Shown here: positions 1 to 64,000 of the stretch, one piece after another
Layout: every line of letters starts with the position of its first letter
Numbering within the stretch: the first letter of the stretch is position 1
From: Klenkia brasiliensis
GTDB lineage: Bacteria > Actinomycetota > Actinomycetes > Mycobacteriales > Geodermatophilaceae
Length of the DNA stretch: 64,000 nucleotides
Assembly (NCBI RefSeq): GCF_900100695.1
Contig: NZ_FNCF01000002.1
Coordinates: forward strand, 186,001-250,000
Direction of reading: 5' to 3'
The notes under the pieces: model-generated
Databases searched by the model: none
Seen by the model: the letters and a program-made list of their open reading frames with translations, nothing else
What the model was told of the DNA's origin: nothing
Position numbers and translations under genes: made by a program

Positions 1-9
1 CGTCTCGGA

Positions 10-25
10 TGTGGCACGGGCCACA
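10..25. promoter_or_regulatory. Candidate Crp/GlxR-like operator upstream of the E1-like gene
   Basis: Perfect 6-base inverted repeat TGTGGC-ACGG-GCCACA, of the general form TGTG(G/A)-N6-(C/T)CACA bound by Crp-family regulators. It lies about 140 bases before the first start codon. The central G/C pairs differ from the TGTGA-N6-TCACA consensus, so the assignment is tentative. Confidence 0.3.
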
Positions 26-166
26 GCTGGCGACCGCAATCTAGGTCGTGCACGACACGAACGCCAGCCGATCAGTGCGCAGGGGCGTCCGCGCAGCGCA
101 CGGGGCGGCTGCCGGGCTGCACCACGCGGCTGGCCGGGGGCCCGGACGGTCGGTCAAGCTGGGTGC

Positions 167-2491
167 ATGACCGCCACCCTCGGCAACGCTGCCGGCACCA
201 GCACCGACGACGCCGCCCTCCGCGAGGTCGAGCAGCGGGTGCTCTGGCTGGCCAGCGCGATCGTCGACCACGCCAACCGGGTGCGGCCCAACCCGACCGG
301 GCTCAAGGTGGGCGGCCACCAGGCGTCGTCGGCCTCGATCACCACGATCATGACCGCGCTGTGGCTGGAGACCCTGGGCCCGGAGGACCGGGTGTCGGTC
401 AAGCCGCACGCCTCGCCGGTGCTGCACGCGCTGGAGTACCTGCTCGGCCAGCTGCCGGCGTCGGCGCTGACCACGCTGCGGGAGTTCGGCGGCCTGCAGT
501 CCTACCCCTCGCGCCTGAAGGACCCGGTGCCGGCGGACTACTCCACCGGCTCGGTCGGCATCGGGGCCACCGCGCCGATCTGGGGCGCGATCGCCCGCCG
601 CTACGTCAACACCCAGTTCGGCACCGGGGGTGCCGGCCGGCAGTGGTCGCTGGTGGGGGACGCCGAGCTCGACGAGGGCGCGGTGTGGGAGGCCGTGGTC
701 GACCCGATGGTGGCCGAGCTGGGCGAGGTCTGCTGGGTCGTCGACCTCAACCGGCAGTCCCTGGACCGGGTGGTGCCGACCTTCGGGGCGACCCGGCTGC
801 AGGGCATGTTCGCCGCGGCCGGCTGGCAGGTGCTCACCGTGAAGTACGGCGCGCTGCTGGAGGAGCTCTACACCCGCGAGGGCGGCCCCGAGCTGCGCGA
901 CCGGATCGACGAGATGACCAACCCCGAGTACCAGCGGATGCTGCGCCGCTCGGCCGCCGAGCTGCGCGAGCACCTGCCCGGGGACGGCGCCGGGGCGGCC
1001 GCGATCGCCGGCCTGATCGCCGGGGTGGGCGACGAGGACCTGGTCGCCGCGGTGCGCAACCTCGGCGGGCACGACCTGGCGGCGCTGCGGACGGCGTTCG
1101 CCCAGATCGACGACACCCGCCCCACCGTCGTGCTGGCGTACACGCTCAAGGGCTACCGCCTGGCCATCGAGGGCCACCCGCAGAACCACTCCGCGCTGCT
1201 GACCGAGGCCCAGCTGCACGAGCTGGCCGACCGCGTGGGCGTGGACCCGGCCGACCCCTGGACCCGCTTCGACCCCGCCTCCGGCCCCGGCCGGCTGCTC
1301 GCCGCGGCCGCCGACCGGCTGCGCCGCACCCCGCACCAGGGCGCGCCGGCTCCCTCGGTCCCGGGCGACCTGGGCCGGACGCCGAACGGCACCGGCACCA
1401 CGCAGGCCGCGCTGGGCCGCACGCTGCTCGACCTCAACCGGGCCGCGCCCGAGGCCGGGGCGCGGGTCGTCACGGTCAGCCCCGACGTCTCCAGCTCCAC
1501 CAACCTGGGCGGCTGGGTCAACAAGGTCGGCGTCTGGGCGGCCGAGGACCGGCGCGACTGGTTCTCCGACGACCCCGAGACGATCCTGCACTGGCGGGAG
1601 CGGCCCAGCGGCCAGCACGTGGAGCTCGGCATCGCCGAGGTCAACCTGGTCGGGCTGATGGGCGAGCTGGGCGCGACGTGGAGCCGCTGGGAGCAGCCGC
1701 TGCTGCCGATCGGCGTCATGTACGACCCGTTCGTCTCCCGGGCGCTGGAGCCGTGGAGCTTCGGGGTCTACGCCGGGGGCCAGTCGATCCTGGTCGGCAC
1801 GCCGTCGGGGGTGACGCTGGCCGCCGAGGGCGGGGCGCACCAGTCGATCACCACGCCCTCCATCGGCCTGGAGCAGCCCGGCGTCGTCACCTACGAGCCG
1901 GCGTTCGCGCTGGACACCGAGTGGTGCCTGCTCGCCTCGCTGGGCCGGCTGGGCAAGCCCGGTGGCACCAGCGCCTACCTGCGGCTGTCGACCCGGCCGG
2001 TCGACCAGAGCCTGGCCGCGGTCCCCGAGGACCCGGCCGCCCGCGAGCGCCGCCGTCGTCAGGTGGTCGCCGGGGCCTACGCGCTGCGCCGGGTGCCGCA
2101 GCCCGCGGTCACCGTGGTCACGATGGGTGCGCTCGTCCCCGAGGGGATCCAGGCCGCCGACCGGCTCACCGGGCTGGGCTTCCCCGCCGACGTCGTGGTC
2201 GTCACCTCACCCGGGCTGCTCTTCCGCGCGCTGCAGGCCCGCCGCGGCCAGGACGACGCCCCCACCGCGGTGCTGGACCAGGCCTTCCCCGCCGACCGGG
2301 CCGCCCCGATGGTCACCGTGCTCGACGGCCACCCGCACACCCTGGCCTTCCTGGCCGGCATCCACCGGGTGCCCGCCGCGCACCTGGGCGTGACCCGGTT
2401 CGGCCAGTCCGGCGACCTGGCCAGCGTGTACCGCCACCACGGCATCGACACCGACTCGGTGGTCGCCGCCGCCCTCGACCTCCTCGACTGA
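167..2491 (+). CDS. Transketolase / pyruvate dehydrogenase E1-like TPP enzyme
   Basis: 774-residue thiamine-diphosphate enzyme of the homodimeric AceE/transketolase type. A GDAELDEG segment followed about 30 residues later by DLNRQS matches the TPP-Mg binding motif of AceE (GDGEMDE...N). The middle domain holds the HVELGIAEVN stretch with the conserved glutamate that activates the cofactor, and a transketolase C-terminal domain follows. It is shorter than typical AceE (about 890 residues), so the 2-oxoacid substrate is uncertain. The start is the ATG 30-some residues before the conserved region; the longer frame upstream is arginine-rich and not protein-like. No E2/E3 genes lie nearby. It converges on the flavin monooxygenase gene, with a hairpin repeat between them. 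Confidence 0.85.
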   Translation: MTATLGNAAGTSTDDAALREVEQRVLWLASAIVDHANRVRPNPTGLKVGGHQASSASITTIMTALWLETLGPEDRVSVKPHASPVLHALEYLLGQLPASALTTLREFGGLQSYPSRLKDPVPADYSTGSVGIGATAPIWGAIARRYVNTQFGTGGAGRQWSLVGDAELDEGAVWEAVVDPMVAELGEVCWVVDLNRQSLDRVVPTFGATRLQGMFAAAGWQVLTVKYGALLEELYTREGGPELRDRIDEMTNPEYQRMLRRSAAELREHLPGDGAGAAAIAGLIAGVGDEDLVAAVRNLGGHDLAALRTAFAQIDDTRPTVVLAYTLKGYRLAIEGHPQNHSALLTEAQLHELADRVGVDPADPWTRFDPASGPGRLLAAAADRLRRTPHQGAPAPSVPGDLGRTPNGTGTTQAALGRTLLDLNRAAPEAGARVVTVSPDVSSSTNLGGWVNKVGVWAAEDRRDWFSDDPETILHWRERPSGQHVELGIAEVNLVGLMGELGATWSRWEQPLLPIGVMYDPFVSRALEPWSFGVYAGGQSILVGTPSGVTLAAEGGAHQSITTPSIGLEQPGVVTYEPAFALDTEWCLLASLGRLGKPGGTSAYLRLSTRPVDQSLAAVPEDPAARERRRRQVVAGAYALRRVPQPAVTVVTMGALVPEGIQAADRLTGLGFPADVVVVTSPGLLFRALQARRGQDDAPTAVLDQAFPADRAAPMVTVLDGHPHTLAFLAGIHRVPAAHLGVTRFGQSGDLASVYRHHGIDTDSVVAAALDLLD

Positions 2492-2505
2492 GGCCCCGCG
2501 CGCCC

Positions 2506-2600
2506 AGCGTCGACCAGGGAGGTTGATCGGGGTCCGTCCTCCTGCGCGAGATCTGGTGCAGGAGGACGGACGTCGATCAGGGAGGTTGATCCACGCTGCG
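2506..2600. repeat. Palindromic intergenic repeat, copy A
   Basis: Between two convergent genes. A perfect 14-base stem (2532-2545 with 2558-2571) encloses a 12-base loop carrying GCGAGATCTGGT. It is flanked by two direct copies of a GA(C/T)CAGGGAGGTTGATC block (about 2510-2528 and 2574-2590). The same loop core and flanks occur at 53459-53554 in the opposite orientation. It may act as a bidirectional terminator, since it closes both transcription units, or be a REP-like element. Confidence 0.8.
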
Positions 2601-2611
2601 GCCGAGGGAGG

Positions 2612-3751
2612 TCAGTGGCGCAGGCCGTTCTTCTTCATGATCGGCATGACCTCGGCGCCGAACTCCTCGAGCTCCTTGGCGTAGTCGTGGAAGCCGAAGA
2701 TGGCCCCGCCCATGCCCGCCTCGGACAGCTCGTGGAACTGCTCGGCGACCTGCTCCGGCGTGCCGACCAGGTTGGGTCCGCCCCAGCCGGCGATGAAGCG
2801 TTCCTGGAACTGCTTGATCTGGCTGCCGAAGCTCTGCGACTGGATGCCGAGGACGTCCATGATGATGTTGGCGCCCGGCCAGTCGCCGGCGTCGATGATC
2901 GCCTGCTGCGCAGCCTTGGCCTCCTTCTCGGTCTCCCGGCAGATGACCAGGCAGTAGGTCCAGACGTCGATGTCGCGCTCGTACTCGTCGTTGGCCATCT
3001 GCTTGATGCCCTTGATGTAGGCCGGGGCCTCCTCGGTGGGCAGCGCGATGAGGTTGATGTCGACGTTCTTGGCGGAGAAGCGCTGGCCGGCGGGTGAGGC
3101 GCCGGCGTTCAGCAGCGCCGGGCGGGGCGCCTGCACGGGCTTGGGGAAGGCCTTGGCGCCGTGGGAGGTGAAGTACGTCCCGTCGACGTCGAAGGTGCCC
3201 TCCTCGTTCCACAGCTTCATGGCGAAGTCCAGCCACTCCTGGCCGAACGCGTACCGCTCGTCGTGCTCGAGCTGCTTCTTGCCGAACAGCTCCATCTCGG
3301 GCGTGAACCAGCCCATCACCACGTTCATCCCGAACCGGCCGTCGGAGATGTGGTCGATGGTGGCGGCCATCTTGGCGCCGACGATCGGGTGGATGGTCGG
3401 CAGGTGGGTGGTGGTGAAGATGCCGATGTTCTCCGTCGCCTGCGCCAGGCCCGCGGCCCAGGTGTAGGTCTCGAAGCAGACGCCGTTGAAGTCGGTGTTG
3501 CCGCCGAAACCGGTCCAGCGGCCGACCGGGACCATCGCCTCCATGCCCAGCCGGTCCGCCGTCCGGGCGATCTGGAGCTGCTGGTCCCAGGTGACCCGGA
3601 AGTCGGTGGGCGCGTCGCTCATGATCACGCCACCGGAGCAGTTGGACGAGAAGACGCCCAGCTTCAGCTTCTGGTCGTTGAAGACCGGGTTGTCGGTGAC
3701 CGGCTTGTACTGGCCGAGCAATCCGTCGGCCTGGTGCATGGGCAGCGTCAT
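2612..3751 (-). CDS. LLM-class FMN-dependent monooxygenase (RutA/DszA-type group)
   Basis: 379-residue luciferase-like monooxygenase with the TIM-barrel pattern of the RutA/DszA branch: an N-terminal barrel strand (LKLGVF), the HPIVGAKMAATIDHIS segment with the GRFGMNVVMGW motif, and a C-terminal GTPEQVAEQF helix. Such enzymes use reduced FMN from a partner reductase to oxygenate and often open N- or S-heterocycles, or act on small sulfonates. The substrate cannot be read from sequence. The start at 3751 has a good AGGAC ribosome site; an in-frame ATG five codons upstream (3766) is an alternative. No flavin reductase is adjacent. It is related to but distinct from the closer RutA homologue at 13850. 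Confidence 0.85.
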   Translation of the reverse strand: MTLPMHQADGLLGQYKPVTDNPVFNDQKLKLGVFSSNCSGGVIMSDAPTDFRVTWDQQLQIARTADRLGMEAMVPVGRWTGFGGNTDFNGVCFETYTWAAGLAQATENIGIFTTTHLPTIHPIVGAKMAATIDHISDGRFGMNVVMGWFTPEMELFGKKQLEHDERYAFGQEWLDFAMKLWNEEGTFDVDGTYFTSHGAKAFPKPVQAPRPALLNAGASPAGQRFSAKNVDINLIALPTEEAPAYIKGIKQMANDEYERDIDVWTYCLVICRETEKEAKAAQQAIIDAGDWPGANIIMDVLGIQSQSFGSQIKQFQERFIAGWGGPNLVGTPEQVAEQFHELSEAGMGGAIFGFHDYAKELEEFGAEVMPIMKKNGLRH

Positions 3752-3866
3752 CGATGTCCTCCGCATCCGCGCGGCCGCTCCTCGGCCGCCGCGACCCGAT
3801 GGTGTCGACGGTCACACCCGCTGCACCATCCGTTGCGCGCGACCCGGTGGCCGTCGCGCGCAGGGT

Positions 3867-5102
3867 TCAGACCAGGAAGCGGTAGGCGGTCGTGCCCGGG
3901 GCCAGGTGCTGGATGCGCAGCGGGCCGGCGGCGATGCGGGCCAGCAGCGGGGTCAGCCCGGCCGCGGCGCCCAGCTCGATGCCGACCAGCGCGGCGCCGG
4001 TCTCCCGGTTGTCCCGCTTCTGGTACTCGAACAGCACGATGTCGTCGTCCGGCCCGAGCACCTCGTCCAGGAACCGGCGCAGCGCGCCCGGCTCCTGCGG
4101 GAACTCGACCAGGAAGTAGTGCTTGAGCCCGCGGTGCACCAGCGAGCGCTCGACCACCTCGGCGTACCGGCTGACGTCGTTGTTCCCGCCGGACAGCAGC
4201 GCCAGCACCGTCTGCCCGGGCTCCACGACGACCGCGCCGGAGGCGAGCGCGGCGGTGGCCAGGGCGCCGGCGGGCTCGGCGATGACGCCGTCCACCTGGT
4301 AGAGCTCGAGCATCTCGGTGCAGACCGCGCCCTCGGGGACGGCGACCAGCTCGACCCCGGCGTCCCGGACCAACGGGAAGGTGACCTCGCCGGCCCGGCG
4401 CACGGCGGCACCGTCGACGAAGGTGTCGATCTCGGCCAGCGTCACCGGCTCCCCGGCGGTGAGCGCGGCGGCCATCCCGGCGGCGCCGGCGGGCTCCACG
4501 CCGACCACCCGGGTGGCGGGGGAGTGCTCCCGCAGCCAGGTCGCGCAGCCGGCCAGCAGGCCGCCGCCGCCGACCGGCAGGACGACGACGTCGGGCGCCA
4601 CCGGCAGCTGGGCCAGGAGCTCGACGGCCACGGTGGCCTGCCCGGCGACCGTGGACAGGGCGTCGAACGCGGGGACGACGACGGCGCCCGACGCGGCGGC
4701 GAGCTCCGCGGCGACCCGGGCCGAGTCGTCGTAGGTGTCGCCCTCGACCCGCAGCGTGATCGCGTCCCCGCCGAGGGCGGCGATCCGCTGCCGCTTCTGC
4801 TTGGGCGTGGTCCCGGGGACGACGACGGTGCCGCGGACGCCGAGGGAGGCGCAGGCGTACGCGAAGCCCTGGGCGTGGTTGCCGGCGCTGGCGGTGACCA
4901 CGGTGGTGCCCGGGTCGAGCTGGGCGATGGTGTTGTAGGCGCCGCGCACCTTGTACGAGCGGCCGACCTGCAGGTCCTCGCGCTTGGTCCAGACCTCCGC
5001 GCCGGTCAGCTGCGACAGGCGGGCCAGCCGCTGCACCGGGGTCGGCAGCGCGACGCCGTCGAGCCGGGTGACGGCGTCGGTGACCAGGTCGGTGAAGTCC
5101 AC
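3867..5102 (-). CDS. ilvA: Threonine ammonia-lyase (threonine dehydratase)
   Basis: 411-residue PLP enzyme converting threonine to 2-oxobutanoate and ammonia, the entry to isoleucine synthesis. SYKVRGA (residues 49-55) contains the PLP lysine K51; NHAQGFAYA and a GGGGL phosphate-binding loop follow. The last 85 residues (from about LKHYFLVEFPQ) form the single ACT-like regulatory domain seen in actinobacterial IlvA, suggesting feedback control by isoleucine. It is the last gene of a tight minus-strand run (SDR, DUF1772, MpaB-like, ilvA) with gaps of 18-25 bases. Confidence 0.93.
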   Translation of the reverse strand: MDFTDLVTDAVTRLDGVALPTPVQRLARLSQLTGAEVWTKREDLQVGRSYKVRGAYNTIAQLDPGTTVVTASAGNHAQGFAYACASLGVRGTVVVPGTTPKQKRQRIAALGGDAITLRVEGDTYDDSARVAAELAAASGAVVVPAFDALSTVAGQATVAVELLAQLPVAPDVVVLPVGGGGLLAGCATWLREHSPATRVVGVEPAGAAGMAAALTAGEPVTLAEIDTFVDGAAVRRAGEVTFPLVRDAGVELVAVPEGAVCTEMLELYQVDGVIAEPAGALATAALASGAVVVEPGQTVLALLSGGNNDVSRYAEVVERSLVHRGLKHYFLVEFPQEPGALRRFLDEVLGPDDDIVLFEYQKRDNRETGAALVGIELGAAAGLTPLLARIAAGPLRIQHLAPGTTAYRFLV

Positions 5103-5127
5103 GGGGGGACATGCTCCCCCACGTGCC

Positions 5128-6048
5128 TCAAGCGGAGGCGGCCCAGGCGGGGGCGGGGCCGACCCCCAGGCGCCACCGTGCCGCCTCCTCGCTGGGGCTG
5201 TGCGACCCCAGGGCCAGGTTCAGCGCGCGCAGCTGGGCCTCCGTCACCAGCAGCTGGGCCCGGTCGCGCGGGCTGCGCGAGCCCCGGCCGGGCACCCGGG
5301 CCAGCGGGGCGATGGTCGGGCTGACCAGTCGCGCGGCGCCGGCGGAGAACCCGGCGTAGACGACCTTCTCCGGCGGCGACAGCCCGGGCGGGCCCTGCAG
5401 GAAGGCCAGCAGGTCGTCGGGCACCGGCTCCAGCACCGGCGCGTAGGCGCGGATCGCCTCGCCCAGCTCCGCGCGGGTGTGCGGCAGGTCGGTGGCGCCC
5501 AACCGCTCGGCCGAGCGCGCCCAGTCGTGCACGTAGTCGTCGTGCCAGCGGCGGCCGTAGCGGGCCATCGACCGGCCGACGGCGTCCTGCGCGGCGAGGA
5601 AGGCGTCGGTGAAGGCCAGGTGCACCCAGCGCAGCAGGTCCGGGTCGCCGGCGGAGTAGGCGCGGCCGTCGGGCAGCGTGCCCTTCACCCGGCGGTGCAT
5701 GCCGCGCACCCGGGCGGACTCCCGCTCGGCGAGCTCGGCCGACCCGAAGGTGGTCACCACCAGCCAGCGGGCGGTGCCGGCCAGCCGCTTCCAGGGGTCC
5801 TCGCGGTAGGCCGAGTGCCGCTGCACCCCGGCCAGCGCGAGCGGGTGCGCGCCCTGGCCCAGCAGGGCCGCGACCCCGCCGACCAGCGTGGACAGGTCGC
5901 CGTGCACCCGCCAGACCACGCCGTCCGGGTCGTACCAGCCCGCGCCGGACCCCACGGTGGCGATCTCCCGCACCCAGTCCGGCGCACCGGTGGGGTCGCC
6001 GGACACCCGCCCGCGGAAGGCGGCCCGGGCCGCGTCGAAGGGGTTCAC
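5128..6048 (-). CDS. Oxygenase MpaB / DUF2236 family protein
   Basis: About 306 residues, matching the MpaB-type (DUF2236, latex-clearing-protein-like) family: an N-terminal GGVAALLGQGAHPLALAGVQRHS region, a DPWKRLAGT stretch, the helix with VRGMHRRVKG, and LRWVHLAFTDAFL. The histidines in these segments are the usual haem-site candidates of the family. Many actinobacterial homologues have unknown substrates. The gene has no ATG at its 5' end; two adjacent GTG codons (6051 and 6048) are the possible starts and neither has a strong ribosome site. It follows the DUF1772 gene by 20 bases, so it is probably translated from the same mRNA. Confidence 0.8.
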   Translation of the reverse strand: MNPFDAARAAFRGRVSGDPTGAPDWVREIATVGSGAGWYDPDGVVWRVHGDLSTLVGGVAALLGQGAHPLALAGVQRHSAYREDPWKRLAGTARWLVVTTFGSAELAERESARVRGMHRRVKGTLPDGRAYSAGDPDLLRWVHLAFTDAFLAAQDAVGRSMARYGRRWHDDYVHDWARSAERLGATDLPHTRAELGEAIRAYAPVLEPVPDDLLAFLQGPPGLSPPEKVVYAGFSAGAARLVSPTIAPLARVPGRGSRSPRDRAQLLVTEAQLRALNLALGSHSPSEEAARWRLGVGPAPAWAASA

Positions 6049-6068
6049 CACCGGACCATCGTGCGGGT

Positions 6069-6479
6069 TCAGCCGAGCAGCAGCAGGACGGCGGCGGCCG
6101 TCGCGGCGGCGGTGCGCAGCGTGTTCCACCGCGTCCACGCCCGCAGGTAGCGGGGCCAGGTGCCCGGGTCCCGCTCCAGGGCGTCGTTGAGCGGCACGTT
6201 CGCCGCGACGGTCACGCCGACGGTGCCCACCAGGTACAGCCCGGCCGCGACCCGGTCCAGCACGCCCGGGCCGGCCACGAGCACCGCGACGCAGGCGGCC
6301 GCGGTCCCGAACAGCAGCAGCATGAGCGGCGGGCGGACGGCGGCCACGTTCACCGCCCGCATCGCGCCGGCGCCCTCCGGTGCCCGGGCGAGGCCGGTCA
6401 TGACGAACCCGCTGAAGGCGAAGAACACCCCGCCGACCAGCGCGCACCCGACCGCGGTCAGCGTGCCCAGCAGCTCCAC
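6069..6479 (-). CDS. DUF1772 / anthrone oxygenase family membrane protein
   Basis: 136 residues with four predicted membrane helices (about residues 3-28, 50-70, 76-98, 118-136). The NVPLND motif after the third helix and the W-x-x-Y/W-xx-WTRWNTLRT ending are hallmarks of the DUF1772 family, which includes fungal anthrone oxygenases; the bacterial role is unknown. It lies 18 bases after the SDR gene and 20 before the MpaB-like gene, so all three may be co-transcribed oxidoreductases. Confidence 0.8.
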   Translation of the reverse strand: MELLGTLTAVGCALVGGVFFAFSGFVMTGLARAPEGAGAMRAVNVAAVRPPLMLLLFGTAAACVAVLVAGPGVLDRVAAGLYLVGTVGVTVAANVPLNDALERDPGTWPRYLRAWTRWNTLRTAAATAAAVLLLLG

Positions 6480-6497
6480 GCCCGCACCGTAGCGGGG

Positions 6498-7367
6498 TCA
6501 GAGGTCGTGCCAGGGGCCCTTCTCGGCGTTCCGGTCGGGCACCGAGGCGAACACGTTGCCCTCGGTGGCGGGCACGGAGTCCCGGGCCATGCCGAACACC
6601 TTGAGCAGCGGGCCGACCAGCGCGTCGTACACCGGGGGAGCCAGCCGGAACCCGGCGATGACCAGCGGGTTGGCGAAGCCGGACTGCCGCAGCCGGCGGT
6701 GCGACCCGGCGACGTCGAGCACCGCGCGGGCCACCCGGCGCGGGGAGTAGACCGGCGGCGGCGGGTGGCCGGTGTTCCCGAGCACGGTCGCGGCCTGGTA
6801 GTAGATCGGGGTGTTGACCCCGCCGGGGGCGACTGCGCCGATGCGGATGCCGGGCACGTCCCGGGTCTCCTGCTGCAGGGTGCGGATCAGCCCCAGCTGG
6901 CCCCACTTGGCGGTGCAGTAGGCGCCCATCGTGGGGGCGGTGACCGACGCGAGCAGCGAGCTGACCACGACCAGGTCGCCCCGGCCGCGGCGGCGGAACG
7001 ACGCCAGCACGGGCCGGGCCAGGTTCGCCGTCCCCTTGATCGCGGTGTCCACGACCTGGTCGAACACGTCGGCCGGCAGGTCCTCGATGTCCCCGTAGGC
7101 CATCACGGTGGCCGAGTGCACGACCAGGTCGAGCGGGCCGGCCCGGCGGACGGCGTCGGCGACGGCCTCCCGGTCGACGACGTCGCACGGCTCGACGACG
7201 ACGTCGGCGGCGCCGGCGGACCGGCACTCCGCGGCGGTGGCCTCCAGGGCGGGGCGGCCGCGGGCCAGCAGCACCAGCGAGGCACCCTCGGCGGCCAGGA
7301 GCAGAGCGGTGGCCCGGCCGATGCCGCTGGAGGCGCCGGTGATCAGGGCCGTGCGGGGAGAGGTCAC
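6498..7367 (-). CDS. Short-chain dehydrogenase/reductase with C-terminal extension
   Basis: 289-residue SDR. The N-terminus has the Rossmann TGASSGIG motif for NAD(P), the catalytic serine lies in VVSSLLAS and the YCTAK box supplies the catalytic Tyr and Lys. A PGGVNTP segment ends the core, and about 100 extra residues follow, as in the SDR branch close to many actinobacterial 'SDR family oxidoreductases' of unknown substrate. GTG start chosen at 7367, just before the first strand, with a purine-rich AGGGGCGAGGG upstream. Divergent from pyruvate carboxylase, 55 bases away. Confidence 0.85.
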   Translation of the reverse strand: MTSPRTALITGASSGIGRATALLLAAEGASLVLLARGRPALEATAAECRSAGAADVVVEPCDVVDREAVADAVRRAGPLDLVVHSATVMAYGDIEDLPADVFDQVVDTAIKGTANLARPVLASFRRRGRGDLVVVSSLLASVTAPTMGAYCTAKWGQLGLIRTLQQETRDVPGIRIGAVAPGGVNTPIYYQAATVLGNTGHPPPPVYSPRRVARAVLDVAGSHRRLRQSGFANPLVIAGFRLAPPVYDALVGPLLKVFGMARDSVPATEGNVFASVPDRNAEKGPWHDL

Positions 7368-7388
7368 CCCTCGCCCCTGCCCGGCCGC

Positions 7389-7394
7389 TACCGT
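7389..7394 (+). promoter_or_regulatory. Candidate -10 box for pyruvate carboxylase
   Basis: TACCGT fits the TANNNT -10 element of actinobacterial housekeeping promoters. It lies about 29 bases before the GTG start, with a GGAGG-type ribosome site in between. No clear -35 is visible. The same hexamer precedes the starts at 36098 and 57569. Confidence 0.35.
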
Positions 7395-7422
7395 GCCCAC
7401 ACCCGAATCACCGGAGGCGCGC

Positions 7423-10400
7423 GTGTTCACCAAGGTCCTGGTCGCCAACCGCGGGGAGATCGCCGTCCGGGCGTTCCGCGCCGCGTACGAGCTGGGCGCG
7501 GGCACCGTCGCGGTGTTCCCGCACGAGGACCGGAACTCGGTGCACCGGCTCAAGGCCGACGAGTCCTACGAGATCGGCGAGCCCGGGCACCCGGTCCGGG
7601 CCTACCTCGACGTGCAGGCCGTGGTCTCCGCCGCCCGGCGGGCCGGCGCCGACGCCGTCTACCCCGGCTACGGGTTCCTGTCGGAGAACCCCGACCTGGC
7701 CGCGGCCTGCGCCGCGGCCGGCATCACCTTCGTCGGCCCCAGCGCCGAGGTGCTGGAGCTGACCGGGAACAAGGCCCGCGCGATCGCCGCCGCGCAGGAC
7801 GCCGGCCTGCCGGTCCTGGGCTCCACCGACCCCAGCGACGACGTCGACACCCTGCTGGCCGCGGCCGAGGGCATGGACCTCCCGGTGTTCGTCAAGGCCG
7901 TCGCCGGTGGTGGCGGGCGCGGCATGCGCCGGGTGGCGGAGCGGTCCGCGCTGCAGGGCGCCATCGAGGCGGCCATGCGCGAGGCCGAGTCGGCCTTCGG
8001 TGACGCGACGGTGTTCATCGAGCAGGCGGTGGTGAACCCCCGGCACATCGAGGTGCAGATCCTCGCCGACACCACCGGCGAGGTCATCCACCTGTTCGAG
8101 CGCGACTGCTCGGTGCAGCGCCGGCACCAGAAGGTCATCGAGCTGGCGCCCGCGCCCAACCTGGACCCCGAGCTGCGGGAACGGATCTGCGCCGACGCGG
8201 TCGCCTTCGCCCGGGCCATCGGCTACTCCTGCGCCGGCACCGTCGAGTTCCTGCTCGACGAGTCCGGCCGGCACGTGTTCATCGAGATGAACCCGCGCAT
8301 CCAGGTGGAGCACACGGTCACCGAGGAGGTCACCGACGTCGACCTGGTGCAGGCCCAGCTGCGCATCGCGTCGGGGGAGACCCTCGCCGACCTCGGTCTG
8401 TCGCAGGACACGGTGCAGCTGCGGGGCGCGGCGCTGCAGTGCCGGATCACCACCGAGGACCCCGCCAACGGCTTCCGCCCCGACACCGGCCGGATCACCG
8501 CCTACCGCTCCCCGGGCGGCGCCGGCGTCCGGCTGGACGGCGGCTCCTCGATGGGTGCCGAGGTGGGCGCGCACTTCGACTCCATGCTGGTCAAGCTGAC
8601 CTGCCGGGGGCGGGACTTCGGCGTCGCGGTGGCCCGGGCCCGCCGGGCGGTGGCGGAGTTCCGGATCCGCGGCGTGGCCACCAACATCCCGTTCCTGCAG
8701 GCGGTGCTCGACGACCCCGACTTCCGCGCCGGCCGGGTGACGACGTCCTTCATCGAGGAGCGGCCCGAGCTGCTCACCGCCCGGCAGTCCGCCGACCGCG
8801 GCACCCGGCTGCTGGCCTACCTGGCCGACGTGACCGTCAACGCCCCGCACGGCGAGCGGCCGCACCTGGTCGACCCCACCGCCAAGCTGCCCGCCGTCGA
8901 CCTCGCCGCGCAGCCCCCGGCCGGGTCGCGGCAGCGGCTGCGCGACCTGGGCCCGGTCGGGTTCGCCCGCGCCCTGCGGGAGCAGACCGCGCTGGCGGTC
9001 ACCGACACCACCTTCCGCGACGCCCACCAGTCACTGCTGGCCACCCGGGTGCGCACCAAGGACCTGCTCGCCGTCGCCCCGCACGTCGCCCGCACCACCC
9101 CGCAGCTGCTCAGCCTGGAGTGCTGGGGCGGGGCCACCTACGACGTCGCGCTGCGCTTCCTGCACGAGGACCCGTGGGAGCGGCTGGCCGCGCTGCGCGA
9201 GGCGGTGCCCAACGTGGCGCTGCAGATGCTGCTGCGCGGCCGCAACACGGTGGGCTACACGCCCTACCCGACCAAGGTGACGACGGCGTTCGTGGACGAG
9301 GCCGCCCGCACCGGCATCGACGTGTTCCGGGTGTTCGACGCGCTCAACGACGTCGCCCAGATGCGCCCGGCGATCGAGGCGGTCCGGGAGACCGGGACGG
9401 CGCTGGCCGAGGTGGCGCTCTGCTACACCGGCGACCTGTCCGACCCCGCCGAGCCGCTCTACACGCTGGACTACTACCTGCGGCTGGCCGAGCAGATCGT
9501 CGAGGCCGGCGCGCACGTGCTGGCCATCAAGGACATGGCCGGGCTGCTGCGCCCGCCGGCCGCGGCCACCCTGGTCGGCGCGCTGCGGGAGCGGTTCGAC
9601 CTGCCGGTGCACCTGCACACCCACGACACCGCCGGCGGCCAGCTGGCCACGCTGATGGCGGCCTGGCAGGCGGGGGTGGACGCCGTCGACGGCGCGGTCG
9701 CCTCGATGGCGGGGACGACGTCGCAGCCACCGCTCAGCGCGATCGTCGCGGCCACCGACCACACCGGGCGGGCCACCGGCCTGGACCTGGCGGCGGTCAA
9801 CGACCTGGAGCCCTACTGGGAGGCCGTGCGGCGGGTGTACGCCCCGTTCGAGTCCGGGCTGCCCAGCCCGACCGGGCGGGTCTACACCCACGAGATCCCC
9901 GGCGGGCAGCTGTCCAACCTGCGCCAGCAGGCCATCGCGCTGGGCCTCGGGCAGCGGTTCGAGGAGGTCGAGGACGCCTACGCCGCCGCCGACCGGCTGC
10001 TCGGCCACCTGGTGAAGGTCACGCCGTCGTCCAAGGTGGTCGGCGACCTCGCGCTGCAGCTGGTCGGCGCCGGGGTCGACGTCGCGGCGTTCGCCGAGGA
10101 CCCGGGGAAGTACGACCTGCCCGACTCCGTCGTCGGCTTCCTGCGCGGCGAGCTGGGCGACCCGCCGGGCGGCTGGCCCGAGCCGTTCCGCACCCGCGCG
10201 CTGGAGGGCCGCCGGGCCGCCGAGCCCGGCGCCGAGCTGTCCGACGCCGACCTGGCCGGGCTGCGCGACACCCCCCGGCCGACGCTGAACCGGCTGCTGT
10301 TCCCCGCGCCCACGCGGGAGTTCGAGGCGCACCGGGAGGCCTACGGCGACACCGCGGTGCTGCCCAGCAAGGAGTTCCTGTACGGCCTGCGGCGGGGCAC

Positions 10401-10797
10401 CGAGCACGCCGTCGACCTGGAGCCCGGGGTGCGGCTGCTGATCGGGGTCGAGGCGGTCAGCGAGCCCGACGAACGCGGCATGCGCACCGTCATGTGCACC
10501 CTCAACGGCCAGCTGCGGCCGGTGAGCGTGCGCGACCGGTCGGTGGACTCGGCGGTGAAGGCCGCGGAGAAGGCCGACCGGGGCGACCCGGGCCAGGTGC
10601 CCGCCCCGTTCGCCGGCGTGGTGACGCTGCAGGTGGCCGAGGGCGACCGGGTCGCCGCGGGGGACGTTCTGGCCACGATCGAGGCGATGAAGATGGAGGC
10701 CGGCATCACCGCACCGCGGGCCGGCACCGTCTCCCGCGTCGCGATCGGGCAGGTGCAGCAGGTCGAGGGCGGTGACCTGCTGGTCGTGCTGGGCTGA
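7423..10797 (+). CDS. pyc: Pyruvate carboxylase
   Basis: 1,124-residue single-chain biotin enzyme that makes oxaloacetate from pyruvate, CO2 and ATP (anaplerosis). Order of domains: biotin carboxylase (about 1-455, with the GGGGRGM ATP loop and EMNPRIQVEHTVTEE), carboxyltransferase (about 525-810, starting at DTTFRDAHQS with the metal-binding HLHTHDT further on), the PYC/OADA connecting domain, and a C-terminal biotinyl domain with EAMKMEA, biotin acceptor K1090. Full length for the family. GTG start at 7423, preceded by GGAGG. Confidence 0.97.
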   Translation: MFTKVLVANRGEIAVRAFRAAYELGAGTVAVFPHEDRNSVHRLKADESYEIGEPGHPVRAYLDVQAVVSAARRAGADAVYPGYGFLSENPDLAAACAAAGITFVGPSAEVLELTGNKARAIAAAQDAGLPVLGSTDPSDDVDTLLAAAEGMDLPVFVKAVAGGGGRGMRRVAERSALQGAIEAAMREAESAFGDATVFIEQAVVNPRHIEVQILADTTGEVIHLFERDCSVQRRHQKVIELAPAPNLDPELRERICADAVAFARAIGYSCAGTVEFLLDESGRHVFIEMNPRIQVEHTVTEEVTDVDLVQAQLRIASGETLADLGLSQDTVQLRGAALQCRITTEDPANGFRPDTGRITAYRSPGGAGVRLDGGSSMGAEVGAHFDSMLVKLTCRGRDFGVAVARARRAVAEFRIRGVATNIPFLQAVLDDPDFRAGRVTTSFIEERPELLTARQSADRGTRLLAYLADVTVNAPHGERPHLVDPTAKLPAVDLAAQPPAGSRQRLRDLGPVGFARALREQTALAVTDTTFRDAHQSLLATRVRTKDLLAVAPHVARTTPQLLSLECWGGATYDVALRFLHEDPWERLAALREAVPNVALQMLLRGRNTVGYTPYPTKVTTAFVDEAARTGIDVFRVFDALNDVAQMRPAIEAVRETGTALAEVALCYTGDLSDPAEPLYTLDYYLRLAEQIVEAGAHVLAIKDMAGLLRPPAAATLVGALRERFDLPVHLHTHDTAGGQLATLMAAWQAGVDAVDGAVASMAGTTSQPPLSAIVAATDHTGRATGLDLAAVNDLEPYWEAVRRVYAPFESGLPSPTGRVYTHEIPGGQLSNLRQQAIALGLGQRFEEVEDAYAAADRLLGHLVKVTPSSKVVGDLALQLVGAGVDVAAFAEDPGKYDLPDSVVGFLRGELGDPPGGWPEPFRTRALEGRRAAEPGAELSDADLAGLRDTPRPTLNRLLFPAPTREFEAHREAYGDTAVLPSKEFLYGLRRGTEHAVDLEPGVRLLIGVEAVSEPDERGMRTVMCTLNGQLRPVSVRDRSVDSAVKAAEKADRGDPGQVPAPFAGVVTLQVAEGDRVAAGDVLATIEAMKMEAGITAPRAGTVSRVAIGQVQQVEGGDLLVVLG

Positions 10798-10897
10798 CCC
10801 GCCCGGTCGATACGGTCGCTTCTGTTCCGTTGGTGAGGCACACTCGATCGCGCACCACCGAGTGGCGTGGTGCGCGAGCTCGGGAGACGGTGCTGAC

Positions 10898-11107
10898 GTG
10901 ACGGCTGCTGCGGTGGACCCCCTGACCCATGTCCTGGCCCGGGTGCAGCACGTGCTGGGCGCCGGTCGCGCCGCCGAGGACGCAGCGGTCACCGCCGTCG
11001 GCCGGTTCCTGCGCGGTGACGAACCGGCCTGGTTGGGCGGTCGCACGGACGTCGTCCGGCTCGACGTGCTGACCGTCTGCGAGCTGCTCGCTCTCCGTCG
11101 CGGCTGA
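10898..11107 (+). CDS. Small hypothetical protein
   Basis: 69-residue predicted soluble protein, acidic and Leu/Val-rich, starting at GTG with a GGGAGA sequence 12 bases upstream. It shows an N-terminal amphipathic helix ([14 protein letters not shown]) and a C-terminal [15 protein letters not shown]. No family recognised. Composition at codon third positions is normal for this genome, so it is probably real. It sits alone between pyc and the chemoreceptor gene. Confidence 0.5.
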
Positions 11108-11285
11108 CCTCCCCGGGTCGCCGTGTCGACCCGTCCGGGACGGTCACCGAGGAACTTGCAGCGACCTCCCAGGTTGCGCTCAACAGCGGAACCGGATCGT
11201 CCGTCAACGGGGACGCCCGGACGGACGGTCCGGGGATGCCGACGCCCCAGCCCCGGGCCGGCAGCGCGAGCTCCGAGGAGAACCC

Positions 11286-12896
11286 GTGACCACCACCGCC
11301 GGCCCCGCCCGCTTCTGGGCCGACCGCTCCATCCGCGTCAAGGTCCTGAGCGCCGTGGGTACGGCCTCCGTGGCCGCCGGGGCGATCGGCGTCCTGGGCC
11401 TGGTCTCGCTGAACTCCGCGGCCGACACCACCCAGGACCTCTACCGCAACAACCTGCTCAGCGTCGCGTCGCTGGGCGCCATGATGTCCGACGTCCAGGA
11501 CATCCGGATCCAGAACCGGAACGCCATCCTGGCCGAGGACGACGCGGACACCCGGGCGGCGCTGCAGGCCGTCGACGAGGCCGCCGACCGGTTCCGCACC
11601 GGCCTCGAGGCCTACACGGCGTCCGGCGTGACCGACGAGAAGCAGGCCCTGGTCGACGACGCGGTGGCCGACCTGGACGCCTCGTCCGAGCTGATCGACC
11701 AGGTGCTGGCCCCGCTCGCCGAGGCCAGCGACTACACCGGCTGGATCCGGGCCAACACCGACCAGGTCAAGCCCCTGCTCGACACCGTCACCGACGACCT
11801 GCACCAGCTCAGCACCCTCGAGCAGCAGGACGCCTCGGACGCCGTGGAGTCGGCCGCGTCCGCGGCCTCGTCCTCCCGCTACCTCGTCCTGGCCGTGCTG
11901 GCCATCGGCATCGCCCTGGCGATGACGGTCGGCTGGCTGGTCGCGGCCGGGGTGTTCCGGGCGGTGCGCCGGGTGCAGGGCGTGACGGACGCGCTGGCCT
12001 CCGGCGACCTGACCGCGACCGCGGGCCTGACTGCGCGGGACGAGGTGGGCCGGATGGGCGAGTCGCTGGACAAGGCGCTGGCCCACCTGCGGGTCGTGAT
12101 GGCCCAGGTGGCCGGGTCGGCCGACGCGGTGGCCGCCTCCAGCGAGGAGCTGTCGGCCTCGGCGGCGCAGATCGCGGCGTCGTCGGAGGAGACCTCGGTG
12201 CAGTCCACCGCGGTGACCGGTGCCGCGGAGGAGGTCTCGCGCAGCGTCGCCACGGTGGCGGCGGGCGCGGAGGAGATGAACGCGTCGATCCGGGAGATCG
12301 CGCAGAACGCCAACCAGGCGGCCCGGGTCGCCGCGGAGGCGGTGGCGGAGGCGGAGGCCACCAACGCGACGATCACCAAGCTGGGTGTGTCGTCGAAGGA
12401 GATCGGCGACGTGGTGAAGGTGATCACGTCGATCGCTGAGCAGACGAACCTGCTGGCGCTGAACGCCACCATCGAGGCGGCGCGGGCGGGTGAGGCGGGC
12501 AAGGGCTTCGCGGTGGTGGCGAACGAGGTCAAGGAGCTGGCGCAGGAGACGGCGCGGGCGACGGAGGACATCGCGCGGCGGGTGGAGGCGATCCAGGCCG
12601 ACACCGGTGGTGCGGTGGCCGCGATCGGCCGGATCGGTGAGGTGATCGGGCAGATCAACGACTACCAGCTGACCATCGCCAGCGCCGTGGAGGAGCAGAC
12701 CGCGACCACGAACGAGATGTCCCGCAGCGTGGCCGAGGCCGCCGGCGGCACGACGGAGATCGCCGCGAACGTCACCGGCATCTCCACGGCCGCCGACTCC
12801 ACGACCCAGGCGCTCTCGCAGACCCGGCTGGCCGTCGACGAGCTGTCCCGGATGGCCGCCGACCTGCGCACCGGCGTCGGCGCCTTCACCTACTGA
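11286..12896 (+). CDS. Methyl-accepting chemotaxis protein
   Basis: 536-residue chemoreceptor of the inner membrane. TM1 about 20-42, an extracytoplasmic helical sensor domain of about 150 residues (four-helix-bundle type), TM2 about 197-222, HAMP about 223-275, then the cytoplasmic signalling coiled coil. The tip motif [20 protein letters not shown] begins near residue 382 and identifies the CheA/CheW contact site. The GTG start has GAGGAG 7 bases upstream. No che or flagellar genes lie in the window, so its ligand and pathway partners are elsewhere. No C-terminal pentapeptide for CheR tethering. Confidence 0.95.
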
Positions 12897-12898
12897 GG

Positions 12899-13795
12899 TC
12901 AGACCGCGAAGCGGGCCTCGTCCTCCCGGATCCCGGGCAGGCCGATGGTCTCCAGGAACCCGCCGAAGTCGCCCATCGGGGAGCCCTCGGTGGACGAGGT
13001 CCGCTTGAGCGTCGACAGCGCGGTCTGCATGGCCTGGGTGGCGGCCAGCAGCGTGCTGATCGGGAAGAGCACCAGCGAGAAACCGAGCTCGGCGACCGTG
13101 TCCATGGTCAGGCCCTCGGTCGCACCGCCCTCCACCCAGTTGAACAGCAGGTGGTGGCCCTTCAGCTGGGTGGCGACCAGCTCGACGTCCTCGGCGGTGC
13201 GGGGGGCCTCGACGAACAGGACGTCGGCGCCGGCGTCGGCGAACCGCAGCGCCCGGTCGATCGCCGCGCGGGTGCCCTCCACCTGCGCGACGTCGGTGCG
13301 GGCGATGACCACCAGGTCGGGGTCGGTGCGCGCGGCGACGGCGGCGCGGACCTTGGCCACCGCCTCCTCGACGTCCACCACGGCCTTGCCGGTCATGTGC
13401 CCGCAGCGCTTGGGCGAGATCTGGTCCTCCAGCTGCAGCCCGGCGACGCCGGCCTGCTCGTACTCCCGCACGGTGCGGACGACGTTGAGCGCGTTGCCGT
13501 AGCCGGTGTCGGCGTCGGCGATCAGCGGGACCTCGACCGCCTGCGCCATCCGCCGGGCGTTGTCGGTCATCTCGGCACCGCCCAGCAGCCCGATGTCGGG
13601 GCGGCCGAGCAGCGAGGCCGACGTCCCGAAGCCGGTCATGTAGACGACGTCGAAGCCGGCCTGCTGCACGAGCCGGGCGCCGAGCGCGTCGTAGGCGCCG
13701 GGGGCCACCAGCGGACGACGGGACTCCTGCGCGGCGGCCAGCAGCTCCCGGAGGCGGGCACGCGGGTTCGGGCGGGGGGCGACGAACGAGCTCAC
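12899..13795 (-). CDS. Isocitrate lyase / PEP mutase superfamily protein
   Basis: 298-residue TIM-barrel enzyme of the isocitrate lyase/phosphoenolpyruvate mutase superfamily. Metal-binding DADTGYGN, the EDQ strand end, and PKRCGHM are visible; the last corresponds to the catalytic KKCGH loop of (methyl)isocitrate lyases, here with Arg in place of the second Lys. Possible activities are 2-methylisocitrate lyase, oxaloacetate decarboxylase or carboxyphosphonoenolpyruvate-type chemistry. GTG start with an AGAGGA ribosome site. It is the last gene of the RutA cluster, so it may cleave a C-C bond in the final product of that pathway. Confidence 0.85.
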   Translation of the reverse strand: MSSFVAPRPNPRARLRELLAAAQESRRPLVAPGAYDALGARLVQQAGFDVVYMTGFGTSASLLGRPDIGLLGGAEMTDNARRMAQAVEVPLIADADTGYGNALNVVRTVREYEQAGVAGLQLEDQISPKRCGHMTGKAVVDVEEAVAKVRAAVAARTDPDLVVIARTDVAQVEGTRAAIDRALRFADAGADVLFVEAPRTAEDVELVATQLKGHHLLFNWVEGGATEGLTMDTVAELGFSLVLFPISTLLAATQAMQTALSTLKRTSSTEGSPMGDFGGFLETIGLPGIREDEARFAV

Positions 13796-13849
13796 AGCTG
13801 TCCTCTCACGGGCGGACCGGCGGGGCCCGGGTGCGGGCCCCGCCGGCGA

Positions 13850-14902
13850 TCAGCCGAGCAGCGGCTTGACCTTCTCGCCGAAGGTCTTCACGCCCTGCTC
13901 GAAGTCGTCGAAGGTGAACATCATCCCCTTCACCCCCGGCATCTTGGCCACCTCGTCGATCTGCCGGGCGACCGTCTCCGGGGAGCCGACGAGGGTGGCC
14001 ATGTTGAAGTTGACCGCGCCCTCGGGGAGGTTGATCGTCCGCGCGGTGCCGCCGTCGTCGGCCGTGGTGTCGCGCGAGCCCTCGTCGCTCATGTAGCCCA
14101 GCGCCGCGAGGTCAGCGCCGTCGTGGTAGCTCTTCCACTTGGCCTGGGCCTCCTCGTCGGTGTCGGCGATGATCGCCATGAACAGCGGCAGCGAGCCGAC
14201 GTCCCGGCCGGTCGTCGCCGCGGCGGCGGCCAGCTTCTCGGTGGGCTCCCGGTAGGTCTCGGGGGTGTTGATGCCCGGGGAGAGGATGAAGTTGTAGTCG
14301 CCGTGCTCGGCGCAGAAGCGCATGCCGCGCTCGCTCTGCCCGGCGCAGACGATGTCGATGTGCGCGCTGGGCTGCGGGGACAGCTTGCAGTCGGTCATCT
14401 GGAAGTACTGCCCGTCCAGGTCGCAGGTGCCCTTCTCCCAGAGGTCGCGCAGCACCTGCACGTACTCGGTGGAGTAGTCGTAGCGGTAGCCGAAGTAGTC
14501 GTCGCCGGGCCACAGGCCCATCTGCGAGTACTCGCCCGACGCCCAGCCGGACACGATGTTGACCCCGAACCGGCCCGGGGCGATCGAGTCGATGGTGGTG
14601 GCCATCCGGGCCACCAGGGCCGGGGGCAGGGTGAGGACGGCGGTCGACGCGTAGAGCTTGATCTTCTCGGTGACGGCGGCCAGGCCGGCCATCAGGGTGA
14701 ACGACTCCAGGTTGTGGTCCCAGAACTCGGTCTTCCCGCCGAACCCGCGCAGCTTGATCATCGACAGCGCGAAGGCGAAGTCCTGCGCCTCGGCCTCCTG
14801 CACGATGCGCTTGTTGAGCTCGAAGCTCGGCATGTACTGGGGTGCGTTCTCGCTGATCAGCCAGCCGTTGTTCCCGATCGGGATGAAGACGCCGAAGTCC
14901 AT
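13850..14902 (-). CDS. rutA: Pyrimidine monooxygenase RutA
   Basis: 350-residue LLM-class FMN monooxygenase. Several long stretches match what I remember of E. coli RutA: the N-terminal [24 protein letters not shown], then [36 protein letters not shown] and YVQVLRDLW. RutA opens the uracil or thymine ring between N3 and C4 with reduced FMN and O2, giving ureidoacrylate peracid (or ureidoacrylate). The ATG start has AGGAG upstream. The flanking isochorismatase-type gene could act as RutB, but rutC, rutD, rutF and rutG are absent, so the substrate may be another pyrimidine-like ring. Confidence 0.88.
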
Positions 14903-14958
14903 GCCTGCTCCTCTGGTCTGCAAGGGGGTGTTCCGGCGTCGCTGCCGGGGTCTGGGGG

Positions 14959-16329
14959 TCAGCCGGCGGCGCAGGCCTCGGCGAAGTCGCGGGCGGAGCC
15001 GCCGTCCCCGAGGGACAGGACGGCGGCGAGCACCCGCTCGGTGGTGGCGTCGTCGGCGACCGGGGCCATCGACTCCCGGTACTTGGCGACGACGTCGGCG
15101 TCGGTGAGCGGCCGGTCGGCGTGGCCGCGGTTGACCTGCTCGCGGTGGGCGAGCACCCGGCCGTCGGTGGTGGTGACCTGCACCCAGCCGGAGTAGGCAG
15201 CCGGGAAGGCGCTCTCGTAGTCGGGGACGACCTCGACCTTCCGGGCCAGGGCGAGCACCTCCGGGTCGCGCAGGGCCTCCTCGGACAGCTCGGCCAGGGT
15301 GAACCGGTCCCGGGCCAGCGCGGTGGAGACGATGTAGGGCAGCGAGAACTTCGCGTCGTACTCGTCGCGCGGTGCCCACTTGGCCGCGGCGGGCTCGCAG
15401 ACCACCTTGCCCGGCACCGGGTGGATGGCGCACCGGACCGAGGCCACGTCGGCGGCGGTGAGGCCGTGCTCGGCGCGCAGCAGCAGGACGGCGTCGGCGA
15501 AGGCGTGCGCGAAGTGGCAGACCGGGAAGGGCTTGACCGCCGTCTCCGGGGTCTCCCACCGCTGCCCGAGGCCGTCGGCGACCAGCTCGGGGTGGGTGTC
15601 GCGGCCGGACAGGTGGCTGGCGAACAGGCCGAACCGGCCCTCGTAGACCGCCTCCGGCCCGCTCCAGCCGGCCTTCGCGAAGGTGGCGGCGGTGATGCCG
15701 GACTGCGCGGCCCAGCCCGGGTGCAGCCGCTTGGTCCACGAGCCGTCCTCGAGGAACTCCAGCAGCCCGGCGGCCATCGACCCGACCACGCCCTGCGCGG
15801 CGACGAGCTGGTCGGCGTCCAGGCCGGCGATCTTGCCCGCGGCCACGGCGGACCCGAACGCCCCGGCCACCGCGGTGGGGTGGAAGCCCAGGTCGTGGAA
15901 GGCGCCGGCCCCGGCCAGGCCCACCCGGGCGGACACCTCGACGCCGAGCAGGTAGCCCAGCAGCAGGTCGCGGGTGGAGGCGTCGGCCGCGACCGCCGCG
16001 CTGATGGCGGCGGGCAGGGCCGCGGCGGAGACGTGGGTGACGGCGCCGATGTGGGTGTCGTCGAAGTCCAGCCCGTGCACGAGCACGCCGTTGAGCACGG
16101 CGGCGTCCCGCGCGGACAGCCGGGTCTTGGACCCCAGCACGGGGACGTCGCCGGTGCCGAAGGTGGCGAGCGCGTCGGCGGCGACGTCGGCGAACGGGTG
16201 CGCGGACGAGGCGAAGGCCAGCCCCACGGCGTCGAGCACGAGGTGGCGGGCGCGGTCCAGCACGGGTGGGGGGACGTCGTCCCAGGTGGTGCGGGCGACG
16301 ACGTCGGCGACCTGTCGGGCGATGCTCAT
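14959..16329 (-). CDS. MmgE/PrpD family protein
   Basis: 456-residue member of the MmgE/PrpD (2-methylcitrate dehydratase, cis-aconitate decarboxylase) family, with the N-terminal helical domain including [16 protein letters not shown] and the [15 protein letters not shown] segment near the active site. Family members dehydrate or decarboxylate tricarboxylic acids, but many remain unassigned. GGAGG sits 7 bases before the chosen ATG at 16329; an in-frame start at 16356 is less likely. In the cluster it could process a polycarboxylate produced with the PEP-mutase-family protein. Confidence 0.88.
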
Positions 16330-16356
16330 GGGGCTCCCTCCTGTGATCGCGACCAT

Positions 16357-16367
16357 ATGTCAGACGT
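16357..16367. promoter_or_regulatory. Candidate FadR/GntR operator inside the rut-like cluster
   Basis: ATGTCAGACGT, a near-palindrome around GTC-A-GAC, lies between the isochorismatase gene (overlapping its 3' edge) and the MmgE/PrpD gene. It shares the GTCAGAC core with the site at 17597 in front of the divergent GntR gene and resembles the TNGTCNGACNA sites of FCD-type GntR regulators. Confidence 0.4.
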
Positions 16368-16973
16368 TTAGGCGGGGGAAGACCCCAGCGCGCGGAACCA
16401 GGCCGCCCCGTCGGGCACGACGTCGGCGTACCGGGCGTCCAGATCGACCAGCGCGGCGTCGTGGATCGCCGTGGACCGGTCGGCCACCGCGTCGGCCAGG
16501 ACGACGGGGGCGTAGTCCAGGGAGGCGGCGTCGACGACGGTGGCCCGCACGCAGCCGGCGGTGGTGAACCCGGCGACGGCGAGGGTGTGCACGTCCAGGT
16601 CGTGCAGCAGGTCGTCCAGGTCGGTGCGCACGAAGCCCGAGGCGCGCTTCTTGGTGACCACGGGCTCGCCCTCGACGTAGCCGACGCGGGGGTCGAGCTC
16701 CGCCAGGTCCGCGCCCGGGCGCAGCTGGGTGAGCGCAGGGGCCTTCGCCGTCCACACCGGGCCGAGGTCCTCGCCCTCGTCGAAGACCACCCGCAGCCAG
16801 ACGACGGGGACGCCGGCCTCCCGGGCCGCCGCGGCCGCCCGACCGCAGGCCAGGGCCGCCTCGTCGACCGCGGGGTCGAGGGTGAACAGCTTCTGGCAGT
16901 CGACCAGGACCAGGCCGGGGCGCTCGGTGGTGTCCAGCCGGCCGACGCCGACCCGGACGGCCTCGGCGGTCAT
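16368..16973 (-). CDS. Isochorismatase-family cysteine hydrolase (RutB/N-carbamoylsarcosine amidase-like)
   Basis: 201 residues. The triad of the family is visible: Asp in VLVDCQK, Lys in [10 protein letters not shown], and the nucleophilic Cys in [12 protein letters not shown]. The [12 protein letters not shown] form is typical of N-carbamoylsarcosine amidase and maleamate/ureidoacrylate amidohydrolases, which release ammonia and CO2 from carbamoyl groups. Next to RutA, it is a good candidate for the step that RutB performs in E. coli. Its ATG overlaps the stop of the WrbA-like gene by four bases (ATGA), so translation is coupled. Confidence 0.85.
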
Positions 16974-17584
16974 CCCTCGACCGCGGTGGCCACGGCGCCG
17001 GCGAACCGGGCGAGGCGGACGCCCTGCAGCCGGCAGGCCTCCAGGGACACGTCGTCGGGGACGGCGCCGGAGCGGGAGACGAACGAGCCGCCGTAGGGGT
17101 TGCCCGACTCCTTCATCAGGTGCCGCTCGCCGTAGCCGAGGGGCAGCACGAGCGAGCCCCAGTGGTAGAGCACGTTGTTCATCGCCAGGATCGTCGACTC
17201 CAGGCCGCCGTGGCCGGTGCTGGCGCTGGTGAAGGCGGTGCCGACCTTGTCCGCGAGCTTCCCCTGGAACCACAGGCCGCCGGTGGTGTCGAGGAACTCC
17301 TTGAGCTGGCCCGAGGGCAGGCCGAAGCGGGTGGGGCTGCCCAGCGCGATGCCGTTGGCCCACTCGAGGTCGTCGAGGGTGGCGGTCTGGTACCTCGCCT
17401 CGTCGACGAAGGCCTGCCATTTCGGGTTGGCCGCGATGGCCTCTGCGGGGGCGAGCTCGGGGACGATCCGCAGCCGGACCTCGGCACCGGCCTCCTCGGC
17501 GCCCCTCCCGATCGCGTCGGCCATCGCGGCCAGGTTGCCGGTGGCGGAGTAGAAGACGACGGCGATGCGGGGGGTGACGGGCAC
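16970..17584 (-). CDS. WrbA-like NAD(P)H:quinone oxidoreductase (flavodoxin fold)
   Basis: 204 residues with a flavodoxin/WrbA fold: the FMN phosphate loop YSATGNLAAMADA near the N-terminus, GSPTRFGLPSGQLKEFLD, the FTSASTGHGGLE loop and GYGER. WrbA reduces quinones with NAD(P)H. In this operon it may protect against reactive intermediates or cycle a flavin; a true RutF-type flavin reductase is not seen. First gene of the minus-strand cluster, GTG start, weak ribosome site. Confidence 0.85.
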   Translation of the reverse strand: MPVTPRIAVVFYSATGNLAAMADAIGRGAEEAGAEVRLRIVPELAPAEAIAANPKWQAFVDEARYQTATLDDLEWANGIALGSPTRFGLPSGQLKEFLDTTGGLWFQGKLADKVGTAFTSASTGHGGLESTILAMNNVLYHWGSLVLPLGYGERHLMKESGNPYGGSFVSRSGAVPDDVSLEACRLQGVRLARFAGAVATAVEG

Positions 17585-17596
17585 GGCCCCATCAAA

Positions 17597-17607
17597 GGGT
17601 CAGACGA
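17597..17607. promoter_or_regulatory. Candidate FadR/GntR operator in the divergent promoter region
   Basis: GGGTCAGACGA with the palindromic core GTC-A-GAC, placed 13 bases upstream of the WrbA-like start and about 65 upstream of the GntR start. It has the same core as the site at 16357. Its position would let the GntR protein control both the cluster and itself. Confidence 0.4.
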
Positions 17608-17672
17608 TTGGCGCCGTCAACGCCCCCGGTGTCAACACCGTGTGAACCGCTGCCGCTGGCAGACTGCGCAGC

Positions 17673-18374
17673 GTGACCGGCCCCGCGTACGCCGTGCTGG
17701 CGGGCAGCATCCGCGCCCGCATCCTGTCCGGCGAGCTCGTGCCGGGCGAGCGGCTTCCCAACGAGCAGGAGCTGTCGGCCGAGTTCGGGGTCGGCCGGTC
17801 CACGGTGCGCGAGGCGCTGCGGTCGCTGGCGTCGCAGGACCTGATCCAGACCACCCGCGGGGTGTCCGGCGGCAGCTTCGTCAGCGTGCCGACCGCGGCC
17901 CACCTGTCGGCGCACCTGGAGACCGGGGTGGCGCTGATGGCCGCCGCCGAGCGGGTGACGGTCGGTCAGCTGATGTCGCTGCGGCACCTGCTGGAGGTGC
18001 CCGCCGCCGGCGAGGCCGCCCGGAACCGCACCGACGAGCAGCTCGACGACCTGCGGCGGGCCGAGTTCGACCCCTCCGTGGAGTCCGGCGACGCGACCTA
18101 CGCGGCGAACCAGGACTTCCACCTCGTGCTGCTGCGGGCCACGGGCAACCCGCTGCTGGAGGTCATCACCGCGCCGCTGTTCCGGGTGCTGGCCACCCGC
18201 TTCGGCCGCGACCACGCACCCGACGGGTTCTGGGCCTGCGTCGCCGACGACCACGCGGAGCTGCACGACCTGGTCGCCGCCCGCGACGCCGAGGGTGCCG
18301 TCGCCGCCATGCGCCGGCACCTGGACCACCTGACCGGCGCCTACCAGCAGATGGACCGCCTCAGCCGGAGTTAG
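17673..18374 (+). CDS. FadR/GntR-family transcriptional regulator (FCD domain)
   Basis: 233 residues. N-terminal winged helix of the GntR type (residues about 5-70; RIRARILSGELVPGERLPNEQEL and FGVGRSTVREALRSLAS), then an all-helical FCD ligand domain with the metal-site histidines seen in NQDFHLVLL and RRHLDHL. Such regulators respond to acids from catabolic pathways. Divergent from the RutA cluster, it is the likely local repressor. GTG start without a clear ribosome site; a CAGACT hexamer 10 bases upstream raises the possibility of a leaderless mRNA. Confidence 0.92.
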   Translation: MTGPAYAVLAGSIRARILSGELVPGERLPNEQELSAEFGVGRSTVREALRSLASQDLIQTTRGVSGGSFVSVPTAAHLSAHLETGVALMAAAERVTVGQLMSLRHLLEVPAAGEAARNRTDEQLDDLRRAEFDPSVESGDATYAANQDFHLVLLRATGNPLLEVITAPLFRVLATRFGRDHAPDGFWACVADDHAELHDLVAARDAEGAVAAMRRHLDHLTGAYQQMDRLSRS

Positions 18375-18541
18375 CGTGCCTTTTCGGCTTCTCGATCACT
18401 TCGGCCACGGACGTATGCTCACCGGTAAGCAAATTTTCTTGGTGCTCCGATAGTGGAGGTCCAGGAGAAGGAAATAACAAGCGTACGGGGTTCGCTACTC
18501 ATAGATTGAAGCGCCAGCCCGGCTGAACGAATTTCGCCAGC
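18375..18541. other. AT-richer junction, no gene seen
   Basis: Here the composition drops from about 74% to roughly 50-55% GC, with runs such as AAATTTTC and AAGGAAATAAC. I found no tRNA, clear direct repeat or coding frame. It is the left edge of the foreign-looking island that runs to about 22.03 kb. Confidence 0.5.
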
Positions 18542-18826
18542 TTATCCAATTGTGAGTTGCTGCTCGTCGTCCACCCAGCCGTTGCGTCGAGCCGCTGGTG
18601 TCGCCGCACGAGATCCTGGCCAGTAAGAAGTCCACTCCGTCCTCAATCTCGTTCGAGAGTCCCTAGCTCTCTCGTCGCTGAATGCGTAAGGTCGCTCAGC
18701 AATGTCACGCAAAAGTTTATACCTCTCGGTGATCCACCCCCCCAGAGAAAATACAACAAGAGCAATCATCAATTGAATCGTTTTATCGTCGAAACCGTCA
18801 CCGGGCCTACTTTGTCTGCTCGTCAA
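18542..18826 (-). CDS. Small putative membrane protein downstream of the AAA-DUF4435 gene
   Basis: 94 residues from a TTG start that overlaps the end of the ATPase gene by 20 bases, or 75 residues from an internal ATG. One hydrophobic segment (about 18-35, QLMIALVVFSLGGWI) is followed by a charged tail. No family recognised. The overlap suggests translational coupling with the ATPase and makes it a possible accessory of that system, but a chance frame cannot be excluded. Confidence 0.4.
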   Translation of the reverse strand: MTSRQSRPGDGFDDKTIQLMIALVVFSLGGWITERYKLLRDIAERPYAFSDERARDSRTRLRTEWTSYWPGSRAATPAARRNGWVDDEQQLTIG

Positions 18827-20627
18827 GTAACTGTTGAACCTTGCTCGAGAGCGTATTTAGCGCCGCTAACACTGGCTGCCGAGCTATGACAGCGAGAAAG
18901 AACGCCTCGGAGTTTTTGAAGTTGGACACGTTGCGGACGAAGTCGCTTGCTATCCACTTCCCTCTGACCATAGGCCAAAGCGAGGGGGATGATGCCAATT
19001 CTTGGCTCGCAGCCGAGAGCGCCTCCGAGATGTCGGCGGGGTCCAGCTGAGGAAGGGTCCCTGCCATGGCATCGAGGCGAGATCGAGCCTGATCCCCGCG
19101 GGGTGACGGCCACAACACACTGGTCTTTTCGCGCAACTGTCGAACGGCCACCTCGATTACGGATTCATCCGCGTGATCTTTAAGGAGACGATCGAGTTCG
19201 GCCTTAAGGGCAGGCACCGTGGCAAACGGTGGCTTAATCAAAGCACCATCAATTGCGGCCTGAAGGAATTCGTCGTCGGAGAGAAGGACTCCCTCGAGAT
19301 CGGCGGCATCCCACGAGTGGACCATGCTGCTGATTGCTGTGGGAACTGGCGAAGCTCCAACATCAGCGTCTATAACACCCAGGATTGGCATTTCCAAATC
19401 CGCCAGTGCGCTGACCGTCTTGAGTACAGGATCTCTACCGCCGGAATTGCGGATAAATGCTGCGCCGAGGGCGGGAATGAGTTTGGGGAGGACTAGTGAA
19501 TCGAAATCCCCCTCAACAACCAGGAGCATCGAACTCTGGGTGAGGGCGCTGGCTCGAAAACCGGCGGAACGATACAGTTCGAGCCGGTCCGATTCGGTGC
19601 TAATTGTGGACGCCGGGCCTGAGTGGGTAAGACGGATGATTGACTCCGGGGGGATACCGTCCAATATTGCGGGGCTGTGAGTGGCCATAATGAGTTGTCC
19701 GCCTTCTTGCATGCCGAGATCAAGCGCACTGACCAACCGGCTGCTTAGGGCCGGATGGAGGTGGACATCCGGCTCGTCAATGACCATCAAGGAGTATCCG
19801 CTTGAAGCGCGGAACACTCGGCTAATGATTATGAGTGCTTGCCGTTCGCCGCTTGAAAGATCGCCGACCCCGTGGCTAGACCCGCCGGGAATTTCGATGC
19901 GAAGGTCGGTTGGATTTTGTCGAGTAAGTGAGCCTAGGGCCTTCGGGTATATCAATTGATCGACCGCTGCACGAAAACGCGCCCATGCGTCAGCTTCGCC
20001 GCCATCTGGGCCACCGTCTTCGTCGTTCGGGAGGCTGGCAGCGACGCATAAGGCACGTGCGTAAGATTCGAACTCAGAGTCACTGAGTTGCCCCATCCCG
20101 ACAGCTGACGAGCGTGCGTTCGCCAGGGCGCTCTGAGCTCGGTCGTCTGCGAGTTGGTTCAAGTCGATAGGCCCTGGACCGGTTGGGACCAGCGACCGCT
20201 CGGCTGGCAAATAGATGGCATTGAGCGACGGGAAGCGGCTAAGTATCTGCTGCTGTTGAAATGCGTAAAACGTTGCAAGGTGTTCCTGTGGGCCCAGGTT
20301 CAAGACACCCGATTCACCGTAGTAAGTCTTCACGATTTCGACTGTCGCGGGCGGGCGGCCCTGGTTCCAGCCGCTTTGTCTGTCGTACTGAACGATCGCA
20401 TCTAACTCTTCTTCTGAGAACTGCACTTCTAGGGTGACAGTGGACGCATGTCGACGGTCGGCCGGGCTGGGGATGGATCCGGTCCACAACGACATGAGGC
20501 AAGCTAGAAGGCGGCTCTTGCCCGTGCCGTTCGCTCCGGCGACGGCGGTCAATCGGCCATTTGGGAACTCCAGTAGGGCGTCATGGAGTCCGCCGATGTT
20601 CTCTGTTTTTAACTTGGTGATACGCAT
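18807..20627 (-). CDS. AAA/ABC-type ATPase fused to a DUF4435 (TOPRIM-like) domain, candidate merged PARIS protein
   Basis: 606 residues. ABC-class AAA ATPase: Walker A GANGTGKS (31-38), signature DLSSGERQ (257-264), Walker B LMVIDEP (281-287) with a following DVHLHP, and H-loop ATHSP (316-320). A second domain begins with VVEGDFDSLVLPKL (371-384) and continues with SGGRD, GVIDADVG (418-425) and ADLEGVLL (443-450), the pattern of DUF4435/TOPRIM proteins; VEGD and DAD supply the acidic residues expected to hold metal. PARIS anti-phage systems pair an AAA15 ATPase (AriA) with a DUF4435 effector (AriB), sometimes merged. Alternatives are a generic OLD-like nuclease. AT-richer codon use than its neighbours points to transfer. 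Confidence 0.75.
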   Translation of the reverse strand: MRITKLKTENIGGLHDALLEFPNGRLTAVAGANGTGKSRLLACLMSLWTGSIPSPADRRHASTVTLEVQFSEEELDAIVQYDRQSGWNQGRPPATVEIVKTYYGESGVLNLGPQEHLATFYAFQQQQILSRFPSLNAIYLPAERSLVPTGPGPIDLNQLADDRAQSALANARSSAVGMGQLSDSEFESYARALCVAASLPNDEDGGPDGGEADAWARFRAAVDQLIYPKALGSLTRQNPTDLRIEIPGGSSHGVGDLSSGERQALIIISRVFRASSGYSLMVIDEPDVHLHPALSSRLVSALDLGMQEGGQLIMATHSPAILDGIPPESIIRLTHSGPASTISTESDRLELYRSAGFRASALTQSSMLLVVEGDFDSLVLPKLIPALGAAFIRNSGGRDPVLKTVSALADLEMPILGVIDADVGASPVPTAISSMVHSWDAADLEGVLLSDDEFLQAAIDGALIKPPFATVPALKAELDRLLKDHADESVIEVAVRQLREKTSVLWPSPRGDQARSRLDAMAGTLPQLDPADISEALSAASQELASSPSLWPMVRGKWIASDFVRNVSNFKNSEAFFLAVIARQPVLAALNTLSSKVQQLLDEQTK

Positions 20628-20803
20628 AGCGCCCCTTGAACTGTGCTGGCCGGGTACCCATTCTGGCTTGCGACTCTGCGAGATGCCAGTGCGCCATGTG
20701 GGTCTGCGCGAGTAGCGGGGCGCCGGGTCGGGGCGACTTTCGCAAGTTGGCCATTAACAACCAGCCGGGGGAGGGGGCGCATCTGCGCTCCAGTTGGCGG
20801 TTC
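20628..20803. other. Island intergenic region upstream of the ATPase
   Basis: 176 bases holding the expected promoter of the minus-strand ATPase gene. I see no strong -10/-35 pair and no convincing inverted repeat. No coding frame here looks real on either strand. Confidence 0.4.
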
Positions 20804-21408
20804 CTACTTTGAGACCTTCGGGCTCGGCCTGTGGAACAGTCGCCCGAGCGCTGTGCGGGCCAGCCCGCGCCGAGGCCCGTCGATATCGCCCAGGCTGTCC
20901 ACGTCCACGCCGGAGATGATGGCGAGCGGCAGGCGCGCGTCAATCTCCGAGTCGGCTGACCCCGATGTGGTCATGACCTCGACCATCTGCGCTCGCAAGC
21001 TGCGCAGCCACCCCGCCGCCGACTCCTGCAGCGCCGGTCGCCATGCCGACTTGACCATCAGCTCTTAGTCGGTGATCAACTGCTTCCCGCACGCCGAGCA
21101 TCCCTCGATCATGTAGTTGGCGACGGCGTCAGCCATCTCGACGAGCGTCCCCGAGGCTAGGCGGGCGATCACGCATGCAATCGTGCGCCCTCGATCTCCG
21201 AGTGGCGGGCGAACGCGGCCTTCACCAGCTTGTCCTTGCCGGTGACGTACCAGCTCACTACAGCAAGTTGCGCCCCGGCCTCGGCGGCCAGCCCGCGCAT
21301 CGACAACCCGGCTAGGCCGTCGCGGGCGATGATCCGCAGCGTCGCGTCCGGCAGCTCGGCCTTGCGCGACGCCCCGTTGCGGCTCGGCGGCTCGGTCGCG
21401 GCACCCAT
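20804..21408 (-). pseudogene. Decayed TetR-family regulator (frameshift plus in-frame stop)
   Basis: Read piecewise, this gives a nearly complete TetR regulator of about 195 residues. The start at 21408 leads into an HTH (ATLRIIARDGLAGLSMRGLA, ending GKDKLVKAAFARHSE). Near 21180 the frame shifts (net loss of one base or gain of two), continuing as IACVIARLASGTLVEMADAVANY. At 21065-21067 a TAA interrupts ...QLITD|stop|ELMVKSAWRP, where other TetR proteins usually have an aromatic residue before EL. The same frame then gives a TetR-like C-terminal domain down to 20804. Both lesions break the gene, so it is probably inactive. Confidence 0.7.
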
Positions 21409-21597
21409 CCTCCCCGGGCTTTGTGCCCCGCATCGCGATCGTGCTCAAGGTGAGTGGTCGTCCAATTCTGAGTGGAGCACCAGCTTGGGTTATGGGGCGC
21501 TGAGGGCGTTTCCGCGGAAAGGGGTAAGCCGCTTCACCAGGCCGGTTCCATGGGCGGTGAGGACGTCGATGACCTCAAAGGCGGCCGGCACGTCTGA

Positions 21598-22032
21598 TTG
21601 AGCGCCGAGCAGTACCGGGAGCGGTTCGGGCGCGAACCCGAGCCTCCTGACGAGCCCACGGACCCGTGGCCCGACCCGGGCGCCTGGCTCGGCTGGACGC
21701 AGCCCTGGCCGCCGCCGTCCGTCGTGGTCGTCATGGCCGACCACGGGGACGTGTACCTGTGGAACCGGTCGCCCGGGCGAGACCCCTGGTGCAACAGCTA
21801 CACCCTGGCCCCGAAGGTGCTCGGCATCAGCCCCGGCCTGACCGGCCGGCTGCGGGCTTGGAAGGGGCGGTACGGCCTGCACGAGATGCCGGCGGCTTGG
21901 ATCGACGAGGGCTGGACGCCCGCGCACGACTTGCAGGAGCAGTTCGACGCCCGCGGTCTGGACGTCGCGGTGCGTCACCACGACGCGGACGCCTCCGAGC
22001 CCGCCGTGCGGGGTTACCGACGTCCCCGGTGA
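21598..22032 (+). CDS. Hypothetical protein, Trp/Pro-rich
   Basis: 144 residues from a TTG start that directly follows an in-frame TGA (21595-21597). The same frame upstream of that stop continues as a short open stretch from an ATG near 21550, so the gene may be the surviving 3' part of a longer one. The sequence is rich in Trp and Pro (WPDPGAWLGWTQPWPPP), then WNRSPGRDPWCNSY and a charged C-terminus. No family recognised. GC rises again here, marking the right side of the island. Confidence 0.55.
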   Translation: MSAEQYRERFGREPEPPDEPTDPWPDPGAWLGWTQPWPPPSVVVVMADHGDVYLWNRSPGRDPWCNSYTLAPKVLGISPGLTGRLRAWKGRYGLHEMPAAWIDEGWTPAHDLQEQFDARGLDVAVRHHDADASEPAVRGYRRPR

Positions 22033-22069
22033 GTCCGGGGGACGGCGACGGGGAGGCGCGGCGGCAGCG

Positions 22070-23125
22070 TCAGTGGGTGCGGGTGACCTTGGCCAGGCCC
22101 TCCGGGGTGTCGGGGTCCAGGCCCCGGCCCAACGCGGCGGCGTGGGCCAGGAGCTGGAACGGCAGGATCTCCAGCAGCGGCAGCAGGGTCTCGTCGACGT
22201 GCGGGGGCAGGGGCACCTCGTGGGCGGGGGAGAGACCGGCGGGCGGTCCCACCGTCACCACGGTCGCCCCCAGGTCGGCGGCCCGCGTCCCGAAGTCGGT
22301 GACCGAGGCCCGGGCCGCGGAGCCGGCGGTCAGCAGGAGGACCAGCGTCCCCGGCCCGACCTGGCCCAGCGGGCCGTGGGTGGCGTCGGCCGCGCTCCAC
22401 CCCGAGGCGGCCACCCGGTTGGTCTCCATGAGCTTGAGGGCGCCCTCGCGGGCGCTGGACATCGACAGGCCCCGCCCGACCACCAGCATCCGGTCGGTGG
22501 CCAGGGCGGCGTCGACCACCGGACCGCCCGGCAGGTCCGCCCGCAGCACCTCCTCGGCGGCCGTCACCGCGCCGCCGACCCGGGCCCGGACGGCGTCCCA
22601 GGGGTCGCCGGCGGCGAGGGAGACCACCGCGTGCAGGGCCAGCAGGCTCGCCGTGTAGGTCTTGGTCGCCGCCACCGACAGCTCCGGACCGCAGCCCAGG
22701 TCCAGGTGCAGGTCGCCGAGCCGGGCGACGGTGCTGCCCGGGGTGTTGGTGATCGACAGGACGGTGACGCCGGCCGCCTTCGCCGCCCGCACCGTCTCGA
22801 TCAGGTCCGGGGACTCGCCGGACTGCGACACCGCGACCAGCACGGCGCGCGGGTAGCGCAGCTGCGCCCGGTAGGCGGTGAACGCACTCGGCGTCGCCAG
22901 CATCGCGGGGATGCCGAGCCGGGCGTGCACCAGGTACTGCGCGTAGGTGGCGGCGTGGTCGCTGGTGCCCCGCGCGGCCAGCACGACCAGCTCGGGGTCG
23001 ACGTCCCGCAGCAGGTCGGCGGCGGCCTGCAGGTCGGCGGCGCCCTCGTCGACCAGTCGCGCCCAGACCGCGGGCTGCTCCTCGATCTCCCGGCGCAGCA
23101 GACCGCCGGGCAGCACGGCCGTCAC
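22070..23125 (-). CDS. Two-SIS-domain sugar isomerase/deaminase (NagB-II/AgaS-like)
   Basis: 351 residues with two SIS phosphosugar-binding domains. The first has AARGTSDHAATYAQY and the phosphate loop SQSGESPDLIE; the second has VVGRGLSMSSAREGALKLME. The layout equals the isomerase half of GlmS without its glutamine amidotransferase, as in NagB-II/AgaS ketosamine-phosphate deaminases or isomerases. Last gene of the seven-gene operon; its GTG overlaps the ATPase stop by four bases. It would process the phosphorylated amino sugar made by the ROK kinase. Confidence 0.88.
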   Translation of the reverse strand: MTAVLPGGLLRREIEEQPAVWARLVDEGAADLQAAADLLRDVDPELVVLAARGTSDHAATYAQYLVHARLGIPAMLATPSAFTAYRAQLRYPRAVLVAVSQSGESPDLIETVRAAKAAGVTVLSITNTPGSTVARLGDLHLDLGCGPELSVAATKTYTASLLALHAVVSLAAGDPWDAVRARVGGAVTAAEEVLRADLPGGPVVDAALATDRMLVVGRGLSMSSAREGALKLMETNRVAASGWSAADATHGPLGQVGPGTLVLLLTAGSAARASVTDFGTRAADLGATVVTVGPPAGLSPAHEVPLPPHVDETLLPLLEILPFQLLAHAAALGRGLDPDTPEGLAKVTRTH

Positions 23126-23868
23126 GACGACAGCCCGGTGATCATGCCGATGACCTCGTTCTTGTCGGTCCCGGCGGTGGGCCGGGTGCCCACCTGGGTG
23201 CCGCGGCGCAGCACGGTCACCCGGTCGGCGATGCGGAAGACCTGGTCCAGGTTGTGCGACACGATGAGCACCGCCGCACCGCGGCTCTTGAGCTTGAGGA
23301 TGACCTCCTCCACCTTGGCCGTCTCGGCGACGCCGAGGGCGGCGGTGGGCTCGTCCATGAGCACCAGGCCCGACGCCCAGTGGGTCGCCCGCGCGATGGC
23401 GATGCCCTGCCGCTGCCCGCCCGAGAGGTCACCGAGCAGGGCCCGGGCCGACGGGATGCGGACGTCGAGGTCCTCGACCAGCTGCTGGGTCTGCCGGGCC
23501 ATCTCCTTGCGGTCGAGCACCCGCAGCGGTCCGCGGCGCAGTTCGCGGCCGAGGAAGAGGTTCATGTAGACCGGCTGCAGGTCCACCAGGGCGAGGTCCT
23601 GGTAGACCACCTCCACCCCCTTGGCGCGGGCGTCGGCGGCGTCGCGGAAGGTGACCTGCTCGCCGTTGATCTCGATGGTGCCCTCGCTGGGCTGGTACAG
23701 CCCCGAGATGATCTTGACCAGCGTGGACTTGCCGGCCCCGTTGTCGCCGACGAGGGCGACGATCTCGCCCGGGGCGACCTCCAGGTCGAAGCGCTGGATG
23801 GCGGTCACGCCGCCGAAGTGCTTGCTGACGCCCTCGAGGCGGAGAGGTGCTGCGGTCGTGGTGGTCAT
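23122..23868 (-). CDS. Sugar ABC transporter ATP-binding protein
   Basis: 248 residues, one nucleotide-binding domain: Walker A GDNGAGKST, Q-loop VVYQDLAL, signature LSGGQRQG, Walker B GLVLMDEPTAAL, H-loop IVSHN. It is the single-domain type (FrcA-like) instead of the double-domain RbsA type, so it would act as a homodimer with the permease encoded two genes upstream. ATG overlaps the stop of the YhfX-like gene (ATGA). Confidence 0.93.
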   Translation of the reverse strand: MTTTTAAPLRLEGVSKHFGGVTAIQRFDLEVAPGEIVALVGDNGAGKSTLVKIISGLYQPSEGTIEINGEQVTFRDAADARAKGVEVVYQDLALVDLQPVYMNLFLGRELRRGPLRVLDRKEMARQTQQLVEDLDVRIPSARALLGDLSGGQRQGIAIARATHWASGLVLMDEPTAALGVAETAKVEEVILKLKSRGAAVLIVSHNLDQVFRIADRVTVLRRGTQVGTRPTAGTDKNEVIGMITGLSS

Positions 23869-25088
23869 GACGGCCTTCCGGTTCCCAGGGCTGCGGTGAC
23901 GGTGAGGGGGGCGGACCCGTCGGCCGCCCAGATGCCCGCCACCTCGGGCCGGCCGGTGGACAGGCCGCGGATGCCCGCGGTGAGCGCCCGGGTGACGAAC
24001 ACCTGCGGACGGAAGCCGAACAGCACGGTGTCGCCGGGGCGGGCCCGGTCGGCTGCACCGGGCACGATCGCGTAGTAGTCGATGGCGGAGGCGGCCGGCA
24101 TGTCGACGTCCAGCTCGGCGGCGTCCTCGACGTCCACGTCGTCGCCGAGCACGAGGGCCCGGGTCGGCACGTCGCCGAGGACCGGGTCGACGTAGAGCCC
24201 GCCCCCGAAGACGTAGGCGTCGCCGCTCCAGGTGTGCGAGACCTCCGAGAGGTAGACGATCGCCGGGTCCTCGACCAGGTCCTGCACCGCGTGCAGCGGG
24301 GTGGTGCCGGTCAGCCCGTGGCCGGGCTCGACCTGCGTGGCGCCGGCCTCGGCCAGCGTCTGCAGCACCGACACCGACGTGGTCCCGGGGGCGTTGAGCT
24401 CGACGTCGGTGCGGCCGGCTGCCAGCAGTGCCTGCTTGACCCGGGTCAGGGTGCCGAGGTTCGGGGTCGAGCGCGCCGTGCCCGACGCCGCGTCGAACAG
24501 GGTGGCCGGGAAGCTGGTGACCCCGGCGAACCGGGCACCGGGCAGGTCGTCGACCAGGGCGGCCAGCGCCACGACGTCCTCGGGGGCGACGCCGCCCTCG
24601 TGACCCCGGTAGAAGCGGTCGCCGGGTGCGGCGACCCGGATGAGCAGGTCCTGCACCCGGCCGGCGCGCTCCGCCGCGGCGGCGGCCTCCCGGGCCTTGG
24701 CCTCGGAGAAGACCGTCCAGTACGAGGGCTGCAGGGCGGCGGCGTCGTCGGCCGAGTGCCGCGGGATCTGCACCAGGTGGCCCAGGTGGCCGATGCCCAG
24801 CCCGCCGGCCGCTGCGGCCACGGCGCACTCGAGGTCGACCCCGACGGCCTGGGCGATGCCGCCGGCGGCGATTGCCCGCGAGGCGTCGGGGTTCCGCCCG
24901 ATCTGCTTGGTCATCGCGAACGGGGTCAGGCCCAGGCGCTGCGCCTCGGCGGTCACCGCCGCCGCGTTGCGCTCGACCGCGTCGAGGTCCAGCACGTAGG
25001 TGTTGGGCGGCAGCACGCCGGCCCGGTGGAAGGCGTGGGCGGCGCGCAGCAGCGGGACGGCACGCCGGCGGAGGAGGGGGAGGAACAC
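23865..25088 (-). CDS. YhfX-family PLP-dependent enzyme (alanine racemase fold)
   Basis: 407 residues resembling E. coli YhfX, a fold-type III PLP enzyme related to alanine racemase. The N-terminal barrel strand carries TPFAMTKQIGRNP, where the lysine is the probable PLP Schiff base. Later TSFPATLFD, EPGHGLTGTTP and YLSEVSHTW are family features. The reaction is not known; in E. coli yhfX sits with php (yhfV), as here. It lies between permease and ATPase genes, with a 3-base gap to the permease stop and an overlap with the ATPase start, so it belongs to the same pathway. Confidence 0.8.
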   Translation of the reverse strand: MFLPLLRRRAVPLLRAAHAFHRAGVLPPNTYVLDLDAVERNAAAVTAEAQRLGLTPFAMTKQIGRNPDASRAIAAGGIAQAVGVDLECAVAAAAGGLGIGHLGHLVQIPRHSADDAAALQPSYWTVFSEAKAREAAAAAERAGRVQDLLIRVAAPGDRFYRGHEGGVAPEDVVALAALVDDLPGARFAGVTSFPATLFDAASGTARSTPNLGTLTRVKQALLAAGRTDVELNAPGTTSVSVLQTLAEAGATQVEPGHGLTGTTPLHAVQDLVEDPAIVYLSEVSHTWSGDAYVFGGGLYVDPVLGDVPTRALVLGDDVDVEDAAELDVDMPAASAIDYYAIVPGAADRARPGDTVLFGFRPQVFVTRALTAGIRGLSTGRPEVAGIWAADGSAPLTVTAALGTGRPS

Positions 25089-25091
25089 GGG

Positions 25092-26072
25092 TCAGCCCTG
25101 CTTCTTGCCGCGGAGGGACAGGGAGACCGCCAGCAGGATGATGATCCCGCGGACGATCATCTGCTGGGACACGTTGAGCCCGGCCAGGATCAGGCCGTTG
25201 TTGATCATGCTGATGAGCAGCGAGCCGATCAGGGCGCCGACCATCGAGCCCTTGCCACCGGTCAGCGCGGTGCCCCCCACGATGACCGCGGCGAGCACCG
25301 AGAGCAGGTCGCTCTCGCCGAGGGTGTAGCGCGCGCCCTGCAGCCGGCCGGAGTACAGCAGCGCGGCCATCGCGGCCGTCATGCCGCTGACCACGAACAC
25401 CCACATCCGCACCCGGTCCACCCGCACGCCGCTGACGCGGGCGGCCGAGGTGTTGTTGCCGACCGCGAGCACGTGCGCACCGAACCGGCGCTGCCGCAGC
25501 AGGTGCGCGCCGACGACCGTCACCACGACCGTCCACCAGATGATGGTGGGGATCCCGAGCAGGTCACCGCCGCCGAAGATCCACACGAACGCGTCGACGG
25601 TGACCGGCACCGACTGCAGGTCGGTGAGCTGCCGGGCGATGCCGGTGACCAGGCCCATCGAGGCGAGCGTGACCAGGAACGACGGCAGCCGGACGTAGGT
25701 CACGAAGACCCCGTTGACCGCGCCGACCGCCGCGCCCACCGCGAGACCGGCGGCAGCCCCCAGCAGCCAGTTGCCGGTGGACTCCAGCACCAGCGCGGCA
25801 CCGAGGGAGGCCAGCGCGACGGTGGACCCGATGGAGAGGTCGATCTCCCCGGTGCTCAGCACGAACACGGCCCCGACGGCCATGATCGCGATCGGCGCGG
25901 CCTGGATGACCACGTTCGTCAGGTTGGTCGGCGTCAGGAAGTACTGCGCCTGGGTGACCGCGAAGAACAGGAAGGTCAGCAGGAAGCCGATGTAGACGAC
26001 GCTCGCGCGCCAGTCGACCGCCGGTAGCCGCCGGCTCGTGCCCTCGCGGGTGTCGGTGTCGGTGGTGCTCAT
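25092..26072 (-). CDS. Sugar ABC transporter permease (RbsC type)
   Basis: 326 residues with 8-10 hydrophobic helices. The segment VLSTGEIDLSIGSTVALASLG is the family signature of ribose/galactose-type (CUT2) permeases, as is GNNTSAARVSGVRVDR in the cytoplasmic loop and GGTALTGGKGSMVGALIGSLLI near the end. Only one permease gene is present, implying a homodimer. ATG overlaps the ROK kinase stop by four bases. Confidence 0.94.
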   Translation of the reverse strand: MSTTDTDTREGTSRRLPAVDWRASVVYIGFLLTFLFFAVTQAQYFLTPTNLTNVVIQAAPIAIMAVGAVFVLSTGEIDLSIGSTVALASLGAALVLESTGNWLLGAAAGLAVGAAVGAVNGVFVTYVRLPSFLVTLASMGLVTGIARQLTDLQSVPVTVDAFVWIFGGGDLLGIPTIIWWTVVVTVVGAHLLRQRRFGAHVLAVGNNTSAARVSGVRVDRVRMWVFVVSGMTAAMAALLYSGRLQGARYTLGESDLLSVLAAVIVGGTALTGGKGSMVGALIGSLLISMINNGLILAGLNVSQQMIVRGIIILLAVSLSLRGKKQG

Positions 26073-26983
26073 CGGGTTCCTTCCAGGGCGGGTCCGGGGG
26101 CGTGGGCGCGGGCGAGGTGGATGGCCCCGAGGACCGGGGCCTGTGGGCCGAGGGTGCTGGCCCGGACGGCGAGGTCGGCGGCGCCGAGCTCGTCGAGGGT
26201 GCGCCGCAGCGGGGGGAGCAGCTCGGCCCGGGACCCGATGCCGCCGGTCAGCACGACGACCTCCGGGTCCAGGACCGCGCGGACGGCGACCAGCGCGAGG
26301 GCCAGCCAGTGCGCGTGCTCGGCGACGGCGTGGGCGGCGGCCGGGTCGGTCGCCACGGCGTCGAAGATCTCCGTCGTCGTCCAGCTGCGGCCGTCGTGGG
26401 CCCGCGGGGGCACCCGGGCGGCCAGGACGTCGCCGGCCACGGCCTCCTCGAGCGGGCCCCGCCGGTGGTGGGCGGGGTCGAAGGGGTCGGTGCCCAGCGG
26501 CAGGAAGCCGATCTCACCGGCGGCGCCCCGCGCGCCGCGCACCAACCGGCGGTCGACCACGACGCCCATGCCGATGCCCGTGCCGGAGGCGACGACCACG
26601 AAGGAGTCGTGCCGGGTGCCCACCCCGTGGTGCAGCTCGCCGAGCGCGGCGACGTTGACGTCGTTCTCCAGCACGACGGGGTGGCCGAGGTGGCGCGCCA
26701 GGTCGGGGCCGAAGGACGCGCCCGTCGGGAGGTCGAGGTTCGGGTGGAGGTCGAACCCGTCGTCCTCGGCCGCGCCCGCCCCGCCGACGGCGGTCACCTC
26801 GACGGCGGACAGCGGTACGCCCACCTCGCGGACCAGGGCGTGCTCGACCTCGAGGATGCGGCCGGCGAGGTCGCCGTGGGTGGCCACCCGCGTCTCGGCG
26901 AGCAGGTCGCCGTCCGGGCCGGAGATGCCGGCGTGGATCTTCGTGCCCCCGAGGTCGACGCCGACCACGTAGCCGGCGCTCAC
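26069..26983 (-). CDS. ROK-family sugar kinase lacking the zinc motif
   Basis: 304 residues. The phosphate loop GVDLGGTKIHAG opens the protein, and the catalytic Asp lies in ENDVNVAALGE. GEIGFLPLGTDP follows where most ROK kinases have GEIGH...CxCGxxGC; the zinc-binding His and cysteines are all missing. VVVLTGGIGSRAELLPPLR closes the ATP site. It probably phosphorylates the imported sugar or amino sugar. GTG start overlapping the PHP stop (GTGA). Confidence 0.88.
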   Translation of the reverse strand: MSAGYVVGVDLGGTKIHAGISGPDGDLLAETRVATHGDLAGRILEVEHALVREVGVPLSAVEVTAVGGAGAAEDDGFDLHPNLDLPTGASFGPDLARHLGHPVVLENDVNVAALGELHHGVGTRHDSFVVVASGTGIGMGVVVDRRLVRGARGAAGEIGFLPLGTDPFDPAHHRRGPLEEAVAGDVLAARVPPRAHDGRSWTTTEIFDAVATDPAAAHAVAEHAHWLALALVAVRAVLDPEVVVLTGGIGSRAELLPPLRRTLDELGAADLAVRASTLGPQAPVLGAIHLARAHAPGPALEGTR

Positions 26984-27993
26984 GCGGCGGCCGCCAGCAG
27001 CCGCGCGGGGGTGTGCCGGAGCAGCTGCTCGACCTGCTCGTCGGTGACGCCGCGGTCGGTGAGCATGGGCACGAAGACGTCGGCGAGGTAGCGGTAGCCG
27101 GTGGTGCCGTGGGTGTCGGCGTTCATCCACGCCTCGGCGCCGGTGAGGTCCTGGGCGAGCACCACGCGGTCGCCGAACCCCTCGGCGACCAGCCCGGCGA
27201 CGAGGTCGGCGCGGCCGGCGTCGGAGCGGTGGAAGCACCGCTTGGCGAACTCGCCGTCGGCGCGGCCGCGCTGCGGCGGGCCGAGGAAGAACTCCCACTC
27301 CTGCTTGCCGATGGTGTCCACGGCGACGCACGCGCCGGTGGCGAGGACCCGGCGGGGCAGGTCGGGGTCGAGCTGGGTGTCCAGGTGCCCGACGACGACG
27401 CGGGCGGGGTCCAGGCCCTCGGCCACGAGCAGCTCGACCTGGTCGATGGCCAGGGTGCCGTGCGTGGTGTGGGTCATCAGCGCGGTGCCGGTGCGCAGCG
27501 CGGCGCGGGCCGAGGCGCGGAGGGCGCGCTCCTCGAAGGCGGACATCTCACCGAGGCCGGTCGCCTGCTCGCCGAGGACGCCGGCGCGGATGCCGGAGCC
27601 GCCGATGCCGGTGGTGAGGTCGGTGACCAGCCGGTCGGTCAGCTGCTCGACGGAGGCCTCGCGGGCCCAGGCAGGGGCCCAGGACTCGAGGTAGAGCGCG
27701 GTGCCGCTGATGACGTGCAGGCCGCTGCGCCGGGAGACCTCGGCCAGGAGGGCCACGTTCTCGCCGTCGGCGTCGCGGCCGACCACGCCGTAGGGGGAGA
27801 GGTCGACGACGGTGCCGAAGCCGCGGTCGGGGAGGCCGCGCAGGGCGTGCACGGCGAGCTCGACGGGGTCGCCCAGCGGGGCGTCGGCGGCGGTCCAGGG
27901 ACCGGGGGAGAGGGAGAGCAGGTGCTCGTGCGGCATGACGCGGCCGAGCTCGTCGGCCGGCACCGGGCCGAGGACGGTCTGTACGTGGGGCAT
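26980..27993 (-). CDS. Phosphotriesterase-family metallohydrolase (PHP-like)
   Basis: 337 residues of the phosphotriesterase/PHP amidohydrolase family. Metal ligands visible: H22 and H24 in MPHEH, E142 in GVLGEQA (PHP-type proteins use Glu where phosphotriesterase uses a carboxylated Lys), H175/H178 in MTHTTH, H203 in GHLD, and D282 in LAQD. Such enzymes hydrolyse lactones or phosphate esters; the native substrate of PHP is unknown. It follows the binding-protein gene by 52 bases and probably works on the imported compound or a lactone made from it. Confidence 0.88.
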   Translation of the reverse strand: MPHVQTVLGPVPADELGRVMPHEHLLSLSPGPWTAADAPLGDPVELAVHALRGLPDRGFGTVVDLSPYGVVGRDADGENVALLAEVSRRSGLHVISGTALYLESWAPAWAREASVEQLTDRLVTDLTTGIGGSGIRAGVLGEQATGLGEMSAFEERALRASARAALRTGTALMTHTTHGTLAIDQVELLVAEGLDPARVVVGHLDTQLDPDLPRRVLATGACVAVDTIGKQEWEFFLGPPQRGRADGEFAKRCFHRSDAGRADLVAGLVAEGFGDRVVLAQDLTGAEAWMNADTHGTTGYRYLADVFVPMLTDRGVTDEQVEQLLRHTPARLLAAAA

Positions 27994-28045
27994 GGGATCC
28001 CTGCCTGTGGGGGTGGGGGCGGCCCGGGGCCGCCCCCACCGGCGA

Positions 28046-29164
28046 TCAGTTGACGCTGCTGGGCAGGTCGGTGCCGTAGTCCTCGCGCCAGGCGTCCTCG
28101 AGGTTGTCGGTGGTCACCTTGACCGGCGGCGAGGCCACCAGGGCCGGGGCCTGCTTGTCCAGCACGCCGTAGGCGGCGGCCAGGGCCAGCCCGCGACCGA
28201 TGTCGATCGAGCCGTTGCCCACCAGCCCGACGACGTTGCCGCCGTCGACCATGTCCGCGGCGAGGGTGGCGTCCAGGTCGTTGGTGACGACCTTGACGTC
28301 GGAGCGGCCGGCGTTGCGCAGGGCGGAGACGACGCCCTGGGCGGCGGTGGCCCAGGAGACGTAGATGCCGGTGATGTCGGGGTTGCGGGCGATCATCGCG
28401 GCCGCGACCTCCTCGGTCCGCGCCTCGTCGGCGAAGCCCTCCTCGGCCACGATCTGCATGTCGGGGTACTCGTAGCCCAGCCAGTTGCGGAAGGCCTCGT
28501 CGCGCTGGTTGGTGAACCAGAAGTCCGCGTCGTGGTAGATGTAGCCGACCTGGCCGCTGCCGCCCAGGGCGTCGCCGAGGATCTCCGCGTTGGCCCGGCC
28601 CGCCTCGGTCAGCGACTCGGTGACGATCGAGACGAACTGGTCGCCGGCGGTGTAGCCGGCCGGCGGCGTCGTCATCACGACCAGGGTCTTGCCGGCGTCG
28701 ACGGCGGGCTGGAAGGCCGCCGCGGCCGAGGTCGGGTCGACCGCGATGGTCACGATGATGTCGGGGTCCAGGGCCAGCACGCTCTGCACGTTGTTGGCCT
28801 GGGTCGCGGCGTCGAAGTCGGCCTGCGTGCTGGCCACCACGTCGATGCCCAGGTCCTCGAACTCCTGCCGGGCGCCGTCCTCGACGGCGGAGACGAACTC
28901 CGAGGAGGTGTGCCAGACGAAGGCGGCGGTGTAGGAGCCGTCGCGGACAGTGGCCTCCTCCTCGTCGGTCAGGGTCAGCTCGTCGAGGTCCCCGGGCTGC
29001 TCCCCGTTGGGGCCCTGGAACTCCAGGCTCGGCTCGCTGGCCGGCGCGGCGTCGCCCGACGAGGACGGGGTGTCGTCGCCGCTGGAGCAGGCGCTCAGGG
29101 CCAGGGTCGTGCCGACGAGCGCGGCGGCCAGGGGCCGCAGCCGCCGGGAACGGGTGAGCTGCAT
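28046..29164 (-). CDS. Sugar ABC transporter substrate-binding lipoprotein
   Basis: 372 residues. A 25-residue signal peptide ends in the lipobox LALSAC, so the mature protein is a lipoprotein anchored outside the membrane. A Ser/Asp-rich linker follows, then a type-I periplasmic binding fold of the RbsB kind (GARQEFEDLGIDVVAST, NNVQSVLALDPDIIVTI, VVTNDLDATL). First gene of the operon; ATG start with GAGGT upstream. Its ligand is unknown and would define the pathway. Confidence 0.93.
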   Translation of the reverse strand: MQLTRSRRLRPLAAALVGTTLALSACSSGDDTPSSSGDAAPASEPSLEFQGPNGEQPGDLDELTLTDEEEATVRDGSYTAAFVWHTSSEFVSAVEDGARQEFEDLGIDVVASTQADFDAATQANNVQSVLALDPDIIVTIAVDPTSAAAAFQPAVDAGKTLVVMTTPPAGYTAGDQFVSIVTESLTEAGRANAEILGDALGGSGQVGYIYHDADFWFTNQRDEAFRNWLGYEYPDMQIVAEEGFADEARTEEVAAAMIARNPDITGIYVSWATAAQGVVSALRNAGRSDVKVVTNDLDATLAADMVDGGNVVGLVGNGSIDIGRGLALAAAYGVLDKQAPALVASPPVKVTTDNLEDAWREDYGTDLPSSVN

Positions 29165-29244
29165 GGGTGACCTCTCGGGGGGGTGTGCTGGGTGGTGGTG
29201 CGGAGTTTGCTTTCCGCTCGCAATCAAAGTCAAGGACGGATGTT

Positions 29245-29260
29245 GTAACGATCACGTTGC
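29245..29260. promoter_or_regulatory. Candidate operator of the ROK repressor
   Basis: GTAACG-ATCA-CGTTGC: arms AACG/CGTT pair perfectly and the outer G/C pair too, with one mismatch. It sits in the 165-base region between the divergent ROK regulator and the substrate-binding-protein gene, the usual place for a local ROK repressor site. Confidence 0.45.
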
Positions 29261-29329
29261 GGGCGGGTGCAGCTAGGTGATGCGGTCCGGCCCGGTTACT
29301 TTTGCTCTCACAACGAGTGGAGGGGAGCC

Positions 29330-30466
29330 ATGACCGACCTGCGTGAGGCCAACCGCGGGGCCGTGCTCTCGGACCTGCTCCTGCACCGGCCGACCACCCG
29401 CACGGCCATCGCGCAGCGCACCGGGCTGTCGGCCGCGACCATCTCCCGCGCCGTGGAGGTCCTGGTGGCCGACGGCGTCGTCCGCGAGGTGTCCGAGGTC
29501 GTGTCCGCCAACCGCGGCCGCCGCGCGGTCGCCCTGGACCTCGTCGGCGAGCGCAGCGTCGTGGCCGGCGTCGACCTCGGTGCCAGCGCCACCCGGGTCG
29601 TGCTGGTCGACTTCGCCGGTTCGGAGCTGCGGCGGTGGGAGCAGCCCACCCGCAGCGACCTGCCGGCGGCGGACCTGGCCGACTGGCTGGCCGGGATGCT
29701 CACCGACCGGTCGGCCGACCTCGGCGCCGGGCTGGCTGCGGTGTCGGTCGGCCTCCCCGGGGCCGTCGCCGAGTCCGGGGCGGTCTCGAACGCCCCCAAC
29801 CTGCCCCAGGTGATGGACCCCGGCTTCGTCACCGGCCTGCGCCGGGCCGGCGGGGTCGGCGTCCGGGTCGACAACGATGTCAACTACGCCCTGCTCGGCG
29901 AGCAGCGTCGCGGCGCCGCCGCCCATGCCGGGGACGCCGCGATGGTCACCATCGGGGCCGGCCTCGGCGCCGCGCTGGCCATCGACGGCCGCATCCTGCA
30001 CGGCCGGCACGGGCTGATCGGGGAGTTCGGCCAGCTCCCCGCGGGCCCCATGGGCACCCGGCTCGAGCACATGGTCACCGGCCCGGGGATCCTGCGGCGT
30101 GCGGAGGAGGCCGGGGTCCCGCTCGCCCGCCCGCAGGACCTCTTCGCCGAGGAGCACCGCCTCTCACCTCTGCGCACCCAGTTCGACCACGCGCTGCAGA
30201 TCGTGCTGACCGCCGTCGCGGTGGCCAGCGAGCCGGAGGTCGTCGTCCTCGGTGGGGGCATCGCGGACTCCCTGGCGGGCGACCTGGACCGCTACCAGGC
30301 CACGCTCGGCGCGACGCTGCAGGTCGCGCCCCGGCTCGTGCCCGCGGAGCTCGGCGCGTTCTCCGGGGCGATCGGTGCTGCCATCGACGCGGTGCACTCC
30401 CTCTACGCCGACCTGGGTGCCGAGCCCGGGCTGGGCGGCGGTCACGGCCGCAGCGCCGCCTCCTGA
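29330..30466 (+). CDS. ROK-family transcriptional repressor
   Basis: 378 residues. An N-terminal winged helix (TRTAIAQRTGLSAATISRAVEVL) is joined to a ROK sugar-binding domain that starts VVAGVDLGASATRVVLVD. DNDVNYALLGE keeps the position of the kinase Asp, but the GEFGQLPAGPMGTRLEH region lacks the CxCGxxGC zinc motif, as in the kinase of the facing operon. It is expected to repress the operon until the imported sugar binds. Start at 29330 chosen for its GGAGGGGAG site. Divergent from the binding-protein gene. Confidence 0.92.
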   Translation: MTDLREANRGAVLSDLLLHRPTTRTAIAQRTGLSAATISRAVEVLVADGVVREVSEVVSANRGRRAVALDLVGERSVVAGVDLGASATRVVLVDFAGSELRRWEQPTRSDLPAADLADWLAGMLTDRSADLGAGLAAVSVGLPGAVAESGAVSNAPNLPQVMDPGFVTGLRRAGGVGVRVDNDVNYALLGEQRRGAAAHAGDAAMVTIGAGLGAALAIDGRILHGRHGLIGEFGQLPAGPMGTRLEHMVTGPGILRRAEEAGVPLARPQDLFAEEHRLSPLRTQFDHALQIVLTAVAVASEPEVVVLGGGIADSLAGDLDRYQATLGATLQVAPRLVPAELGAFSGAIGAAIDAVHSLYADLGAEPGLGGGHGRSAAS

Positions 30467-30498
30467 CCCCGGCCCGCAGGCGTTCCCGCGGGGACGCG

Positions 30499-31689
30499 TC
30501 AGGCGGACGGCGGGCGGCGGGTGTGCCAGTCCGTCTGCTGCTGGTACCAGAGGCCGGCGGCGAACAGGACGTCCTCGGCGTCCTCCGGGGCGGTGAGCTG
30601 GACGCCGACCGGCATCCCCGTCGCCGGGTGGAAGCCGACCGGCAGCGCCAGCGTCGGGCCGGCGTGCAGGGACCACGGGTAGGTCAGCGACCCCAGCCGC
30701 CGGGACACCCGCAGCACGTCGTCGGGGTCGGCGCGGGGGACGTCGACCGGCAGCGTCGGCGTGAGCAGCAGGTCCACGCCGTCCAGCGCTGCCGAGATGC
30801 GGGACTGCAGTGCGCGCCGCGCCTCCACGGCGGAGGCCCGCTGGGCGGCGGTGATGTCCCGGCCCAGGCCGATCCGCACCAGGCTGTCGGGGTGGAACCG
30901 CTCCGGTGCCGACGCGAGCCGGTCGGCGTGGATGCGGGCCAGGTCGGCGTAGACCAGCGTGTAGACGATGTCCTGCGCGTCGAGCAGGCCCTCGACCTCC
31001 ACCGGCACGACCTCGGCGCCGAACACCGCCACCGCCGCGTCCACCACCGCCTGCACGCCCGGGTCGACGTCGGTCAGCAGCTGCACCGGGATGCCGATCC
31101 GCCGCGGGGCGGCCGGCTCCGGGAGGCCCGCCGAGGACCCGGTGAGCACCCGCTGCGCGCGGGCCACCAGGGAGACGGTGCGCGCGAGCGGTCCCACGGT
31201 GTCCACGTCGTCGCAGACCGGGAAGACGCCGTCCAGCGGGACCGAGCCGTGCGTGGGCCGCAGCCCGACCACCCCGCACGCCGACGCCGGCAGCCGGACC
31301 GAGCCGCCGGTGTCGGTGCCCAGCGCCAGGTCCACGGTGCCCGCCGCGACCGCGGCTCCCGACCCCCCGCTCGACCCGCCCGGGATGCGGGAGAGGTCCC
31401 ACGGGTTGCGGCACGGCCCGGCCGCGGAGTTCTGGTTGGTCACCCCGACGGCGAACTCGCTCAGGTTCAGCGTCGCCACCACCTGCGCGCCGGCGTCCGA
31501 CAACCGCCGCACGACCTCCGCGTCGTGGTCGGGCACCCGGTCGGCGAAGAACGCGGACGCGCACGTCGTGGGCCCGCCGGCGACGTCCACGTTGTCCTTG
31601 ACGCCCACCCGCACCCCGGCGAGCGGGCCGGGGCCACCGGGCCGGTCCACCCACCGGATCACCGCGTTCACGTGGTCGTCCACCAGCAC
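30499..31689 (-). CDS. Amidase (amidase-signature family)
   Basis: 396 residues. The signature GGSSGGSGAAVAAG with the downstream GTDTGGSVRLPASACGVVGLRPTHG supplies the Ser-cisSer-Lys catalytic triad; the Lys lies in VGVKDNVDV. It hydrolyses an amide to acid and ammonia. GTG start at 31689, with further in-frame GTG codons nearby. It diverges from the CoA-pathway operon across a palindromic site at 31716, so it may supply that pathway's acid from its amide. Confidence 0.9.
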   Translation of the reverse strand: MLVDDHVNAVIRWVDRPGGPGPLAGVRVGVKDNVDVAGGPTTCASAFFADRVPDHDAEVVRRLSDAGAQVVATLNLSEFAVGVTNQNSAAGPCRNPWDLSRIPGGSSGGSGAAVAAGTVDLALGTDTGGSVRLPASACGVVGLRPTHGSVPLDGVFPVCDDVDTVGPLARTVSLVARAQRVLTGSSAGLPEPAAPRRIGIPVQLLTDVDPGVQAVVDAAVAVFGAEVVPVEVEGLLDAQDIVYTLVYADLARIHADRLASAPERFHPDSLVRIGLGRDITAAQRASAVEARRALQSRISAALDGVDLLLTPTLPVDVPRADPDDVLRVSRRLGSLTYPWSLHAGPTLALPVGFHPATGMPVGVQLTAPEDAEDVLFAAGLWYQQQTDWHTRRPPSA

Positions 31690-31715
31690 TCCAGACGGCT
31701 CGGGGGCTTGCGCAG

Positions 31716-31734
31716 CTAATCATCAGACAATTAG
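31716..31734. promoter_or_regulatory. Candidate operator between amidase and MaoC genes
   Basis: CTAATCATC-A-GACAATTAG: a 19-base palindrome with seven of nine pairs matching. Its TC-A-GA centre recalls the GTCAGAC core of the sites at 16357 and 17597, so a GntR/FCD-type protein may bind. It lies centrally between the two divergent genes. Confidence 0.5.
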
Positions 31735-31761
31735 CGTGCGGCTGTCGAGGGAGGCACATCC

Positions 31762-32283
31762 ATGGCCACGCACCCCGCCGTCCTGGGGCGGTTCTTCGAG
31801 GACTACGTCGTCGGCGACGTCTACCAGCACCCGCTCGGCCGCACGATCTCCGAGGCCGACAACACCTGGCTGACGATGCTGACGATGAACACCAACCAGC
31901 AGCACGTCAACGCGCACCTGGCCGCGCAGAACCCGATCACGGGGGGCCGGGTCATCGTCAACTCCGGGCTGACGATCGCGCTGGTGCTGGGGCTCTCCGT
32001 GCTGGACATGAGCCAGAACGCCGTCGCCAACCTCGAGATGACCGACGTCAAGCTGACCCACCCGGTCTACGTCGGCGACACCCTCTACGCCGAGAGCCTC
32101 TGCACCGCGCTGCGGGCCAGCAGGTCCCGGCCCTACGCCGGCATCGTCTCGATGGTCACCCGCGGGCTGAACGCCGAGGGCGACGAGTGCATCTCGTTCA
32201 AGCGCTCGGTCATGGTCGCGACGCGGGAGTCCGGCATCGGCCAGGGCCACTTCCCCGAGGCCAAGACGGGTCCGATGCAGTGA
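31762..32283 (+). CDS. MaoC-family dehydratase (mesaconyl-CoA hydratase-like)
   Basis: 173-residue hot-dog-fold hydratase. The region DNTWLTMLTMNTNQQHVNAH holds the Asp and His expected for MaoC-type hydration, and PITGGRVIVNSGL follows, as in actinobacterial mesaconyl-CoA hydratase-like proteins. It would add water to an enoyl-CoA such as mesaconyl-CoA. First gene of a four-gene operon; the next GTG overlaps its stop. Confidence 0.85.
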   Translation: MATHPAVLGRFFEDYVVGDVYQHPLGRTISEADNTWLTMLTMNTNQQHVNAHLAAQNPITGGRVIVNSGLTIALVLGLSVLDMSQNAVANLEMTDVKLTHPVYVGDTLYAESLCTALRASRSRPYAGIVSMVTRGLNAEGDECISFKRSVMVATRESGIGQGHFPEAKTGPMQ

Positions 32284-33485
32284 GGCCGCTGGAGGACGTC
32301 CGGATCATCGCGCTCGAGCAGTACGGCGCCGGCCCTTTCGGCAGCGTGCACCTCGCCGACCTGGGCGCCGAGGTCATCAAGATCGAGGACCCGCGCACCG
32401 GCGGCGACATCGGCCGCTACGTCCCGCCCTACGTGCACGGCGAGGACTCACTGTTCTACGAGACCTTCAACCGCAACAAGCAGAGCCTCTCGCTGGACAT
32501 CTCCACCCCGGCCGGGCGCGCGGTGTTCGAGGACCTGGTGCGCACCAGCGACGCCGTCTGGTCCAACCTGCGCGGCGACGTCCCGGCCAAGATCGGCATC
32601 CGGTACGCCGACCTCGCCCACCTCAACCCGGCCATCGTCTGCTGCAGCCTCACCGGCTTCGGCATGACCGGACCCCGGCGGACCGAGCCCGGCTACGACT
32701 ACGTGCTGCAGGGCATCGCCGGCTGGATGAGCCTCACCGGCGACCCCGGCGGGCCGCCGACCAAGACCGGGCTGTCGCTGGTGGACTTCTCCAGCGGCTT
32801 CGTCGCCGCGCTCAGCCTGCTCGCCGGCCTGCACGCCGCGCGGCGGGACGGCGTCGGCGGCGACTGCGACGTCTCCCTCTACGACACCGCGCTGTCGCTG
32901 CTGACCTACCCGGCGACCTGGGCGATGACGGCGGGCTACGAGCCCACCCGCACGGTCGACTCCGCGCACCCCTCGCTGGTGCCCTTCCAGGCCTTCGCCG
33001 CCTCCGACGGCTGGCTGGTCGTCGGCTGCGCCAAGGAGAAGTTCTGGCAGCGGCTGGTCGCCGTGCTCGGCCGGCCCGACCTGGGGGACGACGGGCGGTT
33101 CGCCACCTTCGCCCTGCGCGACCGCAACCGCGACGCCCTCCTGCCGCAGCTCAAGGAGGCGTTCCTCAGCGACACCGTGGAGCACTGGATGGTGCAGCTG
33201 CGCGCCGCCGGGGTGCCGTCGTCCCCGATCAACGACGTCGGCCAGGCCCTGGCCGACCCGCAGGCCGCCGCCCGGGGCCTGCTGCTGGAGACCGAGCACC
33301 CGCACTGGGGCACGGTGAAGCAGGTGGGCAGCCCGGTCCGCTTCGGCGAGCCGCGCACCGACCACCGCCGGGCCCCGCTGCGCAACGAGCACCAGGACCG
33401 CATCACCCGCGACCTGCTCGGCTACTCGGCCGAGCGCGTGGCCGAGCTCGAGGCCGCAGGCGCGTTCGGACAGCAGGGGAGCTGA
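32280..33485 (+). CDS. CaiB/BaiF family CoA-transferase
   Basis: 401-residue class III CoA-transferase. LADLGAEVIKIEDPRTGGD and NRNKQSLSLDI are typical N-terminal features, and the catalytic Asp lies in EPGYDYVLQG. It would move CoA from a donor such as succinyl-CoA to a dicarboxylic acid. The GTG start overlaps the MaoC stop (GTGA), so translation is coupled. Confidence 0.93.
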   Translation: MRPLEDVRIIALEQYGAGPFGSVHLADLGAEVIKIEDPRTGGDIGRYVPPYVHGEDSLFYETFNRNKQSLSLDISTPAGRAVFEDLVRTSDAVWSNLRGDVPAKIGIRYADLAHLNPAIVCCSLTGFGMTGPRRTEPGYDYVLQGIAGWMSLTGDPGGPPTKTGLSLVDFSSGFVAALSLLAGLHAARRDGVGGDCDVSLYDTALSLLTYPATWAMTAGYEPTRTVDSAHPSLVPFQAFAASDGWLVVGCAKEKFWQRLVAVLGRPDLGDDGRFATFALRDRNRDALLPQLKEAFLSDTVEHWMVQLRAAGVPSSPINDVGQALADPQAAARGLLLETEHPHWGTVKQVGSPVRFGEPRTDHRRAPLRNEHQDRITRDLLGYSAERVAELEAAGAFGQQGS

Positions 33486-33488
33486 CCC

Positions 33489-34652
33489 GTGGACTTCACG
33501 CTCAACGAGGAGCAGCGCGACTTCCAGCGGACGCTGCGCCGCTTCGTCGACCGCGAGATCGTGCCGGTGGCCTCGGAGTGGGAGCGGACCGGCCGCTACC
33601 CGACCGAGATCGTCGACCACCTCAAGGCCCTCGGCCTGTTCGGGCTCACCACGCCCGAGGAGTACGGCGGCCTGGCCCTGGACATGGTCAGCTTCACGCT
33701 GGTCTACGAGGAGATCAGCCGCGGCTGGATGGGCATCGCCGGGATCCTCGGCAGCCACGGCCTCTCCGCCTGGATGATCGCCAAGCACGGCACCGAGGAG
33801 CAGAAGCAGCACTACCTGCCCAGGCTCGCGACCGGCGAGTGGCGCACCGGCGTCGGCCTCACCGAGCCCGGCGCCGGCACCGACCTGCAGGGCATCGCCA
33901 CCCGGGCCGTGCGCGACGGCGACTCCTACGTCGTCAACGGCACCAAGACCTGGATCACCAACGCCCGGCACGCCGACGTCCTGCCCGTCCTGGTCAAGAC
34001 CGACCCCGACGCGCAGCCCCGGCACCGGGGCATGTCCCTGCTGCTGGTCCCCACCGACACCCCCGGCTTCGAGGTCAGCCGAGACCTGGGCAAGCTCGGC
34101 TACAAGGGCACCGAGTCCTGCGAGATCACCCTGGTCGACGTCCGGGTGCCGGTGGACGCCGTGCTCGGCGGGGTCGAGGGCCGCGGCATGCAGCAGGCGC
34201 TGTCCGGCCTGGAGATCGGCCGGCTCAACATCGCCGGCCGGTCAGTCGGGGTCGCGCAGGCCGCCTACGACGCGGCGCTGAAGTACGCCGGCGAGCGCGA
34301 GGCGTTCGGCCACCCCATCGCAGAGTTCCAGGCCATCGCGCTCAAGCTCGCCGAGATGGCCACCCAGCTGCAGGCAGCGAGGCTGCTCACCTACTGGGCC
34401 GCCTCCCGGGCCGACGCCGGCCAGCGGGTGGACGCCGAGTCCGGCATGGCCAAGGTCTTCGCCTCGGAGACCGCGCTGGCGCTGTCGCTGGAGGCCATGC
34501 GCATCCACGGCGGCTACGGCTACTCCACCGAGTTCGTCGTCGAGCGGCTCTACCGCGACGCCCCGCTGATGGCCATCGGCGAGGGCACCAACGACGTGCT
34601 GCGCACCGTCATCGCCAAGTCCCTGGTCGCGGGGAAGACGGTCGTCGGGTGA
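33489..34652 (+). CDS. Acyl-CoA dehydrogenase
   Basis: 387-residue FAD enzyme. Visible features are TEPGAGTDLQGI and KTWITNARHAD in the middle domain, RTVIAKS at the end, and GEGTNDVLR, whose Glu is the usual catalytic base of the family. In this operon it may oxidise a saturated dicarboxyl-CoA (for example methylsuccinyl-CoA) to the enoyl substrate of the MaoC protein. GTG start 3 bases after the CoA-transferase. Confidence 0.93.
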   Translation: MDFTLNEEQRDFQRTLRRFVDREIVPVASEWERTGRYPTEIVDHLKALGLFGLTTPEEYGGLALDMVSFTLVYEEISRGWMGIAGILGSHGLSAWMIAKHGTEEQKQHYLPRLATGEWRTGVGLTEPGAGTDLQGIATRAVRDGDSYVVNGTKTWITNARHADVLPVLVKTDPDAQPRHRGMSLLLVPTDTPGFEVSRDLGKLGYKGTESCEITLVDVRVPVDAVLGGVEGRGMQQALSGLEIGRLNIAGRSVGVAQAAYDAALKYAGEREAFGHPIAEFQAIALKLAEMATQLQAARLLTYWAASRADAGQRVDAESGMAKVFASETALALSLEAMRIHGGYGYSTEFVVERLYRDAPLMAIGEGTNDVLRTVIAKSLVAGKTVVG

Positions 34653-35485
34653 CGGTGCGGTCCTGGCTGTACGTGCCCGGCGACCGGCCCGGCCGGTTCG
34701 CCAAGGCCGCGGCCACCGGGGCCGGCGCCGTCGTCCTGGACCTGGAGGACGCCGTCCCCCCGGCCGGCAAGGACGACGCCCGCGCCGCCGTCGTGGACTG
34801 GCTGGCCGGCCCGCGCGCGGACGTGCAGGTCTGGGTGCGGGTGGGCACCGGGCAGCGGGGTGCCGACGACGTCGCCGCGGTCGCCCGCGGCGCCCGGCTC
34901 ACCGGCGTCGTGCTGCCGAAGGCGTCGTCCCGGGCGCTGCTGGAGCGGGTGCACGACCAGCTGCTCGCCGCCGAGGACGCGACCGGCCGGGCGCCGTGCA
35001 GCATCGGGGTGAGCCCGCTGGTGGAGAGCGCCGCCGGGGTGCTGGCCGCACCGGCGCTGGCCGGCGGACCGCGGGTGCGCTGCCTGCAGCTCGGCGAGGT
35101 CGACCTGGCCGCCGACCTGGGCGTCACCCCCGGCCCGGACGGCGCCGAGCTGCTGCTGGCCCGGTCCTCGGTCGTGCTGGCCTCGGCCGCGGCCGGGATC
35201 ACCCCGCCACCGGCCGCGGTGTCCACGGAGTTCCGCGACCTGGCCGCCTTCGAGGCGCAGACCCGCCGGATGGTCGCCCTCGGCTTCCGGGGCCGCGCCT
35301 GCATCCACCCCGCGCAGGTCGAGGTGGTCGAGCGGGTCTGCCGGCCCACCCCGGAGGAGGTCGCCGCCGCCCGCGACGTCCTGGCTCGGCTGGACGCGTC
35401 ACCGGGGGTCGCGGTCGGCGCCGACGGGAGGCTGCTCGACGAGGCCGTCGCCCGCCAGGCCCGCGCCACCCTCGGCCTCGCCTGA
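34649..35485 (+). CDS. HpcH/HpaI aldolase - citrate lyase beta-like CoA lyase (CitE family)
   Basis: 278 residues. SWLYVPGDRPGRFAKA, VVLDLEDAVPP and RACIHPAQVEVV are the CitE/malyl-CoA lyase hallmarks; the Glu and Asp of LEDAV bind Mg2+. It should split a hydroxyacyl-CoA (malyl-, methylmalyl- or citramalyl-CoA). Its GTG overlaps the acyl-CoA dehydrogenase stop. It completes a CoA-transfer, oxidation, hydration and cleavage sequence. Confidence 0.9.
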   Translation: MTVRSWLYVPGDRPGRFAKAAATGAGAVVLDLEDAVPPAGKDDARAAVVDWLAGPRADVQVWVRVGTGQRGADDVAAVARGARLTGVVLPKASSRALLERVHDQLLAAEDATGRAPCSIGVSPLVESAAGVLAAPALAGGPRVRCLQLGEVDLAADLGVTPGPDGAELLLARSSVVLASAAAGITPPPAAVSTEFRDLAAFEAQTRRMVALGFRGRACIHPAQVEVVERVCRPTPEEVAAARDVLARLDASPGVAVGADGRLLDEAVARQARATLGLA

Positions 35486-35556
35486 CCGGGACACCACCAG
35501 GTCTACGATTCCCGTCGTCGGGGGACCGGCGGACGACGGGATCCGTAGGGGGAGCA

Positions 35557-36030
35557 ATGGTCGAGCGGCACGCGGTGGCCCTGGACGACACGTCGCGGGC
35601 GATCATCGAGCAGCTGCAGCAGGACGGCCGCCGCCCCTACGCCCGCATCGCCGAGGCCGTCGGGCTGAGCGAGGCCGCCGTCCGGCAGCGGGTGCAGCGG
35701 CTGCTGGACGCCGGGGTCATGCAGATCGTCGCGGTCACCGACCCCCGCCAGGTCGGGTTCCCGCGCCAGGCCATGGTCGGCGTCCGGGTGCGCGGCGACA
35801 GCCGGGTGGTCGCCGACGCGCTGGCCGCCTTCGACGAGGTCGACTACGTGGTCATCTCCGCGGGCTCGCTGGACCTGCTGGTCGAGGTGGTCTGCGTCGA
35901 CGACACCCAGCTGCTGGACGTCGTCAGCCGGATCCGGGCGGTCGAGGGCGTGGAGTCCACCGAGACCTTCCTGTACCTGGGCCTGGCCAAGCAGACCTAC
36001 GCCTGGGGCACCCGCCCCCCGGAGGCCTGA
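35557..36030 (+). CDS. Lrp/AsnC-family transcriptional regulator
   Basis: 157 residues: N-terminal helix-turn-helix (DDTSRAIIEQLQQDGRRPYARIAEAVGLSEAAVRQRVQRL) and a C-terminal RAM effector domain (VVADALAAFDEVDYVVISAGSLDLLVEV). These regulators sense amino acids. It sits between two operons; the nearby amine and guanidino genes are plausible targets. ATG preceded by GGGGGAG. Confidence 0.92.
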   Translation: MVERHAVALDDTSRAIIEQLQQDGRRPYARIAEAVGLSEAAVRQRVQRLLDAGVMQIVAVTDPRQVGFPRQAMVGVRVRGDSRVVADALAAFDEVDYVVISAGSLDLLVEVVCVDDTQLLDVVSRIRAVEGVESTETFLYLGLAKQTYAWGTRPPEA

Positions 36031-36084
36031 GACCGGAGGCCTGAGCACAGCCTTCCCTCGCTGGCAGGACGATCATGCGCGACC

Positions 36085-36090
36085 TACCGT
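36085..36090 (+). promoter_or_regulatory. Candidate -10 box of a leaderless VIT-family transcript
   Basis: TACCGT ends 7 bases before the GTG start of the next gene, a distance that would put the transcription start on the start codon. No ribosome site is present, in agreement with a leaderless mRNA. The same arrangement occurs at 57555. Confidence 0.4.
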
Positions 36091-36097
36091 CGCCGCC

Positions 36098-36820
36098 GTG
36101 ACGACGCAGGACGCACCCACCCACGAGGGCGAGCCGCACGCCGGTGCCCTGAGCTCCCGGCTGAACTGGCTGCGCGCCGGGGTGCTCGGCGCCAACGACG
36201 GCATCGTCTCCACCGCCGGCCTGGTGGTCGGCGTCGCGGGGGCCACCACCGCCGACGGCCCGGTGCTCACTGCCGGGGTCGCCGGCCTGGTCGCCGGTGC
36301 GGTGTCGATGGCCCTGGGCGAGTACGTGTCGGTGAGCAGCCAGCGCGACAGCGAGCGGGCCCTGGTGCGCAAGGAGAAGCGCGAGCTCGCCGAGATGCCC
36401 GAGCAGGAGCTCGAGGAGCTCGCCGCGATCTACCAGACCAAGGGCCTGTCGCCGGCCACCGCCCGCCGGGTCGCCGAGGAGCTCACCGAGCACGACGCCC
36501 TCGCCGCCCACGTCGAGGCCGAGCTGGGCATCGACCCCGACGAGCTGACCAACCCCTGGCAGGCCGCGGGCGCCTCCGCGCTGTCGTTCACCCTCGGCTC
36601 GCTGCTGCCGCTGGCCGCGATCCTGCTCGCGCCCACCGGCGTCCGGGTGCCGGTCACCTTCGTGGTGGTGCTGCTCGCCCTGGCCCTCACCGGCGCGGTG
36701 AGCGCGACGCTGGGCGGGTCGCCGGTGCGCACCGCCGTCGTCCGGCTGGTCGTCGGCGGCGCGATCGCGATGGCCGTGACGTTCGGCATCGGCGCCCTGG
36801 TGGGCGGCGCGGTCGGGTAG
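36098..36820 (+). CDS. VIT1/CCC1-family transporter
   Basis: 240 residues. The N-terminal RLNWLRAGVLGANDGIVSTAGLVVGVAGAT is the family signature, five membrane helices are predicted, and a cytoplasmic loop between helices 2 and 3 is rich in Glu (EMPEQELEELAAIY). Relatives move Fe2+ or Mn2+ into storage compartments or out of the cell. GTG start, apparently leaderless. It converges on the ureohydrolase gene with a 1-base gap. Confidence 0.92.
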   Translation: MTTQDAPTHEGEPHAGALSSRLNWLRAGVLGANDGIVSTAGLVVGVAGATTADGPVLTAGVAGLVAGAVSMALGEYVSVSSQRDSERALVRKEKRELAEMPEQELEELAAIYQTKGLSPATARRVAEELTEHDALAAHVEAELGIDPDELTNPWQAAGASALSFTLGSLLPLAAILLAPTGVRVPVTFVVVLLALALTGAVSATLGGSPVRTAVVRLVVGGAIAMAVTFGIGALVGGAVG

Positions 36821-36821
36821 G

Positions 36822-37766
36822 TCAGGCGCGGTTGAGCGCCAGCACGCTGAGCAGCTCGTAGGCCGTGTGCGAGGCCGCCACCGCGGTGAGCTCGGCGTGG
36901 TCGTAGGCGGGGGAGACCTCGACGACGTCCGCGCCGACCACGTCGAGCCCGACGAGGCCGCGCAGGGTGTGCAGCAGCTCCCTGCTGGTCAGCCCGCCGG
37001 CCTCGGGCGTCCCGGTGCCCGGCGCGTGGGCGGGGTCCAGCACGTCGATGTCCACCGACACGTAGACCGGGCCGTCGCCCAGCCGGCGGCGCATCCGCTC
37101 CACGACGCTGGCCACCCCGTCGACCTCGTAGTCGTCGCTGCGGACCACCTGGAAGCCGAGGACGGCGTCGTCCTCGAGGTCCTGCTTGGAGTACAGCGGG
37201 CCACGGATCCCGATGTGCATCGACCGCTCCAGGTCGACCAGGCCCTCCTCGCTGGCCCGCCGGAACGGGGTCCCGTGCGTGTAGGGCGCGCCGAAGTAGG
37301 TGTCCCAGGTGTCCAGGTGGGCGTCGAAGTGCAGGACGGCGACCGGGCCGTGGTCGCGGGCCACCGAGCGCAGGATCGGCAGCGCCACGGTGTGGTCGCC
37401 GCCCAGGGTGAGCACCTGGGCGCCGTCGGCCCGCAGCGCCGAGATGCCGTCGTCGATGGTTTGGATGGCCTCCTCGATGTCGAACGGGTTCACCCCGAGG
37501 TCGCCGGCGTCGGCCACCTGCTGGGTGCCGAACGGCATCGCGTCCAGCGCCGGGTTGTACGGGCGCAGCAGCTTCGACCCCGCCCGCACGTGGCCCGGGC
37601 CGAACCGGGCGCCGGGCCGGTAGCTGACCCCGGAGTCGAACGGGATCCCGACCACGGCGACGTCCGCGCGGGACACCTCGTCCAGCCGGGGCAGCCGGGC
37701 GAAGGTGGCCGGGCCGCCGTAGCGGGGGACCTTCGTCGCGTCGACCGGGCCGATGGGGGTGGTCAC
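36822..37766 (-). CDS. Ureohydrolase (agmatinase / guanidinobutyrase family), first copy
   Basis: 314-residue arginase-fold enzyme. The binuclear Mn site is complete: [14 protein letters not shown], and [22 protein letters not shown]. It releases urea from a guanidino compound; substrate choice among agmatine, guanidinobutyrate and related molecules cannot be read by eye. GTG start overlaps the NTF2-like gene stop. Last gene of a minus-strand trio with an NCS1 permease, so the permease may import its substrate. Confidence 0.92.
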
Positions 37767-38143
37767 TGCGCTGCTCCAGACGGTGAGAGGTGTTCGTGGA
37801 CGACCAGCCAGCGGTCGCCGTCGGGGACCAGGACGACGGTCTCCCGCTCGTGCGTCGTCGCCTCGCCCTCGTGGGTGGCGACCGTGGTGACGACGGAGTG
37901 GGTGGCCACCGCGGTCTCGCCGACCAGCTGCACGTGCTGGTCGGTGGAGGTGCAGGCCAGCACCCGGAAGCCGTCGTCGGCCACCCACGACCGCCACGCC
38001 GTCCGGTACTCCTCCCGGGAGCCGAACCGCGGGCTGCCGGGCAGCACGAAGGTGGCGTCGGGGTGCATCCGGGCGAAGTAGGCGTCCTCGTCCGACGACG
38101 CGAACGCCGCGACCAGGTCGTCCAGCGCCTCCAGCGGGGTCAC
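37763..38143 (-). CDS. NTF2-like / SnoaL-type protein
   Basis: 126 residues forming a small NTF2-like cone fold: [29 protein letters not shown] at the start and [18 protein letters not shown] at the end. Similar proteins accompany hydrolases such as AtzH-type subunits, but no activity can be assigned. Start and stop overlap both neighbours by four bases. Confidence 0.75.
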
Positions 38144-39666
38144 GCGGGCAGCTCCGCACCGGCCGGGCGGACCGGGTCGGTGATCGGCCGGGCCTCACCG
38201 GGCGTGCTGGGCACCCAGCGCGGGCCCTGCGGGCCGAAGACGTAGCGCGGCTCGGGGAAGACGAACAGCGACCCCAGGTAGATGACCGCGGCCAGCAGCA
38301 GGGCCACCGGCAGGCTGACGTCGACCCCGCCGAACGCGTTCGTGAACGGCCCCACGATCAGCGGCGGGTAGTTGGCGAACAGCAGGCCGATGACCGCCGA
38401 GGGGATCCAGGCGACCATGCCGCGCCAGTTGACCCCGCCGGAGAACCAGTAGATGCCGCCCTCGCGGCCCTGGTTGAACACCTGGACGGCGGTCGGGTCG
38501 TAGAACCCGCGGCGCACCACGTAGCCCAGCGCCATGATCACCATCCACGGCGTGGTGCAGATGACGATCGCGCCGATGAAGGCGTTCACGCTGCCCACCA
38601 GGTCGAAGGCCAGCCGCCCGACCAGGATGAACACGAAGCTCAGCGCGCCGATCACCAGCGAGGCCCGCACCCGGCCCAGCCGCGGGAACACCGAGGAGAA
38701 GTCCAGCCCGGTGCCGTACAGCGAGGTCACGCCGGTCGACAGGCCACCGAGGACGGCGACCACCATGAGCAGCAGGGCGTACCAGAGCGGGGAGAGCTGG
38801 ACGAGGGCGAACACGTAGTCGGCCTCGCCGGCCACCAGCGTCGCCGTCGCCACGCCGAACAGGAACGGCACCAGCGTGGCCAGCTGCGCGGCGACCGTGG
38901 CGCCCAGCAGCCGGGCCCGCGACGTGGCGGCGGGGATGTAGCGCGACCAGTCGCCGAGGAAGGCGCCGAAGGACACCGGGTTGCCCATCACGATGAGCAC
39001 GCTGAGCACGAAGGTGGGGGCGAAGGAGCCCAGCGCGTAGGCGTCGGGGCCGGGGTCGTAGCCGGCGTCGAACACGCCGGCGTAGGCGACCAGGCCGAGC
39101 AGGATGAGCACGGTGTTGCCGATGACCACGACCTTGTTGACCAGCAGCATGAACTGGTAGCCGTAGACCACGACGACGATGACCAGGCCGCCGAGCAGCG
39201 CGTAGACCAGGGCGCGCACGAGGTCGGTGTCGGGCAGGCCGACGAGCCGGTTGCCGGCCGCGACCAGGGCGTCGCCGGAGACCCACACCGAGATCGAGTA
39301 GAACGCGATCGCGGTCAGCAGCGACAGGAACGACCCCACGATCCGGCCGCGGACGCCGAAGTGCGCCGATGAGGACACCGCGTTGTTGGTGCCGGTGCGC
39401 GGGCCGAACAGGCCCATCGGCGACAGGATCAGCCCGCCCAGCACCACGCCCAGCACGGTCGCGGCGGCGGCCTCGGCGAAGGACAGGCCCAGCAGCACCG
39501 GGAACGTGCCCAGGATGATGGTGGCGAAGGTGTTGGCGCCGCCGAACTGGATGCGCAGCAGGTCCAGCGGTCGCGACGTCCGCTCGGCGTCGGGGATGGT
39601 GTCGATGCCGTGCTGCTCGACCTCCAGCGCGCGGGGGCGACGGGTCGGGGTGGGCGTGCTGGCCAT
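38140..39666 (-). CDS. NCS1-family permease (cytosine/purine permease-like)
   Basis: 508 residues with about 12 membrane helices. [18 protein letters not shown] and [20 protein letters not shown] near the N-terminus, and [16 protein letters not shown] in the middle, are NCS1 hallmarks. The family imports purines, pyrimidines, hydantoins and some guanidino-like heterocycles. ATG start with GGAGGAGAG. First gene of the trio, divergent from the cyclase gene. Confidence 0.92.
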
Positions 39667-39722
39667 CGCGGCTCTCCTCCTCGGCGGTGACGGGGGCCAC
39701 CGAGCGGTACCGTAGATCCACT

Positions 39723-39739
39723 GTTGCCCCGAAGGCAAC
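39723..39739. promoter_or_regulatory. Inverted repeat in the NCS1 / cyclase divergent promoter
   Basis: GTTGCC-CCGAA-GGCAAC: perfect 6-base arms around a 5-base spacer, in the 102-base region between two divergent genes. It could be an operator for a shared regulator; a short hairpin in the cyclase leader is the alternative. Confidence 0.4.
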
Positions 39740-39768
39740 GAAAGTTCACCACAGCGAAACGAGGACAC

Positions 39769-40431
39769 GTGCGCGTCACACGGCTGGTCGACCTCTCGGT
39801 CCCCGTGGACGCCGGCACGCAGGTCTTCCCCGGCGACCCGGTGTTCGCCTCGCACCCGCACGCCACGGCCGCCGCCGACGGCTTCCACGTGCAGGCGATC
39901 AGCATGGGCTCGCAGACCGGCACCCACGTCGACGCCCCGTTCCACTTCGCCGACGACGGGCTGCGCATCGACCAGCTCGACCTCGGCCTGTTCACCGGCC
40001 CGGCGGTGCTGCTCGACGTCCGCGGCCGGGCCCCCCGCAGCCGGCTGACCTGGGCCGACCTCGGCGAGCCCGACCTCGCCCCCGGCACGCTGGTGCTGCT
40101 GCACACCGGCTGGTCGGCGCACTACGGCACCCCGGCCTACTTCGACCACCCGTACCTCGACGCCGGCGCCGCGCAGCGCCTGCTGGACGCCGGCATCCGC
40201 ACCGTCGGCCTGGACGCGCCCAACCTGGACCTCACGCCGACCGCGGACGACCCCGGCGAGGGCTACCCCGTGCACCACCTGCTCGCCGCCGCCGGCGGGG
40301 TCATCTGCGAGAACCTGGCCAACCTCGCCGCCGTGGACTTCGCCGACCCGTTCGTCTCCCTGCTGCCGCTGCGACTGACCGGTGCCGACGGCGCCCCGGT
40401 CCGCGCGGTCGCCCTCCAGCTGGCCCCCTGA
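39769..40431 (+). CDS. Cyclase family protein (kynurenine formamidase-like)
   Basis: 220 residues with the metal motif GSQTGTHVDAPFHF, of the HxGTHxDxPxH type found in arylformamidases, isatin hydrolases and related cyclases. The rest of the pattern fits: DLSVPVDAGTQVFPGDP at the start and GYPVHHLLAAAGGVICENLANL near the end. It hydrolyses a formyl-amide or a lactam. GTG start with GAGGA upstream, divergent from the permease. Confidence 0.9.
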   Translation: MRVTRLVDLSVPVDAGTQVFPGDPVFASHPHATAAADGFHVQAISMGSQTGTHVDAPFHFADDGLRIDQLDLGLFTGPAVLLDVRGRAPRSRLTWADLGEPDLAPGTLVLLHTGWSAHYGTPAYFDHPYLDAGAAQRLLDAGIRTVGLDAPNLDLTPTADDPGEGYPVHHLLAAAGGVICENLANLAAVDFADPFVSLLPLRLTGADGAPVRAVALQLAP

Positions 40432-40528
40432 CCACCCCGACCGGGTCGGACCGCGCCCGGCGCGCAGGCACGGGCGCCCGGCTGCTGTTCTACTGATCAT
40501 CGGCCGCACGGTGCGGTCGGGGACGGGG

Positions 40529-41401
40529 GTGGACGTGGCGCTGGCGCTGCACGCTGCCGCCCGCTCGCACACCGGGCCGCGGCCGGACAACCAGGACTCC
40601 GGTCTGGTGTCCCCCGCCCTGGTCGCGGTGGCCGACGGCGTGGGCGGCAACGTCGGCGGCGCGGTCGCCTCCGGCCTGGTCGTCTCCTGGCTCGCGCCGC
40701 TGGGTGCGGGCCTGCTGGCCGACGAGCCCGACGGCGGCATGGCCCGGCTGGTGTCGGCGGCCAACGAGCGCATCCGCACCGCGGTGACCCACCGGCCCCG
40801 GCTCGAGGGCATGGCCACCACGCTGTGCGCGGTCGGCGTGCAGGGCGACTCCGCGGTGCTCGCGCACATCGGTGACTCCCGCGCCTACCGCTGGCGCGCG
40901 CCCGAGCTGGTGCAGCTGACCCGCGACCACACCCTCGTGCAGGCGCTCATGGACGCCGGCTCGATCACCGCCGAGGAGGCGCTGGTGCACCCGCAGCGCT
41001 CCGCGGTGTACGCGGCGCTGCACGGCGGCACCGACGACGTCGAGGGCCTGGAGGTGCTCGCCGTCGACGTCCGGCCCGGCGACCGGCTGCTGGTCTGCTC
41101 CGACGGCCTGTCCGGCGCACTGCCCGCGCAGGTCATCGCCGAGCTGCTCGCGGTGGCCGAGAACGCCGACCAGGCGGCGGCCACCCTGCTCGGCGCCGCG
41201 CTCGCCGCCCCCGCCTCGGACAACGTCACCGTCGTCGTCGCCGACGTCCTCGACGACATGGTCGACGGCCGGCCGGCCACCCGGTACCGCACGGTCGGCG
41301 CGGCCTCCGGTGCCCGCGACGAGACCGTCGAGGTGCTCGAGGCGCTGTGGCCCGGGCCCGCCACCGGCGCGTTCCGGCCGGTCGCGGCGTCCTCGGACTG
41401 A
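40529..41401 (+). CDS. PP2C-family serine/threonine protein phosphatase
   Basis: 290 residues. The metal and phosphate motifs of bacterial PP2C are present in order: RPDNQD, VAVADGVGGN, HIGDSRAYRW, LTRDHTLVQALMDAG, LLVCSDGLSG and SDNVTVVV. It dephosphorylates Ser/Thr in partner proteins. No kinase is adjacent. GTG at 40529 chosen because the conserved N-terminus follows at once; an in-frame GTG at 40511 is possible. Confidence 0.9.
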   Translation: MDVALALHAAARSHTGPRPDNQDSGLVSPALVAVADGVGGNVGGAVASGLVVSWLAPLGAGLLADEPDGGMARLVSAANERIRTAVTHRPRLEGMATTLCAVGVQGDSAVLAHIGDSRAYRWRAPELVQLTRDHTLVQALMDAGSITAEEALVHPQRSAVYAALHGGTDDVEGLEVLAVDVRPGDRLLVCSDGLSGALPAQVIAELLAVAENADQAAATLLGAALAAPASDNVTVVVADVLDDMVDGRPATRYRTVGAASGARDETVEVLEALWPGPATGAFRPVAASSD

Positions 41402-41458
41402 TCACCCCTGCGGGGGAGGACCCCTGCAGAACGCGCTGGCCAGGCCGACACCACAGGC

Positions 41459-41896
41459 GTGACCACCCTGCTCGACGTCGACGCCACCACGCTGCTGCCC
41501 GGCCGTTCCGCCCTGCTGGACGTCCTGGGCCTGCGCCGGCCCACCCCGCCGGCGGCCCCCACCACCGGCCTGGTGCTGATCGGCCTGCCCGCACCCGCCG
41601 GCCTGCCCCTCGGCGCCGGCCAGCTGGTCGAGGCCGCAGCCGGGCTGTCGGGTGCGCTGCTGCCCGGCGAGTGGCTGGCCCGGCACGGCGCGGACGCGTT
41701 CGCCGTCGTCACCGAGGAGCCGATGACGGCCACCGCCGGCCGGCTGCTGGCGGCGCTGCCCCCGGGTGCCGCCGCCGGCGTCTGCCCGGTGACCGCCGAC
41801 CGCACCGCGGTCGACGTCCTCCGGCTGGCCGCCCTCGGCCTGGTGCTGGCCCGCCTGGGCGAGCCGGGGGCGGTGGTCCGCTACCCCACCGCCTGA
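41459..41896 (+). CDS. Hypothetical protein resembling a degenerate GGDEF domain
   Basis: 145 residues. The opening DATTLLPGRSALLDVL parallels the DxLTGLPNRxxL start of GGDEF domains, and EWLARHGADAFAVV (71-84) lines up with the xVARxGGDEFxxL active-site turn, but reads GADAF in place of GGDEF. The Asp/Glu needed for cyclase activity are partly lost, so the protein is unlikely to make c-di-GMP. The similarity is by eye only. It lies 57 bases after the PP2C gene. Confidence 0.5.
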   Translation: MTTLLDVDATTLLPGRSALLDVLGLRRPTPPAAPTTGLVLIGLPAPAGLPLGAGQLVEAAAGLSGALLPGEWLARHGADAFAVVTEEPMTATAGRLLAALPPGAAAGVCPVTADRTAVDVLRLAALGLVLARLGEPGAVVRYPTA

Positions 41897-41903
41897 CCCG
41901 CGC

Positions 41904-43790
41904 TCAGTGGCAGTGCGGCTTGCCCGACGCCGACGGGGGCATCGACAGGGTGGGGTTGCGGTCGAAGAAGCCGGTCGGCTTGAGCTCGAACCGCACGATG
42001 TCCACCGGCATGACCGGCCAGTCCTCCACCCGCGGCACGTGGTGCAGCCCGAACACGTGCCAGAGCACGACGTCGGTCGCCTCCACCGACCGCCCCGCCT
42101 TCGTCCACTCCGGCAGGCCGGCGTCCCGCGAGCTCTGGTTGCAGAACTCCCCGGACGGCCAGCGCTCCTCGGGGTCGAACGGGCTCACCCACACCGGGTG
42201 CGCGACCACCCCGGCGCGCTGCATCAGCGGTGACTCCGGCCCGGCCAGCGCGGGGATGGCCGCGGTCGGCACCAGCTTGTAGGACGTCGGCGCGCCCCAC
42301 GCGTTCCGCCGGGACGCCGAGGTCACGGCGAACCCGCGCTGCGAGGCCCAGTCCAGGTCGAACCCGCCCTCGGTGGTGATCGCCGCCTTCCGCGGGGTCA
42401 GCGCCATGCCGTAGGGGTTGTCCGGGCCGATCGGCGGCACCTCGGTGTGCGACTGCACGACGGTGTTGTCGGGGGTGTCGACCTCCATGTCCAACCGGGC
42501 CACGATGAAGTGCTGGTGGACCGGTGCGTAGGTGTGGTCGTCGACGACGGTGCCGTGCTCGGGCGGGGTGCCCTCGTAGGAGGAGGTCACCATGATCCCG
42601 GTGGCCCGGACCTCGCACTCGATCTGGCCGTCGGGGTAGAAGCGCCAGTAGACGAGGTACTCGTAGTTGGCCACGGTGGCGTGGAAGCTGACCACCAGCC
42701 GGCGGGACCGGCGCACCTCGGCACCGGCGTGCTCGTCGACGTGCTTCCACAGCACGCCGTCGTCCTCCTCGTGGATGCACACGGCGTTGGTGATCGTGTA
42801 CGGCTCGCCGTGGCTGTCGTGCAGCACGGCGTCGAGGTAGGTGATCTCGCCGAGGCAGTCGCAGCCCAGCTCCAGCGAGGTGGTCATGAAGCCCAGGCCC
42901 CACTCGCCGATGTCGAAGGCGGTGCGCCGGTGGTGGTCGGTGCTGGGGTCGCGGTAGGGCACCACCATCTCGGCGAAGCTCATCCGGTGGGCCACCGAGC
43001 GGCCGTCGATGGACACCCGGTGCAGCACCAGGCCCTCGCGGTGGTTGAAGCCGATGCGCATCGACCAGTCCAGCCAGCGCAGCTCGTTGCCCTGCATCGA
43101 CAGCGAGACGCCCTCGGGCTGGGTGAGGTCGAAGGGCTTGACGTCGGTGCGCTCGACCAGGCCGGGGACCAGCGAGGGGACGTACTCGCCCATCGCGCCG
43201 GTCGGGGCCGCGACGCGGAAGGTGTCCTCGATGTCCAGCAGCTCCATGGTGTTGAGGTCCACCACGTGGTGCAGCCCGTTGACCGGGTGGGCGTAGGGGT
43301 TGCCGTTCGGGGTCTCCCGCACCCAGACGTCGGTCCAGCCGACCCGGCGGTCGGCGAACTGCTGCGGGATGAGCGAGTGCCCGTAGGCCCAGGTGTCGAT
43401 GAGCACCAGGTCCAGGTCGGTGATGCCGCGCTCGGCCAGCGAGGCGATGACCTGCGGGTGCTTGATGAGCTCGACGTGCGCCTCGTGCCACTCGTCGACG
43501 GTCATGTTCGGCTGCTCACCGGGGACCGGCGTCCACGCCAGGACGGCGTCGTCGGTGAGCGACACGACGGCCTTGTAGGCCGAGTTCGAGGCCCGGTCGA
43601 AGCAGGTCACCAGCGCTTCACGGGGGTTGGGGTCGCCCGTCGTCCAGGTGCGGACGACGTCCTTGGCGGGCTCGCGCAGCTCGATGCAGGCGAACCGCCA
43701 GCCCTCGGCCACGCCCTTCTCCCGGCGCAGGATCGCCGCGGCGGCCCGGAACTCGTCGGCGGACAGCGGGTCGAGCGGGTGCGCGGTCAT
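41904..43790 (-). CDS. Copper amine oxidase (primary-amine oxidase)
   Basis: 628 residues, usual length. The TPQ cofactor precursor is Y376 in VANYEYLVYW (consensus TxxNY(D/E)); the copper histidines fit HQHFIVARLDME and the HPVWVSPF region. It oxidises a primary amine to aldehyde, ammonia and H2O2; no signal peptide is seen, so it is likely cytoplasmic. ATG overlaps the second ureohydrolase stop (ATGA). With the aldehyde dehydrogenase across the promoter, it fits polyamine or agmatine breakdown. Confidence 0.95.
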   Translation of the reverse strand: MTAHPLDPLSADEFRAAAAILRREKGVAEGWRFACIELREPAKDVVRTWTTGDPNPREALVTCFDRASNSAYKAVVSLTDDAVLAWTPVPGEQPNMTVDEWHEAHVELIKHPQVIASLAERGITDLDLVLIDTWAYGHSLIPQQFADRRVGWTDVWVRETPNGNPYAHPVNGLHHVVDLNTMELLDIEDTFRVAAPTGAMGEYVPSLVPGLVERTDVKPFDLTQPEGVSLSMQGNELRWLDWSMRIGFNHREGLVLHRVSIDGRSVAHRMSFAEMVVPYRDPSTDHHRRTAFDIGEWGLGFMTTSLELGCDCLGEITYLDAVLHDSHGEPYTITNAVCIHEEDDGVLWKHVDEHAGAEVRRSRRLVVSFHATVANYEYLVYWRFYPDGQIECEVRATGIMVTSSYEGTPPEHGTVVDDHTYAPVHQHFIVARLDMEVDTPDNTVVQSHTEVPPIGPDNPYGMALTPRKAAITTEGGFDLDWASQRGFAVTSASRRNAWGAPTSYKLVPTAAIPALAGPESPLMQRAGVVAHPVWVSPFDPEERWPSGEFCNQSSRDAGLPEWTKAGRSVEATDVVLWHVFGLHHVPRVEDWPVMPVDIVRFELKPTGFFDRNPTLSMPPSASGKPHCH

Positions 43791-44800
43791 GGCAGGTTCC
43801 GATCTGCGAGCAGGGGGAGAGACGGGTCGAACGGGGGCAGCGCCGACCTGCGTCTCGCGATGGCGCTGAGGGCTTCGAGGACGACGCGGTTGGCCAGGGC
43901 TGCGGTGATGTCGGCGTGGTCGTACGGCGGGGAGACCTCGACGACGTCGATGCCCACGACCGGCAGCTCCAGGCAGATCCGGCGGACGGAGTCCAGCAGC
44001 TCGCGGGCGGTGAGGCCGCCGGGTTCAGGTGTGCCGGTGCCGGGGGCGTGCCCGGGGTCGCAGACGTCGATGTCGACGGAGAGGAAGACGCCGTCGCACT
44101 CGTCGGTGGCGATGGCGAACGCCTCGGTCAGGCAGGTCTGCAGCCCGCGGTGGCCGATCTCGGCCATCTCGTAGGAGCGCATCCGCTGCTGCGCCATCCA
44201 GTCCAGCGTCTCCGGCGGCGGCCAGTAACCGCGCAGCCCGACCTGCAGGAACCGGTCCCCGCGCAGCGCGCCGCTCTCGATGAGCCGGCGCATCGGCTGG
44301 CCGTGGCCCCACAGCGACCCGAACTCGATGTCGCCGGTGTCGGCGTGCGCGTCGAAGTGGATCATCGACACCCGGCCGTGGCCGAGGACGTCGGCCACCC
44401 CGCCGGCGTCGGGGAAGGCGATCGAGTGGTCGCCGCCCAGGACGACCGGGATCGCACCGGCCCGGACGACGTCGGCCACCGCCGAGCGCAGCGCGGGCAG
44501 GGCCTGCTCGATGCCGCCGGAGTACATCTCGACGTCCCCGGCGTCCAGCACGCGCAGGTCGCGCAGCCCGTCGGTGCGCAGCGCCAGCGAGGGCCGGGAG
44601 CCGTCGTGCGGCAGGTAGTCGGTCATCCGGATGGCCTGCGGCCCGAACCGGGTGCCGGGACGGTGGCTGGTGCCGCCGTCGAAGGGGGCACCCAGCACCA
44701 CGACGTCGGCGCCGGCCATCGAGGCGGGGTCGGTGTGGTCGCACCGGTCGACGCCGAGGAAGGTGATGTCCGGGCCGAACTGCGTGCCGTAGCGCGCCAT
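43787..44800 (-). CDS. Ureohydrolase (agmatinase / guanidinobutyrase family), second copy
   Basis: 337-residue arginase-fold enzyme with a full Mn site: GGDHS, HFDAHADTGD and [22 protein letters not shown]. The C-terminal VSPPYDHADITAALANR is shared in type with the first copy but the two differ widely elsewhere. Start chosen at the ATG preceded by GGGGGAG. Co-transcribed with the amine oxidase; the two would convert agmatine or a guanidinoamine in either order. Confidence 0.92.
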   Translation of the reverse strand: MARYGTQFGPDITFLGVDRCDHTDPASMAGADVVVLGAPFDGGTSHRPGTRFGPQAIRMTDYLPHDGSRPSLALRTDGLRDLRVLDAGDVEMYSGGIEQALPALRSAVADVVRAGAIPVVLGGDHSIAFPDAGGVADVLGHGRVSMIHFDAHADTGDIEFGSLWGHGQPMRRLIESGALRGDRFLQVGLRGYWPPPETLDWMAQQRMRSYEMAEIGHRGLQTCLTEAFAIATDECDGVFLSVDIDVCDPGHAPGTGTPEPGGLTARELLDSVRRICLELPVVGIDVVEVSPPYDHADITAALANRVVLEALSAIARRRSALPPFDPSLPLLADRNLP

Positions 44801-44817
44801 CTCTCCCCCTAGCTCAC

Positions 44818-44830
44818 GACGGAAACCGTC
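44818..44830. promoter_or_regulatory. Inverted repeat in the ureohydrolase / aldehyde dehydrogenase promoter region
   Basis: GACGG-AAA-CCGTC, perfect 5-base arms around AAA, in the 108-base divergent region. A compact operator is likely; the Lrp/AsnC protein at 35557 is one candidate binder. Confidence 0.4.
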
Positions 44831-44908
44831 GATACGGTGTTCCGCAGCGACGCTATCCGTTGTCAGCGGCGGCGTCGAGACGCGTCGTCCCCCCGATCGG
44901 AGCCCACC

Positions 44909-46279
44909 ATGAGCGAGTACGCCGTCGTCGACCCCGCCACCGGCGAGACCGTGGCCAGCTACCCCACCGCCACCGACGAGCAGGTCGAGGCCGCGATCGC
45001 CGCGGCCACCGCCGCGCACCGGGGCTGGTCGCGCAGCTCGACGGCGGCCGAGCGCGCCGAGCTGGTGCGCCGGGTCGCGCAGCTGCACCGGGAGCGGAAG
45101 GCCGAGCTCGCCGCGCTGATCGTGCGCGAGATGGGCAAGACGATCACCGCCGCGGAGGGCGAGGTCGACTTCGCCGCCGACATCTACGAGTACTACGCGG
45201 ACGTCGCGGAGCGGATCACCGCCGACCAGCCGATCGACCTGGCCGAGGGCTCGCAGGGCACCGCGGTCATCCGGCGGGCCTCGCTCGGCCCGCTGCTGGG
45301 CGTCATGCCGTGGAACTTCCCGTACTACCAGGTGGCCCGGTTCGCCGGCCCCAACCTGGTCATCGGCAACACCATCATCCTCAAGCACGCCCCGCAGTGC
45401 CCGGAGTCCGCCGCCGCGATCGAGCAGGTCTTCCGCGACGCCGGCTTCCCCGAGGGCGCCTACGTCAACGTCTACGCCAGCAACGACCAGGCCGCGGCGA
45501 TCATCGGCGACCCCCGGGTGCAGGGCGTCTCGCTCACCGGCTCCGAGCGGGCCGGCACTGCCGTGGCCGAGGTGGCCGGCAAGCACCTGAAGAAGGTGGC
45601 GCTGGAGCTCGGCGGCTCCGACCCGTTCATCCTGCTGTCCACCGACGACCTCGACGCCGCCGTGGGCTCGGCCGTCGACGCCCGGATGGACAACAGCGGG
45701 CAGTCCTGCAACGCCGCCAAGCGGTTCGTCGTGCACGCCGACCTCTACGACGAGTTCCTGGCCAAGCTCACCGAGCGGATGACCGCCATCGAGCCCGGCG
45801 ACCCCTCCAAGGCCGACACCGAGCTGGGCCCGCTGTCCTCGCTGCGGGCCGCGGAGACCCTCGAGCAGCAGGTGCAGCGGGCGGTGGCCGCCGGCGCCAC
45901 CCTGGTCGCGGGCGGCACGCGGGAGGGCGCGTTCTTCTCCCCGACCGTGCTCACCGGCGTCGGCCCGGACAACCCGGCCTACGGCGAGGAGTTCTTCGGC
46001 CCGGTCGCGGTCGTGCACTCCGTCCCCGACGAGGACGCCGCGGTGGAGCTGGCCAACGACACCGGCTTCGGGCTGGGCTCCTACGTGTTCACCACCGACC
46101 CCGAGCAGGGCGAGCGGGTGGCCGACCGGATCGAGGCCGGCATGGTCTACGTCAACCTGGTGCTCGCCGACTCCCCGGAGCTGCCCTTCGGCGGCATCAA
46201 GCGCAGCGGCACCTCGCGCGAGATGGGCCTGCTGGCCGCCGACGAGTTCGTGAACAAGAAGCTGGTGCGCATCGGCTGA
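44909..46279 (+). CDS. NAD(P)+-dependent aldehyde dehydrogenase (succinate-semialdehyde / aminobutanal type)
   Basis: 456 residues. PWNFPYYQVARF and ELGGSDPFILL mark the cofactor domain, and C267 in NSGQSCNAAKRF is the catalytic thiol. The GSQGTAVIRRASLGPLLGVMPWNF start is typical of GabD-like enzymes. It would oxidise the aldehyde made by the amine oxidase (4-aminobutanal, 4-guanidinobutanal or succinate semialdehyde). ATG start at 44909, just before the first conserved strand. Confidence 0.93.
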   Translation: MSEYAVVDPATGETVASYPTATDEQVEAAIAAATAAHRGWSRSSTAAERAELVRRVAQLHRERKAELAALIVREMGKTITAAEGEVDFAADIYEYYADVAERITADQPIDLAEGSQGTAVIRRASLGPLLGVMPWNFPYYQVARFAGPNLVIGNTIILKHAPQCPESAAAIEQVFRDAGFPEGAYVNVYASNDQAAAIIGDPRVQGVSLTGSERAGTAVAEVAGKHLKKVALELGGSDPFILLSTDDLDAAVGSAVDARMDNSGQSCNAAKRFVVHADLYDEFLAKLTERMTAIEPGDPSKADTELGPLSSLRAAETLEQQVQRAVAAGATLVAGGTREGAFFSPTVLTGVGPDNPAYGEEFFGPVAVVHSVPDEDAAVELANDTGFGLGSYVFTTDPEQGERVADRIEAGMVYVNLVLADSPELPFGGIKRSGTSREMGLLAADEFVNKKLVRIG

Positions 46280-46359
46280 TGCTCAGCCGGGGCCTGGGTC
46301 GGTCACAGGGCGGGGTCCGAGGGTGGTCGGTGCAGCGACCCCCTCGACCAGGAGCGACC

Positions 46360-46770
46360 GTGACCGACCCCCAGCAGCACCCCTACCCCTCGGCCACCCC
46401 GCCGGCGCACACCCAGGCGCAGCCGTGGGCCGGTGGCGAGCCGCACGTCGACGCCGCGGCGTACCCCGCCGAGGGGCCCACCCCGGCGCCGCGGCGCCGG
46501 GCCCGGGTGGCGCTGGTCGCCGCGGTCGCCGTCGGCGCGGTCGCGCTGGGGGGCGGCGGGTTCGCCGTCGGCCGGGCCACCGCGCCCGACGGCACGGCGG
46601 CCACCACCGACCAGCAGGTGCCCGGCGGTGGTCAGTTCGGCACCCCGCCCGACGGCGGCCAGCTGGGCACCCCGCCCGACGGCGGCCAGTTCGGCACCCC
46701 GCCCGGCCAGGACGGCACCACCGACGGCGGGACGACGACCGACGGCGGGACGACGGAGCCCACCACCTGA
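46360..46770 (+). CDS. Small single-pass membrane protein with Gly-Thr-Pro repeats
   Basis: 136 residues. Pro/His/Ala-rich cytoplasmic head (about 1-47), one membrane helix (48-70, VALVAAVAVGAVALGGGGFAVG), then an outer tail with three copies of a nine-residue unit GGQ(F/L)GTPP(D/G) and a Thr/Gly-rich end. Encoded by a 27-base tandem repeat at 46627-46707. No known domain; probably a cell-envelope protein. GTG start with GGAG upstream. Confidence 0.6.
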   Translation: MTDPQQHPYPSATPPAHTQAQPWAGGEPHVDAAAYPAEGPTPAPRRRARVALVAAVAVGAVALGGGGFAVGRATAPDGTAATTDQQVPGGGQFGTPPDGGQLGTPPDGGQFGTPPGQDGTTDGGTTTDGGTTEPTT

Positions 46771-46858
46771 CCCGGCGGCCGATGAGTTCTGGGCGGCACG
46801 GGTGTCCGAAGGGGTGACGGGGCCGGGGACGCCGGCCCGTGACCCCGAGGAGCACCCC

Positions 46859-47266
46859 GTGCGCATGGTCTTCGTGAACCTGCCCGTGTCCGACGTCGAC
46901 GCCGCGAAGGCGTTCTACGCCGGTCTGGGCTGGCAGCTCAACGAGCAGTTCTCCGACGAGGGCACGGCGTCCTTCGTCGTCTCCGAGACGATCACCGCGA
47001 TGCTGCTCAGCCGGGAGAGGTTCGCCGGGTTCCTGCCCGAGGGTGCCGAGGTGGGCGACCCGGCGCGGCAGGTGTCGGTGATGACCGCCCTGTCGGCGGA
47101 CAGCCGCGAGGAGTGCGACGACCTGCTGGCCCGGGCGGTGGCCCACGGCGGCCAGCAGTTCGCCCAACCCCAGGACCACGGCTTCATGTACGGCACCAGC
47201 TTCGCCGACCCCAGCGGCAACGTCTGGGAGGCGGTCTGGATGGACCCGTCAGCCCTCGCGGGCTGA
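46859..47266 (+). CDS. VOC-family (glyoxalase/bleomycin-resistance) protein
   Basis: 135 residues, one pair of beta-alpha-beta-beta-beta units. FVNLPVSDVDAAKAFYAGLGW opens the fold; the C-terminus HGFMYGTSFADPSGNVWEAVW supplies the usual ligand-site Tyr and Glu. Activity unknown. GTG start with GAGGAG upstream; an ATG two codons later is possible. Confidence 0.85.
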   Translation: MRMVFVNLPVSDVDAAKAFYAGLGWQLNEQFSDEGTASFVVSETITAMLLSRERFAGFLPEGAEVGDPARQVSVMTALSADSREECDDLLARAVAHGGQQFAQPQDHGFMYGTSFADPSGNVWEAVWMDPSALAG

Positions 47267-47277
47267 CGGAGGAAGGA

Positions 47278-47328
47278 CCCCCTCGCCCCCCAGCCCGAGC
47301 AAGCTCGGACCGGGTCCCTGCGAGGGGG
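47278..47328. terminator. Bidirectional terminator-like hairpin
   Basis: CCCCCTCGC (47278-47286) pairs with GCGAGGGGG (47320-47328), and a second hairpin, CCGAGC-AA-GCTCGG (47295-47308), lies in its loop. It separates two convergent genes, so it should end transcription from both sides. No U-tract, which is usual in high-GC actinobacteria. Confidence 0.65.
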
Positions 47329-47341
47329 CCGTTCCCTCAAC

Positions 47342-47701
47342 TCACCTGCGGGCCAGCTGGCGCTCGCCGTTGGCGCCGGTGGAGTAGGGCAGCTGGTAGT
47401 GCGCGAACACGTTGGGCTCGTCGGCGGCGGTGAGCTCGCCGTCGGTGTCGATGCTCGGGGCGGCCTTGGCCAGGTCGCGGGAGTAGGCCACCCGGACCTC
47501 GCGGGGGCCGACGGTGGAGTCCTTGAGGGGGATGAACACCAGCGACTTCCCGCCGATCAGCCCGCCGACCTCGACCCCGATGAACGAGGGCTCGTCGTTG
47601 ACGACGTCCACGTAGATCGACTCGAGCGTGCCGATCTTGTGGCCCTCGGGGTCGACGACGTTCTCGCCACGCCAGTCGCGGATGTTGCCTGCGGGGATCA
47701 T
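47342..47701 (-). CDS. PRC-barrel domain protein
   Basis: 119 residues with one PRC-barrel: NIRDWRGENVVDPEGHKIGTLESIYVD, ending in GVEVGGLIGGKSLVFIPLKDS. Such proteins are common, often stress-linked, in actinobacteria; the partner is unknown. ATG start. Confidence 0.85.
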   Translation of the reverse strand: MIPAGNIRDWRGENVVDPEGHKIGTLESIYVDVVNDEPSFIGVEVGGLIGGKSLVFIPLKDSTVGPREVRVAYSRDLAKAAPSIDTDGELTAADEPNVFAHYQLPYSTGANGERQLARR

Positions 47702-47797
47702 TCTCGGGCCTCCGTGTCCAGGGCCCCCGCGGTCGAGGGCCGGTCACCGCGGCCATGCCCCGGATGGGTCGCGCGCAATCGTCCGCGCCCGAGTGAC

Positions 47798-48292
47798 TTA
47801 CGTCGTCAGCAGCGCCTCGATGGCCGAGCGGACCTCGGGGGCGGTGGGCTCGGTGCGCGGCCGGAACCGGGCCACCACCTCGCCGTCGGCGGACAGCAGC
47901 CACTTCTCGAAGTTCCACTGCACCGGACCGGCCTGCCCGTCGGCGTCGGGGACCTCGGTCAGCGAGCGGAACAGCGGGTCGGCGTCCGGCCCGTTGACCT
48001 CGACCTTCGCCGTCATCGGGAAGGTGACCCCGTAGGTCGCCGAGCAGAACTCCTGGATCTCCTCCGCCGTGCCGGGCTCCTGGCCGGCGAACTGGTTGCA
48101 GGGCACGCCCACGACGGTGAACCCGCGGTCGCCGTACTCCTGCTGCAGCTGCTCGAGCTGGGTGTACTGCGGGGTCAGCCCGCAGCGGCTGGCCACGTTC
48201 ACCACCAGCGCCGGGCGGCGCCCGGTGAGCTCGCCGAGGGTGGTCGGCTCGCCCTGCAGCGTGGTGACGGGGACGGCGTCGAGGTCGGTCAT
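47798..48292 (-). CDS. Glutathione peroxidase-like thiol peroxidase
   Basis: 164 residues, thioredoxin fold of the glutathione-peroxidase type. The peroxidatic Cys is in NVASRCGLTPQY, the resolving Cys motif is VPCNQFAGQEPG, and WNFEKWLL supplies the catalytic Trp and Asn. Lacking selenocysteine, it probably uses thioredoxin or mycothiol systems. Two bases separate it from the DUF2237 gene, in an operon with glucose-6-phosphate dehydrogenase. Confidence 0.93.
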   Translation of the reverse strand: MTDLDAVPVTTLQGEPTTLGELTGRRPALVVNVASRCGLTPQYTQLEQLQQEYGDRGFTVVGVPCNQFAGQEPGTAEEIQEFCSATYGVTFPMTAKVEVNGPDADPLFRSLTEVPDADGQAGPVQWNFEKWLLSADGEVVARFRPRTEPTAPEVRSAIEALLTT

Positions 48293-48294
48293 GG

Positions 48295-48729
48295 TCAGGG
48301 CGAACCCGCGGGGGGCGGCGGGGATTCCAGCCCGGACACGTCGTCGGGGACGTCGACCGCCTGCGCCCGCAGCATCTCCAGCGGCACGACCTCCAGCGCG
48401 GCGATGTTGGTCGCGGCCAGCACCACCCCGGCGGGGACGCCGGCCTCGTAGGCCTGCCGCCACCGGACGGCGACGACGCACCACCGGTCACCCGGCACCA
48501 GGCCGGGGAAGCCGAACTCCGGGCGCGGCGTGGTCAGGTCGTTGCCCAGCCCGGCCTGCAGGGCCAGGAACTCCGCGGACACCACCGTGCAGACGGTGTG
48601 GCTGCCGATGTCCTCGGTGCCGGTGCAGCACCAGCCGTCGCGGTAGAAGCCGGTGACCGGGTCGGTGCCGCACTGCTCCAGCGGCCCGCCGAGCACGTTG
48701 CGCTCGCCCGGGACGAACGGTCCGCTCAC
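48295..48729 (-). CDS. DUF2237 family protein
   Basis: 144 residues. NVLGGPLEQCGTDPVTGFYRDGWC, DIGSHTVCTVVSAEFL and FGFPGLVPGDRWCVVAVRW match the DUF2237 family, small cysteine-containing proteins of unknown role. Its GTG overlaps the glucose-6-phosphate dehydrogenase stop, so it depends on that gene for translation. Confidence 0.88.
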   Translation of the reverse strand: MSGPFVPGERNVLGGPLEQCGTDPVTGFYRDGWCCTGTEDIGSHTVCTVVSAEFLALQAGLGNDLTTPRPEFGFPGLVPGDRWCVVAVRWRQAYEAGVPAGVVLAATNIAALEVVPLEMLRAQAVDVPDDVSGLESPPPPAGSP

Positions 48730-50069
48730 GCCGGGCCGTCCGAGCCGGCCGCGTACTCGGCCATCGGGACATCGTCGGCGGCCCAGGCGTCCAGCACCGG
48801 CTGCACGATGCGCCAGCCCTGCTCGGCCTCGACGTCGGAGATCGACAGCGTCGGGTCCCCGGCGAGCATCTCGCGCAGCAGCAGGCCGTAGGCGGGCAGG
48901 TCCTGCTCCGGCGAGGTCGCCCGCAGCACCTCCCGCTCCAGGTCGAAGGGGTCGCCCGCGCCGTTGAGGTTGATCTCCAGCGCGATGCCGTCGGGGGACA
49001 GCTGCAGGCGCAGCACGTCGGGCTCGGGCTGCTCGTCGGCGAAGGCCAGGTGGGGCACCGGCTTGAAGCGGACGACGATCTCCTTGCGCTTGGTGCCCAG
49101 GGCCTTGCCGGTGCGCAGCCGGAACGGCACCCCGCTCCAGCGCCAGTTCTCCACGGTGACGGTGAACTCGGCGTAGGTCTCGGTCATCCGCGACGGGTCC
49201 ACGCCGTCCTCGTCGACGTAGGCGGGCAGCTCCCGGTCGCCGATCCGGCCGGCGGTGTACCGGCCGCGCACGCTGTGCGCGGGGTCGCTGCGCACCGCGC
49301 GCAGCACGTCGGCCTTGCGGGCCTGCAGGGTGGCTGCGTCCAGCGCCTGCGGCGGCTCCATGGCCACGACGGCGAGCAGCTGCAGCAGGTGGTTCTGCAG
49401 CATGTCCCGCAGCGCCCCGGCCTTGTCGTAGTAGCCGGCGCGGCCCTCCAGGCCCAGGTCCTCGTCGAAGACCACGTCCACCGACTCGACGTGCTGGGCG
49501 TTCCAGACCGGCTCGAAGATGCGGTTGGCGAACCGCAGGCCCAGCACGTTGAGCACGGTCTGCTTGGCCAGGAAGTGGTCGATCCGGAACACCGCCTGCT
49601 CCGGGACCAGGTCGTGCAGCACCTCGTTGAGCCGGTGCGCGTCCTCGATGCCGGTGCCGAACGGCTTCTCCACGACCACCCGCGCGCCCTCGGGCAGGCC
49701 CACCTCGGCCAGCGCGGTCAGCGTGGGCAGGAAGACGGTGTTGGGCAGCGCCAGGTAGACCACCGGGACGCCGCGCACCCGCTCCAGCGCGCGGCGCAGG
49801 TCCGCGGCGCTGGTCACGTCGCCGTGCTCGTGGCCCAGCTGGGCGACGACCCGCTCGCGGGCGTCCTCCTCGAGGTCGGCGGCGTGCGCGGTCAGCCGCT
49901 CCCGCGCCCACTCGCGGTAGCGGTCGTCGTCCCAGTCCTGCTGGCTGACCGCCAGCACCTCGACCTCGTCGTCGAGCACCCCGCGGGCGTACAGCTCGGC
50001 CAGGCTGGGCAGCAGCAGCCGCCCGGTCAGGTCTCCGGAACCACCGAGCACGACGAAGGAACGCTCCAC
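48726..50069 (-). CDS. zwf: Glucose-6-phosphate dehydrogenase
   Basis: 447 residues. GGSGDLTGRLLLPSL is the NADP loop; RIDHFLAKQTV carries the substrate-binding His and catalytic Lys in the usual DHFLxK form. Shorter than most bacterial Zwf (490-510), as in one actinobacterial paralogue type. It makes NADPH, which fits a stress operon with the peroxidase. GTG start. Confidence 0.92.
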   Translation of the reverse strand: MERSFVVLGGSGDLTGRLLLPSLAELYARGVLDDEVEVLAVSQQDWDDDRYREWARERLTAHAADLEEDARERVVAQLGHEHGDVTSAADLRRALERVRGVPVVYLALPNTVFLPTLTALAEVGLPEGARVVVEKPFGTGIEDAHRLNEVLHDLVPEQAVFRIDHFLAKQTVLNVLGLRFANRIFEPVWNAQHVESVDVVFDEDLGLEGRAGYYDKAGALRDMLQNHLLQLLAVVAMEPPQALDAATLQARKADVLRAVRSDPAHSVRGRYTAGRIGDRELPAYVDEDGVDPSRMTETYAEFTVTVENWRWSGVPFRLRTGKALGTKRKEIVVRFKPVPHLAFADEQPEPDVLRLQLSPDGIALEINLNGAGDPFDLEREVLRATSPEQDLPAYGLLLREMLAGDPTLSISDVEAEQGWRIVQPVLDAWAADDVPMAEYAAGSDGPA

Positions 50070-50131
50070 GGGCGAGCCCCTTCCCGGCGGAGGGCCTTCC
50101 GAACCGCCCCCGACCTGGCAGGGTGCACGGC

Positions 50132-52102
50132 GTGACGCTGTGGTCCCCGACACCCGAGTCCGCCGCCGCCTCCCAGCTGGGACGCTTCGCCGCCTGGGTC
50201 GAGGAGCGGCGGGGGCTGCCGCTGGGCACCGACTACGACGCGGTCTGGGCCTGGTCGACCGGGCACCTGGACCAGTTCTGGGCCGACGTCGCCACCTGGT
50301 TCGACGTGTTCGGGGGCGAGCCGCCGGTCGAGGACGACGAGGTGCTCCGCTCCCGCGCCATGCCCGGCGCCGAGTGGTTCCCCCGCCGGACGACGAACCT
50401 GGCCCGCCTCGCGCTGCGGCACGCCACCGACGAGCGGCCGGCGATCGTGTCGGTGCGCGAGACCGCCGACGGGCTCACCGACCCGCACGAGCTGTCCTGG
50501 GCCGACCTGCGCGGCCAGGTCGGCGCGTTCGCCGCGACGCTGCGCCGGCTCGGGGTGCAGCGCGGTGACCGGGTGGCCGGCTACCTGCCCAACGTGCCCG
50601 AGGCCGTCGTCGCCTTCCTGGGCTGCGCCTGCATCGGCGCGGTGTGGTCGGCCTGCGCGCCGGACTTCGGCCCCCGCGCAGTCCTCGACCGGTTCGCCCA
50701 GATCGAGCCGGTGGTGCTGGTCGCCGTCGACGGCTACCGGTTCGGCGGCCGCGAGCACGACCGCCGCGACGTCGTCGCCCAGCTGCGGGACTCGCTGCCC
50801 ACGGTGCGGACGACGATCGCGCTGCCCCGCCTGGGCGACGAGCTGCCCGACGGCGCGCTGGCCTGGTCCGAGGCGGTGGCCGACGTCCAGGAGCCGGTGC
50901 CCGAGGAGCTGCCCTTCGACCACCCGCTCTGGATCGTCTACTCCTCGGGCACCACCGGGCTGCCCAAGGGCATCGTGCACGGGCACGGCGGGGTTGCCCT
51001 GGAGCAGCTCAAGCAGGGCGGCCTGCACCTGGACGTCGCCCCCGGGGACCGGTTCTCCTGGTACGCCTCCACCGCCTGGATCATGTGGAACATCGCGTCC
51101 TGCTCGCTGCTGACCGGCGCGACGCTGGTCGTGCACGACGGCGCACCCGGCTTCCCGGCGCTGGACGCGCAGTTCGCCGTGGCCGCCGCCTGCCGGACCA
51201 CCTACCTGGGCACCAGTGCCGGCTACCTGTCCGCCTGCGAGAAGGCCGGGCTCCGCCCCGGGGACGACCACGACCTGTCCGCGCTGCGGGGCATCGGGTC
51301 GACCGGGTCGCCGCTGCCGGCCTCGACCTTCGAGTGGGTCTACGCGGCGGTCAAGCCCGACGTGTTCCTGGGGTCGCTGTCCGGCGGCACCGACGTGGCC
51401 ACCGGGTTCATCGGCTCCTCGGTGCTGCTACCGGTGGTGGCCGGCGAGCTGCAGCGGCCGATGCTCGGGGTGGCCGCGGCGTCGTGGGACGAGGACGGCC
51501 ACCCGGTGGTCGGCGAGCTCGGCGAGCTGGTGGTCACCGAGCCGATGCCGACGATGCCGCTGCGGTTCTGGGGCGACGCCGACGGCTCGCGCTACCGGGA
51601 GGCGTACTTCGAGCCGTGGCCGGGGGTGTGGCGGCACGGCGACTGGCTGGAGATCACGCCCACCGGCAGCTGCATCATCACCGGCCGCTCGGACTCCACG
51701 CTCAACCGCGGCGGCGTCCGGATGGGGACGGCGGACCTGTACGCCGCGGTGGAGAGCATCCCGGCGATCGCCGACTGCGTCGTCCTCGGCGTCGAGCAGC
51801 GCGACGGCGGCTACTGGATGCCGCTGTTCGTGCAGCTGGCGCCGGGGTTCGAGCTGACCGGTGCCCTGGTCGCCGAGATCCGGGAGGCGGTGAAGCGGGA
51901 GGCGAGCCCGCGGCACGTGCCCGACGAGGTCGTCGTCGTCCCCGGGGTGCCGCACACCCGCACCGGCAAGCGGCTGGAGGTCCCGCTCAAGCGCCTGTTC
52001 CAGGGCGTGCCTCCCGAGAAGGCGCTCAACCTCGGCGCCGTCGACGACGCCGAGGTGGTGCAGCACTACGTGCAGCTGGCGCAGGAACGCGGCGTGCGCT
52101 GA
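50132..52102 (+). CDS. Acetoacetyl-CoA synthetase (acetoacetate-CoA ligase)
   Basis: 656 residues of the ANL adenylating family: phosphate loop IVYSSGTTGLPKGIVHGHGG, YASTAWIMWNIASC, GGTDVATGFIGS and the C-terminal GRSDSTLNRGGVRMG and RTGKRLEVPLKR, with the Lys for adenylation. It activates acetoacetate to acetoacetyl-CoA. The start at 50132 has GGCAGGG eight bases upstream; an in-frame GTG at 50123 is possible. With the acyl-CoA dehydrogenase it fits ketone-body or branched-chain/fatty-acid use. Confidence 0.92.
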   Translation: MTLWSPTPESAAASQLGRFAAWVEERRGLPLGTDYDAVWAWSTGHLDQFWADVATWFDVFGGEPPVEDDEVLRSRAMPGAEWFPRRTTNLARLALRHATDERPAIVSVRETADGLTDPHELSWADLRGQVGAFAATLRRLGVQRGDRVAGYLPNVPEAVVAFLGCACIGAVWSACAPDFGPRAVLDRFAQIEPVVLVAVDGYRFGGREHDRRDVVAQLRDSLPTVRTTIALPRLGDELPDGALAWSEAVADVQEPVPEELPFDHPLWIVYSSGTTGLPKGIVHGHGGVALEQLKQGGLHLDVAPGDRFSWYASTAWIMWNIASCSLLTGATLVVHDGAPGFPALDAQFAVAAACRTTYLGTSAGYLSACEKAGLRPGDDHDLSALRGIGSTGSPLPASTFEWVYAAVKPDVFLGSLSGGTDVATGFIGSSVLLPVVAGELQRPMLGVAAASWDEDGHPVVGELGELVVTEPMPTMPLRFWGDADGSRYREAYFEPWPGVWRHGDWLEITPTGSCIITGRSDSTLNRGGVRMGTADLYAAVESIPAIADCVVLGVEQRDGGYWMPLFVQLAPGFELTGALVAEIREAVKREASPRHVPDEVVVVPGVPHTRTGKRLEVPLKRLFQGVPPEKALNLGAVDDAEVVQHYVQLAQERGVR

Positions 52103-52137
52103 TCGGTGTGATCCTCGCCGGAGCGGGTGCCCGGATG

Positions 52138-52153
52138 GTTACCCGCCGGTAAC
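52138..52153. promoter_or_regulatory. Candidate TetR-type operator before the acyl-CoA dehydrogenase
   Basis: GTTACC-CGCC-GGTAAC, a perfect 6-base inverted repeat 39 bases upstream of the GTG start. TTACC-N4-GGTAA sites are typical of TetR repressors controlling acyl-CoA pathways in actinobacteria. No TetR gene is intact in the window. Confidence 0.5.
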
Positions 52154-52192
52154 TTGGCAGCGACCCCGCCCGACGACGTGCAGGAGACCGCA

Positions 52193-53446
52193 GTGACGAC
52201 CGACGAGACCACCACCGGCACCGTCGAGATGGAGCCGCGCCGGCCCGACCTGCTGCCGCCGTGGCACACCCCCGAGCGCGAGGCGCTGCAGCTGCAGGCC
52301 CGGGCGTTCGCGATGGACGAGGTGCTGCCGGTCGCGGACGAGCTCGACCCGCAGAAGGGCGAGATCCCGCAGCACCTGCTGGAGCGGCTCGGTGAGCTGG
52401 GCTACTTCGGCATCACGGTCGACCGCGAGCACGGCGGCCTGGGCCTGGGCGTCTTCGAGTACTGCATGGTCAGCGAGGAGCTGGCCCGCGCCTGGATGAG
52501 CGTGGCCTCCATCCTGGCCCGCTCCCAGGGCATGGGCACCTCCGTGGCCGACCCGGCCCGCCGGGCGGAGCTGCTCAAGAAGTCCGCGGCCGGCTCCTGG
52601 ATCGGCGCTGTGGCGCTCAGCGAGCCCGACGCCGGCTCGGACCTGGCCAACGTGCAGACCCGCGCCGTCCGCGACGGCGACGAGTGGGTGATCACCGGGC
52701 ACAAGCGCTGGTGCGGCAACGCCAAGGCCGCCGACTTCATCCAGGTGCTGGTGCGGGTGGCCGACCCGGAGCCGGGGGAGTCCCGCTCCCGCGGGCTGCG
52801 CAACGTGCTGCTGGCCAAGGAGCGCGGCTCGTTCCCCGAGGGCCTGTCCGGCTACCCGATCGACAAGGTCGGCTACCACGGGTTCCTGACCTGGGACCTG
52901 CAGTTCGACGGCGTCCGCATCCCGGCCGACGACCTGATCGTGGGCCCGGGGGACGGCGACGGCGACGGCGGGTCCAGGGCCGGGTTCGCCGAGGCGCAGG
53001 CCTTCCTCAACACCGCCCGGGTGCACACCGCCGCCCGGGCCGTGGGCCTGGCGCGCGCCGCGGTCGAGGACTCCACCACCTACCTGCAGGAGCGCGAGCA
53101 GTTCGGCCACCCGATCGGTGACTTCCAGGCGCTGCGGTTCGCCCTGGCCGAGATGGCTGCCCAGGTGGAGGAGTCGCGGGCGTTCTACCGGCAGGTCGCG
53201 CACCTGCTCGACGTCGGCGTCCCGTGCGAGCGCGAGGCCGCGATGGTCAAGCTGCAGGCCACCGAGATGGCGGTGCGGGTGACCAACCAGGCCATGCAGC
53301 TGCACGGCGGCAACGGCTACACCACCGAGCGGCAGGTCGAGCGGCACTGGCGCGATGCCCGGCTGACCACGATCTTCGAGGGCACCAGCGAGATCCAGAA
53401 GCGGATCATCAGCGACCGCATGCTCCCGCGCTCCCCGCTCACCTGA
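52193..53446 (+). CDS. Acyl-CoA dehydrogenase
   Basis: 417 residues. SEPDAGSDLANVQTRA and KRWCGNAKAADFI mark the middle beta domain, REQFGHPIGDFQALRFALAEM the C-terminal helices, and the catalytic Glu is in FEGTSEIQKR. Start at GTG 52193 with GGAGA upstream; the longer frame begins inside the operator. It follows acetoacetyl-CoA synthetase by 90 bases, and probably has its own promoter. Substrate unknown. Confidence 0.92.
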   Translation: MTTDETTTGTVEMEPRRPDLLPPWHTPEREALQLQARAFAMDEVLPVADELDPQKGEIPQHLLERLGELGYFGITVDREHGGLGLGVFEYCMVSEELARAWMSVASILARSQGMGTSVADPARRAELLKKSAAGSWIGAVALSEPDAGSDLANVQTRAVRDGDEWVITGHKRWCGNAKAADFIQVLVRVADPEPGESRSRGLRNVLLAKERGSFPEGLSGYPIDKVGYHGFLTWDLQFDGVRIPADDLIVGPGDGDGDGGSRAGFAEAQAFLNTARVHTAARAVGLARAAVEDSTTYLQEREQFGHPIGDFQALRFALAEMAAQVEESRAFYRQVAHLLDVGVPCEREAAMVKLQATEMAVRVTNQAMQLHGGNGYTTERQVERHWRDARLTTIFEGTSEIQKRIISDRMLPRSPLT

Positions 53447-53458
53447 GGCCTGCCCCCC

Positions 53459-53554
53459 GCAGCGTTGATCAGGGAGGTTGATCCGACTCCGTCCTGGTTC
53501 ACCAGATCTCGCGCACCAGGACGGAGTTGGATCAACTCCCCTGATCAACGCTGC
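53459..53554. repeat. Palindromic intergenic repeat, copy B
   Basis: A 40-base arm (53459-53498) pairs with 53515-53554 with three mismatches, leaving a 16-base loop that contains ACCAGATCTCGCGC, the reverse complement of the loop core of copy A (2506). The outer arms hold the GATCAGGGAGGTTGATC block, here inverted where in copy A it is direct. Inner stem bases differ from copy A but still pair. It separates convergent genes. Confidence 0.8.
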
Positions 53555-53574
53555 CCCCCGAGCCGGGAGCGGGG

Positions 53575-53982
53575 TCAGGTGAGCTGGGCGCGCAGCTGGC
53601 GGCAGCGGTGCGCGGTCTCCGCCGCGGCCTCCGCCTGCAGCCGGCAGGTGCGCCACTCCAGGTTCTGCGCGCCCAGGTGCGCGGCCCGGTCCAGCGCGTG
53701 CACGGTCGTGCCCAGCACCGAGCGCCACACCGCGCTGGCGGCGGGGGTGTTGCGGGCCAGCACCCGGCGGCACACCGCGGCCAGGTCGGCGGCGTCCTGG
53801 GTGGCCGCGACGCAACCCCGCAGCTCGGCCACCCGCGGGTCGCCCATCAGCGTGGCGACGCTGGTCAGCGCGACCTGCTCGTAGCCGGCGAGCGCGTCCA
53901 GGGTGGCCGCGAGCTGGTCGGGGGCGGTGCCCAGCGGGACGACGCGGGCCTCTTCACGCAGCATCGTGGTGGTCGACTGCAT
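53575..53982 (-). CDS. Hypothetical helical protein
   Basis: 135 residues, mostly predicted helix and Ala-rich. The start is an ATG with GAGGAGGAA upstream, which makes the gene convincing. Cys-containing segments near ELRGCVAATQDAADLAAVCRR and the end HRCRQLRAQLT are notable. No family recognised. Confidence 0.65.
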   Translation of the reverse strand: MQSTTTMLREEARVVPLGTAPDQLAATLDALAGYEQVALTSVATLMGDPRVAELRGCVAATQDAADLAAVCRRVLARNTPAASAVWRSVLGTTVHALDRAAHLGAQNLEWRTCRLQAEAAAETAHRCRQLRAQLT

Positions 53983-54099
53983 GGCTTCCTCCTCGGTTCG
54001 ACGAACGGGACCCACAGCACGCCGTGGACCCGGGAGACAGCTGTGAACCTGCTCCGGGGTCGCTGCCGGACGGGTGCGGATGTGCTGTGCGGCCGCAGC

Positions 54100-55131
54100 A
54101 TGGGAGCCGTGACGACGACGCAGCAGGTGCGGCTGCACGGGGTGGACGTCGCCCGCGGCCTCGCCGTCGTCGGCATGCTGTTCGTCGACAACCGCGGCAA
54201 CGCCCAGATCGGGGAGCAGCTGGTGCACGCCCCCTGGCACGGGTTGCGCGTCGCCGACGTCGTGTTCCCGGTGTTCCTGCTGGTCGTCGGGGTGTCGATG
54301 CCCTTCTCCCGGCGCGCCGACCGGCCCCGCGCCGTCCTCGTCCGGGTGCTCAAGCTCGGCCTGCTCGGCTGGCTGGTGGTCACCGCCAAGTACGGGTTCG
54401 GCGCCGTCGGCGCCGGCGTGCTCGGGCACATCGCCGGGGCCTACCTGCTGTGCTGGCTGCTGCTGCGGCTGCCCCGGCGCGCGCAGGTGCCCGCGGCCGC
54501 GGCGGTGCTCGCCGTCCTCACCGCGGTCGCGGTCTGGGTGCCGGTCCCCGGCAGCGGCCGGACGGCGGTCGACCCCGACCTCTCCTGGGCGCACTGGCTC
54601 GACCAGACCATGGGGCTGGACTTCTCCGCCGAGGCCCCGCACTCCTACCTGCCCAGCGCGGTGACCGTGTTCATCGGGGTCCTGGCCGGCCGGGTGCTGC
54701 TGGAGCGCGGCGTGCGGGCCGCGCTGCCGCGGATGCTGGCCGGCGCCGCCGTCCTGCTGGTGCTCGGCCTGGCGCTGGCCCCGCTGCTGCCGGTCAACAA
54801 GCGGCTCTGGACGCCGTCGTTCGTGCTGGTCACCGGCGGCATCGGGCTGGTGGTGCTGGCCGCGGCGCTCTGGCTGGTCGACGTCCGCGGCGTGCGGCGC
54901 CCGTTCCGGCCGGCCGAGGTGCTCGGGCTCAACGCGATCGTGGCCTTCGTGACCTCGGAGCTGCTGTTCCGGGCGGTGCTCCGGTACGACGTGCAGCCCG
55001 CCGTCGACCGCTGGCTCACCGACCTGACCAGCGCGACGGCGTCGGCCTACCTGTACGCCACGTTCTCCGTCGTCGTGGTGTGGGCGGTGTGCCAGGTGCT
55101 GGCCCGGCGGGGGATCGTCGTCCGGGTCTGA
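54100..55131 (+). CDS. Heparan-alpha-glucosaminide N-acetyltransferase-like membrane protein (DUF5009)
   Basis: 343 residues with about 10 membrane helices. RLHGVDVARGLAVVGMLFVDN and the HGLRVADVVFPVFLLVVGVSM segment match the HGSNAT/DUF5009 acyltransferase family, which use an intramembrane His to move an acyl group. The bacterial substrate, likely a cell-envelope sugar, is unknown. An in-frame GTG at 54109 is an alternative start. Confidence 0.8.
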   Translation: MGAVTTTQQVRLHGVDVARGLAVVGMLFVDNRGNAQIGEQLVHAPWHGLRVADVVFPVFLLVVGVSMPFSRRADRPRAVLVRVLKLGLLGWLVVTAKYGFGAVGAGVLGHIAGAYLLCWLLLRLPRRAQVPAAAAVLAVLTAVAVWVPVPGSGRTAVDPDLSWAHWLDQTMGLDFSAEAPHSYLPSAVTVFIGVLAGRVLLERGVRAALPRMLAGAAVLLVLGLALAPLLPVNKRLWTPSFVLVTGGIGLVVLAAALWLVDVRGVRRPFRPAEVLGLNAIVAFVTSELLFRAVLRYDVQPAVDRWLTDLTSATASAYLYATFSVVVVWAVCQVLARRGIVVRV

Positions 55132-55149
55132 CCCCCCGCCGGGCACCGC

Positions 55150-55575
55150 TCACCAGGACGCGGCGACGTCGAGCACCCAGGTCACGCCGAAGCGGTCGGT
55201 CACCATGCCGTACAGCGGGGAGAACCCGGCCGGGCCGAGGTCTGCGCGCACCGTGCCGCCCTCGGCCAACCCGCGGAAGAAGCGGGTGATCTCCTCGGCG
55301 TCGTCGCCGCGCACCGAGACGTAGACGGCGTCGGTGCCCGGGTCGTGGGGGCGGCCGGGCGGGACGTCGAAGGCCATGACGGCGAACCCGTTCGCAGCGG
55401 TCACCCCGCCCCAGATGACCTGGTCGTCGACGGCGCCGTCGGCGCGGTCCCGGTCGGTGCCGCCCTGCGCGAACGTGAAGGCCTGCACCTGGCCGCCGAA
55501 CACGTCGGCGTAGTGCTCCAGGGCCGCCCGGGCCTGGCCGCGGAAGTTGAGGTGGGTGGTCGTCGTGATGCTCAT
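55150..55575 (-). CDS. VOC/PhnB-like protein
   Basis: 141 residues of the PhnB (DUF1338-like glyoxalase) type: THLNFRGQARAALEHYADVFGG and GFSPLYGMVTDRFGVTWVLDV. Function unknown. It is divergent from the WYL regulator with 61 bases between start codons; such pairs are common and the WYL protein may control it. Confidence 0.85.
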   Translation of the reverse strand: MSITTTTHLNFRGQARAALEHYADVFGGQVQAFTFAQGGTDRDRADGAVDDQVIWGGVTAANGFAVMAFDVPPGRPHDPGTDAVYVSVRGDDAEEITRFFRGLAEGGTVRADLGPAGFSPLYGMVTDRFGVTWVLDVAASW

Positions 55576-55636
55576 GCAGCCAGCCTGACGGAGGTAGCGG
55601 TCAGGTCCTGACCTACACGTGCGCGATCCTGGAGCG

Positions 55637-56632
55637 GTGAGCGGAACCCCCGGCCGGTTGCTGTCCCTGCTCTCGCTGCTGCAGTCCCGCCGCGACTGGC
55701 CGGGGTCGCTGCTCGCGCAGCGCCTGGAGGTCAGCCCCCGCACGGTGCGCCGGGACGTCGACCGGCTGCGCGACCTCGGCTACCCCGTGCAGGCCACCAT
55801 GGGCCCGGACGGCGGCTACCGGCTCGCCGCCGGGGCGTCCCTGCCGCCGCTGCTGCTGGACGACGAGCAGGCCGTCGCGGTCGCGCTCGCGCTGCAGCTG
55901 TCCGCCGACGACGCCGCGCACCGCGCGCTGGCCACCCTGCGCCAGGTGATGCCCTCGCGGCTGCGGCACCGCGTCGACGCCGTGCAGGTCGCCGCCGTCC
56001 CGGGCCGCCCGGTCGCGCAGGTGGACCAGGAGGTGCTGGTCGCGGTCACCGGCGCGGTGCGGGCCCGGCAGGAGCTCCGGTTCGACCTGGGCGGCGCCGT
56101 GCGGCGGACCCAGCCGCACGCCGTCCTCGCCCGGGAGGGCCACTGGTACCTGCTGGCCTGGGACCTCGACCGCGACGACTGGCGGACCTTCCGGCTCGAC
56201 CGGGTCACCCCGCGCACCCCGCTGGGCGCCCGGTTCACCCCACGGGAGGTGCCCGGCGAGGATCCCGGCGCGTTCGTCGCCGCCCTGTTCCGCGGCTCGC
56301 GCGACCCGGCCGAGGGGTGGCCGTGCCGGGGACGGGTGGTGCTGGCCGCGCCCGCCGAGTCGGTCGCGCCCTACCTGGGCGACGGCACCGTCGAGCCGCT
56401 GGACGGCGACCGGTGCCGGGTCTCGGCCGGGTCCTGGTCGTGGGTCGGCCTGGCCGCCTCGCTGCTGCGCCTGGACGCCGACCTCTCCCACGCCGAACCG
56501 GCCGAGCTCGTGCGGGCCTTCGCCGACCTCGGGGCCCGCTGCAGCGCGGTCAGTCCACCGTCGTCGCGGGCTGGCCGCCGACCGGCTCGGCCTCGCTCAT
56601 CGCCAGCAGCCGGTTCGCGCTCACCAGGGTGA
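55637..56632 (+). CDS. WYL-domain YafY-type transcriptional regulator
   Basis: 331 residues: N-terminal winged HTH (GRLLSLLSLLQSRRDWPGSLLAQRLEVSPRTVRRDVDRLRDLGY), a central WYL domain (GHWYLLAWDLDRDDWRTFRLDRV) and the C-terminal WCX part. WYL domains bind small ligands or nucleic acid ends. The last about 27 residues are Arg/Pro/Ser-rich and antisense to the deacetylase gene, giving an 83-base convergent overlap; the usual stop may have been lost. GTG start. Confidence 0.88.
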   Translation: MSGTPGRLLSLLSLLQSRRDWPGSLLAQRLEVSPRTVRRDVDRLRDLGYPVQATMGPDGGYRLAAGASLPPLLLDDEQAVAVALALQLSADDAAHRALATLRQVMPSRLRHRVDAVQVAAVPGRPVAQVDQEVLVAVTGAVRARQELRFDLGGAVRRTQPHAVLAREGHWYLLAWDLDRDDWRTFRLDRVTPRTPLGARFTPREVPGEDPGAFVAALFRGSRDPAEGWPCRGRVVLAAPAESVAPYLGDGTVEPLDGDRCRVSAGSWSWVGLAASLLRLDADLSHAEPAELVRAFADLGARCSAVSPPSSRAGRRPARPRSSPAAGSRSPG

Positions 56633-57455
56633 TGCCCCGGTCGGCGATCTGCTGCAGCGCCGACGGCAGCGCCTGCACCTCGAGCTCGCGCCGCTCGGAC
56701 AGCGCCTGCGCGAAGGACGCGGTGGGGTCGAAGGTGCCCTGGCCGATGCCGTCGTGCAGGCCCAGCACGTCGCCGGCGACCACGGTCTGGCCCATGTAGT
56801 CGCCGATCTCGCCGACCTGCTTCTTGCCCCCGGGCCCGCGGGTGACCGACCAGATGTAGGTGTCGTAGCCCAGCTCCGCGGCGACCCGGAGCGCGTAGCC
56901 GGTGATCTCCCCGCGCGGCGGCCGGAAGCTGGTGAACGGCTGGTCGACCAGCGCGGCGACCTCGTCCCGGCAGCGCACCAGCTCGTCGCGGGTCTGCGCC
57001 GCGGTGAGCGTGGTCAGGTCCCGGTGGGTCCAGGTGTGGTTGCCGATCTCGTGGCCGGCGGCCAGCACCTCGCGCAGCAGGTCGGGGTGCTGCACGGCGT
57101 TGTAGCCCATCACGTTGAACGTGGCGGTCACCCCGGCGGCGGCCAGCGCCTCCAGGATGCGCGGGGTGAACTCGGGCGTCGGCCCGTCGTCGAAGCTGAT
57201 GCAGGCGATCGGGGACGTCACCGTGGTGTTCCAGACGACCCGGTGGGTGCCCAGCCGGGCCACCGACTCGCCCTCGTCGGCGGCCCCGCCGGCCTCGGCG
57301 AACCGGGCCTCGGCGGCTGCGCGGGCCTCGGCGCGGACGTCGTCGTCGTCCCGGGCCACGACCGTGCCGATGGTCCCGCCGGCGGCCGCGCCGACCACCA
57401 GGCCGCCGATCCCGAGCCCGGCCCGGCCCAGGAACTGCCTCCTGCTGCTGCTCAT
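56550..57455 (-). CDS. Tat-exported polysaccharide deacetylase (NodB domain)
   Basis: 301 residues. The N-terminus SSSRRQFLGRAGLGIGGLVVGAA is a Tat signal with twin Arg. The NodB domain shows ISFDDGPT (metal Asp pair), HTWTH (metal His pair) and FRPPRGE. It should remove N-acetyl groups from cell-wall or other polysaccharides outside the membrane. ATG start. Confidence 0.9.
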   Translation of the reverse strand: MSSSRRQFLGRAGLGIGGLVVGAAAGGTIGTVVARDDDDVRAEARAAAEARFAEAGGAADEGESVARLGTHRVVWNTTVTSPIACISFDDGPTPEFTPRILEALAAAGVTATFNVMGYNAVQHPDLLREVLAAGHEIGNHTWTHRDLTTLTAAQTRDELVRCRDEVAALVDQPFTSFRPPRGEITGYALRVAAELGYDTYIWSVTRGPGGKKQVGEIGDYMGQTVVAGDVLGLHDGIGQGTFDPTASFAQALSERRELEVQALPSALQQIADRGITLVSANRLLAMSEAEPVGGQPATTVD

Positions 57456-57554
57456 GGGCCCGTTCTACCGTCCGTGGCCTGGGAGAACGCTGCCAACCCG
57501 GCAGATCCGGCTGTGGGTCTGCTGGGAGCGGGCGCAGGAAGGCTGTGGGCAACC

Positions 57555-57560
57555 TACCGT
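57555..57560 (+). promoter_or_regulatory. Candidate -10 box of a leaderless transcript
   Basis: AACC-TACCGT followed by 8 bases to the GTG at 57569, with no ribosome site. It parallels 36085 (ACC-TACCGT, 7 bases to GTG). Confidence 0.4.
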
Positions 57561-57568
57561 CGCCCCAC

Positions 57569-58585
57569 GTGAGCGCATCGGGGACGACGACGGGCCGGCG
57601 GCTGGCCGTCGCCGGGGTCGTCACCGCCGTCGTGGTCGTCGTCGCGTGGACCCAGCGGCGGGACCTGGCGGACGTCGTCCGCGGGGTCCACCTGGCCGAC
57701 CCCCGGTGGCTGCTGGTGCTCGCCGCCGCTCTGCTGCTGTGGTGGGCGGCCTGGACGGCGCTGCACGCCACCGCCCTGGCCGGCGTGACCCGGCTGCGCG
57801 CCGCCGACCTGCCCGCGGTCGCCGGCGGCGCGGTCTCCGCCGTCGCGCTGAACTCCGTCGTCACCTCCGCCGGCCTGGCCGGCCTCGCCGCGATGGCCCG
57901 GGCCGGCCGCCGCCGCGGGCTGCCGCGTACCGAGGTCGCCACCGCCTACCTGCTGGCCGCCACCGTCACCGACCTCGGCTTCCTGCTGGTGCTGCTGGCC
58001 GGGTTCGGCGTCCTGGGCGCCCGGGGGGAGCTGACCGGGCTGGACTGGCTCGCCGGCGGGCTGTTCACCCTGCTGTCGGTCGCCCGCGTCGCCCTCACGG
58101 TGCTCGCCGTCCGCCGGCCCGCCGCGCTGCACGCCCTCGCCGTCCGGGCCGCGCGGGTCCGGGCCGCGGTCACCCGCCGCCCCGCCGCCGCCCCCGACCC
58201 CGCGCGCACCCGCGAGCTGGTCGAGACCGCCGAGGTGCTCACCCGGCGTCCGGCCCGGGCCGTGCCGCCGCTGCTGGCCGCGGCGTGCGTCGACGTGGCC
58301 GGCGTCGGCATGCTGTGGGCCGCACTGGCCGCCGTCGGCGGGCCGCACGACCTGGGCCTGGCGCTGTCGGCCTACGTGCTGGCCTCGGTGGCGGCGATCC
58401 TGGGTCCGCTGCCCGGCGGGATCGGCGCCGCCGAGCTGGGCGCCGGGGCCGCGCTGACCGTGGCCGGGGTGCCGCTGGGGATCGCCGCCGCGGCCACCCT
58501 GCTGTTCCGGGTCGCCGAGTTCTGGGTGCCGCTCGCCGTCGGCGGGCTGGCGTGGGTCGCCGTCCGGGAAGGGGAGCCGGCATGA
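57569..58585 (+). CDS. Lysylphosphatidylglycerol synthase transmembrane-region protein (YbhN/UPF0104)
   Basis: 338 residues, about eight membrane helices. [47 protein letters not shown] and LGPLPGGIGAAELGAGAAL mark the flippase half of MprF-like proteins. The C-terminus of this gene runs into the ATG of the next, which holds the synthase half. Together they equal a split MprF. GTG start at 57569, possibly leaderless; an in-frame GTG at 57545 is less likely. Confidence 0.88.
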   Translation: MSASGTTTGRRLAVAGVVTAVVVVVAWTQRRDLADVVRGVHLADPRWLLVLAAALLLWWAAWTALHATALAGVTRLRAADLPAVAGGAVSAVALNSVVTSAGLAGLAAMARAGRRRGLPRTEVATAYLLAATVTDLGFLLVLLAGFGVLGARGELTGLDWLAGGLFTLLSVARVALTVLAVRRPAALHALAVRAARVRAAVTRRPAAAPDPARTRELVETAEVLTRRPARAVPPLLAAACVDVAGVGMLWAALAAVGGPHDLGLALSAYVLASVAAILGPLPGGIGAAELGAGAALTVAGVPLGIAAAATLLFRVAEFWVPLAVGGLAWVAVREGEPA

Positions 58586-60903
58586 ACGTGGTGGCCGAGG
58601 GCCGCTGGGTCCGGCGCGGCAGCGCGCTGGTCGCGCTCGTGGTGGGGGCGGCGGCGCTCGCGTCGGTCGCCGCGGTGCTGCCCCAGCCCCACCACCGGCC
58701 GGTGCCGGGCCTGCGGCCCTTCGACAGCGCCGTCGCGGCGATCGACGGCGGCCGCTACCTGCTGCTGGGCGCCGGGCTGGTGCTGCTGCTCGTCGTCCGG
58801 GCGCTGCTGCGGGGCCGGCGCGCGGCCTGGCTGGCCGCCGTCGCCGCGCTGGTCGCCGCCACCGCCGGGTCCCTGGTGGTGCACCGGCACACCCCGGTGT
58901 CGGTGCTGCTCGCGCTGCTGACCGTCGGCGTCGCCCTGGCCGGGCGGTCCTTCGTCGCCCGCGGTGACCCGATGCTGGTCCGCCGGGGCATCGCGGTGCT
59001 CGCCGGCGGCGCGGCCCTGGTCGGCGCGGTCGCGACGGTCGGCCTCTACGAGCTCGACGGCCAGTTCCGCGGCGGGACGACGTTCGCCGGCTCGCTGGAG
59101 TCGGCCGGCCGGCTGCTGCTCATGCTGCCCGTCGACGACCAGCCGCTGACCCGGCACGCGGAGTGGCTGGTCTCGGCCTCCCGCGGCGCCGCGCTGGCCG
59201 TGGTGCTGGTGGGGGCCGCGCTGCTGGTCGCCGCCGTCTCGGGCGGCCGCCAGCACGAGGCCGACCGCGCCGTGGTGGCCCGGCTGCTGGCCGCGCACGC
59301 CACGACGTCGCTGGCGCACTTCCAGCTGCTGCCGGACAAGCGGTGGCTGATCGGCTCGGACGGGCAGGCCTTCGTCGGCTACGGCCTGCGCGGGCGGACG
59401 GCGGTCGCCCTCGGCGGGCCGGTCGGTGCCCCGGGCAGCCGCCGGGCGGTGGCGGAGGAGTTCCTCGAGCTGTGCCGGCGCAACGGCTGGACCGCCGGGT
59501 TCCACCAGGTCACCGCCGACGAGCTGGACGACCTGGCCCCGCTGGGCCTGCGGGCGTACAAGATCGGCGAGGAGGCCGTCGTCCCGCTGGACGCCGAGGT
59601 GCCCCCCGCCGGCCGCCCCGGCAAGTCCATCCGCTCGGCCGTGCGCCGCTGCGAGCGCGCCGGCTACCGCGTGGTGGCCCTGGAGCACCCGCTGACCGAC
59701 GCCGACCTCGCCCGGCTGCGCGAGGTGTCCGACGCCTGGTCGGCCGACGGCGAGCACCGCGAGCGCACCTTCACCCTCGGCCAGTTCGACGCCGACCAGC
59801 TGCGCGCCACCCCGGTGCTGGCCGTCGTGGACGACGAGGACCGGGTGCAGGCCTTCGCCAACACGCTGCCGCCCTACCGCGGCCGCGACCGCAGCTTCGA
59901 CCTGATGCGCCGCCGACCGGGCTCGGTCAACGGCGTGATGGACCAGCTGTTCGTGGCCATGGCCGAGCGCTTCCGGGCCGACGGCGGCACCGGCATGAAC
60001 CTCGGCCTGGCGCCCTTCACCGGCCTGGACGACCAGCCCGGCGTGCCCGCCCGGGTGATGCGGCTGCTCTACGAGCACGGCGGCGCGCTGCTGGACTACG
60101 CCGGGCTGCGGTCGTTCAAGGACAAGTGGGCCCCGCGCTGGGAGCCCCGGTACCTGGTGACGACGTCGGAGAGCGCGCTGCCCCGGGTGGCCGTGGCGGT
60201 GGCGCGGCTGGGCGAGCTGCCCGACCGGCGCAACCCGCTGGTGCGGCTGGCCCGCGTCGTCCGGGAGTTCCCGGTGACGACGGCGTTCGTCGCCGTCCAG
60301 CTGTGGCTGATGCTGTCCAGCGCCTACGACCCGCAGGTGCACCGGCAGCTGATCCTGGCCGCCGGGTCGTCCTGGGACCTGCTCCTGCACGGCCAGGTCT
60401 GGCGGCTGCTCACCTCGCCGGTGGTGCAGGCCAGCCCCGGCCTGGTCTGGGTGAACCTGCTGCTCATGCTGGTGATCCCGGTCGCCGAGCGGCGGCTGGG
60501 CAGCCGCTGGACCGCGGTCGGCTTCTTCGCCGGCGACCTGCTGGGCTCGGTGCCGGTGCTGCTGGGCACCCGGGTCGCGGCCGCGCTCGGGTTCGACCCG
60601 GCCCGCCTCCAGCTGCACGAGGTCGACGGCGGCACCTCGGCCGGCAGCTGGGCGCTCATCGCGGCGCTGGTGGTCACGATGCCCGCCGGCCGGTGGCGGC
60701 GGTGGGCCGGTGCGGCCCTGGCGGTGTGCATGGTCGGCGGGCTGGTGCTGGACCAGGGCATCGCCGACGTCCAGCACGCGGTGTCGGTGCTCGGCGTCGT
60801 CGCGCTGCTGACCGTCGGCCGCCGGGTGCTCGAGGCCCGGCGCGGGTCCACCGACGACGTCCCTCCCGAGGTGCGGGAACCGGTGGCGCAGGACGCCCGG
60901 TGA
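58582..60903 (+). CDS. MprF-type aminoacyl-PG synthase domain fused to a rhomboid-like membrane domain
   Basis: 773 residues. N-terminal membrane part (about 10-225, six helices), then a DUF2156/LPG synthase domain (about 230-545; TTSLAHFQLLPDKRWL at its start, FQQ-like SIRSAVRRCERAGYRV, GVMDQLFVAMAE and SFKDKWAPRWEPRYL). The C-terminal part (about 562-755) looks rhomboid-like: GQVWRLLTSPVVQASPGLVWVNLLLML, VDGGTSAGSW at the serine-motif position (about 683) and DVQHAV as the possible His. Whether it is an active protease is open. ATG overlaps the upstream stop (ATGA), so it forms one unit with the flippase half. Confidence 0.82.
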   Translation: MNVVAEGRWVRRGSALVALVVGAAALASVAAVLPQPHHRPVPGLRPFDSAVAAIDGGRYLLLGAGLVLLLVVRALLRGRRAAWLAAVAALVAATAGSLVVHRHTPVSVLLALLTVGVALAGRSFVARGDPMLVRRGIAVLAGGAALVGAVATVGLYELDGQFRGGTTFAGSLESAGRLLLMLPVDDQPLTRHAEWLVSASRGAALAVVLVGAALLVAAVSGGRQHEADRAVVARLLAAHATTSLAHFQLLPDKRWLIGSDGQAFVGYGLRGRTAVALGGPVGAPGSRRAVAEEFLELCRRNGWTAGFHQVTADELDDLAPLGLRAYKIGEEAVVPLDAEVPPAGRPGKSIRSAVRRCERAGYRVVALEHPLTDADLARLREVSDAWSADGEHRERTFTLGQFDADQLRATPVLAVVDDEDRVQAFANTLPPYRGRDRSFDLMRRRPGSVNGVMDQLFVAMAERFRADGGTGMNLGLAPFTGLDDQPGVPARVMRLLYEHGGALLDYAGLRSFKDKWAPRWEPRYLVTTSESALPRVAVAVARLGELPDRRNPLVRLARVVREFPVTTAFVAVQLWLMLSSAYDPQVHRQLILAAGSSWDLLLHGQVWRLLTSPVVQASPGLVWVNLLLMLVIPVAERRLGSRWTAVGFFAGDLLGSVPVLLGTRVAAALGFDPARLQLHEVDGGTSAGSWALIAALVVTMPAGRWRRWAGAALAVCMVGGLVLDQGIADVQHAVSVLGVVALLTVGRRVLEARRGSTDDVPPEVREPVAQDAR

Positions 60904-61434
60904 TCAGCCGGGCCCGAGCGGGAGGTGCATGAGCAGCTCGTCGCGCAGCTCGCCGTCGCCCAGGCGGATCGCACCCGGCCACCGGCCCACCTCCCGGTAG
61001 CCGTGCCGGGCGTAGAAGCCGTCGGCGCCGGTGCCCGCCCGCACGGTCAGGTGCAGGGAGTGCAGACCGAGCTCCCGGGCCCGGTCGGCGGCCGCGAAGA
61101 GCAGCCGGGAGCCCACCCCGGTGCCCCGGGCGGCGGGGTGCGTCTGCACCCGCTTCAGGGTCGCCCAGTGCGCGAAGATCGGCTGCGGGTTGCGCTCGAG
61201 CACCAGCCAGCCGGCCAGGCGCCCCTCCCCGGTGGCGACCAGCAGCTGGACGCCGTCGGACAGCGAGCCGACCAGGGCGTCCAGCACCGGGGCGACGGTC
61301 GCGTCGTCCACCGGGACGACGGGGAACCCCACCGCGCCGCCGGTGTTGGTGACGTCGCGCCAGCAGTCCAGCAGCGCCGCGCGCAGCGGGGGGTCCACCT
61401 GGGCGGGGTCGGTTCGCCAGCGCAGCTCCGTCAC
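60904..61434 (-). CDS. GNAT-family N-acetyltransferase
   Basis: 176 residues. THPAARGTGVGSRLLFAAADRARELG is the acetyl-CoA loop and the following helix of the GNAT fold; FYARHGYREVGRW ends the fold. Substrate unknown. GTG start overlaps the stop of the argO-like gene. Convergent with the MprF-rhomboid gene, touching it without a gap. Confidence 0.9.
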   Translation of the reverse strand: MTELRWRTDPAQVDPPLRAALLDCWRDVTNTGGAVGFPVVPVDDATVAPVLDALVGSLSDGVQLLVATGEGRLAGWLVLERNPQPIFAHWATLKRVQTHPAARGTGVGSRLLFAAADRARELGLHSLHLTVRAGTGADGFYARHGYREVGRWPGAIRLGDGELRDELLMHLPLGPG

Positions 61435-62051
61435 CCCACGATCCCACCAGGCCCGACCAGCAGGGAGACCGCGAGGGCGGCCATGACGAGCGCGATGACG
61501 CCGTCGAGCACCCGCCAGGCCGCCGGCCGGGCGAACACCGGGCGCAGTGCGCGGGCGCCGAAGCCCAGCCCGGTGAACCACAGCAGGCTGGCCGTGCAGG
61601 CGCCGGCGGCGAACCACCAGCGGTCGTCGCCGTGCGTGCCGGCCACCGAGCCCAGCAGCAGCACGGTGTCCAGGTACACGTGCGGGTTCAGCCAGGTCAG
61701 CGCCACGGCCGTGCCCACCACGGCACCGATCCCGGCCCGGCTGCCCCCGGCGTCGGTGGCCAGCGCGGCCGGCCGCAGGGCCCGCCGGGCGGCCAGCACC
61801 GCGTAGCCGCCGAGGAACAGCGCGCCGGCGACCCGCACGACGTCGACCAGCCACGGCACCCGGGTCAGCACCGCCCCGGTCCCGCCCACCCCGGCCAGGA
61901 TCAGCACCACGTCGGACACGGCGCAGACCGCCACGACGGCGGCCACGTGCTCCCGGCGCAGGCCCTGGCGCAGCACGAAGGCGTTCTGCGCGCCGATGGC
62001 GACGATCAGGGACAGGCCGAGGCCGAGGCCGGCCAGCACAGCGGTGAGCAC
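61431..62051 (-). CDS. LysE/ArgO-family amino acid exporter
   Basis: 206 residues with six membrane helices. GLSLIVAIGAQNAFVLRQGLRREH and ALTWLNPHVYLDTVLLLGSVAG are the LysE/ArgO signatures. It exports basic amino acids such as Arg or Lys. GTG start. Divergent from the LysR-type regulator, the classic argO-argP (lysE-lysG) pair. Confidence 0.93.
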   Translation of the reverse strand: MLTAVLAGLGLGLSLIVAIGAQNAFVLRQGLRREHVAAVVAVCAVSDVVLILAGVGGTGAVLTRVPWLVDVVRVAGALFLGGYAVLAARRALRPAALATDAGGSRAGIGAVVGTAVALTWLNPHVYLDTVLLLGSVAGTHGDDRWWFAAGACTASLLWFTGLGFGARALRPVFARPAAWRVLDGVIALVMAALAVSLLVGPGGIVG

Positions 62052-62122
62052 GGGTCCGACGCTAGGGCTGCGGGGCCGACAGTTCCGCGCACGGTTCTGC
62101 AGCACCGTAAGCTGCACTGTCG

Positions 62123-62989
62123 ATGGACCTGGCCCAGCTGCAGGCGCTCGCCGCCGCCGTGGAGGCGGGCACCCTCGACGGTGCCGCCCGGCTGCTGCAC
62201 GTCACGCCGTCGGCGGTGAGCCAGCGGCTGCGGGCGCTGGAGTCCGCCACCGGGCAGGTGCTGCTGGTGCGCAGCCGGCCCGTCGTCCCGACCGAGGCCG
62301 GTGCCGCGGTGCTGCGGCTGGCCCGCCAGGTGCAGCTGCTGGTCGCCGACACCACCGCGCAGCTGGCCGGGTCCGCCACGTCGGGGCCGCCCGTGCTGCC
62401 GGTGGCGGTCAATGCCGACTCGCTGGCCACCTGGTTCCTGCCCGCGGTCGCGCCGCTGGCCGACCGGGTGCAGCTCGACGTCCGGGTGGCCGACCAGACG
62501 CTGACCAGCGCCCTGCTGCGCGACGGCACGGTGATGGCCGCGGTGACCGCCGACCCCGTCGCCGTCCCCGGGTGCTCGGTCACCCGGCTGGGCGCGATGA
62601 CCTACCGGCCGATGGCCACCGCCGCCTTCGCCCGCACCTGGTTCGCCGGCGGCACCACCCCCGCCGAGCTGCGCCGCGCCCCGGTCGTGGTGTTCGACCG
62701 CACCGACGACCTGCAGGCGGCCTACCTGAGCCGGCGCACCCACGACCGGCCGGCCCCGCCGGTGCACTTCGTGCCCGCCAGCGCCGACTACCTGACCGCC
62801 GTCCGGCTCGGGCTGGGCTGGGGCATGGTGCCCGACCTGCAGACCGGGCCCGACGACGGACTGGTGGAGCTGGACCCGGCCGGGGCGGTGGACGTCGTCC
62901 TGTGGTGGCAGCAGTGGAAGCTGCGCTCGCCGAGCCTGGACGGCCTCGCCGCCGCCGTCCGCTCCGCCGCCCGCGCCGCCCTGGGCTGA
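62123..62989 (+). CDS. LysR-family regulator ArgP/LysG type
   Basis: 288 residues: N-terminal LysR HTH (MDLAQLQALAAAVEAGTLDGAARLLHVTPSAVSQRLRALE in segments) with a periplasmic-binding-type effector domain, including LPVAVNADSLATWFLP, a stretch typical of ArgP/LysG proteins. It should switch on the divergent exporter in response to lysine or arginine. ATG start. Confidence 0.93.
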   Translation: MDLAQLQALAAAVEAGTLDGAARLLHVTPSAVSQRLRALESATGQVLLVRSRPVVPTEAGAAVLRLARQVQLLVADTTAQLAGSATSGPPVLPVAVNADSLATWFLPAVAPLADRVQLDVRVADQTLTSALLRDGTVMAAVTADPVAVPGCSVTRLGAMTYRPMATAAFARTWFAGGTTPAELRRAPVVVFDRTDDLQAAYLSRRTHDRPAPPVHFVPASADYLTAVRLGLGWGMVPDLQTGPDDGLVELDPAGAVDVVLWWQQWKLRSPSLDGLAAAVRSAARAALG

Positions 62990-62995
62990 ACCGGG

Positions 62996-63886
62996 TCAGT
63001 CGTCGCCGGTGTGGCGGCCGGCCAGGCGGGCCAGCACGCGGCCGCCCTCGTGCTTGACCAGCAGCTTCTCCTGCGGGACGGCGACCGGGCCGCGGGTGGG
63101 CTGGCCGGCGTCGAGCTCGAACGCGGAGTCGTGCCAGGGGCAGACCAGGCAGTCGCGGCCGCGCACCTGCTCCACGGTGCCGTCGGACAGCGGCCCGCCC
63201 AGGTGCGCGCAGGCGTCGACGAACACGTCCACCCGCTCCCCGCGGCGCACCACGGCCAGCGGCACCGGCTCGCCGTTCCCCTGCCCGGACCGCCGTGCGG
63301 GCCGGCCGTCGGGCAGGTCGGCGAGCGGGCCGAGGTCGACCCAGTCGTGGGTCAGCGAGCGCGCGGCGGTGGCGGCGTGCGAGACGCCGGAGCTCTGCGC
63401 GTAGCTCATGTGCCCGCCGACCGCCGCCGAGCCGCCGGCCAGCGCCAGCCCGGCGTAGGCCAGCACCCGGCCGGCGGTTCCCGCCCCCCGCCTGCGGGCG
63501 ACCAGCGACCCGGCGTAGAGGCCCAGCGCCACGGAGTTCAGCGCGGCGTGCGCCAGCCCGACCCGGCGCACGCCCACCTCCTGCTGCGACCAGTCGGCCG
63601 AGCCGGCCATCGCGGTGGGGACGGCGGCGGCCACCCCGGTGCCGATGAGCAGGGTCGCGGCGGGTCGCAGCGGGGGGACGGCGTCCAGCAGACCGGCGGC
63701 CACCCAGCTGCCCACCGGGACCTGGGCCAGCACCGGGTGCAGCGGGTGGCCCAGCCAGGTGCCGTGCAGGGCGTCCTCGACGGCGCGCGGCCGCAGCGCG
63801 CGCTGCACGGCGGCCCGGACCGGGCGGTCGGCGCCGTCGAGGGCGGGGGAGTCGGCGATGCGGTCGAGGAATCCCAGCAGGCTCAT
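62996..63886 (-). CDS. DUF2231 - Rieske [2Fe-2S] membrane protein
   Basis: 296 residues. The N-terminal half (about 40-175) is a DUF2231 membrane domain with several helices (WLGHPLHPVLAQVPVGSW). The C-terminal Rieske domain binds 2Fe-2S with CAHLGG and CPWHDS (two Cys, two His), as seen in electron-transfer partners. ATG start. Convergent with the LysR gene. Confidence 0.92.
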   Translation of the reverse strand: MSLLGFLDRIADSPALDGADRPVRAAVQRALRPRAVEDALHGTWLGHPLHPVLAQVPVGSWVAAGLLDAVPPLRPAATLLIGTGVAAAVPTAMAGSADWSQQEVGVRRVGLAHAALNSVALGLYAGSLVARRRGAGTAGRVLAYAGLALAGGSAAVGGHMSYAQSSGVSHAATAARSLTHDWVDLGPLADLPDGRPARRSGQGNGEPVPLAVVRRGERVDVFVDACAHLGGPLSDGTVEQVRGRDCLVCPWHDSAFELDAGQPTRGPVAVPQEKLLVKHEGGRVLARLAGRHTGDD

Positions 63887-63939
63887 CGGCCGGGCCTACC
63901 CGGACCTCCCGGGTTCGGAACCGTTCCGGGCGGATCCGG

Positions 63940-64000
63940 TCAGATCCCGGTGGGGGGCGGGGTGGTCAGCTCGTCCTCGTCGGTGACCGGCGGCAGGTGG
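63940..64000 (-). CDS. 3' end of an unidentified gene
   Basis: The last 19 codons of a minus-strand frame that enters from beyond the window: HLPPVTDEDELTTPPPTGI then TGA. Acidic, Pro/Thr-rich tail; no family can be named from it. Confidence 0.45.
   Translation of the reverse strand, partial: HLPPVTDEDELTTPPPTGI

Follow-up and report, generated by a model that had tools for sequence, protein, structure and literature searches.

What compound is taken up and broken down by an operon that places relatives of E. coli Php and YhfX, two proteins for which our literature search found no function, among the genes of a CUT2-type importer? The operon lies in a 64,000-nucleotide stretch of Klenkia brasiliensis DNA (the window). 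Its seven genes all run on the minus strand (22070-29164), and opposite them, on the plus strand, is the gene of a ROK repressor (29330-30466; Table 1). We tentatively regard it as a self-contained, transferable set for the uptake and breakdown of a small conjugate in which an amino-acid-like part is amide-linked to a sugar or amino sugar.

Layout of the operon

The ORF list was re-called with a codon model, and all Pfam assignments lie over cut-off. A sequence-only reading of this DNA had described a seven-gene operon interleaving a CUT2 transporter with PHP, YhfX, ROK and SIS genes; its ORFs and gene families were confirmed, as was the divergent ROK repressor gene that it assigned to the operon, with ROK and HTH_24 domains over cut-off. 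The tight spacing on which it remarked was recomputed from the ORFs: from the SIS gene to the gene of the substrate-binding lipoprotein (SBP), the junctions measure -4, -4, +3, -4, -4 and +52 bases, five of the six being within 4 bases. The operon also appears to be undescribed, as had been claimed, in that a literature search by term combinations found no account of it. One coordinate had to be replaced. The SBP gene had been started at TTG 29233, which falls within a conserved operator-like site, and ATG 29164 is therefore the more likely start; the protein read from there carries a lipoprotein-type signal, as judged by eye. The ROK regulator probably starts at 29330.

Table 1. Features of the operon and of its divergent regulator in the window
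Feature	Position	Strand	Basis
Two-SIS-domain protein, GlmS/NagB-II-like (predicted amino-sugar-6-phosphate isomerase/deaminase), accessory	22070..23125	-	PF01380, two stretches
Half-size ABC ATPase, importer	23122..23868	-	ABC_tran within ORF 23122-25536; codon-model gene call
YhfX-like fold-type III PLP enzyme	23865..25088	-	PF21279 (YhfX-like_C) + PF01168 (Ala_racemase_N)
CUT2-type permease	25092..26072	-	BPD_transp_2, E=1e-37
ROK-family putative sugar kinase, no HTH	26069..26983	-	PF00480, E=1.5e-37
PTE/Php-family metal hydrolase	26980..27993	-	PF02126, 174.5 bits
Substrate-binding lipoprotein (SBP), Peripla_BP_4	28046..29164	-	PF13407, E=9e-34; start by codon model and operator position
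Operator/promoter-like inverted repeat TTGACTTTGATTGC-N4-GGAAAGCAAA	29206..29233	-	Intergenic comparison
Divergent ROK repressor, winged HTH	29330..30466 (ORF from 29267)	+	PF00480 + HTH_24 over cut-off

Distribution of the module and its either-or hydrolase

Counting the divergent ROK regulator, the module comprises eight genes. It is patchily distributed across phyla and is not peculiar to the Klenkia brasiliensis genome; it is missing from six genus mates whose corresponding site was read, and it is gained or lost as one unit. The same gene order recurs in other genera and families, which takes the arrangement beyond chance. A search for co-occurrence of PHP, YhfX, SIS and CUT2 genes across genomes had been proposed beforehand, scattered homologues being the outcome that would speak against the operon, and the families do cluster: in 73 of 83 operons (the best 80 of 445 YhfX loci, the window and two relatives), the YhfX gene is lodged between those of permease and ATPase.

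In four-phylum samples, which include four centre genomes picked for carrying YhfX (G000, G485, G486, G487), a PTE/Php gene lies near YhfX in 20 of 36 YhfX-bearing genomes (PTE-type operons), an M20 deacylase gene takes its place in eight (M20-type), and neither is nearby in the other eight (G369 and G931 being cut by contig ends, and G1246 judged from one neighbourhood reading). None of the 124 YhfX genes examined has both hydrolases nearby, neighbours having been assigned through their resemblance to reference proteins, a procedure that could overlook distant M20 or PTE genes. The split largely tracks lineage, M20 being mostly found in Alphaproteobacteria and PTE/CUT2 in Actinomycetota. Of the 39 PTE-type operons, 26 carry the SIS gene and 13 lack it, two of these 13 being cut at that end; of the 29 M20-type operons, eight carry it and four have a short kinase-type ROK gene. 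A further 15 operons have neither hydrolase, eight of them cut at an end and one of these eight (L046) with a PTE gene on the facing arm. By these counts the core consists of transporter, YhfX and hydrolase, with SIS and ROK kinase as accessories, and SIS plus kinase was rejected as the core.

The divergent ROK gene accompanies 38 of the 39 PTE-type operons, where long ROK proteins (>360 aa) were counted as HTH-bearing and the HTH was confirmed in the window and in L052. It presumably acts on a single site. A motif was derived by comparing intergenic regions and searched as TTGACTTTRNTTGC-N4-TGAAATCAAA; the 8-mer AAAGTCAA is shared by 21 of the 35 non-redundant intergenic regions compared, against a shuffle maximum of 10, and the simple pattern is unmatched in 12 of the 35 (e.g., Micromonosporaceae, L009, L044). 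The 23 genomes searched for the site were picked from PTE-type carriers, in most of which the motif had been noticed beforehand; all have exactly one site, each beside SBP and ROK genes, and no control matched. The window copy (29206-29233) occupies the promoter region of the SBP gene and is the candidate site that the ROK repressor would bind. A search for palindromes within single intergenic regions reported none for the window. A site that is single in each of the 23 genomes speaks against a wider ROK-repressor regulon and therefore offers no regulon clue to the substrate.

What is imported might differ between the two operon types. All CUT2 importer families are present in the window, and as in E. 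coli RbsABC they comprise a Peripla_BP_4 SBP, a BPD_transp_2 permease and an ABC ATPase. The ATPase, however, is a single-domain, half-size protein (248 aa, one ABC_tran domain, 79% identical to its L009 counterpart) instead of a tandem two-domain one, and an enzyme gene separates it from the permease gene. The SBP pocket resembles that of ribose-binding protein in part only, keeping RbsB-type R141 and D215 but not D89, R90 and N190. The pockets of PTE-type and M20-type operons carry different signatures (RbsB positions 89, 90, 214, 235), so the two types may import different compounds and their hydrolases need not share chemistry. It is possible on these grounds, if on the unlikely side, that they represent two pathways sharing only the YhfX step, the either-or then being uninformative on PTE chemistry. 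The presence of both types in one genome, that of Planosporangium flavigriseum (L040, L041), is consistent with such a separation; the permease-YhfX-ATPase core common to both types argues against it, as does the YhfX tree, along which the PTE/M20 label changes three times (tree and neighbour table exclude the split YhfX gene calls of L153, <330 aa, and L166, a duplicate contig start).

Predicted chemistry of the enzymes

The PTE protein has a two-metal site that contains a glutamate: H22, H24, E142, H175, H203 and D282, the first two in 40 of 41 rows and the other four in 41/41, E. coli Php included. In phosphotriesterase the bridging ligand is a lysine, and Php-type PTEs have glutamate there. 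By profile the top PDB matches are E. coli PHP (4lef/1bf6), and a score of 139.8 bits against the 486 of the NCBIfam equivalog PRK09875 makes the protein a relative, not a member of the same equivalog; the 50 Foldseek matches listed for its model are mainly phosphotriesterase variants, with E. coli PHP absent among them. Kind for kind and in sequence order, these six ligands (HxH, E, H, H, D) recur in PTER, a mammalian amide hydrolase (N-acetyltaurine/N-acetyl-beta-alanine), which differs from the window protein in lacking its bacterial operon context; the parallel rests on numbered ligands, those of PTER coming from a model with mutants.

Could the PTE protein be a lactonase instead? The sequence-only reading had suggested a lactonase step. 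Sugar operons typically contain CUT2 importers and ROK genes, and both are present here, so it is conceivable that the PTE protein is a (phospho)sugar lactonase, with ROK kinase and SIS protein doing the main work of an amino-sugar or sugar-lactone pathway and YhfX as a side enzyme. Lactonases do occur among its relatives (a Foldseek match to 4h9z from Geobacillus kaustophilus, and a weak profile match, 68 bits, to phospho-furanose lactonase). M20 deacylases, however, cleave C-N bonds, and because they replace PTE in the sister operons, lactonase activity was weakened from first to second choice. E. coli-type clusters of php and yhfX, moreover, lack SIS and ROK genes in their neighbourhood (0/21 rows), the further cluster L153, with yhf genes, having a SIS gene. 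We therefore consider the lactone pathway unlikely.

The window YhfX is 37% identical to E. coli YhfX and matches its structure (4kbx, E=6e-69); its YhfX-like C-terminal domain scores 76.6 bits (cut-off 27) and Ala_racemase_N 56.4 (cut-off 24.1). K61, in an MTKQ motif, is invariant in 36 alignment rows and in six rows including E. coli, and is presumably the PLP lysine. The AF2 model (pLDDT 94.1) has the fold of D-threonine aldolase, with D-amino-acid enzymes as its neighbours in fold space (Foldseek/VIA). This predicted fold is shared with metal-dependent D-threonine aldolase and D-serine dehydratase, but identity to D-threonine aldolase, D-3-hydroxyaspartate aldolase/dehydratase and D-serine dehydratase is 15-20%, and the C-terminal metal pair is missing. 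In AxDTA the ligands are His347/Asp349, according to PMC4401734. Past the shared GD-V the window protein reads FGFRPQVFVTR, where in either plausible register neither His nor Asp, Glu or Cys is available for a His-x-Asp/Cys pair; the register was set by eye, since the profile alignment stops just short of the pair, and the E. coli counterpart reads CFRTQIFVTR. D-threonine-aldolase chemistry was thus rejected, the fold agreeing and the metal ligands missing.

The SIS protein scores best against GlmS (182.7 bits) and against NagB-II (NF046059) at 174.2 with a cut-off of 430, falling below both curated cut-offs, and matches 3fj1 and 8eol in the PDB. E234 and H250 (42/42 rows) and the C-terminal K346 (41/42) are common to it and to isomerases of this type, whose catalytic residues we take them to be; one stretch reads GWSAADATHGP against SYSSAEVLHGP in 3fj1. 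Short ROK proteins of PTE-type operons carry DxGG[ST] in 39 of 40 rows and [EVD]ND[VA]N in 38, presumably the phosphate-binding and catalytic Asp motifs of ROK sugar kinases. The zinc motif CxCGxxGC was found in none of the 40, in a scan by spelled patterns that could miss variants, and the ROK protein has GEIGF in place of the ExGH usual in ROK kinases; for these two reasons it may not be a kinase.

A SIS protein, a kinase and an importer follow a logic like that of the frl fructoselysine operon, which adjoins the yhf cluster in E. coli. The window operon might then serve Amadori (fructosamine) catabolism, importing a glycated amino acid for a kinase and a SIS deglycase, with YhfX acting on a D- or unusual amino acid. 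SIS does recur beside YhfX in company with a ROK- or PfkB-family gene and a transporter of the amino-acid type (L011/L090, L012). Deglycation as such, however, requires no PTE/M20 hydrolase, which like YhfX is extra to frl, and the SIS profile does not fit FrlB-type deglycation: none of the 18 NCBIfam families hit is the FrlB model PRK11382, against which E. coli FrlB scores 812 bits, and the C-terminal Lys aligns with Glu in E. coli FrlB, uncertainly, at the alignment end. We consider this account improbable. Least probable is salvage of a D-amino-acid cell-wall or nitrogen compound, a hydrolase freeing the D-amino acid, YhfX racemising it and the sugar genes taking the muramic or glucosamine part: fold-type III YhfX with its fold neighbours and the NagB-II-like SIS would suit it, but MurQ-type models score <28 bits against SIS, and no cell-wall enzyme occurs among annotated recurrent operon members (unannotated map genes and clusters c8-c13 lie outside this count).

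A possible pathway and its E. coli relatives

How might an amide-linked conjugate, the substrate that we prefer, be processed? We infer its class, the order of steps and every reaction. The SBP lipoprotein would capture the conjugate and hand it to an importer made of the CUT2-type permease and a pair of half-ATPases. PTE/Php would hydrolyse its C-N bond, a job that the M20 deacylase would do in sister operons, and YhfX, with PLP on K61, would process the freed amino acid metal-independently, most likely by racemisation or epimerisation. Where the genes are present, the sugar part would be phosphorylated by the ROK kinase, and the amino-sugar phosphate isomerised or deaminated by the NagB-II-like SIS protein. 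The divergent ROK protein would repress the operon at 29206-29233 until relieved by a pathway sugar.

The proposed link to the E. coli cluster yhfSTU-php-yhfWXYZ is borne out by Php and YhfX relatives in both, with the six Php metal ligands identical. The two E. coli genes had been said to sit together, which is true of the cluster but not of adjacency, yhfW lying between them. The window adds the CUT2 ABC importer, ROK kinase, SIS and ROK repressor, and none of yhfS, yhfT, yhfU, yhfW and yhfZ is within reach of its YhfX gene; yhfT, yhfU and yhfZ are near YhfX in 0/41 PTE/CUT2-type rows versus 20/21 class-A rows. E. coli-type YhfX proteins form a separate tree group (support 87).

A broader and rather unlikely generalisation is that Php and YhfX work as a conserved pair in a route, so far undescribed, that breaks down amino-acid/amino-sugar conjugates joined by an amide, with YhfX used alongside transport systems of no fewer than three unrelated kinds (YhfT/U, CUT2, APC) in four phyla. 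Bacterial Php would then be an amide hydrolase, the counterpart of PTER, and YhfX would perform a new, metal-free type of reaction on a D-threonine-aldolase scaffold. From the comparison the orphan pair gains a testable shared prediction, with Php-type PTEs as amide hydrolases and YhfX acting on the amino-acid-like product. The CUT2 version brings a soluble SBP whose ligand is directly screenable, and the repressor gene with its one conserved site would allow a simple inducer screen; either result would transfer to the E. coli cluster. Solved structures are at hand for E. coli Php (1bf6, 4lef) and YhfX (4kbx). In the literature, a table in an L. rhamnosus study (PMC7513527) includes, among clade-specific genes, those for a YhfX family enzyme, for a DUF2620 protein and for a phosphotriesterase-related protein, with no function given there, and PMC4448311 and PMC10652928 contain the gene names.

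Gene set and its variable site

The gene caller purpose-written for this analysis, which relies on codon usage, and ORF reading returned the same set of operon genes, at the positions assigned in the sequence-only reading; the starts of the substrate-binding protein (SBP) and regulator genes were corrected by the codon-usage call. Counted upward from the SIS gene, the operon junctions are -4, -4, +3, -4, -4 and +52. In the same direction, the products match SIS, ABC_tran, Ala_racemase_N plus YhfX-like_C, BPD_transp_2, ROK, PTE and Peripla_BP_4 over the Pfam cut-offs, and the facing regulator matches ROK and a winged HTH. None of the NCBIfam families listed for these eight proteins reached its cut-off (ATPase: best 25 of 187).

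The window genome comprises 4.45 Mb in 14 contigs, and G+C content in the window is 67-78% per 4-kb step. Among nine genomes of the genus, the flanking amidase gene is present in eight (the ninth being 73% complete), and YhfX in only two, the window genome and G001. Six genus mates share the left flank up to about 18,360 and the right flank from about 30,500 onwards, and carry 1.3-13.4 kb of different DNA in the interval; the match in G001 spans 22077-30466 and lacks the 18.4-22.1 kb stretch. Together, these observations indicate that operon and repressor act as a single module at a variable site.

Coordinates of features in the window and in loci carrying YhfX relatives (L numbers)
Feature	Position	Remarks
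RutA (pyrimidine utilisation protein A) gene	13850-15739	conserved left flank of variable site; NCBIfam 576.8 bits, cut-off 498.3
Variable site in genus	18367-30505	six mates with other DNA between the same flanks
AAA ATPase gene	18807-20627	AAA_21, AAA_15 over cut-off; like AriA/PtuA-type defence ATPases (best PADLOC: AriAB, 91.5 bits); lower-GC stretch, absent at this site in G001
SBP gene start	29164	not 29233
Inverted repeat	29206-29233	
Regulator gene start	29330	not 29267
Flanking amidase gene	30499-31689	
Second YhfX	L035:2745-3941	
Second YhfX	L041:12028-13221	
Second YhfX	L046:11217-12416	
Run with APC permease	L011:3263-8169	on the contig of L090
YhfX with Peripla_BP_6 importer	L012:5467-11782	

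A recurring core with alternative hydrolases

The entire gene order is kept in G001 (87-99% identity) and in G053, from the same family (49-79%). A six-sequence YhfX alignment compared with genome contigs yielded 445 relatives, of which the best 80 were retained and, with the window and these two operons, make up a set of 83. Permease, YhfX and ATPase follow one another in 73 of the 83. The hydrolase is PTE in 39, M20 in 29 and neither in 15, eight of the latter being cut at an end and one of those eight (L046) having PTE on the facing arm. The full order SBP-PTE-ROK-permease-YhfX-ATPase occurs in 33 of the 39 PTE operons; SIS is present in 26 of the 39 and a divergent ROK gene in 38. M20 operons carry SIS in 8/29, a ROK protein longer than 360 aa in 27/29 (confirmed to have an HTH in L052) and a short one in 4/29. 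The L052 hydrolase matches PF01546 and PF07687, its ArgE/DapE subfamily score (155.5 bits) lying under the cut-off of 217.6; M20 was assigned elsewhere by sequence clustering with this protein.

YhfX (PF21279) is rare, being found in 4/97 relatives and 5/396 genomes in the phylum of the window genome, and in 11/398, 8/299 and 12/201 genomes of three further phyla (those of L052, a Pseudomonadota record, L081 and L086). Across 36 YhfX-bearing genomes from these four phyla, four of them centres picked for carrying YhfX, PTE lies within eight called genes in 20, M20 in 8 and neither in 8. From the two PTE genes in the window genome, PTE would be expected within 8 kb of a random gene in about 0.7% of cases.

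Among 124 YhfX genes, PTE is near 61, M20 near 40 and both near none. One group (21 genes) has the yhfZ-U-T-php-S-X-W gene set, the type seen in E. coli, with PTE in 19 and SIS or ROK in none; L153, where yhf genes occur along with a SIS gene, was excluded because its YhfX is split. CUT2 importers accompany PTE in 41 rows (ROK 41, SIS 29) and M20 in 37 (ROK 34, SIS 9); 11 rows have a CUT2 permease without a hydrolase in reach, and 14 have no CUT2 permease (APC 5, M20 3, PTE 1, no partner 3). In a quick-method tree of all 124, a branch with support 87 separates the yhfZ-U-T-php-S-X-W group from the rest, and the PTE/M20 label of the CUT2 rows takes three changes. The recurring core is importer, YhfX and a hydrolase, either PTE or M20.

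An inverted repeat in the divergent region

Comparison of the divergent regions of PTE-type operons revealed the inverted repeat TTGACTTTRNTTGC-N4-TGAAATCAAA. Of 35 non-redundant regions, 21 share the 8-mer AAAGTCAA; no 8-mer exceeded 10 in 200 block shuffles. Allowing up to three mismatches, the pattern is found exactly once per genome in 23/23 chosen genomes, each time adjoining the diverging SBP and ROK genes, and the reversed pattern gave no match in these genomes. We infer that the ROK protein binds this repeat, in which TTGACT may double as a -35 element.

Candidate substrate and variant loci

What might these operons act upon? A literature search covering few subscription papers found no description of the operon or of YhfX function in titles or listings, or in passages of PMC7513527. 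M20 enzymes cleave C-N bonds, and amide hydrolysis is the sole activity met for a Glu-type PTE; amide cleavage would therefore be the simplest step common to both hydrolases. By its fold, YhfX is grouped with amino-acid enzymes. An amino-sugar half is suggested by the kinase and the NagB-II-like SIS protein, which occur chiefly in operons of the PTE type. The candidate substrate is therefore an amide joining an amino acid to an amino sugar, or a related N-acyl compound, a proposal in which our confidence is moderate at best; the main findings against it are the differing SBP pockets and the association of hydrolase type with lineage.

Three clusters (L035, L041 and L046) contain a diverged second YhfX, forming a group of its own (support 100); these copies might conceivably serve a heteromer or a second stereocentre. 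In L011, SIS, an APC amino-acid permease, YhfX and a long ROK form a four-gene run without an ABC importer, and in L012 the neighbours of YhfX are SIS, a PfkB kinase and a pair of ABC ATPases accompanied by a Peripla_BP_6 binding protein. Planosporangium flavigriseum (G489) combines PTE-type and M20-type operons (L040, L041) in one genome, with five PF21279 matches in total.
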